In this document: positions 1-64,000 of the stretch, piece after piece
Layout of the letters: each line of letters begins with the position of its first letter
How positions within the stretch are numbered: the stretch's first letter is position 1
DNA from: Prevotella sp. CAG:1058
Lineage (GTDB): Bacteria; Bacteroidota; Bacteroidia; Bacteroidales; Bacteroidaceae
Direction: 5' to 3'
NCBI GenBank assembly: GCA_000433175.1
Contig: HF986692.1
Span: 1-64,000 of the forward strand
DNA length: 64,000 nt
The notes under the pieces: generated by a model
What the model saw: the letters and a program-made list of their open reading frames with translations, nothing else
Told to the model about the DNA's origin: nothing
Database searches by the model: none
Position numbers and translations under genes: made by a program

Positions 1-1089
1 TGGCAGCTGCCATACGTTGCCGAGGACGCCGAACAGATAGACGAGGCGCGCAAGAACCATTATATATGCACCCTGACGAAGCAACAGGAGGGCGAAGGCT
101 CTAACTTCTCGGCGCTCGACTACGCCGGAACGATAGACTTCACAGACCCTGCCGCCACCGAGTGGTACAAGGGTCTGCTGCGCCGTCTGCTAAAGATGGG
201 CGTGGCGGCGATAAAGACCGACTTCGGCGAAAACATTCACATGGACGCCGTGTACAAGAACATGAAGCCCGAACTGCTCAACAACCTATACGCCATACTT
301 TACCAGAAGGCGGCATACGAGGTAACAAAGGAAGTGACGGGCGACGGCATCATATGGGCAAGGGCTGCCTGGGCAGGATGCCAGCGCTACCCCCTGCACT
401 GGGGAGGCGACTCGTGCAGCTCGTGGGACGGCATGGCAGGCTCGCTCAAGGGCGGACTGCACTTCGGCCTGTCGGGCTTCGCCTTCTGGAGCCACGACGT
501 GCCCGGATTCCACACCCTACCCAACTTCATGAACTCGCCAGTAAGCGACGACGTGTACGTTCGCTGGACACAGTTCGGCGTGTTCTCATCGCACATCCGC
601 TACCACGGCACCAGCAAGCGCGAGCCTTGGCACTACCCGGCCATCGCACCGATAGTGAAGAGGTGGTGGCAGCTGCGCTACAAGCTCATTCCATACATCC
701 TGCAGGAGAGCCGGAAGGCCGTAAACAGCGGCTCTACGATACTCCAGGCGCTGATATTCCACCACGCCGACGACCCCATGTGCTGGCACATCGACGACGA
801 ATACTACTTCGGCGACGACTTCCTCGTGGCTCCCGTTATGAACAGCGAAGGCCGCCGCAGCGTCTACCTGCCTGAAGGCAACTGGACAGACTTCTTCACC
901 GGCAGGCACTACGAAGGTGGCAAGTGGCTCAAGGACATAGACGTGCCGCTCGAACTGATGCCCGTCTACGTGCGCGAAGGCGCCGTGATACCGGTTTATC
1001 CCGAACCCGTGGACTGCACGGACGACATGGACTTGAGCAAGACGGAATACATTAAGATTGACGGAAACTTCAAGGGCATCGAGTGGTAA
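1..1089 (+). CDS. GH31 alpha-glycosidase (alpha-xylosidase-like), 5' end missing
   Basis: C-terminal 362 codons of a glycoside hydrolase family 31 enzyme; the reading frame is open at the left edge. The family nucleophile motif KTDFGE is present (Asp codon 220-222), as is the acid/base region WGGDSCSSW (Asp codon 409-411), followed by FWSHDVPGFH and a C-terminal beta-domain. Known GH31 members release alpha-linked xylose, glucose or related sugars from non-reducing ends. The D-x-GE nucleophile context resembles YicI-type alpha-xylosidases, but the substrate cannot be fixed. The signal peptide region is outside the window. The gene ends 79 bp before the corrinoid methyltransferase and the symporter follows on the same strand, so the three are probably one transcription unit. 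Family assignment is firm; substrate is open. Confidence 0.93.
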   Translation, partial: WQLPYVAEDAEQIDEARKNHYICTLTKQQEGEGSNFSALDYAGTIDFTDPAATEWYKGLLRRLLKMGVAAIKTDFGENIHMDAVYKNMKPELLNNLYAILYQKAAYEVTKEVTGDGIIWARAAWAGCQRYPLHWGGDSCSSWDGMAGSLKGGLHFGLSGFAFWSHDVPGFHTLPNFMNSPVSDDVYVRWTQFGVFSSHIRYHGTSKREPWHYPAIAPIVKRWWQLRYKLIPYILQESRKAVNSGSTILQALIFHHADDPMCWHIDDEYYFGDDFLVAPVMNSEGRRSVYLPEGNWTDFFTGRHYEGGKWLKDIDVPLELMPVYVREGAVIPVYPEPVDCTDDMDLSKTEYIKIDGNFKGIEW

Positions 1090-1168
1090 CACCGCCCCCC
1101 GGCTGTATGAAAGCCCGGCGCAAGGCGCACACCGACGTCATTTCACCAAATACCAAACAAACAATAAC

Positions 1169-4100
1169 ATGTGGAAAAAGAATCTTGAAGAGACAAAACA
1201 ACGATACATACAGTGGTGGAACCACAAGGGCATAGTGCTGAACATGTGGGAACACTTCCAGGAAGGCGTCGCTCCGCACGCCGACGTGCCCATGCCTAAG
1301 GCGCCGAAGGACCTCAACCAGAAGTGGTTCGACCCGGAATGGCGCGCCGAATACCTCGACTGGTACGTGGCTCACAGCTGTCTGAAGGCCGACATGCTGC
1401 CCGTTGCAAACACGCAGCTTGGCCCCGGCTCGCTCGCCGCCATCCTCGGAGGCGTGTTCGAGGGTGGAGAGGACACCATATGGATACACCCCGACCCCGA
1501 TTTCAAGGACGAGATAAAGTTCAACCCTGAACACCCCAACTACCTGCTGCACAAGAAACTGCTGACCGAATGCAAGAAGAAGGCCAACGGCAACTACTAC
1601 GTGGGCATGCCCGATCTGATGGAAGGCATGGACGTACTGGCCGCGCTGAAGGGGACGGACAAGGTGCTCATGGACACGGTGACGCAGCCCGAGGTGCTTG
1701 AACGCCAGATGCAGCAGATAAACGACATATACTTCAAGGTGTTCGACGAGCTTTACGACATAGTACGCGAGGGCGACGAGATGGCCTTCTGCTACTTCTC
1801 GTCGTGGGCACCGGGCAAGATGAGCAAGCTGCAGAGCGACATATCGACCATGATAAGCGTGGACGACTACCGCCGCTTCGTGCAGCCCTTCATACGCCAG
1901 CAGTGCCAGAAAATCGACTACACGCTGTACCATCTGGACGGCGTTGGCGCCCTGCACCACCTGCCGGCGCTGCTCGAGATAGAGGAACTGAACGCCATAC
2001 AGTGGACACCGGGCGTGGGAGAACCGCAGGGTGGCTCGCCTAAATGGTACGACCTGTACAAGAAGATACTGGCAGGAGGCAAGAGCATAATGGCATGCTG
2101 GGTTACGCTGGACGAGCTGCGACCGCTGCTCGACAACATCGGAGGCGACGGCGTGCACCTTGAAATGGACTTCCACAACGAGGACGAGGTGGAGAAAGCC
2201 ATGCGCATAGTAGAGGAATACCAGCGCGACGAGGCTGAGAAACCGCGCCAGGAGGACAACACCATACGCATAAGCGACAGTAAGACTGACACTGACAAAG
2301 AAGTAGACGCGATAATAGAAAAGGCAGAACACAGGTTTGAGGAGCTTCAAGGCAACGGCGGAAAAGCTCCTGACGACTATCTTGACGGCTGCCCTATCAA
2401 GGCCGCAGGGCGCAACCGTATTCTCGTTATCGACGGAGCAATGGGCACGATGATACAGAGCCGACGCCTCGGCGAGGCCGACTTCCGCGGCGAAAGGCTT
2501 GCCGCACACCCGGTGAACGTAAGCGGATGCAACGACCTGCTGTGCCTTACGCGCCCCGACGTGATAGAGGACATACACCGCAAGTACCTCGAAACCGGCG
2601 CCGACATAATCGAAACCAACACCTTCAACGCGCAACGCATATCCATGGCGGACTACCGTCTGGAGCACCTCTGCCGCGAGATTAACCTCGAGGCGTGCCG
2701 CATAGCGCGCAAGGTTGCCGACGAATTTACCGCCAAGACACCGCAGAAGCCGCGCTTCGTGGCAGGTTCGATGGGTCCGACGAGCAAGACCTGCTCGGTG
2801 ACATCTGACACCACACAGCCGGGCTGGCACGCCTTCGGCTACGACACGCTGCTCGACGCCTACACCGAACAGGCAGAGGCGCTGATTGACGGCGGCGTTG
2901 ACGCACTGCTGATAGAGACCATATTCGACACAAAGAACGCACAGGCGGCCATAGAGGCGGCACGCACGGCACTGCGCAAGAAAGGCAAGCGGCTGCCGCT
3001 GATGCTCAGTTTCACCATCACAACGCCAGACGGACACAACATGCTGGGACAGAGCATAGAGGAATTCCTCGCCTCCGTGGGCGGTAGCGACATCATGTCG
3101 GTGGGCGTGAACTGCTGTTCTGACGTCAACCTGGCTGCCGGCATGCTGGTACGTCTCGGCAAGACGACTCCTTACATGATAAGCCTTTACCCCAACGCCG
3201 GCATGCCCGACGCATCGGGACACTACAGCCACACGCCCGATATGCTGCAACGCGAGCTGTGGCCGCTGATAGAGTGGCACGTGCTCGACATCGTGGGAGG
3301 ATGCTGCGGAACAACCAACGCGCACATAGGGAAGCTCGCCGGAGCCGTAGTTACGGCCGGCGGACTGGCACTTTCGCCACATGCCGCGCAACAGCCTGAT
3401 AATGAAGGCGTTGCAAAAGGTAACCTTTCAGCCCTCAATATGCCGTCTTTCAGCGTGCAAAAGGCGGTCTCTGACAAGGCAAAAGACGGCCTTTCAGAAA
3501 ACCACGGACACAAGCATGCCGCCGAACCGTGCGAATGCTGCGCCCCGAAGGCGGCAAAAGAGCCGTCGGCGGCCGACGGAGTGTTTGACGCAATACTCGA
3601 AGGCAAGGCCGACAAGGCCGTCGAAGCCACCCGCAAGGCGCTCGACGCAGGCACAGCCCCGCAGGACATCATCAACGGACAGATGATACGCGCCATGGGC
3701 GAGGTGGGCCAGCGCTTCCAGGACGGCAAGGCATTCGTGCCCCAGCTGCTCATGGCGGGACGCGCCATGAAGGCAGCGCTCGAACTGCTCAAGCCCATGC
3801 TGGCCGGCAGCGCGTCGGCGACGATAGGCCGCGTGGTCATAGGTACGGTGAAGGGCGACCTGCACGACATAGGCAAGAACCTCGTGGCGTCGATGCTCGA
3901 GGGCAGCGGCTTCGAGGTGGAGAACATCGGAATAGACGTGCCGTCGGACAAGTTTGTCGAGGCGGTAAGGTCGTGCCACGCCGACATTCTCTGCATGTCG
4001 GCACTGCTTACCACCACTATGACCTACATGAAAGACGTAATCAAGGCCGTGGAGGACGCCGGACTGCGCGACAAGGTGAAGATAATGGTGGGCGGAGCGC

Positions 4101-4225
4101 CCGTAAGCCAGAACTTCGCCGACGAGATAGGCGCCGACGGATACAGCGACAACGCCAACGAGGCGGTGAAGGTGGCGAAGGCATTACTGAAGCCCCTCCC
4201 AACCTCCCCCGTGGGGAGGAGCTGA
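1169..4225 (+). CDS. Fused corrinoid methyltransferase: UroD-like MT + homocysteine S-methyltransferase + B12-binding module
   Basis: 1018 residues. Residues 1 to about 375 form a UroD-fold methyltransferase domain (MtaA/COG0407 type; motif HLDGVGALHHL). Residues about 415-725 form a MetH-type homocysteine S-methyltransferase domain with zinc cysteines C649 (GVNCC), C712 and C713 (GGCCGTT). A linker of about 75 residues follows, then a B12-binding cap (from about 800) and a Rossmann B12 domain with the DxHxxG motif (GDLHDIG, cobalt-ligand His899). No pterin-binding or reactivation domain lies between or after these. The start at 1169 is chosen because WKKNLEETKQRY opens the domain; an upstream in-frame ATG at 1058 overlaps GH31. 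Part of the linker (3411-3498) is encoded by a dispersed 4 x 22-nt repeat, and the last residues (PLPTSPVGRS) by an arm of an inverted repeat. Methyl transfer from an unknown donor through cobalamin to homocysteine is the expected chemistry; the donor is inference. Confidence 0.9.
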   Translation: MWKKNLEETKQRYIQWWNHKGIVLNMWEHFQEGVAPHADVPMPKAPKDLNQKWFDPEWRAEYLDWYVAHSCLKADMLPVANTQLGPGSLAAILGGVFEGGEDTIWIHPDPDFKDEIKFNPEHPNYLLHKKLLTECKKKANGNYYVGMPDLMEGMDVLAALKGTDKVLMDTVTQPEVLERQMQQINDIYFKVFDELYDIVREGDEMAFCYFSSWAPGKMSKLQSDISTMISVDDYRRFVQPFIRQQCQKIDYTLYHLDGVGALHHLPALLEIEELNAIQWTPGVGEPQGGSPKWYDLYKKILAGGKSIMACWVTLDELRPLLDNIGGDGVHLEMDFHNEDEVEKAMRIVEEYQRDEAEKPRQEDNTIRISDSKTDTDKEVDAIIEKAEHRFEELQGNGGKAPDDYLDGCPIKAAGRNRILVIDGAMGTMIQSRRLGEADFRGERLAAHPVNVSGCNDLLCLTRPDVIEDIHRKYLETGADIIETNTFNAQRISMADYRLEHLCREINLEACRIARKVADEFTAKTPQKPRFVAGSMGPTSKTCSVTSDTTQPGWHAFGYDTLLDAYTEQAEALIDGGVDALLIETIFDTKNAQAAIEAARTALRKKGKRLPLMLSFTITTPDGHNMLGQSIEEFLASVGGSDIMSVGVNCCSDVNLAAGMLVRLGKTTPYMISLYPNAGMPDASGHYSHTPDMLQRELWPLIEWHVLDIVGGCCGTTNAHIGKLAGAVVTAGGLALSPHAAQQPDNEGVAKGNLSALNMPSFSVQKAVSDKAKDGLSENHGHKHAAEPCECCAPKAAKEPSAADGVFDAILEGKADKAVEATRKALDAGTAPQDIINGQMIRAMGEVGQRFQDGKAFVPQLLMAGRAMKAALELLKPMLAGSASATIGRVVIGTVKGDLHDIGKNLVASMLEGSGFEVENIGIDVPSDKFVEAVRSCHADILCMSALLTTTMTYMKDVIKAVEDAGLRDKVKIMVGGAPVSQNFADEIGADGYSDNANEAVKVAKALLKPLPTSPVGRS
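3411..3498. repeat. 4 x 22-nt palindromic repeat element, copy A (inside coding sequence)
   Basis: Four consecutive 22-nt units (3411-3432, 3433-3454, 3455-3476, 3477-3498), each a variant of a palindrome TGCAAAAGG....CCTTTTGCA. This copy lies within the corrinoid methyltransferase gene and is translated as part of the linker between the homocysteine and B12 domains. The other six copies in the window are intergenic. Confidence 0.85.
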
Positions 4226-4312
4226 GTTACCCTCTGCTATTTATAAGAACATTAATAATAAACCAACAAGACAAATCCCTCACTCCCCCTCACGGGGGAG
4301 CCGGAGGGGGCT
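4190..4312. repeat. Imperfect inverted repeat spanning the methyltransferase-symporter junction
   Basis: The left arm (about 4191-4219, AGCCCCTCCCAACCTCCCCC onward) and right arm (about 4284-4312, ending GCCGGAGGGGGCT) are imperfect reverse complements of nearly 30 nt, separated by about 64 nt. The left arm supplies the last codons and stop of the methyltransferase gene; the right arm ends 9 nt before the symporter start. Similar C-rich arms recur in Bacteroidota genomes. A role in mRNA folding or attenuation between the two genes is possible. Confidence 0.55.
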
Positions 4313-4321
4313 TTTACCACC

Positions 4322-5926
4322 ATGACTACACAATCATTACAAGCACTCGACTGGGGCATCCTTGCCGCCTATTTCATCATCCTGCTCGGCATCGGCATAT
4401 GGGCAAGCAGGAAGAGCAAGGAAGGTAGTAGCAAATTCCTGGCCGGCAACTCGCTGCGCTGGCACCACATAGGCTTCTCCATGTGGGGCACCAACGTGGG
4501 CCCGTCGATGCTCATCGCGTCGGCAAGCGCAGGCTTCACCACAGGCATCGTGTCGGGCAACTACGCCTGGTACGCCTTCGTCTTCATAGCCCTGCTGGCC
4601 TTCGTCTTCGCCCCGCGCTACCTGGGCAGCAAGGTGTCGACGCTGCCCGAGTTCATGGGACTGCGCTTCGGACAGTCGACACGCAACATGCTGGCGTGGT
4701 ACACCATAGTGACGATACTCATTTCGTGGCTCGCGCTGACGCTCTTCGCCGGCGGCATCATCATCCGCCAGGTGTTCGGCATGCCCATGTGGATGTCGGC
4801 ATTCCTGCTGCTGGCCATATCGGCATTCTTCACCATGCTCGGCGGACTCAAGGCCGTGGCCTACACCAACGTGTACCAGATGGTGCTGCTCATACTCGTA
4901 TCGGCCACGCTTACCTTCGTGGGCATCTACCGCCTGGGCGGCGACTCGTTCACGGGAGGCGTCTCCGTGCTGGCAAACCCCGACATCGTGCCGTCAAACT
5001 ACTGGAACCTGTTCCAGCCTAACACGGACAAGGACTTCCCCTGGCTGCCCATACTGCTGGGCTACCCCATATCGGGCCTGTGGTTCTGGTGCACCGACCA
5101 GTCTATGGTGCAGCCCGTGCTGGCCGCCAAGGACCTGAGCGAGGGACAGCGCGGAGCCAACTTCACGGGCTGGCTCAAGATACTCGACGTGGCCATCTAC
5201 ATCATTCCGGGCATTGTCTGCTTCGCCCTCGCCAAGACGGGATTCTTCGGCGGCATGACCATCGAGGCCGACAACGCATACATGACGCTCGTGTCGAGCC
5301 TCTTCCCCGTGGGCATGGTGGGCCTCGTATTGGCCGTGCTGACCGCTGCGCTGATAAGCACCATAGGCTCGGCGCTCAACGCCCTTAGCACCGTTTTCAC
5401 CATGGACATATACGTTAAAAACATACGTCCGCAGGCGACCGAGGCCGAAATCTCGCGCACCGGGCGCATAGTGACCATCGTAGGCGCGCTGGTGTCGATA
5501 GTGATAACCGTCGCCGTGGACAACATAAAGGGCATGAACCTCTTCAACGTGTTCCAGTCCGTGCTCAGCTTCATAGCCCCGCCAATGGCGGCGGTGTTCG
5601 TCATGGGCGTGTTCTGGAAGCGCTGCACCACCCTGGCGGCCAACATTACGCTTACCTTCGGCACGATATTCAGCATCGGCACGGGCATTCTCTACCTGTG
5701 GGTTATACCCGGAGCCGCCGAGCAGGTACACTTCATGATGCTGTCGTTCCTCATCTTCGTGGCGCTCGTCATCGAGATGGTGATAGTCAGCCTGAGCAAC
5801 AAGGCAGCCACGGAAAGCACAAGGGTGGTCAAACTCGACGAGAAACCGAAGCGCAGCGTGGTGGTAAGCTGGGTGCTGCTGGCCGTGGTGATGATTGCGC
5901 TTTACATATTCTTCAACGGCAACTGA
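4322..5926 (+). CDS. Sodium:solute symporter (SSS family, SGLT-like)
   Basis: 534 residues with about 14 hydrophobic segments starting at residue 11 (WGILAAYFIILLGIGIWA). The N-terminal SSS signature is clear (FLAGNSLRWHHIGFSMWGTN, a Na+-site region), as is GGLKAVAYTNVYQ in the middle. These inner-membrane proteins bring sugars, amino acids or other small solutes in with Na+. The closest recognisable type is the sugar-transporting SGLT/vSGLT branch, but the substrate is not readable from sequence. It is 96 bp downstream of the corrinoid methyltransferase and followed by a terminator, so it probably closes the GH31-methyltransferase operon and may import the sugar released by the glycosidase. 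Confidence 0.92.
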   Translation: MTTQSLQALDWGILAAYFIILLGIGIWASRKSKEGSSKFLAGNSLRWHHIGFSMWGTNVGPSMLIASASAGFTTGIVSGNYAWYAFVFIALLAFVFAPRYLGSKVSTLPEFMGLRFGQSTRNMLAWYTIVTILISWLALTLFAGGIIIRQVFGMPMWMSAFLLLAISAFFTMLGGLKAVAYTNVYQMVLLILVSATLTFVGIYRLGGDSFTGGVSVLANPDIVPSNYWNLFQPNTDKDFPWLPILLGYPISGLWFWCTDQSMVQPVLAAKDLSEGQRGANFTGWLKILDVAIYIIPGIVCFALAKTGFFGGMTIEADNAYMTLVSSLFPVGMVGLVLAVLTAALISTIGSALNALSTVFTMDIYVKNIRPQATEAEISRTGRIVTIVGALVSIVITVAVDNIKGMNLFNVFQSVLSFIAPPMAAVFVMGVFWKRCTTLAANITLTFGTIFSIGTGILYLWVIPGAAEQVHFMMLSFLIFVALVIEMVIVSLSNKAATESTRVVKLDEKPKRSVVVSWVLLAVVMIALYIFFNGN

Positions 5927-5962
5927 CACTGATGGCGCGCCGCAATACGCGCGGACAACACA

Positions 5963-6003
5963 CGCAAATGCCTCCTTCCATGCCGCGGAAGGAGGCATTT
6001 GTG
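5963..6003 (+). terminator. Terminator hairpin after the symporter gene
   Basis: Near-perfect hairpin: CAAATGCCTCCTTCC pairs with GGAAGGAGGCATTTG around a 7-nt loop. It lies 37 bp after the symporter stop and marks the end of the GH31-methyltransferase-symporter unit. The U-tract is weak. Confidence 0.7.
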
Positions 6004-6080
6004 CTTATAAAAGCACCGTTTTTACGTGCCGCGGCGCACGCCTTGACTGCATTTGCAACTTGGTTGCACTGCATAATCGT

Positions 6081-6088
6081 TAAATTTG
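6081..6088 (+). promoter_or_regulatory. Bacteroidota-type promoter -7 box for the metal-efflux operon
   Basis: TAAATTTG matches the Bacteroidota -7 consensus TAnnTTTG. It lies 32 bp before the adaptor start codon and just after the upstream terminator. A TTG about 18-20 nt upstream could be the -33 element. Confidence 0.55.
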
Positions 6089-6119
6089 CAGACAAATAAA
6101 CAAGAACAACGACCTTTAT

Positions 6120-7259
6120 ATGAAACACAAAACTCTTATTCTTGCAATGTTCGGGGCTCTCATGGCGGCATCGTGCCACTCCGGACACGACCATGAAGCG
6201 GAAGCCGAAGCGCACGAGGAAAAGGCGCACGAGCATGCCGGCGAAATAGTGATAAGCAGCGAAAAGGCCAAAGCCTCGGGCATAGTGGCCGAGACGGTGG
6301 CGGCAGGCGAGTTCTGCGGTGTAATACCGGCAGGCGGCAAGATACTGGCCGCATCGGGCGACGAGGCAACAGTAGTGGCTACCGTACCCGGCGTGGTGAA
6401 GTTCACGCGCGGACTGACCGAAGGTTCGCCCGTAGGCCGCGGTGCCACGGTGTTCACCATATCGTCGAAGAACCTTCAAGACGACCCCGCACGGCAGGCG
6501 GCCATTGCCTACCGCAAGGCTAAGAGCGAATACGAGCGCGCAGCCAAGCTGGTAAAGGACAGGATAGTAACCCAGAGGGAGTTCAACACGATAAAGTCTG
6601 ACTACGAGTCGGCAAAGATAGCCTACGAGGCATACTCCGGCGGCGGCAAGAGCGGCGGCGGAGTGGCCGTAACGTCGCCCATCGGCGGATACGTGAAGAC
6701 ATGCCTTGTCAAGGAAGGCGACTACGTGGCCGTAGGCCAGCCCATGCTGACCGTCACGCAGACACGCAGCCTGTACCTAAAGGCCAACGTGCCAGAACGT
6801 TACTATCCGCTGCTGGGCACCATAAGTTCGGCCAAGTTCAAGACCGCACACGGCGACCGTGTGTACGACCTTAGGCACATGAACGGACGGCTCGTGGCCA
6901 CGGGCAAGTCGACAGGCGACGGTTCGCCCTACATACCCGTAACCTTCGAGTTCGCCAACCGCGCCGAAGTGATGCCCGGCTCGTTCGTCGAGACATACCT
7001 GCTCACCTCGCCCCGCCAGGGCGTCGTCAGCGTTCCGGTGTCTGCATTGACCGACGAACAGGGCGTAAACTACGTCTATGTGCAGACCGACGCCACGTGT
7101 TATGAGAAACGCGAGGTGCACATCGGCGAGACCGACGGCGAGCGCGTTGAGATTAAACACGGACTGAAAGGCGGCGAAAAGGTAGTAACCAAGGGCGCCA
7201 TGCAGGTAAGGCTGGCATCCGCATCGACAGCCATACCGGCACATTCGCACAACCATTAA
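6120..7259 (+). CDS. RND efflux periplasmic adaptor, lipoprotein, His-rich N-terminus (CusB/CzcB-like)
   Basis: 379 residues. The lipoprotein signal ends at MAASC (Cys19), followed at once by a His/Glu/Asp-rich stretch (HSGHDHEAEAEAHEEKAHEH) that looks like a metal-binding tail. The rest has the membrane-fusion-protein order: beta-barrel/lipoyl half (from about residue 65), a coiled-coil hairpin (about 115-160), a second lipoyl half (VTSPIGGYVKTCLVKEGDYV) and a barrel domain to the C-terminus, which ends in HSHNH. It would join the inner-membrane pump to the outer-membrane channel encoded downstream. The His tails suggest a divalent cation (Cu, Zn, Co or Ni); which one cannot be told. It is the first gene of a three-gene operon. 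Confidence 0.9.
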   Translation: MKHKTLILAMFGALMAASCHSGHDHEAEAEAHEEKAHEHAGEIVISSEKAKASGIVAETVAAGEFCGVIPAGGKILAASGDEATVVATVPGVVKFTRGLTEGSPVGRGATVFTISSKNLQDDPARQAAIAYRKAKSEYERAAKLVKDRIVTQREFNTIKSDYESAKIAYEAYSGGGKSGGGVAVTSPIGGYVKTCLVKEGDYVAVGQPMLTVTQTRSLYLKANVPERYYPLLGTISSAKFKTAHGDRVYDLRHMNGRLVATGKSTGDGSPYIPVTFEFANRAEVMPGSFVETYLLTSPRQGVVSVPVSALTDEQGVNYVYVQTDATCYEKREVHIGETDGERVEIKHGLKGGEKVVTKGAMQVRLASASTAIPAHSHNH

Positions 7260-7316
7260 TACGGCACAGGCATGCATACGCAGGCATGGCGCCTAACACT
7301 GTAAACACTCGAAACA

Positions 7317-10300
7317 ATGCTTAACAAGATAATTCATTTCTCATTGCACAACCGCCTGCTCATCCTCGTGGCGGCTGTGCTGCTCACCGTGGGCGGAATA
7401 TACATCACGGGGCAGACCGAAGTCGACGTCTTCCCCGACCTCAACGCGCCAACGGTGGTAGTAATGACCGAAGCCAACGGCATGGCGGCAGAAGAAGTGG
7501 AGCAGCTCGTGACGTTCCCCATAGAGACGGCTGTCAACGGCGCCACACACGTACGCCGCGTACGCTCGTCGTCGGCGACGGGTTTCTCGGTGGTGTGGGT
7601 CGAGTTCGACTGGGACACTGACATCTACCTGGCGCGCCAGATAGTGTCGGAGAAGCTCGCGGCGGTGACCGAGACGCTTCCCGAGAACGTGGGCAAGCCT
7701 ACACTGGGCCCGCAGTCGTCGATACTCGGAGAAGTACTCATCGTCGGACTTACGGCCGACAGCACCTCGATGATGGACCTGCGCACCCTGGCCGACTGGA
7801 CCATACGCCCCAGGCTTATGTCAACGGGCGGCGTGTCGCAGGTGGCCGTGCTCGGCGGCGACATCAAGGAATACCAGATACTGCTGCATCCGGGACGCAT
7901 GGCGCACTACGGAGTGACGCTGGGCGAGGTCATGGCTGTCACCGACCAGATGAACCGCAACACCAACGGAGGCGTAATCTACGAGTACGGCAACGAATAC
8001 ATTGTGCGCGGAGTGGTGTCGACCACCGAGGTGGAGAAGATGGCCGACGCCGTAGTCAAGAGCGTTAACGGCGACGCAGTGACGCTGGGCGACGTGGCCG
8101 ACGTGCAGGTTGGCAGCCAGGTGCCGCGCCTCGGACTGGCGTCGGAAAAGGGCAAGCCGGCCGTCCTGCTGACGGTGACCAAGCAGCCCGACACCGGCAC
8201 CATCGAACTTACCGAACGGTTGGAGGCCGCACTCAAGGACTTGAAGAAGAACATGCCTGCCGACGTGCATGTGTCGACCGACATTTTCCGCCAGTCGCGC
8301 TTCATTGAAAGCTCGGTGAAGAACGTCGAACACTCGCTCTACGAAGGCGCGATATTCGTCGTAATAGTGCTGTTCCTCTTCCTAGCAAACGTCCGCACCA
8401 CTGTAATATCGCTAATCACGCTGCCCATCTCGCTGCTCATCTCGCTCATAGTGCTTAACTATTTCGGCATGAGCGTCAACACGATGAGCCTCGGCGGACT
8501 GGCAATCGCAATCGGTTCGCTGGTCGACGACGCGATAGTAGACGTGGAGAACGTATGGAAACACTTGCGCGAGAACCGCGCACTGCCCAAGGACGAGCGC
8601 CTGCCCATGCTCGACGTGGTGTTCAATGCGTCGCGCGAGGTGCGCATGCCGATACTCAACTCCACGGCGATAATCATCGTCAGCTTCATTCCCCTGTTTT
8701 ATCTCAGCGGCATGGAAGGCCGCATGCTCATACCGCTCGGCGTGGCATTCATCGTCGCCCTGGTAGCTTCGACCATCGTTGCGCTGACGCTCACGCCCGT
8801 ACTTTGCAGCTACCTGCTCGGCGGCAAGCATGAAGACAAGGTGCCGAAGGAAGCCTTCGTGGCCGCATGGCTAAAGAAACACTATGAGCGTTGGCTCGTG
8901 TGGGCGCTCGACCACAAGCGTCCCGTGGTGCTGACGACGGCCGCGCTGTTCGTAGCCGCACTCGGACTGTTCTTCACCTTGGGGCACAGCTTCCTGCCTA
9001 AGTTCAACGAAGGCTCGTTCACAATCAACATAAGCTCCATGCCGGGCATATCGCTCGAGGAGTCTGACCGCATCGGACGGCGCGCCGAAGAAATCCTCCT
9101 GTCGATTCCCGAAATACAGACCGTGGCCCGAAAGACCGGCCGCGCCGAGCTCGACGAGCACGCCCTGGGCGTTAACGTGTCGGAAATAGAGGCGCCGTTC
9201 GAGCTGAAAGACCGCTCGCACGAGGAGCTTCTTGACGACGTGCGCCACAAACTCTCCGTAATATCTGGCGCCAACATCGAGATAGGCCAGCCCATAAGCC
9301 ACCGCATCGACGCAATGCTGAGCGGCACGCAGGCCGGCATCGCCATCAAGCTCTTCGGCGACGACCTCAACAAGATGTTCGAGCTGGGCAACCAGATAAA
9401 GGACGCCATAGCCGACGTGGACGGCATTGCAGACCTCAACGTGGAGCAGCAGGTGGAGCGTCCGGAGCTTGAAATCAAGCCGAAACGCGAGATGCTGAAG
9501 ATGTACGGCATACCGTTGGCCGACTTCAACACGTTCGTCCGCGTCAACATGGCAGGCGAAACGGTGTCGCAGGTGTACGAGAAGGGCGGCAGCTTCAACC
9601 TCGTGGTGCGTGCTGCAGAGCACGACCGCTGCGACATGGAGCGCATTCGCGACCTCATGATAGACACTCCCGACGGACGGAAGATACCGCTTGCCAACGT
9701 GGCCGAGGTGACTTCGGCAATGGGACCGAACACCATCAACCGCGAGAACGTTAAGCGCAAGATAGTAATCTCTGCCAACGCGAGCGGCAGGGACATGCGA
9801 AGCGTAGTCAACGACATACAAAAGCGTGTAGCCGAGAAGGTCGAAATGCCCGAAGGTTACCACGTGGAATACGGCGGACAGTTCGAGAGCGAGCAGTCGG
9901 CCAGCCGCACACTGACGCTCGCCTCGGTGCTGAGCATCATCGTAATCTTCCTCCTTCTCTACATGCAGTTCAAGAACGCGCTCGAAAGCGCGGTAATACT
10001 CATCAACCTGCCGCTGGCACTTATCGGCGGCGTGTTCACCCTCGTATGCACCACGGGCGAAATAAGCATTCCTGCGATAATAGGCTTCATCTCGCTGTTC
10101 GGCATCGCCACGCGCAACGGCATGCTGCTGATAAACCGCTACAACATGCTGCGCGGCGAAAAGGAAACGCCGCTCCGCGAGTGCATCGTACACGGTTCGC
10201 TCGACCGTCTTAACCCCATCCTCATGACGGCCCTTTGCTCGGCGCTCGCCCTTATACCGCTGGCGCTGCGCGGAAGCCTGCCAGGCAACGAGATACAAAG

Positions 10301-10409
10301 CCCCATGGCGAAGGTCATCCTGGGCGGTCTGCTCACGTCGACGTTCCTCAACGGTTTCATTATCCCTATCGTCTACGAGTGGATGAACAAGAAGAAAATA
10401 GTGAAATAG
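7317..10409 (+). CDS. Heavy-metal RND efflux pump, CusA/CzcA family
   Basis: 1030 residues, the usual length of HME-type RND transporters. The N-terminal helix, porter domains and twelve membrane segments are visible: a first bundle after about residue 340 (FVVIVLFLFLANVRTTVISL) and a second after about 860. The fourth membrane segment carries the acidic proton-relay motif (GSLVDDAIVDVEN), and TRNGMLLINRYN marks the second half. The family exports Cu+, Ag+, Zn2+, Co2+ or Ni2+ from periplasm or cytoplasm using proton motive force. It sits 57 bp after the adaptor and 20 bp before the outer-membrane factor. Confidence 0.94.
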   Translation: MLNKIIHFSLHNRLLILVAAVLLTVGGIYITGQTEVDVFPDLNAPTVVVMTEANGMAAEEVEQLVTFPIETAVNGATHVRRVRSSSATGFSVVWVEFDWDTDIYLARQIVSEKLAAVTETLPENVGKPTLGPQSSILGEVLIVGLTADSTSMMDLRTLADWTIRPRLMSTGGVSQVAVLGGDIKEYQILLHPGRMAHYGVTLGEVMAVTDQMNRNTNGGVIYEYGNEYIVRGVVSTTEVEKMADAVVKSVNGDAVTLGDVADVQVGSQVPRLGLASEKGKPAVLLTVTKQPDTGTIELTERLEAALKDLKKNMPADVHVSTDIFRQSRFIESSVKNVEHSLYEGAIFVVIVLFLFLANVRTTVISLITLPISLLISLIVLNYFGMSVNTMSLGGLAIAIGSLVDDAIVDVENVWKHLRENRALPKDERLPMLDVVFNASREVRMPILNSTAIIIVSFIPLFYLSGMEGRMLIPLGVAFIVALVASTIVALTLTPVLCSYLLGGKHEDKVPKEAFVAAWLKKHYERWLVWALDHKRPVVLTTAALFVAALGLFFTLGHSFLPKFNEGSFTINISSMPGISLEESDRIGRRAEEILLSIPEIQTVARKTGRAELDEHALGVNVSEIEAPFELKDRSHEELLDDVRHKLSVISGANIEIGQPISHRIDAMLSGTQAGIAIKLFGDDLNKMFELGNQIKDAIADVDGIADLNVEQQVERPELEIKPKREMLKMYGIPLADFNTFVRVNMAGETVSQVYEKGGSFNLVVRAAEHDRCDMERIRDLMIDTPDGRKIPLANVAEVTSAMGPNTINRENVKRKIVISANASGRDMRSVVNDIQKRVAEKVEMPEGYHVEYGGQFESEQSASRTLTLASVLSIIVIFLLLYMQFKNALESAVILINLPLALIGGVFTLVCTTGEISIPAIIGFISLFGIATRNGMLLINRYNMLRGEKETPLRECIVHGSLDRLNPILMTALCSALALIPLALRGSLPGNEIQSPMAKVILGGLLTSTFLNGFIIPIVYEWMNKKKIVK

Positions 10410-10429
10410 ACATTAAAGCACAAGGCAAG

Positions 10430-11599
10430 ATGAAATCAACCATAATGACAATAGCCGCCCTCGCCCTCGCGGCAAGCGTGCAGGCGCAGACCATAGGCGA
10501 CGTACTGAAGAGCGTGGAACAGAACAACATGGAGCTGCAGGCAATGCTGAAAGGCAACGAGGCGGCCGACCTGGAGACGCGCAGGGAGAACTACCTGGAA
10601 GACCCTTCGATGGAATACAGCCCGTTTTTCAACAATGACGCAAGGGGAATGGCAAGCTCGGAGCTTGTAGTCAAGCAGGGTTTCGACTTCCCCACCCTGT
10701 ACGGGGCGCGTAGCAAGGCTGCGAAACTGCAGAGCGGAGTGCGCGAACTGGAGTACCGCACGGCACGCCGCGACCTGCTGCTGCAGGCCAAAAACATCTG
10801 CCTCGACCTTGTACACCTTGACAAGCAGAAGGCGATACTGGCCGAGCGGCGCAAGAACGCCGACGAACTGTTGGCAATGTTCACCGAGAAATACGACAAC
10901 GGCGACGCCACTTCGCTCGAACTGAACAAGATAAAAATGGAGCGCATGAACCTTGCAACGGAGCTTACGCAGGCCGAGACGGCGCGCGCCGAGGCGCTGA
11001 GCCAGCTATGCGCGCTCAACGGCGGCAAGCCCATAGACCTCGGCACGGCCGAATATCCCGCCCTGCCCGACGCCGGCACGGCAGCCCTGTACGAGCAGGC
11101 GGTAAGCTCGGACGTTACGGTCATGGCGGCGCAGGCATCAGTCAAGGCAGCCGAACAGGACATAAAGGTGAACAAACAGAGCTGGATACCTAAACTGGAG
11201 GTGGGCTACCGCCGCAACACCGACGGCCGCGACGCGAGCAACGGCTTCCTCATAGGCGGCTCGATACCCCTGTTCTCAAGCAAGAACAAGGTGAAGACGG
11301 CCAAGGCGCGGCACACCGAGGCGCGCATGAGGCAGACCGAGGCGGCGATAAAGGCCGAAAGCTCGGCTCGTGCGCTGATAGACAAGATGGACCGCCTCGA
11401 CGCCGTCATGAAGGCCTACGACGTGCCGTTGATGCGCCAGACGCTGTCGCTGCTGCGCACGGCGGTAGAGAACGGCCAGATATCGGTGACCGACTACTAC
11501 GTGGAGGCGGACAACGTGTACCGCAACCTGCTTGCCTACATGGACGTGGAGAGGCAGTACCACGGCGTGGTGGCAGACATAACGAAAAACGGGCTGTAA
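10430..11599 (+). CDS. TolC-family outer-membrane efflux protein
   Basis: 389 residues with a signal peptide ending AASVQAQ, then two repeats of long helices broken by beta strands (for example VVKQGFDFPTLYGARS and GFLIGGSIPLFSSKNKVKTA), as in the outer-membrane factor family. It is shorter than classical TolC. The start at 10430 gives a proper signal peptide; an upstream in-frame ATG inside the pump gene is rejected. It completes the tripartite metal pump. A shared terminator follows. Confidence 0.88.
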   Translation: MKSTIMTIAALALAASVQAQTIGDVLKSVEQNNMELQAMLKGNEAADLETRRENYLEDPSMEYSPFFNNDARGMASSELVVKQGFDFPTLYGARSKAAKLQSGVRELEYRTARRDLLLQAKNICLDLVHLDKQKAILAERRKNADELLAMFTEKYDNGDATSLELNKIKMERMNLATELTQAETARAEALSQLCALNGGKPIDLGTAEYPALPDAGTAALYEQAVSSDVTVMAAQASVKAAEQDIKVNKQSWIPKLEVGYRRNTDGRDASNGFLIGGSIPLFSSKNKVKTAKARHTEARMRQTEAAIKAESSARALIDKMDRLDAVMKAYDVPLMRQTLSLLRTAVENGQISVTDYYVEADNVYRNLLAYMDVERQYHGVVADITKNGL

Positions 11600-11624
11600 T
11601 CATACAGCCCGTTTTTCGTTATCA
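11590..11624. terminator. Bidirectional terminator between convergent genes
   Basis: GAAAAACGGGCTGTA and TACAGCCCGTTTTTC form a perfect hairpin with an A-tract on one side and a T-tract on the other, so it can stop transcription from both the efflux operon (+) and the nitroreductase operon (-). Its left arm overlaps the last codons of the TolC-family gene. Confidence 0.85.
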
Positions 11625-12149
11625 TTCAACAAACCTTACATAATCCTCCTTGCGTGGGGCGGCGTCCCTGACGGCGCCTTCGGCGGCATAACCCAGCACG
11701 CAGTGGCCTATGCCCTCGTAGTCGCCCTCGATGCCCCAGTCGCGCAACAGGGCCTTGCCCTCGTCGCTGTCGAACACCTCCTTGGCGCGGTGTATCCAGC
11801 AGCTGCCCAGCCCCAGGGCGTGGGCGGCGTTCATAAGGTTGCCCATTACGAGCGAACCGTCATACAGGTAAGTGGGGCGGCTCCTGTCGGCAAGCACCAC
11901 GAGCACGACCGGTGCGCCGTAGAACGGGTCGGTGTTTGTGCCCAGCACGGCGGCGTTGAGCTCCGACAGACGGTCGCGCACGGCCTTAGAGGTAACTGCC
12001 ACTATCAGCGGCGACTGCGCGCCGCGGCCCGTCGGGGCGTAAGTACCGGCCTCGGCCACGGCCTCGACAAGGCTGCGTGCGGGCATCCTGTCAGGAACGA
12101 AGGCGCGCACGCTGCGGCGCGTCTTCATGTTTTCCATAACTTCGTTCAT
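11622..12149 (-). CDS. Nitroreductase-family FMN oxidoreductase
   Basis: 175 residues. N-terminal TRRSVRAFVPDRMP, AGTYAPTGRGAQSPL and the C-terminal ALGLGSCWIH are typical of the FMN-binding nitroreductase family (NAD(P)H-dependent reduction of flavins, quinones or nitro compounds). The start at 12149 follows an AAAGGAAA ribosome-binding site. It is the last gene of a minus-strand set with the reactivation protein and UroD-like methyltransferase (42 bp gap). A role in supplying electrons for cobalamin re-reduction is possible but not shown; the family is broad. It lacks the features that would make it BluB with confidence. Confidence 0.85.
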   Translation of the reverse strand: MNEVMENMKTRRSVRAFVPDRMPARSLVEAVAEAGTYAPTGRGAQSPLIVAVTSKAVRDRLSELNAAVLGTNTDPFYGAPVVLVVLADRSRPTYLYDGSLVMGNLMNAAHALGLGSCWIHRAKEVFDSDEGKALLRDWGIEGDYEGIGHCVLGYAAEGAVRDAAPRKEDYVRFVE

Positions 12150-12191
12150 ATTATTTCCTTTTTAAAAGTTTATCGTCAACATCCGGGCGGC

Positions 12192-12875
12192 TCACTTGCG
12201 GCGGCGCTTGTAGCAGTCCTTATAGTCGCATAGGCCGCACGAATACTCAAGTTTCCTTACCCCTTCACCAATGCCTATCACGCCGCTCACCGACTTGATG
12301 GGCAGCATCAGGCTCGAGTCTGTAAGGCTGACGCCGCACGGGCGCTCGATGCCGAACAGCGGAAAGAGCTTCTGCTGCTCAGACACGTGCCAGCCGCAGT
12401 AGCCCGGGCTGAAGCGGTTGGTGTGCAGCCATCCGCGCGTGCCTATCTCATGCTGCAGCGCCTGCTCCATGCAGTCGGCCGTGCGCTCGGCTATCACCGA
12501 ACCGAACGAGTCGGCAATGAACGTGCGCACCATGTCGTCATCGTCCTTCAGGCGCATCTGGTAGTCCTCGAACTCGACGCCTGCCGTGGCCACGAAGAAG
12601 GCGAAAGCCTGCGAGCCGCGCAGCTGGCGGCTTATGATGCGCCCCACGTGCATGCACGTAGCGCCCACGGTCAGCGTGTTTGCCGCGGTGTCAAGCTCGC
12701 CCTTTGCCACGAAGAAGCAGTAGCGCGGGCGCAGCAGGGCGCTTATCTGGCGCTCCACGGCAGCCACCTCGTCCTTAACGTCGTCGCCGGGCTCGGCACC
12801 GCCGTAGCCCATCTGTTCGTAGACCTCGCCCAACGGCAGGGCGAGGTCGCCGTATGTCAATTCGTCGAAAGTCAT
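12192..12875 (-). CDS. Stand-alone MetH-type cobalamin reactivation (activation-domain) protein
   Basis: 227 residues. The segment NRFSPGYCGWHVSEQQKLF matches the AdoMet-binding motif of the C-terminal activation domain of cobalamin-dependent methionine synthase (R.SPGY...P....Q), followed by GVSLTDSSLMLPIKSVSGV, also conserved there. The protein ends in a Cys cluster (CGLCDYKDCYKRRRK). Such domains re-methylate Co(II) cobalamin with AdoMet and an electron donor. A separate activation protein is known beside MetH in Thermotoga maritima (TM0269). Here it could serve the fused methyltransferase at 1169-4225, which lacks this domain. The gene lies 32 bp after the UroD-like methyltransferase gene in the same operon. 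Confidence 0.85.
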   Translation of the reverse strand: MTFDELTYGDLALPLGEVYEQMGYGGAEPGDDVKDEVAAVERQISALLRPRYCFFVAKGELDTAANTLTVGATCMHVGRIISRQLRGSQAFAFFVATAGVEFEDYQMRLKDDDDMVRTFIADSFGSVIAERTADCMEQALQHEIGTRGWLHTNRFSPGYCGWHVSEQQKLFPLFGIERPCGVSLTDSSLMLPIKSVSGVIGIGEGVRKLEYSCGLCDYKDCYKRRRK

Positions 12876-12907
12876 TGTCCTTTTATATCAGCGTAATGCC
12901 GCAGGCG

Positions 12908-13918
12908 TCAGCGGCGGCTGTTAAACTCGCTTACGGCGTCGAAAAAGGCGTCTATGTTGGCAGCCGGCGTATGCGGCGGAGTGTCGCATCCGCTCGATAT
13001 GACAAAGTTGGAGAAGCCGCTCATCTGCTCGAGCAGCCCGAGCGTGGCGCGGCGCATGTCGTCGGGCGTGGCGTCCTTGAACAGCGACACGGGGTCGAGG
13101 TTGCCCATAGAGAGCGCCGTGGGCGGCACGCCGCGCGTAACGTCGGCCATGTCGCACTTGTTGCCGAAGTGGTATGCGGCGGCTCCCGTGGCCGCCATGG
13201 CGTGCGTACACTGCCCCGTGTTGCCGCAGTTGTGCAGAACAACGGTGAACCAGTCGTCCTGAACGGCCTCGACAATGCGCTTCACGTACACCGAGGAGAA
13301 CTCCATGCAGTCGTCGTCAGACAGCAGTCCGGCTGCCGGCTCGGCCATGACAACGCCGTTGGCGCCAGCCTCCTTAAGCGCGAGGCAGTATTTCAGTATG
13401 AAGTCGGTACACTTACCGAGCAGCTCGCGCGCGGCTTCGGGACTCTCTATGATGAGCATCATTATCTCCGACATGTCATAAAGCCTGCCAGCCAGCGAGA
13501 AGGGGTCTATGCAGCCCGAGAGCACGGGGCGGTCGGTTATCTCGCGTGCGGCCAGCATGCTGGCCTTGATGTACTCCGGCACGCGCCCCGCGCGCAGCGA
13601 AGGCACCTCCAGCTTCTTAATGTCGGCCACGCCGTCGAGCAGGTGTCCGCGCACGGCAGGCACCTCGTCGGGCTCTTTCACTATGTCGGCGCCGAAGGCC
13701 TCTGCCTCTACCGTGAGGTCCATTATCACCGTCGCCGCCGCCGTGGGGTACTTGGCAGCCAACGCCTTTACGGCGTCGGCGTGCACGCGGCCGTCGCTCA
13801 CGGCGTCGACAACGCGCCGTCCTATCAGTTCGATACCAGGATGCGTCATTATGGGCACGGCGGCAACGCGGCCGCCGGCTATCAGCGAGCGCATCCATTC
13901 TGTCATGTTGATTTTCAT
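12908..13918 (-). CDS. UroD-like corrinoid methyltransferase (MtaA/CmuA family)
   Basis: 336 residues. The fold is that of uroporphyrinogen decarboxylase, but the zinc-type motif of MtaA-like methyltransferases is present: VVLHNCGNTGQ (H.C) and, about 75 residues later, SSGCDTPPHTP. These enzymes carry methyl groups between a corrinoid protein and a thiol or a methyl donor; a haem role is unlikely. The start at 13918 (MKINMTEWMRSLIAGG) is preferred over an upstream ATG at 13972 because the family begins here. It heads an operon with the reactivation protein and nitroreductase and has a good promoter at 14000-14030. No dedicated corrinoid protein lies beside it, so its partner may be the B12 module of the fused protein or one elsewhere. 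Confidence 0.87.
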   Translation of the reverse strand: MKINMTEWMRSLIAGGRVAAVPIMTHPGIELIGRRVVDAVSDGRVHADAVKALAAKYPTAAATVIMDLTVEAEAFGADIVKEPDEVPAVRGHLLDGVADIKKLEVPSLRAGRVPEYIKASMLAAREITDRPVLSGCIDPFSLAGRLYDMSEIMMLIIESPEAARELLGKCTDFILKYCLALKEAGANGVVMAEPAAGLLSDDDCMEFSSVYVKRIVEAVQDDWFTVVLHNCGNTGQCTHAMAATGAAAYHFGNKCDMADVTRGVPPTALSMGNLDPVSLFKDATPDDMRRATLGLLEQMSGFSNFVISSGCDTPPHTPAANIDAFFDAVSEFNSRR

Positions 13919-13999
13919 AAACAGCGTGTAGGCCGGCATGCTGCGCCGCCCCCTGCAAGGCCGCCGCGGCATGTCGGCAGGTTAATAGTTTATTTTCTG

Positions 14000-14030
14000 C
14001 AAATATAATGTTTTACGCGCAAACGGCAAA
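14000..14030 (-). promoter_or_regulatory. Promoter of the UroD methyltransferase-reactivase operon
   Basis: Read on the minus strand: TTTG (14030-14027), a 19-nt spacer, then TATATTTG (14007-14000). This fits the Bacteroidota -33/-7 pattern. The start codon is about 82 bp downstream of the -7 box. Confidence 0.65.
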
Positions 14031-14133
14031 AACAAACGTCCCTGTTTTTTTGTTTTCCGCAAACAAAGTCACAGCAGCACATTGCCGTATGCCTCAACGC
14101 AACGACCTGAAACACAGCGCATTGCGCCATGCG

Positions 14134-14221
14134 TTGCAAAAGGCATCCTTTTACCGTCCCAAAGGTTACCTTTTGCAGCGTAAAAGGCCGCATCTTGCAG
14201 GGCCAAAGGCCGTCTTCAGCA
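14134..14221. repeat. 4 x 22-nt palindromic repeat element, copy B
   Basis: Four 22-nt units in exact register (14134, 14156, 14178, 14200). It lies in the 434-bp divergent intergenic region between the UroD methyltransferase operon and the TonB receptor gene. The remainder of that region is AT-rich upstream sequence of the receptor gene (AACTTTGC near 14321 is a weak -7 candidate). Confidence 0.88.
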
Positions 14222-14352
14222 ATGCGCCCCGTCAGCGGGCACGGTTTTGTAACAAGTTTTTAATATGTTGTTAAGAATATTAAAAAAGCCATGCAACACA
14301 TCTGTAACACAAAAGGCGGAACTTTGCACCCGTCAAATCATTCAAAGTTTTT

Positions 14353-17136
14353 ATGAAGAAGAATTACAGGAAATTATCGATGTTTTGTGCATCAATGATG
14401 CTTGCGGCCACGGTTTTTGCCGCACCTGAACCAACTGAAGCAAACTTAGGAGTAATGCGCGGACGCGTGGTAGACTCGCAGAACCAGGTACTGCCGGGCG
14501 CGACCGTGATGATAGAGAGCCTGCACACGGGCGTGGTGAGCGACGTCAACGGCTACTACACACTGGCTAACATAAAGCCCGGAACGTACAAGGTAAAGGT
14601 ATCATACGTGGGCTATGAGCCGCAGATACTTACACTCACCGTAAGCCCGGACAAGACCTCGGTGCATGACTTCGTGCTCAACGACGGCATCGAACTGCAG
14701 GGCGTTGAGGTAAAGGGCGCGTTCCACGGACAGAGCCGCGCCATAAACCAGCAGAAAAACAACTTCAACCTGACAAACATAGTGTCTGCCGACCAGGTGG
14801 GAAAATTCCCCGACTCTAACATCGGCGACGCACTCAAGCGAATCAACGGCATCAACGTGCAGTACGACCAGGGCGAGGCACGCTTCGGACAGGTGCGCGG
14901 CACGTCGCCCGACCTTACCAGCGTGACCATCAACGGCAACCGCCTGCCGTCTGCCGAAGGAGACGCGCGCAACGTGCAGCTCGACCTCATACCGGCGGAC
15001 ATGATTCAGACCATCGAGGTTAACAAGGTGGTGACCGCCGACATGGACGGTGACGCCATAGGCGGAGCCATCAACCTGGTGACCAAGAACACACCTTACC
15101 GCCGCGTGTTCAACGTAACCGCAGGCACGGGCTACAACTGGATAAGCGACAAGATGCAGCTCAACCTCGGCGCAACCTTCGGCGACCGCTTCTTCAACGA
15201 CAAGCTGGGACTCATGGCCGCCGTGTCATACCAGAACTCGCCGGCAGGCTCTGACAACACGGAGTTCGAGTACGACCTCGACGACGACGGCAACGTGGTG
15301 CTCACCGACGCGGAGGTGCGCCAGTATTACGTAACCCGCGAGCGCCAGAGCTATTCGCTCTCGTTAGACTACGACTTCAACCCGACAAACAAGATATTCT
15401 TCAACGGCATATACAACCGCCGCAACGACTGGGAGAACCGTTACCGCGTAAGCTACAAGGACCTTGACAAGGACCCGGGAGAGATGAAGGCCGAGATACA
15501 GACCAAGGCCGGCTCTAACGACAACCGCGGCGCACGCCTCGAGCTGCAGCAGACCATGGACTTCACCCTCGGCGGCAACCACCTGCTCTGGGACAGGCTG
15601 CAAGCCGACTGGACGGCATCTTACGCCCGTGCAAGCGAAGACCGCCCAGAGGAGCGTTACATGACGCTCGAGCAGAAGGACATCACCATCGACATGGCCG
15701 ACGAGGGCGAACGCCAGCCCTACTCGCTCACGCCCATCTCGGTACACGAGGGCAAATGGAAGCTGGACGAGTTCACCAACGCCGACGAGAACATACGCGA
15801 GGACGAGTGGAAGGCCAAGGCTGACTTCGAACTTCCCCTCTCAAGCGGACTCTTCGGCAACACGCTGAAGTTCGGTGCAAAGTACACCCACAAGCATAAG
15901 ACCAAGGACGTGCTGTGCTACGAGTACAAGGACGGATACAAAGACCTCTACGGCGACGAATACACCAACCACTACGTGTCACAGATACGCGACGGATTCA
16001 TGCCCGGAGACCAGTACACAGCTACAGACTTCATCGACAAGGACTACATCGGCAGCTTCACTTCGGCCGACTTCAATAAGATGCAGGGCGAGAAGGTGCT
16101 CGAAGAGTCGTCAGGCAACTACGACGCAACCGAGCAGGTTACTGCCGCCTACCTGCGCTTCAACCAGAAGCTCGGACGCAAGCTCGAACTTATGCTCGGA
16201 CTCCGCATGGAGGCTACAAGCCTTGAAAACAGCGGCTTCAACTGGATTGTGGACGAAGAGGAGAACGAGACGCTCGAACCCACAGGCACACACAAGAGCA
16301 ACTACGTAAACTGGCTGCCCAGCGTGCTGCTGAAATGGGACGCCAACGACAATCTCAAGGTACGCGCCTCTTACACCAAGACGCTGGCACGTCCGAAGTA
16401 CTCGCACCTCGTGCCCGGAAGCACGATCAACCGTTCGGAATCACCCGTCGAAGTGTTCGTGGGCAACGCTGACCTGAAGCCTATCATCTCCAACAACTAC
16501 GACCTGTCTGCCGAATACTACTTCAAGAGCGTAGGACTCGTGTCGGCATCACTCTTCTACAAGCGCGTCAACGACTACATCGTGAACCACGTGGAGCGCG
16601 GAGCCTACCAGACTTACGAGGACGCGGAGATAACCCGCCCGACCAACGCCTTCGACGCAGACCTCATGGGAGTTGAGCTCGGATTCCAGCGCGACTTCGG
16701 TTTCATCTCGCCGGCACTCAGCTGCCTGGGCTTCTACGGCAACTACACTTACACTAACAGCAGCATCGTAAGGTCGGCCTTCGGCAACAAGGACGAACAG
16801 GCTCTGCCGGGCTCGCCCGAGCACATGGCGAACGCCTCGCTCTACTTCGACAAGTGGGGACTCAACCTGCGCCTGTCATACAACTACACGTCGGCCTTCC
16901 AGGACGACGAGGAGTACCAGGAGGAGGCGCAGCTGCGCCGCTACTACGACGCCGTTAACTACCTTGACCTGAACGCCAGCTACACCTGGGGCAAGAACAT
17001 CAAGTTCACCGTATACGCACAGGCCAACAACCTGCTCAACCAGCCGCTGCGCTACTACCAGGGAGAGAAGGACCGCACGATGCAGGTGGAATACTACGGC
17101 GTGAAGCTCAACGCAGGATTCAAGATTAATTTCTGA
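14353..17136 (+). CDS. TonB-dependent receptor with carboxypeptidase-regulatory-like N-terminal domain
   Basis: 927 residues. Signal peptide (to about residue 23), a beta-sandwich regulatory-like domain (GVMRGRVVDSQNQVLPGATV to about 115), a plug domain (about 125-240: IGDALKRINGINVQYDQGEA, VTINGNRLPSAEGD, IETIEV-like QTIEVNKVVTADMDGDAIGG) and a 22-strand-type beta-barrel ending KLNAGFKINF. It imports a ligand across the outer membrane using TonB energy. No SusD partner follows, so it is not a classic SusCD glycan pair; instead a secreted acid-phosphatase-like gene lies 114 bp downstream. That pairing suggests a phosphorylated ligand or its product, which is inference. Confidence 0.93.
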   Translation: MKKNYRKLSMFCASMMLAATVFAAPEPTEANLGVMRGRVVDSQNQVLPGATVMIESLHTGVVSDVNGYYTLANIKPGTYKVKVSYVGYEPQILTLTVSPDKTSVHDFVLNDGIELQGVEVKGAFHGQSRAINQQKNNFNLTNIVSADQVGKFPDSNIGDALKRINGINVQYDQGEARFGQVRGTSPDLTSVTINGNRLPSAEGDARNVQLDLIPADMIQTIEVNKVVTADMDGDAIGGAINLVTKNTPYRRVFNVTAGTGYNWISDKMQLNLGATFGDRFFNDKLGLMAAVSYQNSPAGSDNTEFEYDLDDDGNVVLTDAEVRQYYVTRERQSYSLSLDYDFNPTNKIFFNGIYNRRNDWENRYRVSYKDLDKDPGEMKAEIQTKAGSNDNRGARLELQQTMDFTLGGNHLLWDRLQADWTASYARASEDRPEERYMTLEQKDITIDMADEGERQPYSLTPISVHEGKWKLDEFTNADENIREDEWKAKADFELPLSSGLFGNTLKFGAKYTHKHKTKDVLCYEYKDGYKDLYGDEYTNHYVSQIRDGFMPGDQYTATDFIDKDYIGSFTSADFNKMQGEKVLEESSGNYDATEQVTAAYLRFNQKLGRKLELMLGLRMEATSLENSGFNWIVDEEENETLEPTGTHKSNYVNWLPSVLLKWDANDNLKVRASYTKTLARPKYSHLVPGSTINRSESPVEVFVGNADLKPIISNNYDLSAEYYFKSVGLVSASLFYKRVNDYIVNHVERGAYQTYEDAEITRPTNAFDADLMGVELGFQRDFGFISPALSCLGFYGNYTYTNSSIVRSAFGNKDEQALPGSPEHMANASLYFDKWGLNLRLSYNYTSAFQDDEEYQEEAQLRRYYDAVNYLDLNASYTWGKNIKFTVYAQANNLLNQPLRYYQGEKDRTMQVEYYGVKLNAGFKINF

Positions 17137-17250
17137 CAATAAAGGCTGCAAGCCACGCAGGACAAAGCTCCGCGACGCCCCATGGCAGGGCCGCGGGGCA
17201 TTGCCGTTGCAAGACGATTATAAACAAAAAACAATTACATACACAAGAAG

Positions 17251-18192
17251 ATGAAAAGAATTTCAACATTAGTGATTATCCTGGCGGCCGCCGTGATGAC
17301 GGTGTTCGGCCAGACTCCGGCCGACTGGGCCAAGCTCGAGAAGAGCGTTAACTTCTATGTTGCCAACGACCTCGGCCGCAACGGGTACTACGACCAGAAG
17401 CCCATTGCCGAACTGATGGGGCGCATGGCGGAGACGGTGGGCATAGAATGCGTGGCAGCTCCGGGCGACGTGCACCACTTCGAGGGCGTACGCAGCACGC
17501 AGGACCCGCTCTGGATGACCAACTACGAGCTCATATACTCGCACCCGGAACTGATGCTCGACTGGTTCCCCACGTGCGGCAACCACGAGTACCGCGGCAA
17601 CACACAGGCCGTACTGGACTACTCGGGCGTTTCTGCAAGGTGGAACATGCCTGCAAAATACTACACCAAGGTGCTCGAGGACGACGGCGTGACAGTGCGC
17701 CTGGTCTTCATCGACACCACACCGCTTATCGACAAGTACCGCAAGGACACCGAGAAGTATCCTGACGCGGGCAAGGAGGACATGGACAAGCAGCTGGCAT
17801 GGCTCGACCAGACGCTCGCACAGGCGAATGAAGACTGGGTGATAGTGCTCGGACACCATCCCGTCTACGCCTATACAGACAAGAGCGACAAGGAGCGCGC
17901 CGACATGCAGAAGCGCCTCAACCCAATACTGCTGAAGCACAAGAACGTGGCAATGTACATCTGCGGCCACATACACAACTTCCAGCACATACGCAAGCCG
18001 GGCACCGACATCGACTACGTTGTAAACACCAGCGGCTCGCTCAGCCGCGAGAACGTGCAGCCCGTAGACGGCACGCAGTTCTGCTCGGGCGTCAGCGGCT
18101 TCTCGCTCGTATGCGCCGACAAGCAGACACTGTCGCTGCACCTCATCGACAAGGACGGCAAGGTGGTGTACACCGTGAACCATACGAAATGA
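17251..18192 (+). CDS. Secreted purple acid phosphatase-like metallophosphoesterase
   Basis: 313 residues with a signal peptide ending AVMTVFGQ. The five calcineurin/purple-acid-phosphatase blocks are visible: NDLGRNGYYDQ (D-x-G, as in tartrate-resistant acid phosphatases), PGDVHHFEG, CGNHEYRGN, LGHHPVYA and CGHIHNFQHI. These bind two metal ions and hydrolyse phosphate monoesters, here in the periplasm or at the surface. It follows the TonB receptor on the same strand and ends in a strong terminator. The physiological substrate is unknown. Confidence 0.9.
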   Translation: MKRISTLVIILAAAVMTVFGQTPADWAKLEKSVNFYVANDLGRNGYYDQKPIAELMGRMAETVGIECVAAPGDVHHFEGVRSTQDPLWMTNYELIYSHPELMLDWFPTCGNHEYRGNTQAVLDYSGVSARWNMPAKYYTKVLEDDGVTVRLVFIDTTPLIDKYRKDTEKYPDAGKEDMDKQLAWLDQTLAQANEDWVIVLGHHPVYAYTDKSDKERADMQKRLNPILLKHKNVAMYICGHIHNFQHIRKPGTDIDYVVNTSGSLSRENVQPVDGTQFCSGVSGFSLVCADKQTLSLHLIDKDGKVVYTVNHTK

Positions 18193-18207
18193 CAATAGGA
18201 TTGCTTG

Positions 18208-18246
18208 ATTAAAAGGCGGCGGATTTCGCCGCCTTTTTTATTTTTT
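18208..18246 (+). terminator. Rho-independent terminator after the phosphatase gene
   Basis: AAAAGGCGGCG GATTT CGCCGCCTTTT followed by TTATTTTTT; a textbook GC-rich hairpin with U-tract 15 bp past the stop. Confidence 0.92.
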
Positions 18247-18281
18247 CGCCGTCTTTATTTATTTTGCGGATTATGGTGGCG

Positions 18282-18423
18282 AAGCCAAATGCCTTGCAGG
18301 TAGTTAGAGTTGTCAGGATAGTTAAAGCCGAATGCCTTGCAGGCAGCCTGGCATTAGACAGGGTTGAGCATGGTGGCAAGTACGCTTTAAGGTGGGTTTA
18401 AGCGTATGTCTTGCCGCCATGCC
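18282..18423. repeat. Direct repeats and a long imperfect hairpin upstream of the hybrid sensor gene
   Basis: Two 19-nt direct repeats (18282-18300 and 18325-18343, AAGCCRAATGCCTTGCAGG) precede an imperfect inverted repeat: GCATGGTGGCAAG..TACGC (about 18368-18390) pairs with GCGTATG..CTTGCCGCCATGC (about 18398-18423). The hairpin ends 56 bp before the -7 box of the regulator gene. The 314-bp gap between the phosphatase and regulator genes holds only this, the upstream terminator and the promoter. Function unknown. Confidence 0.55.
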
Positions 18424-18478
18424 ATCAAAAAACTTGCAGAAATCATCTGCCATACAAAACAATTCTATGAAAAATGTT

Positions 18479-18486
18479 TAAATTTG
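18479..18486 (+). promoter_or_regulatory. Promoter -7 box of the hybrid two-component gene
   Basis: TAAATTTG matches TAnnTTTG. It overlaps the first codons of the longest possible reading frame (ATG at 18474), which argues that translation really starts at 18507. Confidence 0.5.
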
Positions 18487-18506
18487 CCGTAAAATACCAA
18501 AAAGCC

Positions 18507-21272
18507 ATGAAATCAATACCCACCGCAACACTCTTGCTGCTAATGCTTTTGCTGGTAGGTTGCCAAAACGAACATAAATACAAGATTGGAGTGTCGCAAT
18601 GCTCGCAGGACGATTGGCGCATGAAACTCAATGACGAAATTATGCGCGAGGCATTGCTGCACGACAGTATTGAAGTCGAGATACGCTCGGCGGATGACGA
18701 CAACGGGAAGCAAAAGGCCGATTTAAGATACTTCGTACAGAACGGATTTGATATAATCATAGCCGCCCCAAATGAAGTGGAAACCATTACACCTCTTTTG
18801 GACAGCATCTATTTATCGGGCACACCGGTCATACTCTTCGACCGACGCACCAACAGCGACCACTACACATCCTTCTTAGGAGCCGACAACAAATTGCTCG
18901 GATGCTCCGCCGCCCAATATATACAGACGCTGAACAAAGCTCCCAAAATACTGGAGCTGATGGGAAAGCTGGAAACGAGTCCCGCACAGGAACGCCACAA
19001 AGGCTTTACTGAAAAGATAAATTCAATGGATAATGCGGTTATCCTTGCATCGGCGGTGGGAGACTGGACCGACGAAGGCGGCCAAAGGGTGACCGACTCC
19101 CTTCTAAGACTCTACCCACAGGCCAATATCATCTACGCCCACAACGACCGGATGGCCATCGGTGCCTCAAAAGCGGCGGAAAGGCTAGGACGGCGGAAAG
19201 ACATAAGCATAATAGGCATCGACGCTTCGCCACAAATCGGACTCAAGGCCGTTCATGATTCGGTGATTGATGCGAGCTTCATCTATCCCACAGATGGACG
19301 TCGGCTTATACAGTCGGCACTTTCCGTACTTAAAGGCGAAAAGCTGGATAAGGACATCGCCCTGCCTGTCGGTGTGGTAGCCAACCAGACTAATGCCGAA
19401 ATAATGCAACTGCAGGACGAAGCCTTGAAAGTAGAGACCAATAACATAAAGGTGCTGAAACAGAAGCTGAACGTCTATTGGGAACGCTACTCTATGCAAA
19501 CGGCTCTTCTTTACGGCATTGTCGTCATACTCGCATTGTCCAGCATATCCCTATTCTTGTTGTTGCGCTGTTGGCGGGCACAGCGACGGCACCGCACCCT
19601 CGCCGAGCAGCAAAACGCAAAGCTGGAAGCGCAACGCGATGAAATAGAACGCCAATATGTGCAGCTGCAACAGAAGAACGACGAGATAAGCCAGATAATG
19701 GAACAGCTGCGGCAGGCCACGCAATCAAAACTAACGTTTTTCACCAATGTCTCCCACGATTTGCGGACACCGCTTACACTGATTGCCGAACCCGTATCGC
19801 AAATGGCCCGTGCGGACAACCTGACCGAGGGGCAACATAAGCTCATGGCTTTGGCGATGAAGAACGTCCGCATCCTGATGCGCCTCATCAACCAGATTCT
19901 CGACTTCAGGAAGTATGAGAATGGAAAACTCGAACTTAATCTCATGGAAGTGGATGTAGCCGCCCAGATGCGGGACTGGACGGAATCTTTTAAGGACATA
20001 GCCTTGCGGCGGCATCTGAAGTTCCAGGTGAAAATTCCCGACGGCGACTACCGCATGGCCATCGACACGGACAAGATGGAGCGTGTGTTGTTCAACCTGA
20101 TTTCAAACGCCTTCAAATTCACACCCGCCGGAGGCACGGTACGCGTAGTACTGTCGCGCGAGGCGGACAATATCCGGCTCACCGTAAGCGATAACGGCAA
20201 AGGCATTCCCGAGAAAAACATCAAGCAGGTGTTTGAACGCTTTTTCAAAGTAGACAAAATCAGCCCGGAAGGTTCAGGCATCGGTCTTGCGCTTTCCAAG
20301 ACCTTCGTCGAGCTGCACGGCGGAAGCATCGAGGTGCAAAGTACGGAAGGGAAAGGCACGGTATTCACGGTCAGTCTGCCCGTACGGCACGTGGACAACG
20401 CTGCCTTGACTGAATCTGTCACGGCAGAACCATCCGCGGCAATCGCAACGGAGCTTGCCGACATCCTGCCACAGGCAGGAGAACCTTCCGAACAGGTTGA
20501 CACCATCCTCGTCATCGATGACAATCCCGACATCTGCGCCCTGGTAGGCACCCTACTGCAAGGGGTCTACACGGTCATTTATGCTTCTAACGGGCTGGAA
20601 GGCATTAAACTCGCCGCCAAGTATGTGCCCGACCTCATCATCTGCGACATCATGATGCCCGGCATTGACGGTCTTGAAACGTGCCGCCGGCTAAAACAAG
20701 AAGTAACCACATCGCACATACCAGTGTTGATGCTGACAGCCTGCGCCATGGATGAACAGCGCATAGCAGGGTATGACTGCGGAGCCGATGCCTATCTCAC
20801 AAAACCCTTCAACGGCGACCTGCTGAAAGCCCGCATAAAGTCGCTGGTGGCCAACCGGAAAAGGCTGAAAGAGCTTTACCTCTCCGGTGCAAGCCAGTCA
20901 GGTCTTGGACAGTCTGCCGCCAAATGGCACGACATGGACCACGACTTCTACGCGCAATTCCTTTCCGTCGTGGAAGAGGAAATCAGCAATTCCGAACTTT
21001 GCATGGACGACATCGCCTCGCGAATGGGTATAAGCCGCGTGCAGCTATACCGCAAAATCAAGGCGCTCACCAACTATTCGCCGACCGACCTCGTGCGCAA
21101 CCTCCGCCTGCAGCAGGCTTCACGCATGCTGAAGTCTTCCGACATGACCATTGCCGAAGTCTGCTATGCCGTGGGGTTCACCTCACATTCCTATTTCACA
21201 AAGTGCTACCGCGAATATTTCGGCGAACTGCCGTCCGAATCGCAAAAGCGTACCTCTAAAATCCATTCCTGA
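18507..21272 (+). CDS. Hybrid two-component system regulator with periplasmic sugar-binding-type sensor
   Basis: 921 residues. An N-terminal signal/anchor with lipobox-like LLVGC precedes a LacI/ribose-binding-type periplasmic domain (about 25-310: YKIGVSQCSQDDWRM, IIAAPNEVE, VILFDRRT, IYAHNDRMAIGA, ISIIGIDASPQIG). A membrane segment follows (about 333-355), then coiled coil, HisKA with His417 (NVSHDLRTPL), HATPase (NLISNAFKFT, DNGKGIP, GSGIGLAL), a receiver with Asp714 (IICDIMMPG) and an AraC-type DNA-binding domain at the C-terminus. This is the Bacteroidota HTCS layout; the sensor resembles the fructose sensor BT1754 type rather than the beta-propeller type. It probably controls the adjacent GH3 gene. 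Codon use is visibly lower in GC than the flanking genes, suggesting separate origin. Confidence 0.93.
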   Translation: MKSIPTATLLLLMLLLVGCQNEHKYKIGVSQCSQDDWRMKLNDEIMREALLHDSIEVEIRSADDDNGKQKADLRYFVQNGFDIIIAAPNEVETITPLLDSIYLSGTPVILFDRRTNSDHYTSFLGADNKLLGCSAAQYIQTLNKAPKILELMGKLETSPAQERHKGFTEKINSMDNAVILASAVGDWTDEGGQRVTDSLLRLYPQANIIYAHNDRMAIGASKAAERLGRRKDISIIGIDASPQIGLKAVHDSVIDASFIYPTDGRRLIQSALSVLKGEKLDKDIALPVGVVANQTNAEIMQLQDEALKVETNNIKVLKQKLNVYWERYSMQTALLYGIVVILALSSISLFLLLRCWRAQRRHRTLAEQQNAKLEAQRDEIERQYVQLQQKNDEISQIMEQLRQATQSKLTFFTNVSHDLRTPLTLIAEPVSQMARADNLTEGQHKLMALAMKNVRILMRLINQILDFRKYENGKLELNLMEVDVAAQMRDWTESFKDIALRRHLKFQVKIPDGDYRMAIDTDKMERVLFNLISNAFKFTPAGGTVRVVLSREADNIRLTVSDNGKGIPEKNIKQVFERFFKVDKISPEGSGIGLALSKTFVELHGGSIEVQSTEGKGTVFTVSLPVRHVDNAALTESVTAEPSAAIATELADILPQAGEPSEQVDTILVIDDNPDICALVGTLLQGVYTVIYASNGLEGIKLAAKYVPDLIICDIMMPGIDGLETCRRLKQEVTTSHIPVLMLTACAMDEQRIAGYDCGADAYLTKPFNGDLLKARIKSLVANRKRLKELYLSGASQSGLGQSAAKWHDMDHDFYAQFLSVVEEEISNSELCMDDIASRMGISRVQLYRKIKALTNYSPTDLVRNLRLQQASRMLKSSDMTIAEVCYAVGFTSHSYFTKCYREYFGELPSESQKRTSKIHS

Positions 21273-21547
21273 CATTCCCCATACGTCCATTCCAAACCCC
21301 ATACATGGCCTGGGACGTGACAGCAAAGTGGCTGTAACTCCGGGAACGAAGGTTGTATTCATTGGTTCACTTGATGTTTAAATCTAATACCAAGTATGAT
21401 AAGAAAGTTCAGCTCATCGATGCTGTTACGACCTGCAAGGGGAGCCAGTAAGCCTGCCAGGCGTACGTTTGGCAAGAAGACCGGCTTTAAGGCAGCGCCA
21501 TTATGAAACTTACACACATACAATTTTCTAATAACTTAAAGAGCTTT
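21273..21547. other. Intergenic region with degenerate short frames
   Basis: 275 bp between regulator and GH3. One frame ends DSKVAVTPGTKVVFIGSLDV at about 21381, and a 36-codon basic frame runs 21396-21506. Both look like remnants of a lost gene, but no family could be named. No clear promoter match was found. Confidence 0.3.
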
Positions 21548-24151
21548 ATGAAAAGGTTTCTTCTTTTTATCACTACGGCGACGGCCATCGCCGCCAACGC
21601 CCAGGTCTATAAAGACCGCACGGCGTCGCCCCGCGAACGGGCGGAAAGCATAGTCAAGGAAATGACGCTTGACGAAAAAATCTCGCTGATGCGATATGAA
21701 TCACCGGCAATCCCCCGGCTGGGTATTGAGCAGTACAACTGGTGGAACGAAGCGCTGCACGGGGTTAGCCGTGCCGGCATAGCCACCGTCTTCCCCCAAC
21801 CGATAGGCATGGCGGCCACTTTCGACGACAAACTGGTATATGATGTATTCACCGTCGTGTCAGACGAGGCACGTGCCAAACACCACAAGGCAAAGAAGGA
21901 AGGTCCGTTGAAGATATACCAGGGGCTTACGTTCTGGACACCCAACGTCAACATTTACCGTGACCCACGATGGGGACGCGGGCACGAGACATACGGCGAA
22001 GACCCGTATCTGACCTCGAAAATGGGTGTTAGCGTGGTGCGCGGGCTTCAGGGTGACCATTACGAAGGAGGCGCGTTCACCGGCAAGAACCCGTTAAAGC
22101 ACTATAAGACAAACGCCTGTGCCAAGCACTATGCCGTACACAGCGGACCTGAATGGAGCCGCCATACGTACAACGCCAAGGATATTTCAGACCGCGACTT
22201 GCGTGAAACCTACCTGCCGGCGTTCCAGGCATTGGTGCAGAAGGGCAACGTAATGGAAGTGATGTGCGCCTACAACCGCTACGAGGGCGACCCTTGTTGC
22301 GGGTCAAACACGTTATTGCAAAAGATCCTGCGCAACGAATGGGGCTACCAAGGCATCGTCGTGTCGGACTGCTGGGCAGTGGATGACTTTTATTTCGAAG
22401 ACCGACATAACACCGAACCGGACAAGGAGCATGCCGTGGCGAAAGCCGTAAGGGCAGGTACCGACCTGGAGTGCGGACAAGCGTTCGGCGCACTGGCGGA
22501 AGCCGTGAAGCAAGGACTTGTGACTGAAGCGGAGATAGACCGTGCCGTAATCCGCCTGATGACCGCCCGCTACGCACTGGGCGAGATGGACCCTGACTCA
22601 ACTGTGGAATGGGCTAAGATCCCGTATTCGGTTGTCGACTGCCAGGCGCACAAGGACCTCGCGCTCGACGTGGCCCGCAAGTCGCTCGTCCTGCTGAAGA
22701 ACGACGGCGTGCTTCCCCTGCGCAAGGATATGAAGATAGGCATAATCGGCCCTAACGCCAACGATTCGGTGATGCAATGGGGCAACTACAACGGCTTCCC
22801 CTCGCACACCTCTACGCTGCTTTCAGCCATCAGGGAGCGTCTGCCCCAATCGCAGGTGGTCTATGTCCCCGGCTTCGACCATACGTCATCAGTAAGGCTT
22901 GAAAGCCTGCTCGAATACACTTCCGCATCCGGCAAGAAGGGATTTGACGCAAAGTTTTGGAAGAAGTTCACCCGCAATCCTGACGAAACGCCCTGCGACA
23001 TAACATACCATTACAGCACCCCGCTGACACTTACTACTGCCGGAGCCACGGTGTGGGCGCCAGAAGTGCCTCTCGGCGGATTTCTTGCCGAGTTTTCCAC
23101 AACTTTCGCTCCTGTAAAGACCGAAGACGTGACCTTTGCCGTGCAGGCGCAGGGTTTTCTGGAATTGTTCGTCAATGGCGAACGGGTATTCAACGGCGCA
23201 AACATGAAAGCCAACCAAGCCTACACCTTCAAAGCCGAAGCCGGCAAGGAATACGATATCAAGCTGCGCTTCAACGCTTCGGAAGGCGAATGCGCTTCGC
23301 TGAACTTCGACTTCGGACGCACCATCCCCCTCGATGTGGATAAGGCTGCCGCTGCCCTGGCCGATTGCGACGCCATCATCTATGCCGGCGGCTTGTCGCC
23401 ACAGCTCGAGGGCGAGGAAATGCCGGTCAAGATAGAGGGCTTCCGCAACGGCGACCGCGAAATCATAGAACTGCCCAAGATACAGACGGCAATGCTCGAG
23501 CGGCTGGGCAAAACAGGCAAGCCGGTGGTATTGGTAAACTTCTCAGGTTCGTGCGTCTCGCTCACGCGTGAAGAGAGTATGACGGATGCCATCCTGCAAG
23601 CATGGTATCCGGGACAAGCCGGAGGCGAGGCAGTGGCCGATGTGCTCTTCGGCGACTACAACCCGTCTGGACGCTTGCCGCTGACCTTCTTCCGCTCGAC
23701 AGCCGACCTGCCTGACATCGAGGATTACAACATCGAGGAAGGCGGCCGCACCTACCGCTACTTCAAGGGCGACCCGCTCTACCACTTCGGCTTCGGACTG
23801 TCATACACTGAATTCGAGTACGGCAAGGCAAAAGCAAGAAAGGAGGGCGGCAACTATGTGCTCACCATACCCGTTACCAACAAGGGCGACCGTGCAGGCG
23901 ACGAGATAGTCCAGGTGTACGTTTCTTATCCGAAAGACACGTTCGGCCCCTCGCGTGCCCTCCGCGCCTACCGCCGTGTAAGCATCCAGCCGGGACAGAC
24001 CGAGAAGGTGGAAATAACGCTTGCTCCCGAACAGTTCGAGTGGTTCGACTATGAGACATTGAGGATGAAGCCCCTCCAGGGCGAATACATCGTTTCTTAC
24101 GGTCCGTCGTCCGACCCTGCCTGCCTGAAATCAATCACCGTGAACAGATGA
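21548..24151 (+). CDS. GH3 beta-glycosidase with PA14 insert (beta-xylosidase/beta-glucosidase-like), secreted
   Basis: 867 residues with a signal peptide (MKRFLLFITTATAIAANAQ). GH3 N-domain motifs are visible (YNWWNEALHGVSRAG, PNVNIYRDPRWGRGHETYGEDP), with nucleophile Asp274 in GIVVSDCWAVDD. The C-domain is interrupted by a PA14-like beta-domain (about 500-600: FLELFVNGERVFNG), and a fibronectin-III-like domain closes the protein. The WNEALHG and RDPRWGRGHETYGEDP signatures are those of the xylan beta-xylosidase branch of GH3. The start at 21548 is chosen for the signal peptide; an ATG at 21503 lies upstream. Likely under control of the hybrid regulator directly upstream. Confidence 0.92.
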   Translation: MKRFLLFITTATAIAANAQVYKDRTASPRERAESIVKEMTLDEKISLMRYESPAIPRLGIEQYNWWNEALHGVSRAGIATVFPQPIGMAATFDDKLVYDVFTVVSDEARAKHHKAKKEGPLKIYQGLTFWTPNVNIYRDPRWGRGHETYGEDPYLTSKMGVSVVRGLQGDHYEGGAFTGKNPLKHYKTNACAKHYAVHSGPEWSRHTYNAKDISDRDLRETYLPAFQALVQKGNVMEVMCAYNRYEGDPCCGSNTLLQKILRNEWGYQGIVVSDCWAVDDFYFEDRHNTEPDKEHAVAKAVRAGTDLECGQAFGALAEAVKQGLVTEAEIDRAVIRLMTARYALGEMDPDSTVEWAKIPYSVVDCQAHKDLALDVARKSLVLLKNDGVLPLRKDMKIGIIGPNANDSVMQWGNYNGFPSHTSTLLSAIRERLPQSQVVYVPGFDHTSSVRLESLLEYTSASGKKGFDAKFWKKFTRNPDETPCDITYHYSTPLTLTTAGATVWAPEVPLGGFLAEFSTTFAPVKTEDVTFAVQAQGFLELFVNGERVFNGANMKANQAYTFKAEAGKEYDIKLRFNASEGECASLNFDFGRTIPLDVDKAAAALADCDAIIYAGGLSPQLEGEEMPVKIEGFRNGDREIIELPKIQTAMLERLGKTGKPVVLVNFSGSCVSLTREESMTDAILQAWYPGQAGGEAVADVLFGDYNPSGRLPLTFFRSTADLPDIEDYNIEEGGRTYRYFKGDPLYHFGFGLSYTEFEYGKAKARKEGGNYVLTIPVTNKGDRAGDEIVQVYVSYPKDTFGPSRALRAYRRVSIQPGQTEKVEITLAPEQFEWFDYETLRMKPLQGEYIVSYGPSSDPACLKSITVNR

Positions 24152-24423
24152 CCTGCCTCCCGGCCGGAGGCACGAACTTCGGTTCTCCACTCATTAATTG
24201 ATGAATGAGCTTAGATTAACGTGAGTTCGATGAATCATAAGTAATTACAAATTTGGTGAAAAGACACATTGACCGCATTGCTCTGATTTCATCGGACCCA
24301 CGTTGTTTTTTTTATCGTTTACTGCCCTGTCCCTGCATGATAAGGCCTCCTTTATGATTTGAAGCCATTACGACAAGATATTCCATAATACCCCACCGCA
24401 ACGGCGACGTGTTACGGCTGGCT

Positions 24424-24511
24424 ATGCAGGAGACGGCATATTGCAGTGCGGAAGGTAACCTTTCGGCCGCTGAAAGGCCGTCTTTTACAACGCAAAAGGT
24501 TACCTTTTGCA
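24424..24511. repeat. 4 x 22-nt palindromic repeat element, copy C
   Basis: Four 22-nt units starting at 24424, 24446, 24468 and 24490. The last unit (CGCAAAAGGTTACCTTTTGC core) is an almost perfect palindrome; the first is the most degenerate. Located between the GH3 gene and the dipeptidase promoter. Confidence 0.85.
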
Positions 24512-24578
24512 AAGCGTTGGCAGTCAAGGCGTTACAGCACAAGCGCAATGGCGCGCCGCAAACAAACCGCCCGAAAAA

Positions 24579-24610
24579 TTTGCTTCATAATGACAAATGG
24601 CGTAATTTTG
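24579..24610 (+). promoter_or_regulatory. Promoter of the D-Ala-D-Ala dipeptidase gene
   Basis: TTTG (24579-24582), 20-nt spacer, TAATTTTG (24603-24610): both boxes of the Bacteroidota promoter at normal spacing, 20 bp before the start codon. Confidence 0.65.
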
Positions 24611-24629
24611 CCTTAAAAATTACCCGAAT

Positions 24630-25301
24630 ATGATTAAACTCTTACTTACCGTGGCGCTCGCCGCCGCACTGTCAGCCCCCGCGGCAGCCCAGAAGACCAA
24701 GACCGAACAGTCGCTGGAGCGGCAGGGCATGGTAGACATACACACGAAAGACAAGACGATAAAGGTAAGCCTGATGTACGCCAGGGCGGACAACTTCACC
24801 GGCACAGTGCTTTACACCGACCTCAATCGCGCCTACCTGCACCCCAAGGCGGCCGCCGCACTGGCCAAGGCGCAGAAGCGGCTGAAGCAGCTGCGCCCCG
24901 ACCTGAGCCTGAAAGTGTATGACGCGGTGCGCCCGATGAGCATACAGCAGAAGATGTGGGACAAGGTGAAGAACACGCCGCAGTACTTCTACGTGAGCAA
25001 TCCGGCGCGCGGCGGCGGCCTGCACAACTACGGCATGGCTGTCGACATAACGCTGTGCAACGCCAAGGGCGACACGCTCGACATGGGCACGAAGATAGAC
25101 TACATGGGCAAGGCGGCACACATAGACAACGAGGCGGCGCTCGTGAAGAGCGGACGCATAAGCCGCCAGGCACTGAAGAACCGCCAGCTGCTGCGCGAAG
25201 TGATGCGCTACGCCGGCTTCAAACCGCTGCGCACCGAGTGGTGGCACTTCAACTACATATCAAGGGCTACGGCAAAGAAGTACTATAAAGTGATAAAATA
25301 A
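24630..25301 (+). CDS. D-alanyl-D-alanine dipeptidase (VanX/DdpX-like, M15D)
   Basis: 223 residues with a signal peptide ending APAAAQ. The M15 zinc and catalytic motifs are present: VYDAVRPMS, GGGLHNYGMAVDITL (HxxGxAxD) and TEWWHFNY (catalytic Glu and zinc His). The family cleaves D-Ala-D-Ala dipeptides. With a signal peptide it acts in the periplasm, probably on peptidoglycan turnover products rather than as a resistance factor. It has its own promoter and is unlinked functionally to its neighbours. Confidence 0.92.
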   Translation: MIKLLLTVALAAALSAPAAAQKTKTEQSLERQGMVDIHTKDKTIKVSLMYARADNFTGTVLYTDLNRAYLHPKAAAALAKAQKRLKQLRPDLSLKVYDAVRPMSIQQKMWDKVKNTPQYFYVSNPARGGGLHNYGMAVDITLCNAKGDTLDMGTKIDYMGKAAHIDNEAALVKSGRISRQALKNRQLLREVMRYAGFKPLRTEWWHFNYISRATAKKYYKVIK

Positions 25302-25483
25302 CGGCCGTGGAGCGGTAAGACAGCAACCGGAAAATTACAAAACAGTAACCAGGAAGCAATAAGACAACGACCGGAAGATAACAAGACTGCCACCACGGAA
25401 TAATAAGACAACAGCCACAAAGCCGCCCGAGCCAAATACGGCACCGGCCACAGGCAAGCCGTCAGGCACAGCCCCACCCTCCT

Positions 25484-25564
25484 ATCGGTCCCATCAGTCC
25501 CATCGCTCCCATAGGTTCCATTCCTCCCATTACTCCCATCCGTTCCATTACTCCCATCCCCCAA
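25484..25564. repeat. 9-nt minisatellite upstream of the THUMP-like methyltransferase gene
   Basis: Nine tandem 9-nt units of the form YCCATnnnt (CCCATCAGT, CCCATCGCT, CCCATAGGT, TCCATTCCT and so on) run up to 7 bp before the start codon. Read on the other strand the units are ATGGGAnnn. Related ATGGGAGAG/CTCTCAGnn units occur at 36.3 and 36.6 kb. Confidence 0.8.
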
Positions 25565-25570
25565 AAAACC

Positions 25571-26815
25571 ATGACCACCGAAGAATTCATCAGAGCCAAC
25601 GCCGACGCCGACATCAGCCGCCTCGCCCTGCAACACGCCGGGCGCACGGACATCGACCTGCCCTACGCCCTCGACCAGATAGCAGGCCGCCGCAAGGCGC
25701 GCCTTAAGCTGCCGCAGTGGGCTGCGACCGAGGGCATCGTCTACCCGCCCCACCTCTCCATGGAGCAGTGTTCGTCGGAACAGACGGCGCGCTACAAGGC
25801 CGACGTGGCGGCAAGACTGATGAAAGAGGCCACCAACGAAAAGCCCGCAACAACCACAGACGGCACGGGCAGCTCTGTGCTCGTAGACCTCACGGGCGGC
25901 TTCGGGGTCGACTTCTCATACCTTGCGCCGCTGTTCGGCCGCGCCGTCTACATAGAGCGCCAGAGCCGTTTGTGTGACATCTCACGGCACAACATGGCTT
26001 GTCTGGGCATCACCCAGGCCGAGGTGGTTTGCGGCGATTGTACGCAAATTATCGAAGCTTTGGGCCACGCCACCATGATTTACGCCGACCCGGCACGCCG
26101 CGACGGCCACGGCGGGCGCACATTCGCCATAAGCGACTGCACACCCGACGTGCTCGCGCTAAGGGACACGCTGCTGGCAAGAGCCGACTTCACCATGATA
26201 AAGCTCTCGCCAATGCTCGACTGGCGCAAGGCAGTGGCCGACATGGGCGGCTGCGTGGGCGAGGTCCACATCGTGTCGGCAGGCAACGAGTGCAAGGAAC
26301 TGCTGCTCGTCGTGTCGTCACGATACGCCGGACTTGAGCGCGTTTATTGCGTTAACGACGGTCAGGCATTCTCTTTCACGCCCGAGGAAGCCTCAACACA
26401 ACCCGCAACATACAGTCCTGCGGCACCCGGCGGCACGCCCGGCGACGCCACGCCGCCCTACCTCTACGAGCCCAACGCATCGCTGATGAAGGCGGGATGC
26501 TTCGCCCTCATAGCCCGACGGTACGGCGCAAGGCAGGTAAGCCGCGACAGCCACTTGTTCATTTCGGCAGAAGCCATAACCGATTTCCCCGGCCGCTCGT
26601 TCACCGTAAAGGCCGTTACGACCATGAACAAGCGCGAACTGAAAGCCGCACTCGCCGGCATCGACCGCGCCAACGTCAGCGTAAGGAACTTCCCCATGAC
26701 AGCCGACGCACTGCGCAAGAAGCTCCGCCTGAAGGACGGTGGCGGCATTTACATCTTCGGAACAACCGCCGAAGACGGCCGGCACCTGCTTTTTGTATGC
26801 GAAAAACATGTTTAA
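25571..26815 (+). CDS. THUMP-like domain class I SAM methyltransferase
   Basis: 414 residues, cytoplasmic. The SAM-binding motif is VDLTGGFGVDFSYLAP (about residue 105), followed by VYIERQSRLCD and IYADPARRDGHGGR (a DPA.R variant of motif IV). This is the conserved Bacteroidota family annotated as THUMP-like or PG1098-type methyltransferase, presumed to act on RNA; its exact substrate is not established. The C-terminal half (about 290-414) is the THUMP-like part. A 9-nt minisatellite lies directly upstream of the ATG, which may affect expression. Confidence 0.85.
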   Translation: MTTEEFIRANADADISRLALQHAGRTDIDLPYALDQIAGRRKARLKLPQWAATEGIVYPPHLSMEQCSSEQTARYKADVAARLMKEATNEKPATTTDGTGSSVLVDLTGGFGVDFSYLAPLFGRAVYIERQSRLCDISRHNMACLGITQAEVVCGDCTQIIEALGHATMIYADPARRDGHGGRTFAISDCTPDVLALRDTLLARADFTMIKLSPMLDWRKAVADMGGCVGEVHIVSAGNECKELLLVVSSRYAGLERVYCVNDGQAFSFTPEEASTQPATYSPAAPGGTPGDATPPYLYEPNASLMKAGCFALIARRYGARQVSRDSHLFISAEAITDFPGRSFTVKAVTTMNKRELKAALAGIDRANVSVRNFPMTADALRKKLRLKDGGGIYIFGTTAEDGRHLLFVCEKHV

Positions 26816-26858
26816 AGGCTTTTGAAAAGTTTACTTTCCGGCATTACTTCAACTTCAT

Positions 26859-26897
26859 AACGCATTGAAAACACGGCATTTACGTTTTCAATGCGTT
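26859..26897 (+). terminator. Hairpin after the THUMP-like methyltransferase gene
   Basis: AACGCATTGAAAAC (26859-26872) pairs perfectly with GTTTTCAATGCGTT (26884-26897) around an 11-nt loop, followed by TACTTTTATG. Likely a terminator. Confidence 0.6.
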
Positions 26898-26941
26898 TAC
26901 TTTTATGCTTACTTGCCACTACACCCTGCCGTTTAACTTAT

Positions 26942-26949
26942 TACCTTTG
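26942..26949 (+). promoter_or_regulatory. Promoter -7 box of the second GH3 gene
   Basis: TACCTTTG followed by C matches TAnnTTTG and lies 23 bp before the start codon. The -33 element is not clear. Confidence 0.5.
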
Positions 26950-26972
26950 CGCCGAAAACAAAATTTTACCTT

Positions 26973-29321
26973 ATGCTTAAGAAAACCTTACTTGTATCCG
27001 CGCTTGCGGCAATAGGCTGCATGAACATCAGCGGACAGAACTATCCAAAATTAGGAGTAGACCCCATTGAGAAGGTCATCGACGCAATGACTCTCGACGA
27101 AAAACTCGACATGGTAATAGGTGCCGCCGGCATCGAGACCCAAGCCTCGGCAACCGTGGGAAGCTCGGCAGAGCTTGTTCCGGGTGCTGCCGGACAGCTG
27201 AACGCCATCCCGCGCCTGGGCATTCCTGCAATAGTAGTGGCCGACGGACCCGCCGGCGTGAGGATAAACCCCACCCGCCAGGGCACAGACAAGACGTTCT
27301 ACTGCACCCACTTCCCCGTAGCCACGGTGGTAAGCTCGACCTGGAACACCGAACTTGCACGCCAGATAGGCCTGGCTATGGGCGACGAGACGCGCCACTA
27401 CGGCGTCGACGTGCTGCTGGCGCCTGCCACCAACATAATGCGCAACCCGCTTAACGGACGCAACTTCGAGTATTATTCGGAAGACCCGCTGCTCGCCGGC
27501 AAGATATGCGCTGCCGTAGTTGGCGGCGTACAGAGCAACGGCGTGGGTACGTCGCTCAAGCATTTCGCCCTGAACAGCCAGGAAACAAACCGCACGAGCA
27601 ACAACGTGATAGGCACGCCGCGCACGTTCCGCGAGATTTACCTCAAGCCTTTCGAGATTGTAGTGAAAGAGTCGCAGCCATGGACGGTGATGACTTCGTA
27701 CAACAAGATTAACGGAACTATGGCAAGCGAGCGCGCCGACCTCGTAACGGAGATACTCCGCCACGAATGGGGATTCAAGGGAATGGTGATGACCGACTGG
27801 TTCGGCGGACAGTCGGCAACCGCACAGATGGAGGCCGGCAACGACCTGCTGATGCCCGGCAAGAAGACACAGAGGGACGAACTGAAGAAAGCAATCGTGA
27901 ACGGACGCCTCTCGATGGAAATAGTCGACCGCAACGTGCGCCACATACTCGAGTGCATAATGAAGACCCCGGCGTTCAAAGGCATCAAGGCCGACAACAA
28001 CCCTGACCTGAAGGCACACGCCGTGGTAACGCGCAACGCCGCCACCGAGGGCATGGTATTGCTCAAGAACGAGGGCGGAGTGCTGCCTCTCGGCAATTCA
28101 ACCAGGAAGGTTGCCGTCTTCGGACGCACTGCATACGACTTCATCGCGGGCGGTACAGGCTCGGGCGACGTCAACCACGCCTACGTGGTAAGCCTCACAC
28201 AGGGCCTCGACAACGCCGGACTGAAGATTGACAAGACCGTGCAGAAGGCATACGAAAAATACATTCCGGCTGCCAAGGCTGCACGCCCCGACGACGGCGA
28301 AGGCCTGAGAAAGTTCATGCCGAAAGACCTTATCGACGAGATGCAGATACCTGCCGGCATGCTGGCCAAGGCTGCAAAGAGCAACGACATGGCGATAATC
28401 ACCATCGGCAAGACCTCAGGCGAATTCCTCGACAGGAAGGTAAGCAACAACTTCAACCTGACAAAAGCCGAGCAGGAGATGATAGACGGCGTGTGCAACG
28501 AGTTCCACAAGGCCGGCAAGAAGGTAGTAGTAATCCTCAACGTGTGCGGCCCCATCGAGACAGCAAGCTGGACATCTAAACCCGATGCAATCCTCAACGT
28601 ATGGCTGCCCGGACAGGAAGGAGGCAACTCCGTGGCCGACGTGCTCACCGGCAAGGAATGTCCGTCGGGACGCCTGCCAATGACATGGCCCCTGACTTAC
28701 AACGACGTGAACAACAAGGCTGACTTCCCTATGCCCGACGACATCAGCGACGAGATGATAGACAAGGCCATAACAGGCTTCGCCGACAAGCGTACAACGG
28801 GCACGGTGCGCAACTTCGACTTCACCGAATACAACGAAGGCGTGTACGTAGGCTACCGCTACTACACTACAAAGGGCGTCAAGGTGGCTTACCCCTTCGG
28901 CTACGGACTCAGCTACACAACATTCGAGAAGAGCGCCCCGCAGGCAACTGTAAACGCCGACGGCGACATCACAGTCAAAGTGAACGTAAAAAACACGGGC
29001 AACACGGCCGGCAAAGAGGTTGTCGAGGTCTACGTGGCAGCTCCCGGCAAGGACATGGATAAGCCCGCACGCGAGCTTAAAGGCTTCGCAAAGACACGCA
29101 AGCTGGCTCCCGGAGAGGCGCAAGCCGTAGAGATAACAATACCTTACAGCCGCCTGGCATCGTTCTGCGAGAAGGACAGCCAGTGGCAGGTAGAGGGCGG
29201 AGAATACAAGGTTATGGTGGCCGACAACGCCGCCGACGCAGCTCCTCTGACCGTAACCGTAAGCGAGAAGGCCGGCGTTACGGAGAAGGTAAGACCATGC
29301 CTGCTGCCCGAAATGAAATGA
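26973..29321 (+). CDS. GH3 beta-glucosidase, secreted
   Basis: 782 residues with a signal peptide (SALAAIGCMNISGQ; the Cys may make it a lipoprotein). N-domain: VADGPAGVRI, LLAPATNIMRNPLNGRNFEYYSEDP (split across blocks), TSLKHFALNSQE (KHF.xN), and nucleophile Asp275 in GMVMTDWFGG. The C-domain (LWLPGQEGG-type WLPGQEGGNSVADVLTG) and a fibronectin-III-like domain follow. The family removes terminal beta-linked glucose. It lies in a same-strand set with the esterase and GH78-like genes, together resembling a small set for decorated plant glycosides or oligosaccharides. Confidence 0.92.
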   Translation: MLKKTLLVSALAAIGCMNISGQNYPKLGVDPIEKVIDAMTLDEKLDMVIGAAGIETQASATVGSSAELVPGAAGQLNAIPRLGIPAIVVADGPAGVRINPTRQGTDKTFYCTHFPVATVVSSTWNTELARQIGLAMGDETRHYGVDVLLAPATNIMRNPLNGRNFEYYSEDPLLAGKICAAVVGGVQSNGVGTSLKHFALNSQETNRTSNNVIGTPRTFREIYLKPFEIVVKESQPWTVMTSYNKINGTMASERADLVTEILRHEWGFKGMVMTDWFGGQSATAQMEAGNDLLMPGKKTQRDELKKAIVNGRLSMEIVDRNVRHILECIMKTPAFKGIKADNNPDLKAHAVVTRNAATEGMVLLKNEGGVLPLGNSTRKVAVFGRTAYDFIAGGTGSGDVNHAYVVSLTQGLDNAGLKIDKTVQKAYEKYIPAAKAARPDDGEGLRKFMPKDLIDEMQIPAGMLAKAAKSNDMAIITIGKTSGEFLDRKVSNNFNLTKAEQEMIDGVCNEFHKAGKKVVVILNVCGPIETASWTSKPDAILNVWLPGQEGGNSVADVLTGKECPSGRLPMTWPLTYNDVNNKADFPMPDDISDEMIDKAITGFADKRTTGTVRNFDFTEYNEGVYVGYRYYTTKGVKVAYPFGYGLSYTTFEKSAPQATVNADGDITVKVNVKNTGNTAGKEVVEVYVAAPGKDMDKPARELKGFAKTRKLAPGEAQAVEITIPYSRLASFCEKDSQWQVEGGEYKVMVADNAADAAPLTVTVSEKAGVTEKVRPCLLPEMK

Positions 29322-29646
29322 TAACATAAGCTACGGTTCATCCTGACCGGATGACTGGAACATCCGGCCGGAATGAACCGGTAAAAGAAGCTCTCCCAAT
29401 GCTCAACATGAAGGTATTTAAGATTGGTTTCCACAGCCTACCGCAACGGCGAAGGCTGGCATAAGGATAAGTTTGACGGAAGCAGTGAGTGAGGATAATA
29501 TCTTTCACCCTGCTTCCTTTACCTGTTTTTCCGGCAACAGTCCAATACCATGCAAGACACTTGCCGGAACGCCTGCTGCACGGTCTGCCAACACCAGGCC
29601 CGGCCGCAGCCGCAACAAACCGCAACAATCAGAAAACACAATAATA
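29322..29646. other. 325-bp intergenic region with a palindromic structure
   Basis: Just after the GH3 stop, CGGTTCAT (29334-29341) and CCGGATG (29347-29353) pair with CATCCGG (29361-29367) and ATGAACCG (29373-29380), giving a two-part stem with a symmetric 5-nt internal loop. Further on, GGAAGCAG and CTGCTTCC (about 29479-29518) form a weaker hairpin. The rest shows nothing recognisable. Confidence 0.5.
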
Positions 29647-31254
29647 ATGAAAAAACTGTTTATATCTCTCGCGCTGGCGTTAGCTACGATGACGGCCGGC
29701 GCACAAGGACCGCAGGCCAGGACGGCCGCGGGAGTGCTCGAAGGCACTTACGAGTCAGGAATAAAGGTATTCAAAGGCGTGCCTTTCGCCCAGCCGCCGG
29801 TCGGCGAGCTGCGCTGGAAGGCGCCGCAGCCGGTCAAACCGTGGAGCGGAGTAAGGGCGGCCAAGGAGTTCGGCCCCAACCCTATGCAGCAGAACATCTT
29901 CGGCGACATGGACTTCGGCACGGACAATATGAGCGAGGACTGCCTCTACCTGAACATCTGGACACCGGCGAAGACCATGACCGAGAAGCTGCCCGTACTC
30001 ATCTACTTCAACGGCGGCGGGCTTATGGCAGGCTCGGGCAGCGAGCCGCGCTACGCGGGAGCTTCCATGGCACGCAACGGGATAATCTCAATAACAGCCA
30101 ACTACCGTGAAGGAATATTCGGCTTCTTCACTCATCCCGAACTGTCAAAGGAGACTTCTTACAAAGGTTCGGGCAACTACGGATTCCTCGACCAGGCGGC
30201 TGCCATCAAATGGGTGAAGGACAACATCGCAGCATTCGGCGGCGACCCGAACAAGATTACAATCGTAGGCGAGTCGGCAGGTTCGGCATCCGTAAGCGCG
30301 CTGATGGCCTCGCCGCTCTGCAAGGGACTGTTCGCACAGGCCATGGGCTCGAGTTCATCGATCATCGGTTACGACAAGCTGCCGACCCTGGAAGAAGGCG
30401 AAAAGGCCGGAGTAGAGACCATGAAGGCCATGGGATGCAAGTCTTTGGCAGAAATGAGGGCACTCTCTGCCGAGGAACTGCTCAAGAAGTCTTCTACAAA
30501 CTACATGAACAAGATGTACAACATCGACGGTTACTTCTTCACAGAGCAGCCTGTCGAGACCTTCAAGAACGGCCGTCAGGCACAGGTGCCGCTGCTCGTA
30601 GGATGGAACTCGACCGAGGTGCCCATCACATTTGTCATCGGCAAGCGCCCGCTGACGATAGCTTCGGTCAAGGAAGCCATAACCCCGCGCTTCGGCAATG
30701 ACACCGGGAAGGTAATGGAAGCCTACGGACTGAAGACTGACGCAGACGTCAGCGGACTGCCGGGAGCACGCCTCGCAGCCGACATGTTCGTAGGATTTGC
30801 CACATGGAAATGGAGCGACATGCACAAGAAGACCGGCAACCAGCCCGTATACCGCTATCTGTACTGCCACCCGAGACCCGCCATGCGCAACGCTGACATG
30901 GTGCCGGGACTGGCAGGAGGCGTACAGAAGAAGACCGAGGAGAACAAGAACGCGCTGACAGTAAGCGGCGCCGTTCACTCTGCCGACATCGAATATGCAA
31001 TGGGCAACCTGCCTACAAACCGTGTTTACGACTGGCAGCCTGAGGACTTCACGGTATCTGAGATATTCCAGGGCTACTACCTCAACTTCGTAAAAACGGG
31101 CAACCCCAACGGTCTCGGACTGCCCGAGTGGACTCCAACCAACGGACAACAGACTCCGACGGTAATGCAGATTGACGTCAACTCATACCTGAAGGCCGAC
31201 CCTCAGCTTGAGAACATATACACAACCGTAGACGCCGTGGTAAGCGGTAAATAA
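29647..31254 (+). CDS. Secreted type-B carboxylesterase
   Basis: 535 residues with a signal peptide (MKKLFISLALALATMTAGAQ). The alpha/beta-hydrolase carboxylesterase-B signatures are present: FKGVPFAQPPVGELRW, EDCLYLNIWTP, NGGGLMAGS (oxyanion hole) and GESAGSAS with nucleophile Ser210. The family hydrolyses carboxylic esters. Beside GH3 and GH78-like genes it may remove ester decorations such as acyl groups from plant glycans or glycosides. The start at 29647 is chosen for the signal peptide over in-frame codons upstream. Confidence 0.9.
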   Translation: MKKLFISLALALATMTAGAQGPQARTAAGVLEGTYESGIKVFKGVPFAQPPVGELRWKAPQPVKPWSGVRAAKEFGPNPMQQNIFGDMDFGTDNMSEDCLYLNIWTPAKTMTEKLPVLIYFNGGGLMAGSGSEPRYAGASMARNGIISITANYREGIFGFFTHPELSKETSYKGSGNYGFLDQAAAIKWVKDNIAAFGGDPNKITIVGESAGSASVSALMASPLCKGLFAQAMGSSSSIIGYDKLPTLEEGEKAGVETMKAMGCKSLAEMRALSAEELLKKSSTNYMNKMYNIDGYFFTEQPVETFKNGRQAQVPLLVGWNSTEVPITFVIGKRPLTIASVKEAITPRFGNDTGKVMEAYGLKTDADVSGLPGARLAADMFVGFATWKWSDMHKKTGNQPVYRYLYCHPRPAMRNADMVPGLAGGVQKKTEENKNALTVSGAVHSADIEYAMGNLPTNRVYDWQPEDFTVSEIFQGYYLNFVKTGNPNGLGLPEWTPTNGQQTPTVMQIDVNSYLKADPQLENIYTTVDAVVSGK

Positions 31255-31265
31255 CACATACGACA

Positions 31266-31305
31266 CACAGGCATGGCAGTACAAACCGCCATGCCTGTGC
31301 GTCTT
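31266..31305 (+). terminator. Hairpin after the carboxylesterase gene
   Basis: CACAGGCATGGC pairs with GCCATGCCTGTG around about 12 nt and is followed by CGTCTTTAGG. Probably a terminator or processing hairpin between the esterase and GH78-like genes. Confidence 0.6.
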
Positions 31306-31339
31306 TAGGCAAACCTGACATAAGAAAAACTACTAACGC

Positions 31340-32998
31340 ATGAAAATATCGGACATTACGGTCGCAGCAATGCTGGCTCTTTGCACCTCGACGGCATTTG
31401 CGCAGACCTATACCAAGGCGCAGCAACAGGCCTGGATGGAGAAGGCCGGGCTGTGCAAACCCGTGCTCGACACAACCGTATGCCACCCCGTGGCGGTAGT
31501 CGACATAGTTAAGGACGACAAGGCATTCCAGGGCTACAAGGCCGTGGCAAGGCCTGGAATAGACGACTTGTACACAAAGTCGTTCAAGCAGATGAAGAGC
31601 GTGACGCTCGACTTCGGCCGGCACATGGTGGGCAACGTGTCGTTCAAGATTAAAGACATCGGCCCCATGCAGGACGCCGTGCTGCGCTTCAAGGTCACCT
31701 TCGGCGAGGTTCCGAGCGACCTGGCACTGCCCATCGAGCCATTCACAGGCTCGCTGAGCCGCGGCTGGCTGCAAGACTTCACCTGCGACGTAAGCTACGA
31801 CGGCTCGTTCACCTTCAACAGGCGCATTTCGGCGCGCTACATGAAGATTGAAGCCGTAGGAACGTCGCAATACAGCGACTTCTGCTTTGACGACATAACA
31901 TTCAAGGCAACCACGTCGGCCACGCAGCACACGGCAGAACTGGCCGCAACAACGCCCCAGATATTCAAGGACATTGCACGGGTGTCTGAAAACACGCTGC
32001 GCGACTGCATGCAGGGCGTGTTCGAGGACGGCCCCAAACGCGACCAGCGGCTGTGGATGGGCGACTTGTACCTGCAGGCACTGGCCAACACCGCCACGTT
32101 CAAGAACTACGGCCTGACCAGGCGCTGCCTGTACTTGCTTGCAGGACTGGCAAACGCTGACAACGGCCTGCTGTACTCTAACCTCGTTGAATACCCCCAG
32201 CCGCACGCCCAGAACACGTTTTTCGTAGACTACGCCCTGCTCTACGTGTCGACGCTTGCCGACTATCTCGACGCCACGGGCGACACTGCCACTGCCAACG
32301 AGCTGTGGACTGTGGCAAAGCGGCAGGTGGACGTAATAGCCGGCAAGGCGCTCGACAGCAAATGGCTCTATGCCGACACCGGCTATCAGTTTGACGGAAT
32401 GCCCGTGTCGATGGTGTTCTTCGACTGGTCGCCCGTGAAGCTCGACACCCACGCCGCCATACAGGGCTGCCTCGCCAACGCCGTCGAGAGACTCTGCTCA
32501 ATGGGCGTGAAGCTCGGCAGGAAGAGCGAGGTGAAGAGTTACGGCACCCTGCAGGAACGCCTGCGCAAGGCCGGACACGCCGCATACTGGGACAAGAAAA
32601 ACCACAGGATAACGAGCGGCGCCGACCGCCAGACGTCATACATAGCCACGGCATGGGCGGTAATAGGCGGACTGGTCAACGCCAACGAGGGCCGTCAGGC
32701 CATAAAGGCCGTAATGGCAGACGGCAATGCCATAAAGCCGGGCACGCCATACGCCAACCACTTCCTCGTGGCGGCCATGCTGAAATGCGGCATGGACCAG
32801 GAGGCGCGCGACTATGTTGAAGACTACTGGGGCGGCATGGTGCGCCTCGGGGCCGACACCTTCTGGGAGTATTACGTGCCCGAAGACCACATGTTCTCGT
32901 CATACAACGGCTACACCCTGCTCAACAGCTACTGCCACGCATGGAGCTGCACGCCGGTTTACTTCATCGTAAACTACCCGGACGTGTTCCAGCGGTAA
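31340..32998 (+). CDS. GH78-like (alpha-L-rhamnosidase-type) six-hairpin glycosidase, secreted
   Basis: 552 residues with a signal peptide ending STAFAQ. An N-terminal beta-sandwich (about 75-190) precedes an (alpha/alpha)6 domain containing VFEDGPKRDQRLWMGDLYLQ, the characteristic catalytic region of GH78 (DGPxRDxRxxxxGD). The C-terminus is the typical HAWSCTPVYF block. It is shorter than most GH78 enzymes, lacking the extra N-terminal modules. Expected to remove terminal alpha-L-rhamnose or a related residue. Third of the GH3-esterase-GH78 set. Confidence 0.82.
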   Translation: MKISDITVAAMLALCTSTAFAQTYTKAQQQAWMEKAGLCKPVLDTTVCHPVAVVDIVKDDKAFQGYKAVARPGIDDLYTKSFKQMKSVTLDFGRHMVGNVSFKIKDIGPMQDAVLRFKVTFGEVPSDLALPIEPFTGSLSRGWLQDFTCDVSYDGSFTFNRRISARYMKIEAVGTSQYSDFCFDDITFKATTSATQHTAELAATTPQIFKDIARVSENTLRDCMQGVFEDGPKRDQRLWMGDLYLQALANTATFKNYGLTRRCLYLLAGLANADNGLLYSNLVEYPQPHAQNTFFVDYALLYVSTLADYLDATGDTATANELWTVAKRQVDVIAGKALDSKWLYADTGYQFDGMPVSMVFFDWSPVKLDTHAAIQGCLANAVERLCSMGVKLGRKSEVKSYGTLQERLRKAGHAAYWDKKNHRITSGADRQTSYIATAWAVIGGLVNANEGRQAIKAVMADGNAIKPGTPYANHFLVAAMLKCGMDQEARDYVEDYWGGMVRLGADTFWEYYVPEDHMFSSYNGYTLLNSYCHAWSCTPVYFIVNYPDVFQR

Positions 32999-33041
32999 AC
33001 GCTACATTCAGGCATTTCCGCCTACAGGAAAAACGGTACTA

Positions 33042-33129
33042 AAACAAAAGGCCGTCTTTCACAAGCTGAAAGACGGCCTTTTACCATGCAATATGCGGTC
33101 TTTTGCAATGTAAAAGACCGCATATTGCT
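33042..33129. repeat. 4 x 22-nt palindromic repeat element, copy D
   Basis: Four 22-nt units (33042, 33064, 33086, 33108). Units 1 and 2 form one hairpin (AAAAGGCCGTCTTTCA with TGAAAGACGGCCTTTT) and units 3 and 4 a second (CAATATGCGGTCTTTT with AAAAGACCGCATATTG). It lies between convergent genes and could act as a bidirectional terminator. Confidence 0.9.
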
Positions 33130-33205
33130 TTTCATATCATAACATACTGATAATCAACATAATGCAATCGCCGCACGTACAGACGCCCCACGGGCGGCGG
33201 CAAAG

Positions 33206-34894
33206 TCACTTCTCGTCATTGCCGCCTTTGCCGTACATTGCGGCCACGGTGGCGGCAAAGTCCTTCTCGGGTATGCAGGCGCAGTGGCGCACGCGCAGAC
33301 GGTAGTTGTATATGGTCTGCGGCGAATAGTGCAGGAACTCGGCTATGCTGACGCTGTCGGTTATTCCGAGGCTGACAAGGGCGTAAATGCGCAGCTCGGG
33401 CGACAGTCCGCCACCGTCGGGCACGAACTTGCCGCGCACCTCGGGCCTTAGGAGCGCCGTGAAGCGCTCGATGAAGTCAGGGTGTACAGACATGAACCAT
33501 CGGTCGAACGAAGCGTACATAGAGGCCAGAAACTGTGCCGAGCAGCCTTCCTGCAAAGCCTTGTGCGCCTTGCACGACTGTCCTGCCACAATCATGTTAG
33601 CAGTCGTCTTGCAGAACTTGTCAACGCCGTTAATATAATCAGACATCATCAGGAACGACTCAAGGGCCATGGCGTTACGCCTTGTCAGCACGTTCTCCAT
33701 CTGCTCCTTGGTTACGGTTATCTCCTCAAGCGACTTGCGCAGAGTGCTGTTGTAGCCCATGGCGAGGTCGAGCTCAGCCTTTCGCCGGCCTGAACGGCGC
33801 ATGAAGACATACACAAGGACAGCCGACATAGCCACAAGGACGACGAGCAGGACTATTATTATGACAACGTTCTTGCCCATCCGGCTCTGCATGTTCATGT
33901 AGTCGGAGATTATTATCGAGCTGGCATCCACTATGTCGTAGCTGCGCGCCTTGTCCTTGTATCCCTTGGCCATCTTTATGCTCGCGAGCGCGTAATTGAC
34001 GGCGCGCTGACTGTTGCGGTCGATGTATTTGGTGCAGAGCAGCGTGATTAGCGACGATGCCTCGAGGTTGGCCGACATTATGTCGTTGGCCGCCGATAAT
34101 ATGAAATAGTGGCAGGCCTCGTCCTCCGTGCCGTAAAGTATGCAGCTCTTTGCCAGAATGTAGTAGAGCATGGCAGCCTGTGCCGACGGCTGCGGTACGT
34201 TTTTCATCCGTCTGATGATGCGGCTGCGCATGTCGGCATTTGTACACATGCCCTCGTAATAGTCTACCAGCCAGCTGTCGGCAGGCAGGTAAGACTTGTA
34301 TTTTAGCCATATTCCGGAAAAATCAATGGTATTGATTTTCTCAAAAATATTGCCTTTTCCGTAGTCAGAGACAAACATCTTGACACGTATCTCATACTGA
34401 ATCATTACCACGGCATAGCGTTCATGCAGGTCAGGAGGAAAGTTGTCAATGGGCGGAATGCTACGCGCCAGGCTGTCGGCCATGAAGAAATTGCCCTGCA
34501 AGGTGGTGATATAGAGCAGGTCGAGGTCGGCAAGCATGCTCTCCTCCTTCATCCCTGCCCTTACGGCTGTCTGCTTACAGCGTAGGGCGTAGACCATGGC
34601 TGAGTCGGAACTGAACTTCTTATACTCCTCGAACATGTGCCTGTAATACGAATAACGCTCAATGTCCGAGGCGAAAGGCCCCTTGCTTACGCTCGCCTCG
34701 ATAGCCTTCTGACGGTCAGACATATACTTGTCGACGTTGGCCACGACGGTGTCGAGCATGGCAAAATCGCGCTTCAGGTCGAACGGCGCGCACCCGGCAC
34801 GGCACGGAAACAGCATCAAGCAAAGGCACGGAAGCAGCAGGCGCGTCAATCCGAAGCGGCACGACTGCAAACGGAACAACTTGGTATCAGACAT
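33206..34894 (-). CDS. DUF6377-type membrane regulator with C-terminal helix-turn-helix
   Basis: 562 residues. Signal peptide (about 1-36), a helical, TPR-like periplasmic region (about 40-350), one membrane segment (about 360-382: VVIIIVLLVVLVAMSAVLVYVF), coiled coil, and a cytoplasmic C-terminal part ending in a LuxR-like winged HTH (LSPELRIYALVSLGITDSVSI..FLHYSPQTIYNYRLRVRH). This is the DUF6377 family of Bacteroidota, presumed one-component membrane-bound regulators; the signal is unknown. The start at 34894 is chosen for the signal peptide. It is 32 bp downstream of the MATE gene, so it may be co-transcribed with it. Confidence 0.82.
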   Translation of the reverse strand: MSDTKLFRLQSCRFGLTRLLLPCLCLMLFPCRAGCAPFDLKRDFAMLDTVVANVDKYMSDRQKAIEASVSKGPFASDIERYSYYRHMFEEYKKFSSDSAMVYALRCKQTAVRAGMKEESMLADLDLLYITTLQGNFFMADSLARSIPPIDNFPPDLHERYAVVMIQYEIRVKMFVSDYGKGNIFEKINTIDFSGIWLKYKSYLPADSWLVDYYEGMCTNADMRSRIIRRMKNVPQPSAQAAMLYYILAKSCILYGTEDEACHYFILSAANDIMSANLEASSLITLLCTKYIDRNSQRAVNYALASIKMAKGYKDKARSYDIVDASSIIISDYMNMQSRMGKNVVIIIVLLVVLVAMSAVLVYVFMRRSGRRKAELDLAMGYNSTLRKSLEEITVTKEQMENVLTRRNAMALESFLMMSDYINGVDKFCKTTANMIVAGQSCKAHKALQEGCSAQFLASMYASFDRWFMSVHPDFIERFTALLRPEVRGKFVPDGGGLSPELRIYALVSLGITDSVSIAEFLHYSPQTIYNYRLRVRHCACIPEKDFAATVAAMYGKGGNDEK

Positions 34895-34926
34895 AAACAT
34901 TAACTTTAAAAACAAGACATGACATC

Positions 34927-36384
34927 CTAACGCCCCGCCAACTCGCTCCTGAGACGTCGGCGGAAGCATGCGTAATAAAGCACGCCGGCGACGCTAAGGC
35001 AGACGGGGAAGGCCGACCAGATGCCCACAAGGCCGTAGCCCAGGCGTATGCCGAGCAGCCAGCCCAGCGGCAGCGACACCACGAAATAGGCGAAAAAGGC
35101 TATCCATATCATCGGCTTGACGCACTCTATGCCGCGCAGGGCGTTGGCGAAGGTGTACTGAACGGCGTCGCCTATCTGGTAGGCGATGAGCGGAAACACC
35201 GTGACCGACACCAGCAGGCTGACCTCGGCGCTGTCGGTGAACCACCAGCTCAAGGTGTTCCTGAGGAAGAATATGGGCACAGAGAGCACGCAGGCTATCA
35301 GCAGGACGAGGTGAAGGCCGGAGTATGCCGTGCGGCGCACGGCGGCATAGTTGCGCTGGCCTGCGAAATAGCTCACGCGCACGGCCACGGCGGCGGCCAT
35401 GCCGCTGTTGATCATGTAGAGCAGCTGCGACACGGTAAGCATTACCTGGTGGGCGGCAAGGGCGGTGGTGCCCAGCCAGCCCACGAAGATGGCCGACAGG
35501 GAGAAGGCAGCCGTCTCCATTCCCAGCTGCAGGGCGACGGGGAAACCCAGCCCCGACAGGCGCCCCACCCCGGCGCGCGACACATGCCCTGAGGCGAAGC
35601 CGCGGCGGTAACAGGCGTAACGGCGGTGCATGAAGAACACCAGGACGCACGCCACGGCCATGACGACGCGCGAGAGCGCCGTGGAAAGGCCTGCGCCGAA
35701 GAGTCCCAGCTCGGGCGCGCCGAACTGTCCGTAGATAAGCACCCAGTTGCCGAAAATGTTGAGCAGGTTGCCGCCTATTATGATGAACATGGGCGTGCGG
35801 GTGTCGGTTATGCCGTCGAAAAACTGCTTGAAAGTGTTGAAGCAGCACAGGAACGGCAGCGAGGCTATGTTGACCCACAGATAGGGACGCATCAGCGGAA
35901 GCAGCTCGACGGGCTGGCCGAAGCGGTGGATGTTAAGGCAGAACAACACCGTAACGCCCACAAGGGCAAGCGAGAGCAGCAGGTTGGCCACAAGGCTGTC
36001 CTTCACGGCAGTGCCTATGCGCCCGGTCTCGCCGCGCCCGAACATGCTGCCCACAACGGGCGTAAGGCCGTAAGAGAAGCCGGTGGCGAAGATTACGACG
36101 AGCGTGAACATGGTGTTGACGAAGCTGGCGGCAGCCAGCTCCTCCATGCCGTAATGCCCAACCATGAGCGTATCGGCAAAACCCAACACGACATTGCCTA
36201 TCTGGCCCACCACGATCGGCACGCCCAGCGACACCAGCGCAGAATAATCACTGGGAGTTCCGGGAGAGCCGAAAGCTCTGTGAGGTCTGTGAATGAGGCT
36301 GTCGGAAAACCTTGTTCCCAGCTCTCTCAGTCCTCTCAGTGCTCTCAGCTCTCCCATTACTTTCTCATTATCCTTTCTTTTCAT
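34927..36384 (-). CDS. MATE-family multidrug/cation antiporter
   Basis: 485 residues with 12 membrane segments. Family hallmarks: LGVPIVVGQIGNVVLGFADTLMVGHYG at the first helix (conserved VG..A/DT..VG), PLMRPYLWVN and GNLLNIFGNWVLIYG. These pumps exchange Na+ or H+ for organic cations. The first about 45 residues are unusual: ELRALRGLRELG is encoded by tandem 9-nt units, and translation could also begin at Met10 (36357). The gene overlaps the end of a degraded upstream gene by 17 bp. Confidence 0.92.
   Translation of the reverse strand: MKRKDNEKVMGELRALRGLRELGTRFSDSLIHRPHRAFGSPGTPSDYSALVSLGVPIVVGQIGNVVLGFADTLMVGHYGMEELAAASFVNTMFTLVVIFATGFSYGLTPVVGSMFGRGETGRIGTAVKDSLVANLLLSLALVGVTVLFCLNIHRFGQPVELLPLMRPYLWVNIASLPFLCCFNTFKQFFDGITDTRTPMFIIIGGNLLNIFGNWVLIYGQFGAPELGLFGAGLSTALSRVVMAVACVLVFFMHRRYACYRRGFASGHVSRAGVGRLSGLGFPVALQLGMETAAFSLSAIFVGWLGTTALAAHQVMLTVSQLLYMINSGMAAAVAVRVSYFAGQRNYAAVRRTAYSGLHLVLLIACVLSVPIFFLRNTLSWWFTDSAEVSLLVSVTVFPLIAYQIGDAVQYTFANALRGIECVKPMIWIAFFAYFVVSLPLGWLLGIRLGYGLVGIWSAFPVCLSVAGVLYYACFRRRLRSELAGR
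36318..36362. repeat. 9-nt minisatellite in the MATE gene start
   Basis: Tandem 9-nt units (CTCTCAGTC, CTCTCAGTG, CTCTCAGCT, CTCCCATTA on the plus strand). On the minus strand they encode a three-residue-period peptide at the MATE N-terminus, so changes in unit number keep the frame. Confidence 0.7.
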
Positions 36385-36577
36385 TCCTGTAATTTATTCT
36401 TGCCCTTGTCATAGCTTCCCTTATTCCTCCCTCCTTCAGAAACCGTTGCCTGGCCGTCTCGATAAGCCGCATGAGCAGGTAGTCGGTCTGGTGGATGAGT
36501 ATTATCGCGATGTCGGCCACGGTCTCTGGCAAGCGCAGCTTGACGCGTTCGCGGTAGAAGCCCGATTCCGGATGCGC
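36368..36577 (-). pseudogene. Remnant of a four-helix-bundle suffix-domain protein gene
   Basis: About 69 codons encode a recognisable C-terminus: RLPETVADIAIILIHQTDYL then RFLKEGGIREAMTRAR, as in the C-terminal suffix of Bacteroidota four-helix-bundle proteins. The first roughly 100 residues of the family are absent. Upstream, on the same strand, are a -7 box (TATCTTTG, 36671-36664), an AAAGGAGTA ribosome-binding site and an ATG at 36655, but that ATG opens a different frame through 9-nt repeats. I read this as a gene whose 5' half was lost. Confidence 0.6.
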
Positions 36578-36601
36578 ACGGCACACGGCATTAGTAATGG
36601 G

Positions 36602-36653
36602 AGTTCTGGGAGAACTCTCAGCTCTCCCAGTGCTCTCAACTCTCCCATTACTC
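36602..36653. repeat. 9-nt minisatellite, second block
   Basis: Units CTCTCAGCT, CTCCCAGTG, CTCTCAACT, CTCCCATTA, the same family as at 36318-36362, again ending in CCCATTACT. On the minus strand both blocks begin with ATGGGAGAGYTGAGAGCACT, so two genes' starts share a repeat-derived sequence. Confidence 0.7.
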
Positions 36654-36663
36654 CTTTCCGCCG

Positions 36664-36671
36664 CAAAGATA
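36664..36671 (-). promoter_or_regulatory. -7 box upstream of the gene remnant and MATE gene
   Basis: Minus-strand TATCTTTG followed by CGG matches TAnnTTTG. It probably now drives the remnant plus the MATE and DUF6377 genes. Confidence 0.5.
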
Positions 36672-36710
36672 GCAATTATCCCCGACATAAAGGCCTAAAA
36701 GCCAAAGGGT

Positions 36711-36798
36711 TTTCAGAATGCCGCCTTTCGGGCTGCAATTCGCGGCCTTTAGCAACATAAAAGGCCGCCTATCGTGCGGCGATAGGCGGCCTTCGTGA
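36711..36798. repeat. 4 x 22-nt palindromic repeat element, copy E
   Basis: Four 22-nt units (36711, 36733, 36755, 36777). It lies between the last lipoprotein gene's terminators and the MATE-side promoter. Units 3 and 4 can pair as a strong hairpin (AAGGCCGCCTATCG with CGATAGGCGGCCTT). Confidence 0.87.
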
Positions 36799-36810
36799 AA
36801 GCCACAAGAA

Positions 36811-36925
36811 AAGAGCCGGGGCGCGGGGCCTCGGCTCTTAACGATATTTTAGCTTTGAGATGCTTGATAAAGCCAAATTAAAGTTAGGTTTACAGGCCGG
36901 TCAGGGTCGCACCGGGCCGGCCTGC
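36811..36925 (-). terminator. Two hairpins downstream of the last lipoprotein gene
   Basis: Minus-strand transcripts meet CAGGCCGG/CCGGCCTG (36925-36892) and then AAGAGCCGAGG/CGGCTCTT (about 36840-36811). Neither has a long U-tract, so termination is likely but not certain. Confidence 0.5.
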
Positions 36926-36935
36926 TAAGACATTG

Positions 36936-37793
36936 TTATTCTGCCTTCGGAGTGTAAGGCAGGCGAACCCAAGTGCACTCGTTCTTGATTGAGTTGGGAG
37001 TAGTCTGGTCCTTCTTCTCTACGTGTACTGAAACCTTGATGTAGGGAGTGTCGCCGAGTCCGTTCTCTTTGTCGTACTCGTGGTCTTTGTTGGTCTGCCT
37101 ACCCTGGAGTCCGCGGTAAACGTTGTAACGTACAAGCAGGCCGCAATCCTCTGCGCCCGGCTCAAAGAAGACTGCACCGTCAGCTTCCCAAAGAGCCTTG
37201 CTTAAGTCCAAGCCCTGCTCGCCGGTCTCCCAGAAACTCGGGCCTACCCAGTTGCACTTGTCGTCCCACGTGAACAGCTCAACATATCCGCCTGTTCCGT
37301 TCTCGGTGTCGAGTTTCTTGTTCTCGATCCACAGATAGAACTCGAAAGTATAATCGTCTACGTTAGAGAAATCAAGATTCTCAAGATGCTTTACGGCAAC
37401 TTTAAGGCTTTCCTCAACCATTTCGACTGAGTACTTATTAACCTTGTTGTTTACAGGCTCTACAGTCTCGTCATACACACCGTCAAGACGGATTGCGAAG
37501 TCGTCGGCCTTAAGTTTATACTCGCCGAAGTTTCTCAATATGTTGTCAACTTTGTCGAGGTTTATTACGAAGTTTACGGCTCCGTCGGTAGCTCTCGTCT
37601 GTGCTTCATCCTGGCTGTCGAGCGCGCCGATGGCTATCTGCACTCCGTTCTCGTAGTCTACAGTTGCAACCGAAACGGTCTGCTCTGTCGGGTTGGTGGT
37701 CGTTCCGCCACCGTTCACGATTTCAGTTTGGTCGTCTGACGAGCAGGCGGCGAACATCGCCGAAACCGCGAAAAGGAAAAATAGTTTTTTCAT
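36936..37793 (-). CDS. Surface-type lipoprotein, paralogue C of the exopolysaccharide locus
   Basis: 285 residues. The signal MKKLFFLFAVSAMFAACSS carries a lipobox, and CSSDDQ gives acidic residues after the Cys, a common feature of exported surface lipoproteins in this phylum. From about residue 95 it shares a module with the two upstream paralogues: ADDFAIRLDGVYDE, YTFEFYLWIENKKL, GTGGYVELF, LLVRYNVYRGLQGR and TPYIKVSVHVEKKD. I do not recognise a named family. It has its own -7 box at 37865-37872 and is separated from the paralogue upstream by a hairpin, so it may be expressed independently. The start at 37793 is fixed by the signal peptide. Confidence 0.85.
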   Translation of the reverse strand: MKKLFFLFAVSAMFAACSSDDQTEIVNGGGTTTNPTEQTVSVATVDYENGVQIAIGALDSQDEAQTRATDGAVNFVINLDKVDNILRNFGEYKLKADDFAIRLDGVYDETVEPVNNKVNKYSVEMVEESLKVAVKHLENLDFSNVDDYTFEFYLWIENKKLDTENGTGGYVELFTWDDKCNWVGPSFWETGEQGLDLSKALWEADGAVFFEPGAEDCGLLVRYNVYRGLQGRQTNKDHEYDKENGLGDTPYIKVSVHVEKKDQTTPNSIKNECTWVRLPYTPKAE

Positions 37794-37864
37794 ACGTTTT
37801 TTCTGTTTTTTGTTAATTATTAATTGATTAAATGATAAACATCGCATCTCTCGCTATTTCTCTT

Positions 37865-37872
37865 CAAAGATA
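37865..37872 (-). promoter_or_regulatory. -7 box of lipoprotein C gene
   Basis: Minus-strand TATCTTTG matches TAnnTTTG, 72 bp before the start codon; no clear -33 box. Confidence 0.4.
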
Positions 37873-37892
37873 ATAAGGTTTTTTGGGTTGTA

Positions 37893-37920
37893 CGGTTGTA
37901 CGGTTTTGCCCGTACAACCG
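37893..37920. terminator. Hairpin between lipoprotein B and C genes
   Basis: CGGTTGTACGG and CCGTACAACCG form a perfect 11-bp stem with a 6-nt loop, 22 bp after the stop of lipoprotein B. No U-tract follows on either strand; it may be a terminator or an mRNA-stabilising structure. Confidence 0.5.
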
Positions 37921-37941
37921 TCAACCACTCAAAAATCCGTC

Positions 37942-38691
37942 TCAGGCCTCGTCGTCGTCCTTAGGCGTCACGGCCGTGGCGGGGCCGGCAGGCGCGTCGG
38001 CGTCTTTCGCCACGTGGATAGACACCTTCACGTAGGGCGTGTCGTCGTGGCCGGCAAGACCCTTGTACACGTTGTAGCGGGCGGCGTAGCCGGCAGTCTG
38101 CCAGCTGGAGCACAGCTCGGTGATGTCGGTTCCCTGTCCGTCGCCGCTCACCCACTCGGCCTTCTCCTCGGGCGTGATGACGGCCTCGAGGTTGGTCAGG
38201 CTGTCAACGCCCCAGGCCGTGTCTCTAACCCAAAGATACACCTCGTAGGTGTACTCGGTGCCGTCGGCCGGCAGCTCGTCGAGCCCGTAGACGGCCACCT
38301 TAAGCCCGTCGCGGCCCTCGGCGGCAGCGTCGTAACGCTCAACCCAGATGCCCTTGTCGGCCTCGGGCTCCTTCACGAGGTTCACGTAGACGTCCTTACC
38401 TATGCGCAGGTTGAAGTCGTCGGTCTCGCAGAGCCACTCCTTCTCTATGCCGAGGTTCTCGGGCAGGCGCACGGCCACGTATTGCGACTTGTCGGCGCGC
38501 GTCTCCACGTCGTCGAGCCATCCTGCGCTCATCGACGTGCCGTCCTCGAACACAGCCGTCTGGCTCTCCACTATGTCCATCGCTGCGGGCGGCGTGTCGC
38601 CCTCGGGCACGGTCTTGTTCTCGTCGTCGTCAGACGAGCAGCCTACCGCCAGCACGGCGGCGGCCATCAGTAACCATAATTTCATTTTCAT
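37942..38691 (-). CDS. Surface-type lipoprotein, paralogue B
   Basis: 249 residues. Signal MKMKLWLLMAAAVLAVGCSS with lipobox, then the acidic DDDEN. The body is essentially only the module shared with paralogues A and C: DDFNLRIGKDVYVN, YTYEVYLWVRDT, AARYNVYKGLAGHDDTPYIK and SIHVAKD. Its signal peptide and 5' leader are nearly identical in DNA to those of paralogue A, pointing to tandem duplication. A strong AAAGGAGG ribosome-binding site precedes the start. Family unknown to me. Confidence 0.85.
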   Translation of the reverse strand: MKMKLWLLMAAAVLAVGCSSDDDENKTVPEGDTPPAAMDIVESQTAVFEDGTSMSAGWLDDVETRADKSQYVAVRLPENLGIEKEWLCETDDFNLRIGKDVYVNLVKEPEADKGIWVERYDAAAEGRDGLKVAVYGLDELPADGTEYTYEVYLWVRDTAWGVDSLTNLEAVITPEEKAEWVSGDGQGTDITELCSSWQTAGYAARYNVYKGLAGHDDTPYVKVSIHVAKDADAPAGPATAVTPKDDDEA

Positions 38692-38710
38692 ATAGTCCTC
38701 CTTTCCCTAA

Positions 38711-40681
38711 TTAATTGTTATATGCCGCAGGCCAGATGCCCACGTTGGTGTTCTCGCGTGCGTCAGGGTCTTTCTGCACGCTTACCGACACCTTGATGTA
38801 AGGCGTGTCGCCGTGGCCGTCGGCGTCCATGCGGCCGGCAAGGCCTCGGTAGACGTTATAGCGGACCACGAAGCCGGCGGGCGACTTCACCTTGCCTGAT
38901 TCGCTGATGCGCTTGGTCATGTCGTAGCCGTAGGGATCCTCAGTGTCGGGGTCGCCCTCGGGGTTGGCCCAATCCTCGTACATGTCGTAGTCGAAGAGCG
39001 GACCGTAGCCGCCCGTGCCGTCGTTGAGCAGACTCTTGTTCTCCACCCATATCCAGCACTCGTAGGTGTAGTCGTTACCCTCGATGATGGCGGGGTTGTC
39101 TACGAGGCCGTTGATGATTATCGTGAGCGCGTCGTTTACTATCTTCACGCCGTCGAGCTTGGCAGAATTGTCGCCCTCTATCTTGATGTCGTCCATGTAT
39201 TCGCCGTTCACGCGGATGGCGAAGTCGTCGGCCTTAAGGATGTAGTCCTCGTTGATTATGTCGTCTATCTTTATCGGTATCTCAATCTCGCCGCCCGTGG
39301 TAGGCTCGGGTTCGGGCTCGGGATCATCGGGGTCGGTGCCCGGGTCGGGGTCTTCAGGCTCGTTCTCGGTGAAGCCGGGGCTGCACTCGCCGCCCGCGCC
39401 CATGGTCACCTTGTTGATCATCGACTTGTCAGCAGGCTCTGCGTCGGCCCAAATCTCATCGTAGTTCACGTAGAGTGCGGGGTCAACGATGTCTTCCCAT
39501 TTCACACGGTTTTCCACTGTCACGGTCTTGGCCGATACTAATGCATTGCCCTGATTGTAAAGGCCGAGCAGCATTGTGTTGCCCAAAGAGAGCTTGTCTA
39601 CGTTGATTACGCCCTGATCAGGCAGGAGCACCTGCGTAAATGCACCTTGCGTACCGCCGGAGATGTGCAGCAGCTTAGTCTCAACGTATGACGAGCAGAG
39701 CGTTGCACCGTTGGTGATGTTGATAGACGAGTTCAGGGCGTCGTTAGCCACGAGCTTGCAGTCGGTGTGCACGCATGCACCAGTGCTGGCCGTGAGCGAA
39801 TATACGTCAGTCACGCCCTCAACGCAGAGGTCGCCGCCGTCGGTCACGGTCACTTCGCCCGTCTCTCCCTCATTGTCGCCCGATGCGGTGAGCGTAGGCT
39901 CGGCGGTGAGGTTGCCCATGACGTGGGCTATTGTTCCCTCGCCGTCAGAGTCAAGTCCCTTTCCCGTAAGCGAGCCGCCGATGTAGAGCCGCGAACCGTC
40001 GCTGACAGCCAGCCTGCCGTTCATTTTCACGTCTCCGTCAAGATAAATCTCGCTACCTTCGGTAATGCCGGTAGAAGGCTCGGTATCGTTGAAAATCACG
40101 GTGCTGCCCTTATAGGCGTAAATCTCTATCGAGGAAAAGACTGTGACGTTTTTCTCGATATTGACCGTGGCTCCGTCAAGCACGAATATCCTGCCCTTAC
40201 CGTTGCCTCTAAAGGCTTCTTGATACTGCCTAAGGTTAAGATAGCCGCCGCTGAGCACATAGACATCTATTTCCATGTTATGTGAAGCCAGCGTAAGCCG
40301 GCCGCCGGCATCTATGACAAACGGTTTTCCTGTAATAGTTTCAAGCGAGGAAAACGATTTCGAGCCGTCTTCTATATGGTCGGCGTCAAGTTTATTGATT
40401 TCCTCCTCCGTCAACAGTTGCTCGGGCATGTCGAGCGAGCACGCCTTGTTGTCGGCCATGTCGAACGTCGCGCCGCGCGTCAGCCAAGCGGCTCGCGTGA
40501 GGCCGTCGAGTCCGTTGCCAATGGTCATCGAGGTGTTGTTGGTGAAGTTCACCGTACCGCTTGCCGCAGTCTGTCCCGAAGGAGGAGCTACGCTGCCGCC
40601 TCCCTCGGTGGCCAGCTCGTCGGCCGAGCAGCCTGCCATCATGATGGCGGCCGCCATCAGTAACCATAATTTCATTTTCAT
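38711..40681 (-). CDS. Large surface-type lipoprotein, paralogue A, with beta-solenoid-like domain
   Basis: 656 residues. Signal MKMKLWLLMAAAIMMAGCSA (lipobox). Residues about 100-410 are regularly spaced short strands rich in G, N, T and hydrophobics (VFSSIEIYAYKGSTVIFND, GEVTVTDGGDLCVEG), which looks like a right-handed beta-helix. A D/E/P-rich linker follows (PDPGTDPDDPEPEPEPTTGG, about 445-470), then the C-terminal module shared with paralogues B and C (ADDFAIRVNGEYMD, YTYECWIWVENKSL, VVRYNVYRGLAGRMDADGHG, TPYIKVSVSVQKD). Solenoid-plus-anchor architecture suits an adhesin or matrix protein that holds an exopolysaccharide; that is inference. Confidence 0.85.
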   Translation of the reverse strand: MKMKLWLLMAAAIMMAGCSADELATEGGGSVAPPSGQTAASGTVNFTNNTSMTIGNGLDGLTRAAWLTRGATFDMADNKACSLDMPEQLLTEEEINKLDADHIEDGSKSFSSLETITGKPFVIDAGGRLTLASHNMEIDVYVLSGGYLNLRQYQEAFRGNGKGRIFVLDGATVNIEKNVTVFSSIEIYAYKGSTVIFNDTEPSTGITEGSEIYLDGDVKMNGRLAVSDGSRLYIGGSLTGKGLDSDGEGTIAHVMGNLTAEPTLTASGDNEGETGEVTVTDGGDLCVEGVTDVYSLTASTGACVHTDCKLVANDALNSSINITNGATLCSSYVETKLLHISGGTQGAFTQVLLPDQGVINVDKLSLGNTMLLGLYNQGNALVSAKTVTVENRVKWEDIVDPALYVNYDEIWADAEPADKSMINKVTMGAGGECSPGFTENEPEDPDPGTDPDDPEPEPEPTTGGEIEIPIKIDDIINEDYILKADDFAIRVNGEYMDDIKIEGDNSAKLDGVKIVNDALTIIINGLVDNPAIIEGNDYTYECWIWVENKSLLNDGTGGYGPLFDYDMYEDWANPEGDPDTEDPYGYDMTKRISESGKVKSPAGFVVRYNVYRGLAGRMDADGHGDTPYIKVSVSVQKDPDARENTNVGIWPAAYNN

Positions 40682-40725
40682 ACAGTCCTCCTTTCCCTAA
40701 TTAACTGTTAATTATTCATTTTTCA

Positions 40726-41316
40726 TTATTCATCCCTCCAGATGTATTTCTTCTGGTGGCGGCTGTCGTGGCCGATGTCGTCGGTCCAGTAGCCCTTCTC
40801 CGACTCGTCGCCGTCAACCAAGCCGCGGATGACGTTGCTGCGCTCTACGGCCTCCTTGTAAAGCTCCTCGTAGTCGCGGGTGTAGTCGGCGTTGGGCACC
40901 ACGTTGGTGTCGAACTTCAACTTGCATATCCCCCTCGGCTTTATGTTGCCGAAGATGCGGATGGTGTGGTCCACGTAACCTATGTTCTTGGCGCTCTCGT
41001 ACTTGAAGAGCAGCCTCACCTTCTTGCCGGGCAGCAGCATGCGCGAGTCAAGCTCTGGAGTGATGCATCCGCACGAGGTCTGTATGTCGCGGATGATGAG
41101 GGGCTGCTCGCCCGTGTTCTCCAACTCGTATGACAGGGTGAGAATGTCACCGGCCAGTATAGGGTAATAATGGCGCACCGAGTCGGCCACGGCCACGGTG
41201 GTCATGCCGATGTTCTTGCGGCACGAGCCGAGCGTAAGGGCGGCCGCCGCGAGCACTACGGCCACAGCCGTGCGCAAGGCCGGCAGCACAGGTGTCAGCG
41301 TATTTCTTTTTCCCAT
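40726..41316 (-). CDS. DUF1573 lipoprotein
   Basis: 196 residues with a lipoprotein signal (LAAAALTLGSC). The DUF1573 immunoglobulin-like fold is clear from LSYELENTGEQPLIIRDIQT, then SCGCITPELD and GKKVRLLFKYES. Proteins of this family are common in Bacteroidota, with poorly known roles. The 22-bp overlap with the upstream DUF4838 gene shows it belongs to the exopolysaccharide operon. Confidence 0.85.
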   Translation of the reverse strand: MGKRNTLTPVLPALRTAVAVVLAAAALTLGSCRKNIGMTTVAVADSVRHYYPILAGDILTLSYELENTGEQPLIIRDIQTSCGCITPELDSRMLLPGKKVRLLFKYESAKNIGYVDHTIRIFGNIKPRGICKLKFDTNVVPNADYTRDYEELYKEAVERSNVIRGLVDGDESEKGYWTDDIGHDSRHQKKYIWRDE

Positions 41317-42974
41317 TTCTCTATATATTTATCCGTGGGGCCGCCGGCCTCGCGGTAATGGCTCATCTCGGTGAAGGCCTCGTAGCCCTTCAATCCGTCG
41401 AGGCAGCGGCGCGCCTCGGCCTCGTAGCCGGGCTTGCGGCCACCGTAGCGCAGCAGCTCGAGTCGGGTGAGCCACGTGGCGGTGAGCAGACGGTTGAGTC
41501 GGGCGCGCTCTTCGGGCGCGGCGTGCTTGGCGGCGGCGTCGAGCCTATCGCAGTAAGAGGCGTAGGCGTCGGGGTCGAGCCAGGCTTTCACGGCTCCGCC
41601 TATGCCGCCGTAGAAGGGCAGCTGGCGGGCGCGCTTCACGGTCTCGCTCTCCCACGAGCGGTAAGCCGGCGCGAGCACCTGGGCCGACGTGGGGTAATAG
41701 CGGGCGAAGCAGCTGTCGGCGTAGGCCGCGACGTCGATGTCGGGATTGACCAGCATGGCGGCTATGGCTGATGTCTGCACGTCGTCGAACGAGGCGTAAT
41801 ACGGCGTGCTGCCGTTGTAGAACACTCCGCTCACGCCCAACGAGCGGTAGAGCCTGAGCCTCTCTTGCACGAGGGCGAGGCAGGGATAGGGCGTGAAGTA
41901 GTCGTCGTAGTTGCGCATGTAGTCCCACACGTAGACCTTGCCCACCACCTTACGCCACCGCTCAACCTGCTCGGCGAAGCGGTGCGCCTGCGGACGGGTG
42001 TCGAGCAGGGCGCGCATGGGCACGCTGATGGCGCTGACCAGCACGCCTACGTTTGCCGGCATGGGGCGCGAGGGCGGCTCGGCTGTGGTGTGGTAAGACG
42101 AGGTGAAGAACGTGCAGCGCGGGAACCTCTCGGCCAGGCGGCGCAGCATCAGGCTGACGGCGGGCGTGGCCGAGGAGGCCGTGTTGCCCGCCTTGCGGCA
42201 GCGCGAGCAGAGGCATACGGTCTTGTTGTCGGCCGGCATCACGACGAAACGCGCGGTTTCATCGGGGTCGGCATCGCCTCCGCAGTCTATCACGTAACGC
42301 TCTAATGCGGCGTAAAGCTCGCTTGACGAGAAGCAGAATTGCGTGTCGGTCTTGCGCCCGTCAACCTCGGCCATGGCCCCTGTGGGCACGCCGTCGGGGA
42401 AGAGCTTGCGCAGGTTGTGGCCCCAGAGCGCCCAGTCGTAGTCTACGTTGTGGGCCGCCGATACGGGCATAAGCTCGTGGTCGGAGTTAGAGGGGGTGTA
42501 GATGCCCCGGTACTCGAAGGCGAAGGTGCCCTCGGCGCCGTCCATCGAGACGTAGGCAGGCGGCAGGTCGGCCACCTGCAGCCGTCCGCCGGCGCACGAC
42601 GAGAGGAACTGGTAGATAAGCCAGAGCATCACGTCGCCGTTGCGCGCAGTGAGGCTTAACCCCGAGGCGGAGCGCGCCACCTTGTAGTCTGAAGCCAAAG
42701 ACCCGTCAACGTGCACCTTAACGTCGAGGCATCCGCTGCCGCCCTCGCCTATGACGGGGCTGCCCGTATAGTCGGCGCGGCTTACCAGCTGGCCCTCGAG
42801 ATACGCCGCCCAGCGCGCGTCGTCGCGGTTGCCGCCGTCGGCCGCCGTCACGCGGAAGGCGTCGTAGCCCGACAAGGGGCCGCCACCCGCAGCGCCCGAA
42901 CAGGCCGCGAAGACCGACACCGCCGCCAAGAGCAGCAGCAGACGGAGGGCTGCGTATGGTTTAGAAGCGCACAT
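41295..42974 (-). CDS. DUF4838 lipoprotein, putative glycosidase-fold enzyme
   Basis: 559 residues. Lipoprotein signal ending VSVFAAC. The central part has TIM-barrel-like strands and the DUF4838 hallmarks: a CxxC-type region in VCLCSRCRKAGNT, VYVWDYMRNYDDYFTPYP, and GVSGVFYNGSTPYY. DUF4838 proteins are related in fold to glycoside hydrolases. Within an operon of GT2 synthase and outer-membrane exporter it could be the polymer-trimming hydrolase or modifying enzyme that such systems usually carry; catalytic residues cannot be assigned by eye. Overlaps the upstream exporter gene by 14 bp. Confidence 0.8.
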   Translation of the reverse strand: MCASKPYAALRLLLLLAAVSVFAACSGAAGGGPLSGYDAFRVTAADGGNRDDARWAAYLEGQLVSRADYTGSPVIGEGGSGCLDVKVHVDGSLASDYKVARSASGLSLTARNGDVMLWLIYQFLSSCAGGRLQVADLPPAYVSMDGAEGTFAFEYRGIYTPSNSDHELMPVSAAHNVDYDWALWGHNLRKLFPDGVPTGAMAEVDGRKTDTQFCFSSSELYAALERYVIDCGGDADPDETARFVVMPADNKTVCLCSRCRKAGNTASSATPAVSLMLRRLAERFPRCTFFTSSYHTTAEPPSRPMPANVGVLVSAISVPMRALLDTRPQAHRFAEQVERWRKVVGKVYVWDYMRNYDDYFTPYPCLALVQERLRLYRSLGVSGVFYNGSTPYYASFDDVQTSAIAAMLVNPDIDVAAYADSCFARYYPTSAQVLAPAYRSWESETVKRARQLPFYGGIGGAVKAWLDPDAYASYCDRLDAAAKHAAPEERARLNRLLTATWLTRLELLRYGGRKPGYEAEARRCLDGLKGYEAFTEMSHYREAGGPTDKYIEKWEKEIR

Positions 42975-45930
42975 ATATCTGGAAATGAATGTTGAACAGG
43001 TTTCTGTATCTCGTCATTATGTCGTCCACGTAACCGCCGCCGTCGAGCACGGTGCGCGTGTTGAGCTGGCTGTAGAAGGTGTGCCACGTGCCCATCAGGC
43101 CGAGCGTGATGCGGCGGTTGACCATGTACGTTCCGCCGAGGCCCACCATAGTGTTGAGCTTGTCGAACGTGCCGGGCAGGGCGTTGTCTATCATGTTGGC
43201 CTCGGGAGCCGTGCCGACGCTACCCGTCAGCGTGATGTTGGTGATGCCGTCGGTCAGGGGGAAGTAGCGCAGCTGGGCGGCGGCGTTGGCGTACATGTGG
43301 CCCGACATCCAGAAGCCGTCGGCACGGCCGCCGAGATAGAAGCGCTCCCACGTCTTCGACGCGCCCAAGCCTACGATGAAGAGGTTGTTCTTATGCTCGT
43401 CCCAGCCGTCGAACACCCATCCGCCCTCGGCCTCGGGGCTTTCTTGCATCCACTCGTAACGCTTGGTGTAAGTGTTGATGCGGCGGAAGGAGCCGTGCAG
43501 ATCGACGGTCATGTCGTTGTCGAACCAACGCTCGGCCTTAAGCTCGGCCATAACGTCGGGGAAGTAGCGCGTAGCCGCCCCGGCCGTGACCGTACCGCTC
43601 CAATGGGGCGAGAAGCGGTGCTCCCACGAGGCCTGAGCCTGCAGGCCCACGCCTCCGGGCACTTGGTCTTCGGGGTCGTCGCTCGCGGCCGAACCGTCGC
43701 GGCCGGCATAATTGAGGCGTCCGGTGAAGATGTCGTTCTTCTCCTTACGCGTGTAAGACAGCGTGGCGACGGACGTGAGCACGTCGGCCTCGCCGTAGCG
43801 GCCCTGTAGGTATTCCACGCCTATCTCGTTCTTGAGCGAGCGGCTCATCAGCCCGGCCAGATGGCGGCGGAACGATGCCGCCTCGCCTTCGCCGGGAATG
43901 TATTTCATTTGGTAATGGTAGGCCGAGTCGTACTGCCGCATGGCCTCGTAAGCCGTACCTTTGGCAAGGTTGAGCGAGGGGTTGTCGGCGTCGAACTTGA
44001 GGGCGTCGTCGGTCACGGTGAGCGCCGAGTCGGGGCGGTGGTCCTTGATGAGAGAGTAAGCCAACAGCTCGCTGTTCTCGGAGTAGGCGCCCACGATGCC
44101 CCGGTTATGGGGATAATAGTCGAGCCACGGACGCAGCATGTCGACCGCCCGGCGGTGCTCTCCGGCACGGTTGTAGCTTACGGCTTGCTTGACGATGAAT
44201 TCGGTCTTTTCAGGATATATCGAGCGCGCCTGGCGCACAAAGCTGTCGTATGCGTCGTAGCGGCCCAGCAGGTCGGCCATGCCGATGGCGTACTGCAGGC
44301 CTTCGAGATTAGAGGGATTGACGGCCAGCAGGCGCACGCTCTCGTCGTAAGCGCGAAACGAAGCTCCCTCGTCTATGAGGCTCTTGATGTAGGGCACGGC
44401 TATCTCCTCGTAAGCCGCCACGTAAGAGGCGCGCACGGCTACGTCCATGCTGTCGCGCAGCACGGAGTCGAGCACGGCGAGGGCGGCCGTGGTGTGGCCC
44501 TGACGGTTGAATATGTCGGCCTTCTTGACGAAGTATTCGGCGTTTTTCACCGAATCGCCGAGCGCGAGCACGTGCATGCGGTCGAGAGTGGCAAGGGCGT
44601 CGTCGTACTTCTTCATCTCGAAATAGCAGGCGTACTCCTTGCTGAGCGCGGAGTAGCGTATCTCCGGGTCGTAGCTGCGGCGCGAGGCGGCCTTAAGGTA
44701 AGGCAGGGCCTCGGAATAAAGTCCGTCTGAAATGAGGTTGCCGGCCTGATGCAGGCGGTTTAAGGCCAATTCATCGACGATATCGGCATTGGTCGAGTCG
44801 ACCGAAGCGAGCGTTGAAAGCAGCGAATAGGCCTTGCTCGTGTTGCCCATGCGCTTGTAAACGATGTATTCCTTGTAAAGCAGGTCTTTAGTCTCGCCGC
44901 GACGACGCTTGGCCTCGGCGAGATAGTAGAGGGCGTCTTCGTCGTAACCGCGCGTGAGCGAGGTGTTGAGCATGTAGTCGAGGGCTTCCTGGCTCTTGGA
45001 GTTCTCATACACCTTGCCGTAGAGCACGTAGGGGTCGCTCATGCGGGCTTCCTCGGCAGCCTCGCTCAGCAGTCCGTTGTAAAACGAGGCGAGCGTCCCG
45101 CTGCGGTTGTAGCGCATGCGTGCCTTGACGTAGGCCATGGCCTCTTGGTAGCGGCCTTCGCCTGCGAGGATGCCGGCGCGCTTTACCACGAGGGCCGAGC
45201 TGCCCGGTATGGCCGACGCTCCTCGGCCCGTCACCTGGAGCGCCTCCTCGGTGTTGCCCTGCTGCAGGAGCATGTTAGAGAGGGCGAGGTAATAGCTCTC
45301 GTTGTAGGGCGAGACCTCAATGAGGTCGTAAAGCGACTCGATAGACGCCGTGCGGTCGCCCTTCTTGCGGTCGCGTATGTATTTCTCCTCGAGGCTGGCG
45401 GCGTATTCGCGCTGCACGGTGGAGTCGTTGGGGTAAATCTGGTGCAGGCGCTTGAGCAGGCGGTCGGCCTCTACGTCGTTGCCCTGCAGGCGGAACAGGC
45501 CGATCTTCTTGCGCCAAAGGCCCTGCCAGTATGGGTTTATCTCGAGCAGCTCGTTGACGTAGCAGATGGCGCTCGAGTAGTTCTTGGTCTTCTCCTCTAC
45601 GGCCACGAGCAGCTGCTTGGCGGTTACGTTCTCGGGGTTGTCGCGCACGCATACTATTAGGTAGTAACGGGCGTTGTCGTAGTCTTCCTTATGGTAATAA
45701 TAGCGGCCGTTAAGCTCGTTGAGGTCGTTGGTCTCGGGATAATACTTCAGTCCGTCGTCCACGTACTTCTTACCATCTTCCCACTTGCCTGCGTCGAACA
45801 GCATGCGGGCGTTAGAGGCGTAGTAGTCGGGCGTGTGCACGTCGCTGCTGAAGAAGTTGTTGTAGGCGTAGGCGCTGGCGACGAACACGAAGAGCACTAT
45901 CCACATAATGAGGCATCCCTTGTTCTTCAT
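42961..45930 (-). CDS. TPR protein fused to outer-membrane beta-barrel (PgaA/YaiO-like exporter)
   Basis: 989 residues. A signal/anchor helix (IMWIVLFVFVASAYAY) is followed by about 15 TPR-like helical repeats (about 35-700: ALVVKRAGILAGEGRYQEAM, PSLNLAKGTAYEAMRQYDSA). The last about 280 residues are alternating beta strands with aromatic girdles, ending in FNIHFQIYVRF, an outer-membrane barrel C-terminus of YaiO/PgaA type. In PNAG export PgaA has this same TPR-plus-porin plan. It probably carries the polymer made by the GT2 enzyme through periplasm and outer membrane. Overlaps of 4 bp (upstream GT2) and 14 bp (downstream) indicate translational coupling. Confidence 0.85.
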   Translation of the reverse strand: MKNKGCLIMWIVLFVFVASAYAYNNFFSSDVHTPDYYASNARMLFDAGKWEDGKKYVDDGLKYYPETNDLNELNGRYYYHKEDYDNARYYLIVCVRDNPENVTAKQLLVAVEEKTKNYSSAICYVNELLEINPYWQGLWRKKIGLFRLQGNDVEADRLLKRLHQIYPNDSTVQREYAASLEEKYIRDRKKGDRTASIESLYDLIEVSPYNESYYLALSNMLLQQGNTEEALQVTGRGASAIPGSSALVVKRAGILAGEGRYQEAMAYVKARMRYNRSGTLASFYNGLLSEAAEEARMSDPYVLYGKVYENSKSQEALDYMLNTSLTRGYDEDALYYLAEAKRRRGETKDLLYKEYIVYKRMGNTSKAYSLLSTLASVDSTNADIVDELALNRLHQAGNLISDGLYSEALPYLKAASRRSYDPEIRYSALSKEYACYFEMKKYDDALATLDRMHVLALGDSVKNAEYFVKKADIFNRQGHTTAALAVLDSVLRDSMDVAVRASYVAAYEEIAVPYIKSLIDEGASFRAYDESVRLLAVNPSNLEGLQYAIGMADLLGRYDAYDSFVRQARSIYPEKTEFIVKQAVSYNRAGEHRRAVDMLRPWLDYYPHNRGIVGAYSENSELLAYSLIKDHRPDSALTVTDDALKFDADNPSLNLAKGTAYEAMRQYDSAYHYQMKYIPGEGEAASFRRHLAGLMSRSLKNEIGVEYLQGRYGEADVLTSVATLSYTRKEKNDIFTGRLNYAGRDGSAASDDPEDQVPGGVGLQAQASWEHRFSPHWSGTVTAGAATRYFPDVMAELKAERWFDNDMTVDLHGSFRRINTYTKRYEWMQESPEAEGGWVFDGWDEHKNNLFIVGLGASKTWERFYLGGRADGFWMSGHMYANAAAQLRYFPLTDGITNITLTGSVGTAPEANMIDNALPGTFDKLNTMVGLGGTYMVNRRITLGLMGTWHTFYSQLNTRTVLDGGGYVDDIMTRYRNLFNIHFQIYVRF

Positions 45931-47432
45931 ACGTCACCTCCTTTCATCCCTTGCGCCTGCGCAGGGCCGGCTGCGGCCGGGGCCACCTTGGCGTCGGGCG
46001 GCGGCGCGCCTGCGCCTGGGGCGGCGTATCCGGTACGGCTCATCTCGCCCCATACGGCGCGCTTGTTGAATATGTAGTTGTAATAACCCTTCAGCGAGAA
46101 TATCACGGTAAGGGGGTGGTAGAGGAACGGCTCGAGCATGGCGGCGGCCAACACCCAGAGGTAAGACCGCGGGTGGCGGAACGAGCCGCCGAGGGTGTAG
46201 TCGTTGAACATCACCACCAACGACAGGATGATGCAGAACGTGTAGAGGCCGAGGAAGATGACGGCGGCCGAGGTCCAGTTGACAACGCCCGTGAACGCCT
46301 GGTAGACGAACACGGTGAAGCCGACGAACTCGATTATCGGCGCCAGCAGCTCGAATATGAGCACGTAGGGCAGCGTCACCATGCCCAGCTGCTTGTAGCG
46401 GCGGTTGAAGAGGAAGCGCTTGTGGCGCACGAAGGTCTCTATAAGCCCTCGTCCCCAGCGGGTGCGCTGTCGGTAAAGCACGCGGATGTTGGGCGGCACC
46501 TCGTTCCAACAGCACACCACGGGCACCTGCACTATGCGGTACTTACGGCCGAAGTCGCAACAGTAGCCCACCATGCGGATTATCATGTCCATGTCCTCGG
46601 CGAACGAGTCGCCCGTGTATCCGCCGGCGGCTATGACCACCTTCTTGTCGAAAAGGCCGTAACCTCCCGACACGTTGGGCATGGCATTGATAGACGACCA
46701 GCCCATCTTGCCGACAAGGAACGAGCGCATGTATTCCAACGTCTGGAACAGGGCGCACGGCTTGTGGGGCGGACGCGGGTCGGCTATCTGGCCGTTCTCC
46801 ACCTTACAACCGTTGGAAACGGCCATTATTCCGCTGACGGCTATCACCTCCTCGTCTTGGAGTATGGGGATGATACACTGCGAAATGGCATCGCGCACAA
46901 GGATTCCGTCCACGTCGATGTTCACGAAGTAGGGATACGACGAGGCGTTGAGCCCGGCGTTCACGGCGTCTGCCTTGGTTCCTCCGTTCTCCTTGTCGAC
47001 GACGATCAGGCGGTGGTATTCGGGGTTGGTCGACTTGAACAGGCGGCGGTAGGGCTTCGTGCGGATGTACTCTACGTAGGCGAAGGGCACCTCTACGAGC
47101 TGGAAGTTCTCGATGAGCAGCTCGAGCGTCTTGTCCTTGCTGCCGTCGTTCACGATGATGACCTCGAACTTCGGGTAGTCCTGCCCTAAAAGCGAGTTGA
47201 CGTTCTCGATGATGGTGCGCTCCTCGTTGTAGGCCGGCGCTATTATCGACACGCCCGGCGTGTAGGGGCTCTTGTCGATTATCTCCTTGGTGTAAAGGCT
47301 GAGGTTGCCGCGCTTCTTGCGGAAGATGCCGAGCTCGGCAAGCCACATGAGTATGACGTATGAGACGATCAGTCCCATACTGTAAAAGAACACTACGTAG
47401 CCGTAGAAATAGAAAACGATGTCTTTTATCAT
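45927..47432 (-). CDS. Processive membrane glycosyltransferase, GT2 (PgaC/IcaA-like synthase)
   Basis: 501 residues. N-terminal membrane helix, GT2 domain (SIIAPAYNEERTIIENVNSL, VIIVNDGSKDKT, DKENGGTKADAVNAGL), a DxD-type motif in VNIDVDGILV, the acidic acceptor motif SFAEDMDM and the processivity motif RQRTRWGRG (Q..RW), then three or more C-terminal membrane helices. These residues mark polymerising synthases such as hyaluronan, cellulose and PNAG synthases. The C-terminal tail is Ala/Pro/Gly-rich (GAGAPPPDAKVAPAAAGPAQ). No c-di-GMP (PilZ) domain is visible. The polymer's sugar is not readable. The gene overlaps its two neighbours by 4 bp each. Confidence 0.9.
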   Translation of the reverse strand: MIKDIVFYFYGYVVFFYSMGLIVSYVILMWLAELGIFRKKRGNLSLYTKEIIDKSPYTPGVSIIAPAYNEERTIIENVNSLLGQDYPKFEVIIVNDGSKDKTLELLIENFQLVEVPFAYVEYIRTKPYRRLFKSTNPEYHRLIVVDKENGGTKADAVNAGLNASSYPYFVNIDVDGILVRDAISQCIIPILQDEEVIAVSGIMAVSNGCKVENGQIADPRPPHKPCALFQTLEYMRSFLVGKMGWSSINAMPNVSGGYGLFDKKVVIAAGGYTGDSFAEDMDMIIRMVGYCCDFGRKYRIVQVPVVCCWNEVPPNIRVLYRQRTRWGRGLIETFVRHKRFLFNRRYKQLGMVTLPYVLIFELLAPIIEFVGFTVFVYQAFTGVVNWTSAAVIFLGLYTFCIILSLVVMFNDYTLGGSFRHPRSYLWVLAAAMLEPFLYHPLTVIFSLKGYYNYIFNKRAVWGEMSRTGYAAPGAGAPPPDAKVAPAAAGPAQAQGMKGGDV

Positions 47433-48739
47433 ACTCCGTCGTAATTTATTATGGGGCTTTCGACGTGCTGGAATAGAATCCTGTCAGCGTCGTCGGCCTT
47501 TTGTTTCAAACCCTCGAACACGGCCTTGCCCTTAGCGCCCGACATCCACAGGCAGCGCAGCGCCGTGCGGCGCGTGAAGCTGGAAGTGGACGAGTTGTAA
47601 GTGTCGCTGAAGAAGGGCACTGACCTGCCCGAACCGATGGCCAGCAGCGCGTTGAGTATCAGGCGGCGGTGGGCCTCGGTCTGCTTGTGGAACACGCGCT
47701 GCATCGACTTCTCCGACTCGGCGAAGCGGCGTATGCCCATCGACGTGAACGCCGCGGCGCGGTGGGTGAAGTTGGGCGACTCGAAATACTCCATGACGTA
47801 GCGCATCTCCTGGTCGGTGCCCCAGTAGGCAATCTCCTGCAGCATGAAGGCCACGATGCCGGGATTGGCCACCCTCTGGAGTATCGGCACGAAGAGCGGG
47901 GCGCGCAGCCCGCCCTCGTCAACCTTGCGGAATATCTCGTGCAGCTCCATCATGTCCCACAGCGAGAAGTGCAGCCCGAGCTTGCTCTCCTCCTCGAAGA
48001 ACACGTATGGGTCGTCCTTGCTCGTACACATATAGTACAGGCGCGAAGCCTTGCGCAGCTCGTCGTCCTTGTCGTTCACAAGGCGCGTTATCGTGCTGGG
48101 CAGCTGCATGTTCGTAAGGCGCACGGTCTGTATCATCTTCAGCTTCACGGTGCGCTTGCCGTGCATCAGCTGGGCCTCCACGTAGTCGGTGAAGCCCACC
48201 ATGCGCATGGCGCGCTGTATGTTGGTGAGGTTGGGGTTCTGCGTGTTGGTGAAGCGGCTCGCCTCGATGAACACGTTGGCCCACTGGCGCATCTCCCAGT
48301 CCTTCCACTTGCGCTCCTTATAGTCCATGCGGCGCTTTATCTCCTCGGTGGGCAGGTTCTCCACCTCGGCGTAGCATACGCCTTTCAGTTTCTCAAGGTA
48401 TTTTTCCTTGATTTCATCGAACTTTTTACGGTTGCGCCAGCGTATGTAAACGTCGACGGTCATCGCAACCGTAAGCACCATGAACGCTATGCAGCAGAAG
48501 ATTATCACGCCGTAAGCCACCCTTACCACCCACGGATAACCGGCGAACAGGTGGACGAACAGGTAATAGTAATAACGGGGGATGTTCCAACCCCAAAGCT
48601 GGTAAGCCTGGGTAAGCGGCGAAAGCTCGGCACCGCCGTATATTACGGCAGTGTCCTCGGGCACCGTGTCGCCGAAAGCCACAAGGAGAAAACCCAACGC
48701 GGCTACTACGATGAGAAATATAATCCACCCACGCTTCAT
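47429..48739 (-). CDS. HEAT-repeat inner-membrane protein of the exopolysaccharide locus
   Basis: 436 residues. Two membrane helices (about 5-22 and 75-97) are followed by a long cytoplasmic helical domain with HEAT-like repeats (about 110-430: ALRCLWMSGAKGKAVFEGL, RRLILNALLAIGSGRSVPFF). It has no recognised catalytic motif. As first gene of the operon, overlapping the GT2 synthase gene by 4 bp, it could be a scaffold or regulatory partner of the synthase, in place of the small accessory subunits (PgaD, BcsB) of other systems. That role is inference. Confidence 0.8.
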   Translation of the reverse strand: MKRGWIIFLIVVAALGFLLVAFGDTVPEDTAVIYGGAELSPLTQAYQLWGWNIPRYYYYLFVHLFAGYPWVVRVAYGVIIFCCIAFMVLTVAMTVDVYIRWRNRKKFDEIKEKYLEKLKGVCYAEVENLPTEEIKRRMDYKERKWKDWEMRQWANVFIEASRFTNTQNPNLTNIQRAMRMVGFTDYVEAQLMHGKRTVKLKMIQTVRLTNMQLPSTITRLVNDKDDELRKASRLYYMCTSKDDPYVFFEEESKLGLHFSLWDMMELHEIFRKVDEGGLRAPLFVPILQRVANPGIVAFMLQEIAYWGTDQEMRYVMEYFESPNFTHRAAAFTSMGIRRFAESEKSMQRVFHKQTEAHRRLILNALLAIGSGRSVPFFSDTYNSSTSSFTRRTALRCLWMSGAKGKAVFEGLKQKADDADRILFQHVESPIINYDGV

Positions 48740-48990
48740 ATTACAGTATAAAATAATTATAGCATCTCAAATAACCATTTAAAAGCACACGCCGACGCAA
48801 CACTTACGAATCGGAGGCAAACGGGCGCAACACGAACCTGCCCCGACGGCCACAACCGCGCAAAACGCACGGACGGAACGGAAAAGGCGGCTACCGACTG
48901 TTAATTACAAGTTGTCAGTAACATGCTGCGGACATGTGGAATCCGCTAAATTCCAACAAGGATTTTATTCCTATTTATTATTCTCTGCCC

Positions 48991-48998
48991 CAAAATTA
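48991..48998 (-). promoter_or_regulatory. Candidate -7 box of the exopolysaccharide operon
   Basis: Minus-strand TAATTTTG matches TAnnTTTG. It would give an mRNA leader of about 245 nt before the HEAT-repeat gene. No clear -33 box. Confidence 0.35.
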
Positions 48999-49069
48999 GT
49001 AAAAAAATAAATATTTACCCCTCCGAAAGAGTTAAATATAGTTAAACAACGGTAATCTATTTGTCCTGA

Positions 49070-49085
49070 TTTTTCACGTGAAAAA
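49070..49085. other. parS-like palindrome, weak match
   Basis: TTTTTCACGTGAAAAA matches 14 of 16 positions of the ParB-binding parS consensus TGTTTCACGTGAAACA and is itself a perfect palindrome. Two better sites lie 10-11 kb away. Confidence 0.45.
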
Positions 49086-49251
49086 ATCGGACTCGAAGAA
49101 ATGGGCGTTTTTTGAAAACGGGCCTCCACTCGCCCCTGCTCGCGAGCTTACGCAACGAGGCGGCACACAGGCTTCAGCCCACGCCGCAACACCTCGCCGC
49201 ACCCGCATCGAGACCCGCCGCGAGGGCGGCAAGAGCCACGGAGAACACGCC

Positions 49252-49339
49252 CCGCGAAAGGCGGCAAACGAGCCTGCAAAAGACGGCACTTCACGCGGCA
49301 AAAGGCGGCCTTCGGCGCCGCAAGAGGCGGCAAACGGAA
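49252..49339. repeat. 4 x 22-nt palindromic repeat element, copy F
   Basis: Four 22-nt units (49252, 49274, 49296, 49318), more GC-rich and more diverged than the other copies but in exact 22-nt register. Confidence 0.75.
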
Positions 49340-49428
49340 AACCGGGACCTAAACGCGCTCTTGACAGGCGGCGGCAAGACGACGGCTGCCGCTGCACGCC
49401 ACAATATTGCAGGAAACATGAAAAAAGG

Positions 49429-49465
49429 GTACCTTCCACACCAGGAAAGGCTCCCTTTTTTAATT
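49429..49465. terminator. Terminator hairpin after the Rpn-type nuclease gene
   Basis: AAAAAAGGG..TTCC and GGAA..CCCTTTTTT form an A/T-flanked hairpin that works in either direction; it lies 30 bp past the stop of the minus-strand Rpn gene. Confidence 0.65.
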
Positions 49466-49494
49466 AAACATACGCCGCTCATACGGCCATAACG

Positions 49495-50382
49495 TCACAA
49501 CCCTGCTATCTCGCCGACACTAAGGCCCGTGATCTCGGCAATATCTTCGGCCGGATAGCCTTTGGCTTTCATCTTGCGGGCGTTCTTAATCCGCTCGGCC
49601 GCCTGCCCCTGCTCACGCCCTTGCTCGCGGCCTTGTTCGAGACCTTGCGCACGCCCCTGCTCGAGGCCTTTACGGAGGGCGTCGCTCACGATGGTCTTTT
49701 CCACCCTGACGGCATCCCAAAAGTCGTCGTAACCGAGAAGCTGGGCGTCATTATACGCCGACACCTCTATTTGGTTGACGGCCTTCTTTATCTCAGGGTT
49801 GGCGAGCAGCTCGCCCGGCACTTCGCGCGTCTTATCGTCGATCTCGGTAAGGTAACGCAGCCAAAGCACCTGCATTTTCTTCTCGTTGTACGTCTGCGGG
49901 GTGAACTTCGGCAGCTCAACGAAGATGAAGCGCAGGCCCTCGATAACCTTGTCGGTATGTTCCACCTGTACGATGCGGTAGTCGTGGTAATATCCCGGCA
50001 GGTCGGGCTCGAAAATGTCGTTGACAAGGCTAAGCGAATACACCGGCTGCAGGAGCTCGTACCTCACGTTGCCGTCAAGCTGGCGCACGTAGGCCTTTGA
50101 GGCGTTGAACAGTACGCGCTGCATGAACGCCGACGACCACAGCATCTGCATCTCCACGATGAACTGCCGGCCGCGGCGGTCGCGGCAGCGCACGTCTACG
50201 ATGCTGTTCTTCTTCAGAGGCGTATCGGGCACCAGTTCAGGCGTAAGATACTCTATTTCCTCGATTTCATCGTCGGCCGACTCGAACGGCAGCAAGGCGT
50301 TCAAGAGGCTCATTATCAGGTCGGGATGCTCGCCGAACACCTTCTTGAAGGTTAAGTCGGCCTTTGGATTCAGATATCTCAT
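49495..50382 (-). CDS. Rpn-family recombination-promoting nuclease / putative transposase
   Basis: 295 residues. The N-terminal part (LNPKADLTFKKVFGEHPDL, then IVDVRCRDRRGRQFIVEMQM) is the PD-(D/E)xK nuclease fold of the Rpn/PDDEXK-transposase family: D in IVDV and E.Q in VEMQ. Near the C-terminus is a repeated EQGR/EQGRAQG coiled segment (about 235-258), typical of the family, which expands and contracts. Rpn proteins cut DNA and are linked to recombination or phage defence; the cellular role here is unknown. It stands alone with its own terminator. Confidence 0.9.
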   Translation of the reverse strand: MRYLNPKADLTFKKVFGEHPDLIMSLLNALLPFESADDEIEEIEYLTPELVPDTPLKKNSIVDVRCRDRRGRQFIVEMQMLWSSAFMQRVLFNASKAYVRQLDGNVRYELLQPVYSLSLVNDIFEPDLPGYYHDYRIVQVEHTDKVIEGLRFIFVELPKFTPQTYNEKKMQVLWLRYLTEIDDKTREVPGELLANPEIKKAVNQIEVSAYNDAQLLGYDDFWDAVRVEKTIVSDALRKGLEQGRAQGLEQGREQGREQGQAAERIKNARKMKAKGYPAEDIAEITGLSVGEIAGL

Positions 50383-50487
50383 GGCATGTAGCTTTAACGT
50401 GAATTATCGTATAGATTCATGCAAATATAATGAAAAAAAGCGTGAAACTGAAAACTTAAGCCATAAAAAAGGGTTAAATCCATGCAT

Positions 50488-50545
50488 ACGAAAAAGCCCC
50501 AGCCCACGCTGTTCAGCGCGCGCCGGGGCGGCATTACCAATTGTC
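50488..50545 (-). terminator. Rho-independent terminator after hsp20
   Basis: On the minus strand GCCCCGGCGCGCGCT pairs with AGCGTGGGCTGGGGC around GAAC and is followed by TTTTTC. It lies about 50 bp past the Hsp20 stop. Confidence 0.75.
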
Positions 50546-50585
50546 AGAACGTCTTTAACGCCTTGTCACTTCACTTTACTTCACA

Positions 50586-51011
50586 TTACTTCACTTCAAT
50601 CTGCTTCATGGCGTTGTCCGTCTTGTTTTCCTTCTTCGGCAGGTTGACGGTGAGCACGCCGTCGTTGACCTTAGCCTCGATCTTGTCTTTCTCCACGTCG
50701 TCAGGCAAGAGCAGCGTCTGCTCGTACTTCGAGTAAGAGAACTCGCGGCGCAGGTAGTGGCTCTTCTTGTCCTCGTCCTTCTTCTCAGCCTTGCTTTCCA
50801 TGCGGATGTGCAGGTTACCGTCTTTGTCGATGTTTACGTTGAAGTCTTCCTTCTTCAGACCAGGGGCGGCAAGCTCTACTACGTAGTCCTTGTCACTCTC
50901 CTTTACGTTGATGGCAGGCGCCGTAGCGTTGGGCCTGAGCATGAAGTCGTTGTCAAAGAAATCGTTAAAAACTTCGGGCATCCATGTGTTTCTGTTCAAT
51001 ACTGGTAACAT
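50586..51011 (-). CDS. Hsp20/alpha-crystallin small heat-shock protein
   Basis: 141 residues. The alpha-crystallin domain spans about 33-130: DYVVELAAPGLKKEDFNVNI, FSYSKYEQTLLLP and GVLTVNLPKKE, with an I-x-V-like tail. Binds unfolded proteins and prevents aggregation without ATP. The start at 51011 (MLPVLNRNTWMPEVFNDFF) is fixed by an AAGGAGGA ribosome-binding site 7 bp before it; a longer upstream frame is rejected. Upstream lies a sigma-54-type promoter (51140-51156) and paired TGTCA motifs, so expression probably needs RpoN and an enhancer-binding protein. Confidence 0.93.
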   Translation of the reverse strand: MLPVLNRNTWMPEVFNDFFDNDFMLRPNATAPAINVKESDKDYVVELAAPGLKKEDFNVNIDKDGNLHIRMESKAEKKDEDKKSHYLRREFSYSKYEQTLLLPDDVEKDKIEAKVNDGVLTVNLPKKENKTDNAMKQIEVK

Positions 51012-51139
51012 AATCAAATCCTCCTTAATTATTAGTTCTTTGTTTATCCTGATTGCCAAATCCGGTTCCTCGTTCCCTTCCGGGAGTCGGTTCCTTCGAT
51101 CGTCCCCGGTCTTTAGCCGGAGGCTTTCACCCAAGAATA

Positions 51140-51156
51140 TGCAACCTTCGTGCCAA
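51140..51156 (-). promoter_or_regulatory. Sigma-54 (-24/-12) promoter of hsp20
   Basis: Minus-strand TTGGCACGAAGGTTGCA matches the RpoN consensus YTGGCACGnnnnTTGCW at every defined position, with exactly 10 nt between GG and GC. The predicted start of transcription is near 51130, giving a leader of about 119 nt. Confidence 0.75.
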
Positions 51157-51191
51157 TTACGATTTTTGCCACAATGGCGTATTTTAGTAAT

Positions 51192-51252
51192 AATTTGTCA
51201 TGAATTATTAAATAATTTAATCATTATAACATTTATTTCATGACAAATTGTC
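51192..51252. promoter_or_regulatory. TGTCA inverted repeats, candidate enhancer-binding site
   Basis: AATTTGTCATGAA (51192-51204) is repeated inverted as TTCATGACAAATT (51237-51249), and TGACAAATTGTCA (51241-51253) is a near-palindrome. They lie about 40-110 bp upstream of the sigma-54 promoter, where an activator would bind. Confidence 0.55.
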
Positions 51253-51297
51253 AATATTACCAGTCGATGCCTGCTCCCGTCACGTCCTGCGGCGGCA

Positions 51298-53223
51298 ATC
51301 GAGTAGGAGGAAAACGAAGTAGTTTTCTTCCTACTTTCGTTTTCCGACCTCTCACACCACCGTACATGCCGTTCGGCATACGGCGGTTCCTTAGTGCTGG
51401 TGCAATTTGACGTATAAGTCCACAAGGCAAGGGTAGCCTTGAAGTTTCAATCGCTCCGTACTTATGGCTCGGCTTAATATCGGACTTCCTGCCGTGTTCC
51501 AGTACCCGCCACGGGTATTAGCCCATTGCCAGGCGAGCCACCTGTCGATGCCACATTTCATGAGGTTCTTGAACTTTGTGCCAACTTTCTTCCAACTCTT
51601 CCAGACATAACTGCGTATTCGGTGACGAAGCCACTTGTCCGTCTGTTCAAGAACATTACGCATATCAGCCATTTTGAAGTAGTTCATCCAACCATTGATG
51701 AATTGGTGCAGCTTGTCTTTCAGTTTTGCATACCCCCAACCACTACTTCTTGATGTCAGCTCTTTCAGTCTCGCTTTCATCTTAGTGACCGATTTCGGGT
51801 GCAATCGCAGACGGCACTTCCCGTTCATCATGTAGAAGGAGTAACCTAAGTACTTCACCCTGCCCACGTATGCCACCTTTGTCTTGTCACGGTTCACCTT
51901 AAGATGAAGCCGTGATTCGATATAAGTGGAGATGCTGTCACAGACACGTTCCGCCGCACGTTTGCTTCGGCAAAGTATCATGCAGTCGTCAGCATAGCGG
52001 ACGAACTTGTGCTCCCTTCGGACAAGCTCCTTGTCAAGCTCGTTAAGCATGATGTTTGCCAACAGAGGACTTAAGGGACCGCCTTGGGGAACACCTTCCA
52101 CACTTTCATCATAGCCGCATCTGACCATGACACCTGCCGTAAGGTATTTGTGGATAAGCGATATTACACGTCCGTCACGTATGGTGCGGGACAGTAGCCT
52201 TATCAGCATGGCATGGTTTACCGTGTCGAAGAAGCGTTCAAGGTCAAGGGACACGCTATATTTATAACCTTGGGTGATATATTCCTGCGCCCTCTTCAGT
52301 GCCTTGTGGCAGCTTCTATGAGGACGGAAGCCATAGCTGTTGTCGCTGAACTGACGTTCATAAATGGGACTCAATATTTGGCTGATGGCTTGTTGGATTA
52401 CCCTGTCCACCACCGTCGGGATACCAAGCGGACGGGTCTTGCCGTTATCCTTCGGGATTTCTACACGGAGGACGGGATTCGGGCGGTATTTGCCCGATTT
52501 CAAGGATTCCACGAGTTCATCTTTGTGTCTTTTCAGATAGACGCTCAATTCCTCGGTTGACAATCCTTCCACTCCACAACTGCCATGGTTGCGCTTAACC
52601 TGCAGATAGGCTTGGTTAAGATTATACGGCGAGAGGATGAACACCAGAAGGTTTCCTCGCTCAAATTGCACTTCCTTGAGGTTGTTTTCAGTCATGTCCA
52701 TGAAGGTCTGCACCCCCTCATAGCTTTCGCATTCCGTGCTATCCTTTTGAGGACGGCTACCGCTTGACATCGTTATTTTCTGCATTCTTCCCTTCATGGA
52801 GTGACTTTCATTTACTGCTCAATTGACTAATGGTTCAGCCCTTCCCCGAGTTGAGTTGAAAAAAAAACTATCGGGTACTATGGCCTCTGCTGACTTCTCA
52901 TGGCAAGCTTTACTCCGTGTTTCGGAAATGCATCCTCCACACGTCCATGAGACCTCCCCAGTTAAGGACATTCTCTTTCCACCTTATACCTGCTTGATTT
53001 ACTTAGGGCATTTCCGTATAGCTATCGGACTTTGATTTGTTAGGTAATCTCATCCATGCCCATTAGCCTTATATCAAGTTTCTGTACGTCAGGCCAGATG
53101 TTTGCCGCCGGCTTCCTTCAGATTCCAACTCGCGTTGGACACCCTTGCCTTGGGCTATACACTTCCCGCTATCGGGCGTGTTACGGACTTGCACCGATTA
53201 GAGAATGTTCGTGCTGGGCGAAC
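51298..53223 (-). mobile_element. Group II intron, class C-like, about 1926 nt
   Basis: On the minus strand the element starts near 53223 with GTTCGCCCAGCACGAAC and ends near 51298 with CCTACTCGAT. Domain V is readable at about 51340-51385: CCGCCGTATGCC GAAC GGCATGTACGGTGG, with the usual two-base bulge and a CGC catalytic triad, as in class C introns. Domain VI follows (stem GGAAAACGAA/TTCGTTTTCC with a bulged A). The 5' exon is the terminator hairpin of frdB followed by TTTTCTTG; insertion just after terminators is the habit of class C introns. The first bases differ by one from the GTGYG consensus. The exact ends are read by eye. Confidence 0.8.
51391..52797 (-). CDS. ltrA: Group II intron reverse transcriptase/maturase
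   Basis: 468 residues. Reverse transcriptase blocks are intact: IPKDNGKTRPLGIPTVVDRV, DNSYGFRPHRSCH, VSLDLERFFDTVNH, GVPQGGPLSPLLANIMLNEL and the active site FVRYADDCMI. The maturase X domain follows (about 340-430), and there is no C-terminal HNH endonuclease, as usual for class C introns. No frameshift or stop is seen, so the intron may be active. Codon use is lower in GC than the surrounding genes, in line with recent arrival. Start taken at 52797; later Met codons (for example Met5) are possible. Confidence 0.95.
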   Translation of the reverse strand: MKGRMQKITMSSGSRPQKDSTECESYEGVQTFMDMTENNLKEVQFERGNLLVFILSPYNLNQAYLQVKRNHGSCGVEGLSTEELSVYLKRHKDELVESLKSGKYRPNPVLRVEIPKDNGKTRPLGIPTVVDRVIQQAISQILSPIYERQFSDNSYGFRPHRSCHKALKRAQEYITQGYKYSVSLDLERFFDTVNHAMLIRLLSRTIRDGRVISLIHKYLTAGVMVRCGYDESVEGVPQGGPLSPLLANIMLNELDKELVRREHKFVRYADDCMILCRSKRAAERVCDSISTYIESRLHLKVNRDKTKVAYVGRVKYLGYSFYMMNGKCRLRLHPKSVTKMKARLKELTSRSSGWGYAKLKDKLHQFINGWMNYFKMADMRNVLEQTDKWLRHRIRSYVWKSWKKVGTKFKNLMKCGIDRWLAWQWANTRGGYWNTAGSPILSRAISTERLKLQGYPCLVDLYVKLHQH

Positions 53224-53229
53224 CAAGAA

Positions 53230-53259
53230 AAGGCGCGGCACACAAACGTGCCGCGCCTT
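53230..53259 (-). terminator. Terminator of the fumarate reductase operon
   Basis: AAGGCGCGGCAC and GTGCCGCGCCTT form a perfect 12-bp stem; on the minus strand TTTTCTTG follows before the intron begins. It lies about 40 bp past the frdB stop. Confidence 0.88.
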
Positions 53260-53297
53260 CATGAATAAAGCAATAAAACAAATTGATTATCAAGCTG

Positions 53298-54053
53298 TTA
53301 GTCGTTCAGCTTAGCCTTGATGAACTCGCGGTTCAGACGGGCGATGTTGGCTATCGACTCGTTCTTCGGGCATTCAGCCTCGCATGCACGTGTGTTGGTG
53401 CAGTTGCCGAAGCCGAGCTCTTCCATCTTCATTATCATTGCCTTTGCGCGCTTTGCAGCCTCGGGGCGTCCCTGGGGCAGAAGTGCGAGCTGGCTTACCT
53501 TAGAGCTGACGAAGAGCATTGCCGAACCGTTCTTGCAGGCTGCAACGCAGGCGCCGCAACCGATGCAGGTAGCGCAGTCCATAGCCTCGTCGGCGTTCTC
53601 CTTCGGTATGAGGATGGCGTTGGCGTCCTGGGGCTGTCCCGTGCGTACGCTGATGTATCCGCCGGCCTGTATAATCTTGTCGAATGCTCCGCGGTCTACC
53701 ATGCAGTCCTTGATTACGGGGAACGCAGCCGAACGCCACGGCTCTACGGTGATTACGTCGCCGTCATGGAAGCGGCGCATGTAGAGCTGGCAGGTGGTAG
53801 CTCCAGTTGCGGGACCGTGGGGATGGCCGTTGATGTAGAGCGAGCACATGCCGCAGATGCCCTCGCGGCAGTCGTGGTCGAATACGAACGGCTCCTTGCC
53901 GTCCTCGATGAGCTGCTCGTTGAGGATGTCCAACATCTCGAGGAATGAAGTGTCAGTAGGTATGTCCTTCATCTCGAACGTGTCAAAATGACCTTTTGCC
54001 TTAGGTCCGTTCTGACGCCAGACCTTAAGCGTAAAACTTATATTTCCTTCCAT
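53298..54053 (-). CDS. frdB: Fumarate reductase/succinate dehydrogenase iron-sulfur subunit
   Basis: 251 residues. The N-terminal ferredoxin-like 2Fe-2S site is seen in [18 protein letters not shown], and C-terminal 4Fe-4S/3Fe-4S sites in [13 protein letters not shown] and [13 protein letters not shown]. Transfers electrons between the membrane cytochrome b and the flavoprotein. In anaerobic Bacteroidales the complex runs as fumarate reductase, giving succinate; the sequence alone does not fix direction. Last gene of the frdCAB operon, 78 bp after frdA. Confidence 0.95.
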
Positions 54054-54131
54054 TGTTGTATTCTATTTTACAGTTTTGCGGTCGCGGGAGCGGCTCGGTG
54101 GCCCCTCCCGGCCTGTGACCTGACGTTTCCC

Positions 54132-56114
54132 TTAGTTCTTGTAGTTACGTGTTTGAACCTTGATTGCCTCATACTCGAGCGGCTCCTTGATAAGCACGGG
54201 CGCCTTCTCGTCGCTGCCCTGGTACTCCCAGCAGCCTACGTAGAAGAAGTTCTCGTCGTCGCGCTTAGCCTCGCCGTCCTCGGTCTGGTATTCCTCACGG
54301 AAGTGTCCGCCGCACGACTCGTTGCGCGAGAGTGCATCGTAAGCCACCAGCTCGCCCATTGTGATGAAGTCGCGGAGGTGGATTGCCTTGTCGAGCTCTG
54401 TGTTAAGGCCTTCCTTAGAACCTGGAATGAAGAGGTTGGTCTCGAACTCCTTGCGTATCTTCTTGATCATCTCGAGTCCTTCCTTCAGGCCTTCAGCCGT
54501 ACGGCCCATGCCCACGTGCTCCCACATGATGTGGCCAAGCTCCTTGTGGATTGAGTCGACTGAGCGCTTGCCCTTTATGTTCATGAGGCGGTCGATTTCC
54601 TTCTGTACGCCCTTCTCTGCCTCCTCGAACTCGGGCAGGTCGGTAGAAATGCGCGGCCAGATAGACTGGTCGGCCAGGTAATTCTGGATAGTGTAAGGCA
54701 GAACGAAGTATCCGTCGGCCAGACCCTGCATGAGGGCAGAAGCACCAAGACGGTTGGCTCCGTGGTCAGAGAAGTTGCACTCACCGATTGCGAAGAGTCC
54801 TTCGATTGTCGTCATAAGCTCGTAGTCTACCCAGATACCACCCATGGTGTAGTGGATTGCGGGGTAAATCATCATCGGGTTGTAGTACTTCACGCCGTTG
54901 ATTTCGTTGCCCAGCTCGCCCGGGTTTACGTCAGTGATTTCCTCGTACATGTCGAACAGGTTGCCGTAACGCTGCAGTACGACGTCGAGGCCGAGGCGCT
55001 CGATACTTTCAGAGAAGTCGAGGTAAACGGCAAGACCTGTGTTGTTTACGCCGTAGCCCTTGTCGCAGCGCTCCTTGGCAGCACGGCTGGCAACGTCACG
55101 CGGAACGAGGTTGCCGAATGCCGGATAGCGGCGCTCCAGGTAGTAGTCGCGGTCTTCCTCGGGAATGTCGGTCGGTTTCTTCTCGCCGCGCTGCAGTGCC
55201 TTTGCGTCTTCGAGCTTCTTGGGCACCCAGATGCGGCCGTCGTTACGCAGAGACTCTGACATAAGGGTCAGCTTAGACTGGTTGTCGCCGTGTACGGGGA
55301 TACAAGTCGGGTGTATCTGTACGTATGACGGGTTTGCGAAGTAAGCTCCCTTGCGGTAGCATGCCATTGCGGCTGTACAGTTGCAGCCCATGGCGTTGGT
55401 TGAAAGGAAGTATGTGTTGCCGTATCCGCCAGTTGCTATAACCACTGCGTTGGCAGAGAAGCGCTCGAGCTTGCCTGTCACGAGGTTCTTGGCGATGATA
55501 CCGCGTGCGCGGCCGTTTACGATGACAACGTCTTCCATCTCATAGCGTGTGTAGAGCTTGACGCGGCCTTCGTGTACCTGGCGGCTCAGTGCAGAGTAAG
55601 CGCCGAGCAGCAGCTGCTGGCCTGTCTGGCCCTTTGCGTAGAACGTACGTGACACCTGCGCGCCGCCGAAAGAGCGGTTGGCAAGCATGCCGCCGTACTC
55701 GCGTGCGAAGGGAACGCCCTGTGCCACGCACTGGTCGATGATGTTGTTAGACACCTCGGCAAGGCGGTAAACGTTGGCCTCGCGTGCGCGGTAGTCGCCA
55801 CCCTTTACAGTGTCATAGAACAGACGGTAAACAGAGTCGCCGTCGTTCTGGTAATTCTTGGCTGCGTTGATACCGCCCTGTGCTGCGATTGAGTGTGCGC
55901 GGCGGGGCGAGTCTTGTATGCAGAAGTTGAGGACGTTGAAGCCCATCTCGCCGAGCGATGCTGCAGCACTTGCTCCTGCGAGGCCGGTACCTACGACGAT
56001 GACGTCCAATTTCAGTTTGTTCTTAGGGTTAACCAAACGCTGGTGAGCCTTATAGTTGGTCCACTTCTCTGCTATCGGTCCCTCTGGTATCTTGGAATTT
56101 AATTGCTTTGCCAT
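54132..56114 (-). CDS. frdA: Fumarate reductase/succinate dehydrogenase flavoprotein subunit
   Basis: 660 residues. FAD-binding N-terminus ([20 protein letters not shown]), the flavin-linking and quinone-side region [13 protein letters not shown], active-site segments [12 protein letters not shown] and [12 protein letters not shown], and [20 protein letters not shown]. These identify the catalytic subunit that interconverts fumarate and succinate. It belongs to the longer Bacteroidota/epsilon-type form that pairs with a single cytochrome b subunit. Lies 39 bp after frdC. Confidence 0.96.
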
Positions 56115-56153
56115 AATAATTTACAAATTACGAATTATGAATTATGAATTGGA

Positions 56154-56831
56154 TTACCACATGCTCGGAGCCATGCCGAAAGCGAAAGCCAGCACAACAA
56201 CGAGGAAGCCCAGCATGAGCAGAGTGGTATAGACGATGCCGATGACCTTCCAGCGCTCGAACCACACCTTGCCGCTCCAACCAAGAGTCTGCATTGCGCT
56301 CCAGAATCCGTGAGAGAGGTGGAACCAGATAGCAGCCAGCCAGATGATGTAGAGCACCACGTAAACGGGACAAGAGAAGGTGTCGATGATGTAAGCGAAG
56401 CCGTCTGCCGGATGATGGGGAACGGCGATGCCGGTAAGCTCGGCGAACATCATGTTGTACCAGAAGTTGAACAAGTGGAGGGCAAGGCCGAGCAATACGA
56501 TGATACCCAGCACGAGCATGTTCTGCGAAGCCCACTCCACCTTGCCCGGGCGGGTTGTAACGGCGTAACGCTCGTCACCGCGTGCACGGCGGTTCTGCAT
56601 CGTGAGCAGGAACGCATACACGATGTGGATGACAGCCAGGGCAGCCAAGCCAAGCGTAGCCACGAGGGCGTACCAGTTAGCCCCGAGGAACTCACACACT
56701 GCGTTGTAAGCTTCGCCCGAGAAGAGAGCCACTAAGTTCATTGACATGTGGAATGTCAAGAACAGGATAAGCGCGACGCCTGTAACGGACATCACGACTT
56801 TCCTTCCGATAGATGAATTACATAACCACAT
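56154..56831 (-). CDS. frdC: Fumarate reductase/succinate dehydrogenase cytochrome b subunit
   Basis: 225 residues with five membrane helices (SVTGVALILFLTFHMSMNLV, VATLGLAALAVIHIVYAFLL, NMLVLGIIVLLGLALHLFNF and two more). His residues in FHMSMN, VIHIVY, LHLFNF and WFHLSHGFWS are placed to ligate two haem b groups, as in Wolinella-type FrdC. Anchors the complex and exchanges electrons with menaquinol. First gene of the operon; its promoter is at 56943-56973. Confidence 0.93.
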   Translation of the reverse strand: MWLCNSSIGRKVVMSVTGVALILFLTFHMSMNLVALFSGEAYNAVCEFLGANWYALVATLGLAALAVIHIVYAFLLTMQNRRARGDERYAVTTRPGKVEWASQNMLVLGIIVLLGLALHLFNFWYNMMFAELTGIAVPHHPADGFAYIIDTFSCPVYVVLYIIWLAAIWFHLSHGFWSAMQTLGWSGKVWFERWKVIGIVYTTLLMLGFLVVVLAFAFGMAPSMW

Positions 56832-56942
56832 AAATGATTGAAGTTTTAAAGTATTAAATTAAATTGTTGATAATGTCCGTTCACACGAAACCATAAGCCC
56901 CGCTATACCTTATAATAGGTATGACGGTGCATGTTGGGGATG

Positions 56943-56973
56943 CAAATATACTCTATTTTGGCGATAAATCAAA
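56943..56973 (-). promoter_or_regulatory. Promoter of frdCAB
   Basis: Minus strand: TTTG (56973-56970), 19-nt spacer, TATATTTG (56950-56943). Same pattern and spacing as the promoter at 14000-14030. Leader about 105 nt. Confidence 0.7.
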
Positions 56974-56976
56974 GTA

Positions 56977-57011
56977 TTTGCCTAAATTTTCGATTTTAAT
57001 TCTTACTTTTG
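56977..57011 (+). promoter_or_regulatory. Promoter of mnmG
   Basis: Plus strand: TTTG (56977-56980), 23-nt spacer, TACTTTTG (57004-57011). Its -33 box is only 3 bp from that of the divergent frdC promoter, so the two may compete for polymerase. Confidence 0.55.
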
Positions 57012-57218
57012 CGCTGTCGGCGCACACGCCGGCTGCAAACAAGTTGGCAAGCGGCCAGGCCCGCGCTATAACGGGCAGCGGCAAAGCCCGGCTGACGGCG
57101 GCGGATGTACCGTAACGTACACGCCGCCTGCGGCCTGCACGGAACACCACCCCACGGCCGCCGGCATAGCTGCGGAAACAGCACCGCGGAGGCCGTACCA
57201 ACATGCCGAAAAAACAGT

Positions 57219-59096
57219 ATGAACATGATTTTGAAATACGACGTTATCGTAATCGGAGGCGGACACGCAGGCTGCGAAGCCGCCGCCGCCTCGGCAGGCA
57301 TGGGCGCCAGCACGTGCCTGGTTACAATGGACATGAACAAAATCGCCCAGATGAGCTGCAACCCGGCCGTGGGCGGCATTGCAAAGGGACAGATTGTAAG
57401 GGAAATCGACGCGCTGGGCGGACAGATGGGTCTCGTCACCGACGCCACGGCCATACAGTTCCGCATGCTCAACCGCTCGAAAGGCCCGGCCGTATGGAGC
57501 CCCCGAGCCCAGTGCGACCGCGGCAAGTTCATCTGGCAGTGGCGCTCCGTGCTCGACCACACCGACCGCCTCGACATCTGGCAGGACCAGGCCGAGGAGC
57601 TCATTGTGGAGCAAGGGCGCGCCGTGGGCGTAAGGACCGTGTGGGGCGTGGAGCTGCGCGCAAAGAGCGTAGTGCTGACGGCGGGCACCTTCCTCAACGG
57701 CCTGCTGCACATAGGACGCAAGCAGTTGCCCGGCGGACGCATAGCCGAGCCTGCCGTTGAACGGCTCACAGAGAGCATAACGCGCCACGGCATAACGGCC
57801 GCACGCATGAAGACGGGCACGCCGGTGCGCATAGACCGCCGCTCGGTCCACTTTGAAGACCTCGAGATACAGGAGGGCGAGCACGACTACCACGGCTTCA
57901 GCTTCATGTCTACGGGCAGGCCGCTCAAGCAACTGCCCTGCTGGACATGCTACACCAACCCCGAAGTACACGCCACGCTGATGGGCGGACTGGCCGACTC
58001 ACCACTCTACAACGGACAGATAAAGAGCATAGGCCCTCGCTACTGCCCGTCAATCGAGACAAAGCTCGTCACCTTCCCCGACAAGCAGCAACACCCCTTG
58101 TTCCTCGAGCCGGAGGGCGAAGACACCAACGAGATGTACCTCAACGGTTTCTCTTCATCAATGCCGATGGACGTCCAGATAAACGCGCTGAGGAAGATTC
58201 CGGCGCTGCGCGACGCCAAGGTTTACCGCCCGGGCTACGCAATAGAGTACGACTTCTTCGACCCGACGCAGCTGCGCCACTCGCTCGAATCTAAAATACT
58301 GCCCGGACTTTTCATGGCCGGACAGGTGAACGGCACCACGGGCTACGAGGAGGCGGCAGGCCAGGGACTCGTGGCGGGAGTAAACGCGGCACTCAGCTGC
58401 GCCGGCGGCGAACCGTTCACCATGCGCCGCGACGAGTCGTACATCGGCGTGCTAGTTGACGACCTCGTGACCAAGGGCGTGGACGAGCCTTACCGCATGT
58501 TCACCAGCCGTGCCGAGTACAGGATACTGCTGCGGCAGGACGACGCCGACGCACGACTGACCGAGCGCGCCTACGAGCTGGGTCTTGCCACACGCGAGCG
58601 TTACGACTGGTGGATGCAGAAGAAGGAAGCCGTTGCACGCGTCATAGGCTACTGCGACAACACACCGGTGAAACCGCACGACATAAACTCTGCGCTCGAA
58701 GCATTGGGCACCACCCCGCTGCGCGAGGGCTGCAAGATAGCCGACCTCATAGCACGGCCGCAGCTGACGATGGCAAATCTTTCAGAGATTCTGCCTGGAC
58801 TCAAACAGACGTTGGAATCGCTGCCTAACCGCAAGGAGGAGATAACCGAGGCCGCTGAAATCAAGATGAAATACAAGGGCTACATAGAGCGCGAGCGCAT
58901 GGTGGCCGACAAGATGCACCGCCTTGAAAACATAAAAATACGCGGACACTTCAAGTACTCGGAGATGCAGCAGCTCTCGACCGAAGCCCGGCAGAAGCTC
59001 GAAAAAATCGACCCGGAAACGCTTGCACAGGCCAGCCGAATTCCGGGCGTGTCGCCAAGCGACATCAACATAATGCTGGTGCTCATGAAACGATAG
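57219..59096 (+). CDS. mnmG: tRNA uridine 5-carboxymethylaminomethyl modification enzyme MnmG (GidA)
   Basis: 625 residues, normal length. FAD-binding GGGHAGCEAAAASAGMG, then the family block SCNPAVGGIAKGQIVREIDA, GTFLNGLLHIGRKQLPGGR, the second signature GQVNGTTGYEEAAGQGLVAG, and the C-terminal helical tRNA/MnmE-binding part (about 550-625). With MnmE it installs the cmnm5 group on the wobble uridine of certain tRNAs. The start at 57219 (MNMILKYDV) is set by the family N-terminus; Met at 57225 is equally possible. gidA is often near the replication origin, and a parS site lies 11 bp after the stop. Confidence 0.97.
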   Translation: MNMILKYDVIVIGGGHAGCEAAAASAGMGASTCLVTMDMNKIAQMSCNPAVGGIAKGQIVREIDALGGQMGLVTDATAIQFRMLNRSKGPAVWSPRAQCDRGKFIWQWRSVLDHTDRLDIWQDQAEELIVEQGRAVGVRTVWGVELRAKSVVLTAGTFLNGLLHIGRKQLPGGRIAEPAVERLTESITRHGITAARMKTGTPVRIDRRSVHFEDLEIQEGEHDYHGFSFMSTGRPLKQLPCWTCYTNPEVHATLMGGLADSPLYNGQIKSIGPRYCPSIETKLVTFPDKQQHPLFLEPEGEDTNEMYLNGFSSSMPMDVQINALRKIPALRDAKVYRPGYAIEYDFFDPTQLRHSLESKILPGLFMAGQVNGTTGYEEAAGQGLVAGVNAALSCAGGEPFTMRRDESYIGVLVDDLVTKGVDEPYRMFTSRAEYRILLRQDDADARLTERAYELGLATRERYDWWMQKKEAVARVIGYCDNTPVKPHDINSALEALGTTPLREGCKIADLIARPQLTMANLSEILPGLKQTLESLPNRKEEITEAAEIKMKYKGYIERERMVADKMHRLENIKIRGHFKYSEMQQLSTEARQKLEKIDPETLAQASRIPGVSPSDINIMLVLMKR

Positions 59097-59106
59097 GACG
59101 AACCTA

Positions 59107-59122
59107 TGTTTCACGTGAAACA
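59107..59122. other. parS site (ParB-binding centromere), exact consensus
   Basis: TGTTTCACGTGAAACA, a perfect 16-bp palindrome identical to the widely conserved bacterial parS consensus, just after mnmG. ParB spreads from such sites and loads SMC; they cluster near oriC. Confidence 0.9.
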
Positions 59123-59507
59123 AAATGAGCATATTTTGTCAAACCGAGACGATGGAAAGGTCTGTAAAATAGCAACATAGGGATTTGATCCACAAGTTTG
59201 CTTGAATGTTAAAATTGGCCGTTGGCACGAAGGAAAGGGCGCCTTTTGAAGGTAGCCCGCATGCCACGCCACGGCGCATGCCGGCAACCCGCAGGGCAAG
59301 CCCCACCCCGCCCCGCGACGGGCGCTGGCGGGAGGCTTTGCAAGAGGTAACCTTTCATCACACAAAAGGCATCCTTTCACCGTGCAAAAGACAACCTCTT
59401 GGACGGCAAAAGGCGGTCTCTTGGAACAGGGTTGTTTTTGCCCTACTCGACGGCATGCCATAACAACGAATTTAAACCATAATAATAATAAAGTAATCAA
59501 AGACAAA
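59123..59507. other. mnmG-apt intergenic region
   Basis: About 385 bp holding repeat copy G (59338-59425). The rest is GC-rich with repeated GCATGCC/ACGGCGCATGCCGGC-like palindromic bits; no promoter for apt was recognised. Confidence 0.5.
59338..59425. repeat. 4 x 22-nt palindromic repeat element, copy G
   Basis: Four 22-nt units (59338, 59360, 59382, 59404), all close to the consensus. Located 83 bp before the apt start codon. Confidence 0.9.
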
Positions 59508-60038
59508 ATGAACAACAAGACTTTACTGGATAATCTGAGGTGCATCCCGGATTTTCCGAAAAAAGGAATCAACTTCAGAGACGTTACAACGCTGTTCGAC
59601 AATCCTGAATGCCTGCAAATAATGCAGGACGAACTGTACGACCTGTACAAGGACAAGGGCATCACCAAGATTGTAGGCATCGAGAGCCGCGGCTTCATCA
59701 TGTCGTCGGCGCTGGCGTTAAGGCTCCACGCAGGCGTAGTGTTGTGCCGCAAACCGGGCAAACTGCCGGGCGAAACGATACAGGAGAGCTACAGCAAGGA
59801 GTACGGCACAGACACTATCGAGATACACAAGGACGCCATAACGAGCGATGACGTCGTACTGCTGCACGACGACCTGCTCGCCACAGGCGGCACGATGAGG
59901 GCGGCGTACGACCTCGTGAAGAAGTTCAACCCGAAGAAAATCTACGTAAACTTCATCATCGAGCTTACACGCGAGGGACTGAACGGCCGCGACAACTTCG
60001 ACAAGGATACCGACATAACCAGCCTACTGCAAGTGTAG
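59508..60038 (+). CDS. apt: Adenine phosphoribosyltransferase
   Basis: 176 residues. CIPDFPKKGINFRDVTTLF is the Apt N-terminus, and the PRPP-binding loop is VVLLHDDLLATGGTMRAA (here HDDLLATGGT). GIESRGFIMSSALALRL and CRKPGKLPGETI are also typical. Makes AMP from adenine and PRPP (purine salvage). The start at 59508 removes an N-terminal extension that would run through repeat copy G. Confidence 0.96.
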   Translation: MNNKTLLDNLRCIPDFPKKGINFRDVTTLFDNPECLQIMQDELYDLYKDKGITKIVGIESRGFIMSSALALRLHAGVVLCRKPGKLPGETIQESYSKEYGTDTIEIHKDAITSDDVVLLHDDLLATGGTMRAAYDLVKKFNPKKIYVNFIIELTREGLNGRDNFDKDTDITSLLQV

Positions 60039-60080
60039 GACGCCGGAAACGGAGAAGCCGAAGACTCAATGGAGTAAAAT

Positions 60081-60189
60081 AACCGGTGAGCCTTGAGGTT
60101 AGGACATGTGCCTTGCAAGGGCGAACCGCACAGGCTAAGGCGGCCGACAATCTTCACGGCAGCCGTCCTAACCTCAAGGCTCACCGGTT
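60081..60189. repeat. 25-bp perfect inverted repeat with 59-nt loop between apt and uvrC
   Basis: AACCGGTGAGCCTTGAGGTT plus AGGAC (60081-60105) is repeated exactly inverted at 60165-60189. The loop contains a CCTTGCAAGG palindrome and CGGCCG. It lies 42 bp past the apt stop. Whether it is a small mobile element, an RNA structure or a terminator is not clear; there is no U-tract. Confidence 0.85.
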
Positions 60190-60221
60190 TACTTAACCCC
60201 CGTATTGCATCACGTCACTAA

Positions 60222-60237
60222 AGTTTCACGTGAAACA
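60222..60237. other. parS site, near-exact
   Basis: AGTTTCACGTGAAACA matches the parS consensus at 15 of 16 positions. It lies 1.1 kb from the exact site at 59107 and 41 bp before uvrC. Confidence 0.8.
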
Positions 60238-60277
60238 TTATATCTGAAAATCCTTTTAAACAAAGCACTTACGCGTC

Positions 60278-62152
60278 ATGACTAAAGAAGAAAACGAGAA
60301 ACGGCTCGAGCGCTTGAAGGCCATCGTAAGCAATCTGCCCAACAAGCCCGGCAGCTACCAGTATTACGACGAGAGCGGCACGATAATATACGTGGGCAAG
60401 GCGAAGAACCTCAAGAACCGTGTGTCGTCCTATTTCCACAAGGAGGTAGACCGTTTCAAGACGAAAGTGCTTGTAAGCAAGATTCACGACATAACCTACA
60501 CGGTGGTCAATACGGAAGAAGACGCCCTGCTGCTCGAGAACAGTCTGATAAAGAAATACAAGCCACGCTACAACATCCTGCTCAAGGACGGCAAGACATA
60601 CCCCTCAATCTGCGTCACCAACGAGTATTTCCCGCGCATATTCAAGACGCGCACCATCAACAGGAAATGGGGCTCGTACTACGGCCCTTACAGCCATGTA
60701 GGCTCGATGTACGCCATACTCGACCTGATAAAGAAGCTCTACCGCCCGCGCACGTGCCATTTTCCGATAACGCGCGAGGGCATCGAGCAGGGCAAATACA
60801 AGCCCTGCTTGGAGTACCACATACACAACTGCGGCGCGCCGTGCATTGCCAAGCAGAGCTACGAGGACTACCAGGAGTGCATCGCCCAGGCGCGCGAGAT
60901 ACTTAAAGGTAACACGCGCGAGCTGCAGCGCAGCATCTACGCAAGGATGATGAAACTGGCCGAGGAGATGCGCTTCGAGGAAGCCGAGGTGCTGAAACAG
61001 CGCTACATGGCGCTCGACACCTTCTGCGCCAAGAGCGAAGTTGTAAGCCACACCATCACCAACGTCGACGTATTCACCATAACTGACGACGTAAACACGG
61101 CCTACGTGAACTACATGCACGTCACCAACGGCAGCATAAACCAGGCTCAGACGTTCGAAATGAAGAAGAAACTGAACGAAACTGCCGAGGAAGTGCTCCA
61201 GCTCGCCATTGTACAGATACGCGAACGCATGGGCAGCAGGTCGCGCGAGGTTATAGTGCCGTTCCCGCTCGACATCGAGCTTGACGGCATAACGCTCACC
61301 GTGCCGCAGCGCGGCGACAAGCGCACCCTGCTCGAACTGTCTGAAATGAACGGTAAACAGTACCGTTTCGATCGTCTGAAACAGGCTGAAAAGCTCAATC
61401 CGGAGCAGAAATCGGTGCGCCTGATGAAGGAAATACAGGACGCGCTGAAGCTGCCCAAGATGCCTTACCAGATAGAGATGTTCGACAACTCGAACATCAG
61501 CGGAACCGACGCCGTGGCGGCGTGCGTGGTGTTCAAGAAGATGAAACCAAGCAAGAAGGACTACCGCAAATACATCATCAAGACCGTGACCGGCCCCGAC
61601 GACTACGCCTCGATGCAGGAGGTGGTAAGGCGCCGCTACACACGTCTGCGCGACGAAGGCCAGCCCCTGCCCGACCTCATCATAACCGACGGCGGACAAG
61701 GGCAGATGAGCGTGGTACGCGAGGTTGTGGAAGGGGAACTAAAGCTCGACATTCCCATTGCCGGACTGGCAAAAAACGACCGCCACCGCACCAACGAACT
61801 GCTCTACGGCGTGCCGCCCATGGTGGTGGGAATGAAGACCGACAGCGAGCTGTTCCACCTGCTTACGCACATGCAGGACGAGGTGCACCGCTTCGCCATA
61901 ACCTTCCACCGCGACAAGCGCAGCAAGCACGCGCTGCACTCAGAGCTTGACGACATCAAGGGCATAGGCCCCAAGACGAAGGACGCCCTGCTGAAAGAAC
62001 TGAAGACGGTGAAACGCATCAGGGAGGCAGGCATAGACGACCTGGCGGCAGTAATAGGAAAGGCTAAGGCAAAGATAGTATGGCAACACTTCAACAACGG
62101 CGGCGCTGAGCAGGCAGAAGAGGTTCAAGACGCAGTGCAGGAGGCATTTTAA
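60278..62152 (+). CDS. uvrC: Excinuclease ABC subunit C
   Basis: 624 residues. N-terminal GIY-YIG nuclease (GSYQYYDESGTIIYVGKAKN), a Cys-bearing middle part (CLEYHIHNCGAPCIAKQS), a UVR helical hairpin (about 205-240), the RNase H-like second nuclease (MFDNSNISGTDAVAACVVF, DLIITDGGQGQ) and C-terminal helix-hairpin-helix motifs (IKGIGPKTKDALLKELKTV). Cuts both sides of a lesion in nucleotide excision repair with UvrA and UvrB. Confidence 0.97.
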   Translation: MTKEENEKRLERLKAIVSNLPNKPGSYQYYDESGTIIYVGKAKNLKNRVSSYFHKEVDRFKTKVLVSKIHDITYTVVNTEEDALLLENSLIKKYKPRYNILLKDGKTYPSICVTNEYFPRIFKTRTINRKWGSYYGPYSHVGSMYAILDLIKKLYRPRTCHFPITREGIEQGKYKPCLEYHIHNCGAPCIAKQSYEDYQECIAQAREILKGNTRELQRSIYARMMKLAEEMRFEEAEVLKQRYMALDTFCAKSEVVSHTITNVDVFTITDDVNTAYVNYMHVTNGSINQAQTFEMKKKLNETAEEVLQLAIVQIRERMGSRSREVIVPFPLDIELDGITLTVPQRGDKRTLLELSEMNGKQYRFDRLKQAEKLNPEQKSVRLMKEIQDALKLPKMPYQIEMFDNSNISGTDAVAACVVFKKMKPSKKDYRKYIIKTVTGPDDYASMQEVVRRRYTRLRDEGQPLPDLIITDGGQGQMSVVREVVEGELKLDIPIAGLAKNDRHRTNELLYGVPPMVVGMKTDSELFHLLTHMQDEVHRFAITFHRDKRSKHALHSELDDIKGIGPKTKDALLKELKTVKRIREAGIDDLAAVIGKAKAKIVWQHFNNGGAEQAEEVQDAVQEAF

Positions 62153-62249
62153 AGGCTCTCTGAAGGCCTGCAAGCACGTCGTCGGGGGCTACAGGGACAA
62201 GACGACAAAACGCCCGTAGAGGGCAAAATATACTAATATTTTAACCGGA

Positions 62250-62702
62250 ATGAAGACAGTAATCCAACGCGTCAGCCGTGCGTCAGTGACAATCGGCGGC
62301 GAAATAAAGTCAGAAATAGGCCGCGGCTACATGATACTCTTGGGCGTGGCAGAAGGCGACACCGAGGAAGACGTAGACTGGCTGGTCAGGAAGATTGCAG
62401 CCCTGCGCGTCTTCGACGATGCCGACGGAGTGATGAACCTGCCCATAACCGAGGTTGGCGGAGAGATGCTCGTTGTGAGCCAGTTCACCCTGCTGGCGTC
62501 GTACAAGAAGGGCAACCGCCCCTCATGGATTCACGCCGCACGCCACGAAGTGTCTATACCGCTATACGAGAGCTTCTGCGAGAAGTTGCGCAGCCTCACG
62601 GGACTCAAGGTAGGCACGGGCGAGTTCGGCGCCGACATGAAGGTGGAGCTTGTAAACGACGGCCCTGTGACCATCTGCATGGACACGAGGAATAAGGAGT
62701 GA
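62250..62702 (+). CDS. dtd: D-aminoacyl-tRNA deacylase
   Basis: 150 residues, full length. MKTVIQRVSRASVTIGGEI, the catalytic-site motif VVSQFTLLASYKKGNRPSW and the C-terminal VNDGPVTICMDT (G-P-V-T proofreading motif) define Dtd, which removes D-amino acids from mischarged tRNAs. Lies 97 bp after uvrC. Confidence 0.96.
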   Translation: MKTVIQRVSRASVTIGGEIKSEIGRGYMILLGVAEGDTEEDVDWLVRKIAALRVFDDADGVMNLPITEVGGEMLVVSQFTLLASYKKGNRPSWIHAARHEVSIPLYESFCEKLRSLTGLKVGTGEFGADMKVELVNDGPVTICMDTRNKE

Positions 62703-62760
62703 TTAAGTGAAGAACGAAGAGTGAAGAGTGAAGAATTAAGAGTGAAAAATCTATTTTGAC

Positions 62761-63105
62761 ATGGATGGGGATATTACTTTACGCGAAGCGCAACAGCTTG
62801 TAGACCAGTGGATTAGGCAATACGGCGTGCGCTACTTCAGCGAACTTACCAACATGGCCTGCCTAACGGAGGAGGTGGGCGAGCTGGCGCGCGTCATGGC
62901 GCGCAAATACGGCGACCAGAGCTTCAAAAAGGGTGAGCCGCAAGACCCGTCGGATGAGATGGCAGACGTGCTGTGGGTGCTGCTCTGCCTGGCCAACCAG
63001 ACCGGGACAGACCTCACAGAAGCACTGCGCAAGAACCTTGAAAAGAAGACAAAACGCGACAATACGAGACATATTAACAATGAAAAATTAAAAAGTAAAA
63101 ATTAA
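62761..63105 (+). CDS. MazG-like nucleotide pyrophosphohydrolase
   Basis: 114 residues. LTEEVGELARVMARKYGDQS and DEMADVLWVLLCLANQTG supply the E..E and E..D metal-binding pairs of the MazG/all-alpha NTP pyrophosphatase fold. Probably hydrolyses non-canonical or excess NTPs. The C-terminus (NEKLKSKN) is encoded by an AT-rich short repeat that also supplies the stop codon. The gene sits between dtd and deoC. Confidence 0.9.
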   Translation: MDGDITLREAQQLVDQWIRQYGVRYFSELTNMACLTEEVGELARVMARKYGDQSFKKGEPQDPSDEMADVLWVLLCLANQTGTDLTEALRKNLEKKTKRDNTRHINNEKLKSKN

Positions 63106-63118
63106 AAATCATATCATT

Positions 63119-64000
63119 ATGGCAACAGAAAACGACAACAAGACCTGCAACTGCGGGCACGAGCACAAGCACGAAGCTGACTTCCCGAAAACAAGCAAGT
63201 ACGAGGAGGCACTCGCAAAGTACAACACCGACCTTGACGACGCTGCAGTGCGCGACGCCGTAAGGCAGCTTATAGCCGAAAAGGCGCACGAGAACGACAC
63301 GCCGGAGGTAAAGAAATTCCTCTTCGGCAGCATCGAACTGACATCTCTCAAGACCACCGACAGCGACGAGAGCATACTGGCTTTCACTGAAAAGGTCAAC
63401 GAGTTTGACGCCACCTACCCCGACCTGCCCCACGTGGCAACCATCTGCGTTTACCCGTGCTTCGCACAGACGGTAAGCCAGTCGCTCGAGGTTGACGGCG
63501 TTGAGATAGCCTGTGTATCAGGCAGTTTCCCCTCGTCGCAGGCACTTATCGAGGTCAAGGTGGCCGAAACTGCACTCGCCGTGAAGGACGGAGCCACTGA
63601 AATAGACATCGTAATGCCCGTGGGCAAGTTCCTGAGCGGCGACTACGAGGGCGTGGCCGACGACATCAGCGAGCTGAAGGAGGCGTGCGGCGACGCGCCC
63701 ATGAAGGTAATCCTCGAGACTGGCTGCCTCAAGACGGCAAGCAACATCAAGAAGGCGTCGATACTGGCAATGTACGCCGGAGCCGACTACATAAAGACCT
63801 CTACGGGCAAGCTGGAACCAGCCGCAACGCCGGAGGCTGCCTACGTAATGTGCCAGGCCATCAAGGAATACTATGAAGAAACGGGCATACAGATAGGTTT
63901 TAAGCCCGCTGGCGGCCTTAATTCGGTCATGGACGCAATTATATACTACACGATAGTTAAAGAGGTCCTGGGTGAAAAATGGCTTACCAACAAGTGGCTG
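63119..64000 (+). CDS. deoC: Deoxyribose-phosphate aldolase, 3' end cut by the window
   Basis: 294 codons, open at the right edge. DGATEIDIVMPVGKFLSGDY, KVILETGCLK, the Schiff-base Lys in GADYIKTSTGKLEPAAT and GFKPAGGLN define DeoC, which splits 2-deoxyribose 5-phosphate into glyceraldehyde 3-phosphate and acetaldehyde. It carries an N-terminal extension of about 60 residues beginning with a Cys/His-rich patch (CNCGHEHKHEAD). The start at 63119 is the first in-frame ATG after the preceding gene's stop, 13 bp away. Confidence 0.94.
   Translation, partial: MATENDNKTCNCGHEHKHEADFPKTSKYEEALAKYNTDLDDAAVRDAVRQLIAEKAHENDTPEVKKFLFGSIELTSLKTTDSDESILAFTEKVNEFDATYPDLPHVATICVYPCFAQTVSQSLEVDGVEIACVSGSFPSSQALIEVKVAETALAVKDGATEIDIVMPVGKFLSGDYEGVADDISELKEACGDAPMKVILETGCLKTASNIKKASILAMYAGADYIKTSTGKLEPAATPEAAYVMCQAIKEYYEETGIQIGFKPAGGLNSVMDAIIYYTIVKEVLGEKWLTNKWL

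What the first reader, a model, noticed from the sequence alone, without database searches (positions are those of the whole stretch)
1169..4225. Three-domain fusion: UroD-like methyltransferase + homocysteine methyltransferase + corrinoid module, without a folate domain
Seen: one frame encodes a UroD-fold domain, a MetH-type homocysteine domain with zinc Cys649/712/713 and a B12 module with DxHxxG. Known: normal MetH carries homocysteine, folate, B12 and activation domains; UroD-fold proteins include methyltransferases that work on methylated donors with corrinoid partners. Here the folate domain is missing and a UroD-like domain sits at the N-terminus. Inference: one polypeptide could take a methyl group from a non-folate donor to cobalamin and then to homocysteine, making methionine. 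I know of no described enzyme with this order.
Basis: partly seen in the sequence, partly recalled or inferred. Interest (0 to 1): 0.9.

Follow-up and report, generated by a model that had tools for sequence, protein, structure and literature searches.

The report
Predicted folate-free methionine synthase fusion
A gut Prevotella-type bacterium encodes one protein that looks able to strip a methyl group off a non-folate compound, most likely a methylated plant-cell-wall sugar, pass it over vitamin B12 and put it on homocysteine to make the amino acid methionine, which would link pectin digestion to amino-acid supply.

Summary

The N-domain also occurs unfused; all 11 unfused loci fetched read GH141 (BT_1002 relative), GH31, N-domain, SSS symporter. 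BT_1002 releases 2-O-methyl-xylose-fucose from rhamnogalacturonan-II, so 2-O-methyl-xylose is my donor guess, an inference.

Of 83 fusion genomes, 17 lack MetF; in all 17 the fusion is the only PF02574 protein. Five of these, two of them isolates, keep MetA and lack MetE. The control is imperfect: 5 of 147 fusion-less relatives show the same gaps.

Best reading: a folate-independent, corrinoid-dependent methionine synthase fed by a sugar methyl ether. The chemistry is untested.

The parts
1..1089 (+). GH31 (alpha-xylosidase-like) gene, 5' part cut off by the window start
   Evidence: 89% identical to the GH31 cluster that precedes the fusion in relatives; Pfam Glyco_hydro_31 in 196-1086
1169..4225 (+). 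three-domain fusion gene, 1018 aa: UroD-fold domain, homocysteine methyltransferase, corrinoid module
1169..2233 (+). N-terminal UroD-fold domain (residues 1-355), candidate donor demethylase; invariant LYHLDG (H255, D257)
2396..3355 (+). homocysteine S-methyltransferase domain (residues 410-729), zinc Cys649, Cys712, Cys713
3575..4189 (+). corrinoid-binding module (residues 803-1007), DxHDIG at 897-902; closer to stand-alone corrinoid proteins than to MetH
4322..5926 (+). sodium:solute symporter (SSS), recurrent downstream partner
   Evidence: 93% to the recurrent cluster
12192..12875 (-). stand-alone Met_synt_B12 activation-domain protein, 66% to the protein found near the fusion in relatives; candidate reductive activator
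   Evidence: PF02965 E 1.3e-14

Best explanation
The protein is a corrinoid-dependent, folate-independent methionine synthase in one chain. The N-terminal UroD-superfamily domain takes a methyl group from an oxygen, most likely of a methyl-ether sugar, to Co(I) of the corrinoid module. The MetH-type zinc domain then transfers it to homocysteine, giving methionine. The best candidate donor is 2-O-methyl-D-xylose of rhamnogalacturonan-II (RG-II): a periplasmic GH141 frees a 2-O-methylxylosyl-fucose unit, the SSS transporter imports it, a cytoplasmic GH31 alpha-xylosidase splits it, and the fusion demethylates the xylose. A separate Met_synt_B12 protein probably re-reduces cobalamin. Shown by sequence or model: domains, motifs, fold, gene order, MetF and MetH absences. 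Inferred: all chemistry, the donor, the cellular locations and the order of steps.
For: Domains and invariant motifs. UroD fold. HxDG in 95 of 95 N-domain rows; Kountz and Balskus (PMC10418091, passages seen) state that UroD-superfamily S-methyltransferases have His-Cys-Cys zinc ligands and that O-methyltransferases have carboxylate or a non-ligand in place of Cys. Gene order GH141-GH31-N-SSS in 11 of 11 unfused loci fetched; of 80 fused loci, clusters named from one or two checked representatives each occur as GH31 in 47, activation protein in 46, MtaA-like in 43, GH141 in 43, SSS in 41 (names). Locus GH141 proteins of L091 and L006 match BT_1002 (E 9e-174 and 6e-156) and keep an Asp pair with the spacing of its catalytic pair; BT_1002 releases 2-O-methyl-D-xylose-alpha-1,3-L-fucose (PMC10154630, passage). 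GH141 N-termini printed look like signal peptides and GH31 N-termini do not (by eye). RG-II-type genes stand near a few fusions: BT_1020-like in 5, GH78 in 8, GH127 in 9, L-fucose isomerase in 6 of 80 loci (names). MetF absent in 17 of 83 fusion genomes, all 17 with the fusion as the only PF02574 protein, about 9 changes on a quick tree. Homocysteine domains of 84 fusions and of 20 MetH are parted by a 99% branch.
Against: No biochemistry. 29 of 80 fused loci hold none of GH141, GH31 or SSS in the fetched DNA, some of it short. L103, the nearest relative of the window, has no GH141 in the 6.8 kb fetched upstream of its GH31. 66 of 83 fusion genomes keep MetF and 58 keep a second PF02574 protein, among them the near relative L002 (G002), so the fusion is usually not the only route. 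MetA+ MetF- without any PF02574 protein also occurs in 5 of 147 fusion-less family genomes, none with MetE, so auxotrophy can look the same. MetF loss and GH31/SSS adjacency are not linked once kinship is allowed for. GH141 also holds a xylanase and endo-fucanases (listing), and the locus GH141 is a paralogue of BT_1002. B. theta seems to carry the same GH31 (5f7c), yet is reported to leave one RG-II linkage uncut; if that is the methylxylose linkage, as I recall, this GH31 may not cut it. The third metal ligand is not identified: E332 is S or L in the 4 stand-alone N-proteins.
Confidence: 0.5

Rival explanations
1. Same chemistry (non-folate donor to B12 to homocysteine), but the donor is another compound: methanol from pectin, a methoxylated aromatic, 2-O-methyl-fucose or a methylamine.
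For: UroD-superfamily enzymes include aromatic O-demethylases (PMC10418091 passages). Public names for some two-domain forms say di/trimethylamine methyltransferase, and the B. theta homologues are called Mta (PMC8941943 passage). 29 of 80 fused loci show none of GH141, GH31, SSS.
Against: The N-domain carries HxDG in 95 of 95 rows, not the thiol-type HxCG. In all 11 unfused loci it sits between GH31 and SSS, or its B12 partner and SSS, which points to a glycoside. I saw no amine or aromatic catabolic gene among the neighbour representatives that I identified; many neighbours were not identified.
Confidence: 0.27
2. The protein is chiefly a catabolic demethylase: homocysteine is only a methyl sink, and the MetF- MetH- genomes are methionine auxotrophs or incomplete bins.
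For: Unfused forms exist without a homocysteine domain. 66 of 83 fusion genomes keep MetF. 5 of 147 fusion-less genomes have MetA but neither MetF nor a PF02574 protein. Many of the 17 are bins; G468 is only 1.4 Mb.
Against: Two of the five genomes with MetA and without MetF, MetE or a second PF02574 protein are named strains, G001 and G003. MetF is absent more often in fusion genomes, 17 of 83 against 10 of 147, p 0.003; the two sets were sampled differently and kinship is not corrected.
Confidence: 0.15
3. The homocysteine domain uses its own classical donor and the UroD-like domain is a regulatory or decarboxylating remnant.
For: Pfam does not score the N-domain as UROD.
Against: N-domain identity to the window stays at 70-95% across the 21 fused and unfused proteins aligned, with 40 invariant H, C, D, E, Y, K or R positions in 95 of 95 rows. 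The unfused N-domain keeps a corrinoid partner: fused in 7 of 11 loci, next gene in 4 of 11.
Confidence: 0.05
4. Frameshift or assembly error joined separate genes.
For: None found.
Against: Same frame in 80 of 80 kept genome loci and the same Pfam set in all 120 listed homologues.
Confidence: 0.01

Closest known systems
Cobalamin-dependent methionine synthase MetH
   Same: homocysteine zinc domain (PF02574, GGCC) and B12 module in one chain
   Different: no folate domain, no fused activation domain, extra N-terminal UroD-fold domain; B12 module is closer to stand-alone corrinoid proteins (1y80 E 8.5e-59 against 1bmt E 2e-30); homocysteine domain is parted from 20 MetH domains by a 99% branch
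Split methionine synthase / glycine betaine demethylase MtgBCDE of Ruegeria pomeroyi (PMC12478193, abstract and first part of Results read)
   Same: one corrinoid protein serving demethylation of a methylated compound and methionine synthesis
   Different: separate subunits, MtgD links through tetrahydrofolate, donor is glycine betaine, aerobic bacterium
Core methionine synthases MesA-MesD (PMC7857596, passages read)
   Same: folate-independent methionine synthesis, for MesA-C probably from methyl-corrinoid proteins
   Different: Mes proteins are MetE-related; here the acceptor domain is MetH-type PF02574, fused to corrinoid and donor domains
UroD-superfamily corrinoid methyltransferases (MtaA, MtbA, aromatic O-demethylases; PMC10418091 abstract and passages)
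   Same: fold, and position of the HxxG metal motif
   Different: HxDG rather than HxCG; fused in cis to corrinoid and homocysteine domains
B. thetaiotaomicron 'Mta' genes BT_0340, BT_0342, BT_0343 beside BT_0338 (GH141) and BT_0339 (alpha-xylosidase) (passages)
   Same: gene numbers fit the order GH141, GH31, corrinoid, SSS, activator/MtaA of loci L091 and L092
   Different: taken to be the two-domain corrinoid without a homocysteine domain (inferred; the B. theta genome was not fetched); named as methylamine methyltransferase, no test of function seen

Membership tests
MetH methionine synthase | homocysteine domain with three zinc Cys | tested here: met
   PF02574 E 6.3e-86; C649, C712, C713 invariant in 20 of 20
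MetH methionine synthase | folate (pterin-binding) domain | tested here: not met
   no Pfam or NCBIfam match to it; linkers of about 55 and 75 residues
MetH methionine synthase | C-terminal activation domain in the same chain | tested here: not met
   absent from the fusion; stand-alone homologue at 12192-12875
UroD superfamily | UROD TIM-barrel fold | tested here: met
UroD superfamily | Pfam PF01208 above cut-off | tested here: not met
   no hit at E<=1; linked only through paralogues, one of which just passes the cut-off (24.3 against 23.9 bits)
UroD-type S-methyltransferase (MtaA-like) | His-Cys-Cys zinc site | tested here: not met
   HxDG in 95 of 95 rows
UroD-type O-demethylase | carboxylate in place of a zinc Cys | tested here: met
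   D257 invariant; metal binding itself not shown
UroD-type O-demethylase | methyl transfer from an O-methyl substrate to Co(I) | not testable with these tools
   needs an anoxic assay
Corrinoid MT1 / corrinoid protein / MT2 system | corrinoid protein with DxHxxG | tested here: met
   PF02607 and PF02310; DxHDIGKN in 84 of 84 fusions
Corrinoid MT1 / corrinoid protein / MT2 system | reductive activator of the corrinoid | tested here: inconclusive
   Met_synt_B12-type protein in 46 of 80 fused loci; no RamA/RACE search was made
MesA-D core methionine synthase | MetE C-terminal (PF01717) relative | tested here: not met
   no PF01717 match in the fusion
RG-II utilisation locus | BT_1002-like GH141 with catalytic Asp pair | tested here: inconclusive
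   met in L091 and L006; no GH141 lies in the window, and the nearest relative L103 has none in the fetched stretch
RG-II utilisation locus | induction by or need for RG-II | not tested
   no expression data for this gene were seen

The most novel reading that the evidence does not exclude
Some Prevotellaceae have given up methyl-tetrahydrofolate for methionine synthesis and take the methionine methyl group from the methyl-ether sugars of plant pectin (2-O-methyl-xylose of RG-II) through a single fused demethylase-corrinoid-methionine synthase; dietary pectin would then be an obligate source of one-carbon units for these gut bacteria.
Probability: 0.3. Interest if true: 0.93.

Novelty: new variant of a known kind. 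Interest (0 to 1): 0.75.

Why it matters
If right, it adds a route to methionine that bypasses folate, explains how gut Bacteroidales dispose of and profit from the methyl groups of RG-II, gives a function to B12-dependent 'Mta' genes of Bacteroides now named after methylamines, and points to a GH31 to test on the RG-II linkage that B. theta was reported not to cleave (that one linkage was left: PMC12282258 passage; that it is 2-O-methyl-xylose to fucose is recalled from Ndeh 2017, which was not held). It predicts cultured strains whose methionine prototrophy should depend on a plant sugar and on B12.

Tried and rejected
Assembly error or frameshift: rejected. Hidden folate domain: rejected. 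Direct Pfam assignment of the N-domain: failed. Profile comparison of the N-domain with the MtaA-like neighbour: no match; it worked only with the closer paralogues. The alignment used for the structure model held 9 distant UroD-type rows among 30, so the model was not blind to that fold; the PDB profile hit to MtaA (E 0.00034) shares that bias. Link between MetF loss and GH31/SSS adjacency: raw p 0.004, but nothing in independent pairs, so not used. The N-domain outside the family is rare: 1 of 395 phylum genomes with a full match, plus one weak 47-residue hit. Papers: the rows listed (titles and starts of abstracts; lists were capped) by searches showed no described enzyme with this architecture and no corrinoid sugar demethylase in Bacteroides; searches listed nothing. 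The library holds only CC0, CC BY and CC BY-SA papers of PubMed Central, and I read only the passages named. P0176 (N-domain joined to a nucleosidase-like domain) is seen on one short contig and was set aside as a likely chimera.
Full report
What is there. The frame 1169-4225(+) is intact, 1018 residues long, and starts where its relatives start. Pfam gives S-methyl_trans (E 6.3e-86), B12-binding_2 (6.4e-23) and B12-binding (1.5e-28), and over residues 1-400 only a chance-level hit (LPD7, E 0.63). NCBIfam gives MetH-like scores far under the MetH cut-off (536 against 1011 bits) plus corrinoid-protein matches under their cut-offs. Against solved structures the homocysteine part matches MetH best, while the B12 part matches a stand-alone corrinoid protein (1y80, E 8.5e-59) better than the MetH B12 fragment (1bmt, E 2e-30). 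So the chain is a chimera of a MetH-type acceptor domain and a methyltransferase-type corrinoid module, behind an N-domain that Pfam does not name.

Distribution. The whole-protein search scored 7993 candidates, of which 7989 passed; all 120 listed carry the same three Pfam domains at 951-1048 residues. A scan of one genome per species found 232 relatives of the fused query; the best 80 were kept, and all 80 have the three domains in one frame. In 399 genomes of the GTDB family of Xylanibacter caecicola, 18 have the N-domain: 7 in a chain of about 1000 residues, 7 of about 600 (N plus B12) and 4 alone at 357-383. In 395 genomes of the phylum only one has a full match. On a quick tree of 95 N-domains the stand-alone forms separate on a 100% branch and the two-domain forms fall among the fusions with weak support. 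Homocysteine domains of 20 MetH proteins are parted from those of 84 fusions by a 99% branch; the solo row of G142 joined among the fusions on a very long branch, which the program flags as doubtful, and the root is unknown. This argues against repeated capture of the domain from MetH.

Neighbourhood. Among 80 fused loci, clusters recur as GH31 in 47, activation protein (Met_synt_B12) in 46, MtaA-like URO-D in 43, GH141 in 43 and SSS symporter in 41; GH31 is directly upstream on the same strand in 29 and SSS directly downstream in 26. Names rest on one or two checked representatives per cluster. 51 of 80 hold at least one of GH141, GH31 and SSS; 29 hold none, several on short contigs. The 11 unfused loci fetched are all the unfused N-domain loci, and 11 of 11 have GH141, GH31, the N-domain gene (with its B12 gene where separate) and SSS in a row; in L097 and L101 the GH31 is read as two frames. 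In the window, GH31 (cut by the edge), fusion and SSS are in this order, and an activation-domain protein lies at 12192-12875(-). No GH141 or MtaA-like gene was found in the window. Whether a GH141 lies beyond the edge is unknown: the relative L002 has one, the nearest relative L103 has none in the 6.8 kb fetched upstream of its GH31.

Glycan. The locus GH141 proteins of L091 and L006 match BT_1002 (5mqp) at E 9e-174 and 6e-156. The review PMC10154630 (passage) says BT_1002 releases 2-O-methyl-D-xylose-alpha-1,3-L-fucose from chain A of RG-II, with D523 and D564 as critical residues; in both alignments an Asp pair with the same spacing of 41 is kept, and I take that pair to be the catalytic one. 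GH141 also holds a xylanase (same passage) and endo-fucanases (PMC12786026, listing). The locus GH31 of L006 is very close to a solved GH31 (5f7c, 1477 bits over 746 residues; that 5f7c is B. theta BT_0339 is recalled). The GH141 N-termini printed look like signal peptides while the GH31 starts, such as MKPTNYHLFDFLDFD, do not (judged by eye). A few fused loci also neighbour BT_1020-like (5), GH78 (8), GH127 (9), L-fucose isomerase (6) and aldolase-family (6) genes, of 80 (names). Together this suggests periplasmic release, import by SSS, cytoplasmic cleavage by GH31 and demethylation by the fusion. This chain of steps is inference.

Bacteroides thetaiotaomicron. PMC8264420 calls BT_0338 a GH141, a table in PMC10434189 calls BT0339 an alpha-xylosidase, and PMC8941943 lists BT_0340, BT_0342 and BT_0343 as Mta methylamine/trimethylamine corrinoid methyltransferase proteins, says that B. 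theta has only MetH as methionine synthase, and did not capture the Mta proteins with its B12 probe. The numbering fits the order in L091 and L092. I did not fetch the B. theta genome, so this identity is inferred. If true, these 'Mta' genes are misnamed. It also cuts the other way: B. theta is reported to leave one RG-II linkage uncut (PMC12282258 passage), by recall the one between 2-O-methyl-xylose and fucose, although it seems to carry this GH31.

Methionine genetics. I examined 83 fusion genomes: 35, 47 of the 52 (the other five are unfused), and G155. MTHFR (PF02219) is absent in 17. In all 17 the fusion is the only PF02574 protein; among the 66 with MTHFR, 8 have no second PF02574 protein, two of them with weak or partial MTHFR hits (G035, G434). 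MetE-type PF01717 was checked in all 17: 16 have none, G007 has a 391-residue relative. MetA (PF04204) was checked only in the first 35: 5 of the 6 MTHFR-less genomes there have it, G007 does not. Thus five genomes (G001, G003, G004, G010, G030) have MetA, no MTHFR, no MetE and no PF02574 protein but the fusion. G001 is Marseilla massiliensis An824 and G003 is Xylanibacter caecicola PCHR, records titled as strains; the other three are bins. Of the window's near relatives, G324 (L103) lacks MTHFR and MetH while G002 (L002) has both. MTHFR changes state about 9 times on the tree. Control: of 151 family genomes, 147 lack the fusion; 10 of these lack MTHFR, 8 lack MTHFR and any PF02574 protein, and 5 of those keep MetA, with no MetE in any. 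So the pattern is enriched (17 of 83 against 8 of 147, p 0.0007; MetA+ subset 5 of 35 against 5 of 147, p 0.02) but not exclusive; the two sets were drawn in different ways and kinship is not corrected. Of the two fusion-less MTHFR- genomes that keep a PF02574 protein, G050 has a MetH of 914 residues and G142 has what looks like the split form: N-domain, B12 protein and a separate short PF02574 protein.

Mechanism and confidence. Shown: domain content, motifs, fold, recurrent gene order, MTHFR and MetH absences. Inferred: methyl transfer from donor oxygen to Co(I), then to zinc-bound homocysteine. I give about 0.8 to folate-independent methionine formation, about 0.7 to an O-methyl donor, and less than 0.5 to 2-O-methyl-xylose in particular. 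The MtaA-like neighbour keeps HNCG and SSGC-type motifs (HNCG pattern matched in 24 of 43, the SxGC pattern in 43 of 43; HNCG is invariant in 13 of 13 aligned), so by the same rule it should act on a thiol. It may be a second acceptor enzyme, perhaps the homocysteine or other thiol partner in species with the two-domain form; that is open.

Comparison. It works like MetH without folate, and like the split MtgBCDE system, but it is neither: MetH membership fails on the folate and activation domains, Mes membership on the acceptor fold. I found no published description of this architecture in the searches named under Tried and rejected. I class it as a new variant of a known kind, corrinoid methyltransferase systems, with an unusual in-cis coupling and a plausible new donor.

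Noticed in passing
L108:329-2533, L109:1105-3315, L110:1153-3367: Pairs of UroD-superfamily proteins (about 354 aa with HYCG, 375 aa with HSCG and, in L109, PF01208 E 3.2e-10); in L110 a GH28 polygalacturonase stands beside them. Perhaps further corrinoid methyltransferases of pectin catabolism.
   Followed up: partly
G-handle genomes: Many MetH-type frames in this family are only about 910-950 residues long, which fits a missing fused activation domain; a separate Met_synt_B12 protein may serve both MetH and the fusion.
   Followed up: no
L111:5187-6038, with L098: Genome G142 carries the three functions as separate genes: N-domain and B12 proteins side by side, a short PF02574 protein elsewhere, and no MTHFR.
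   Followed up: partly
window 21503-24151, 26973-29321, 31340-32998, 18474-21272: Two GH3 enzymes, a GH78-type alpha-rhamnosidase and a hybrid two-component regulator further along the window.
   Followed up: no
window 6120-11599: A membrane-fusion protein and an AcrB/D/F-family pump follow the SSS gene, with a third gene that may be their outer-membrane factor (not scanned); not part of the recurrent neighbourhood.
   Followed up: no
P0176: N-domain joined to a PNP_UDP_1 domain on one 3253-base contig; probably a chimera.
   Followed up: partly
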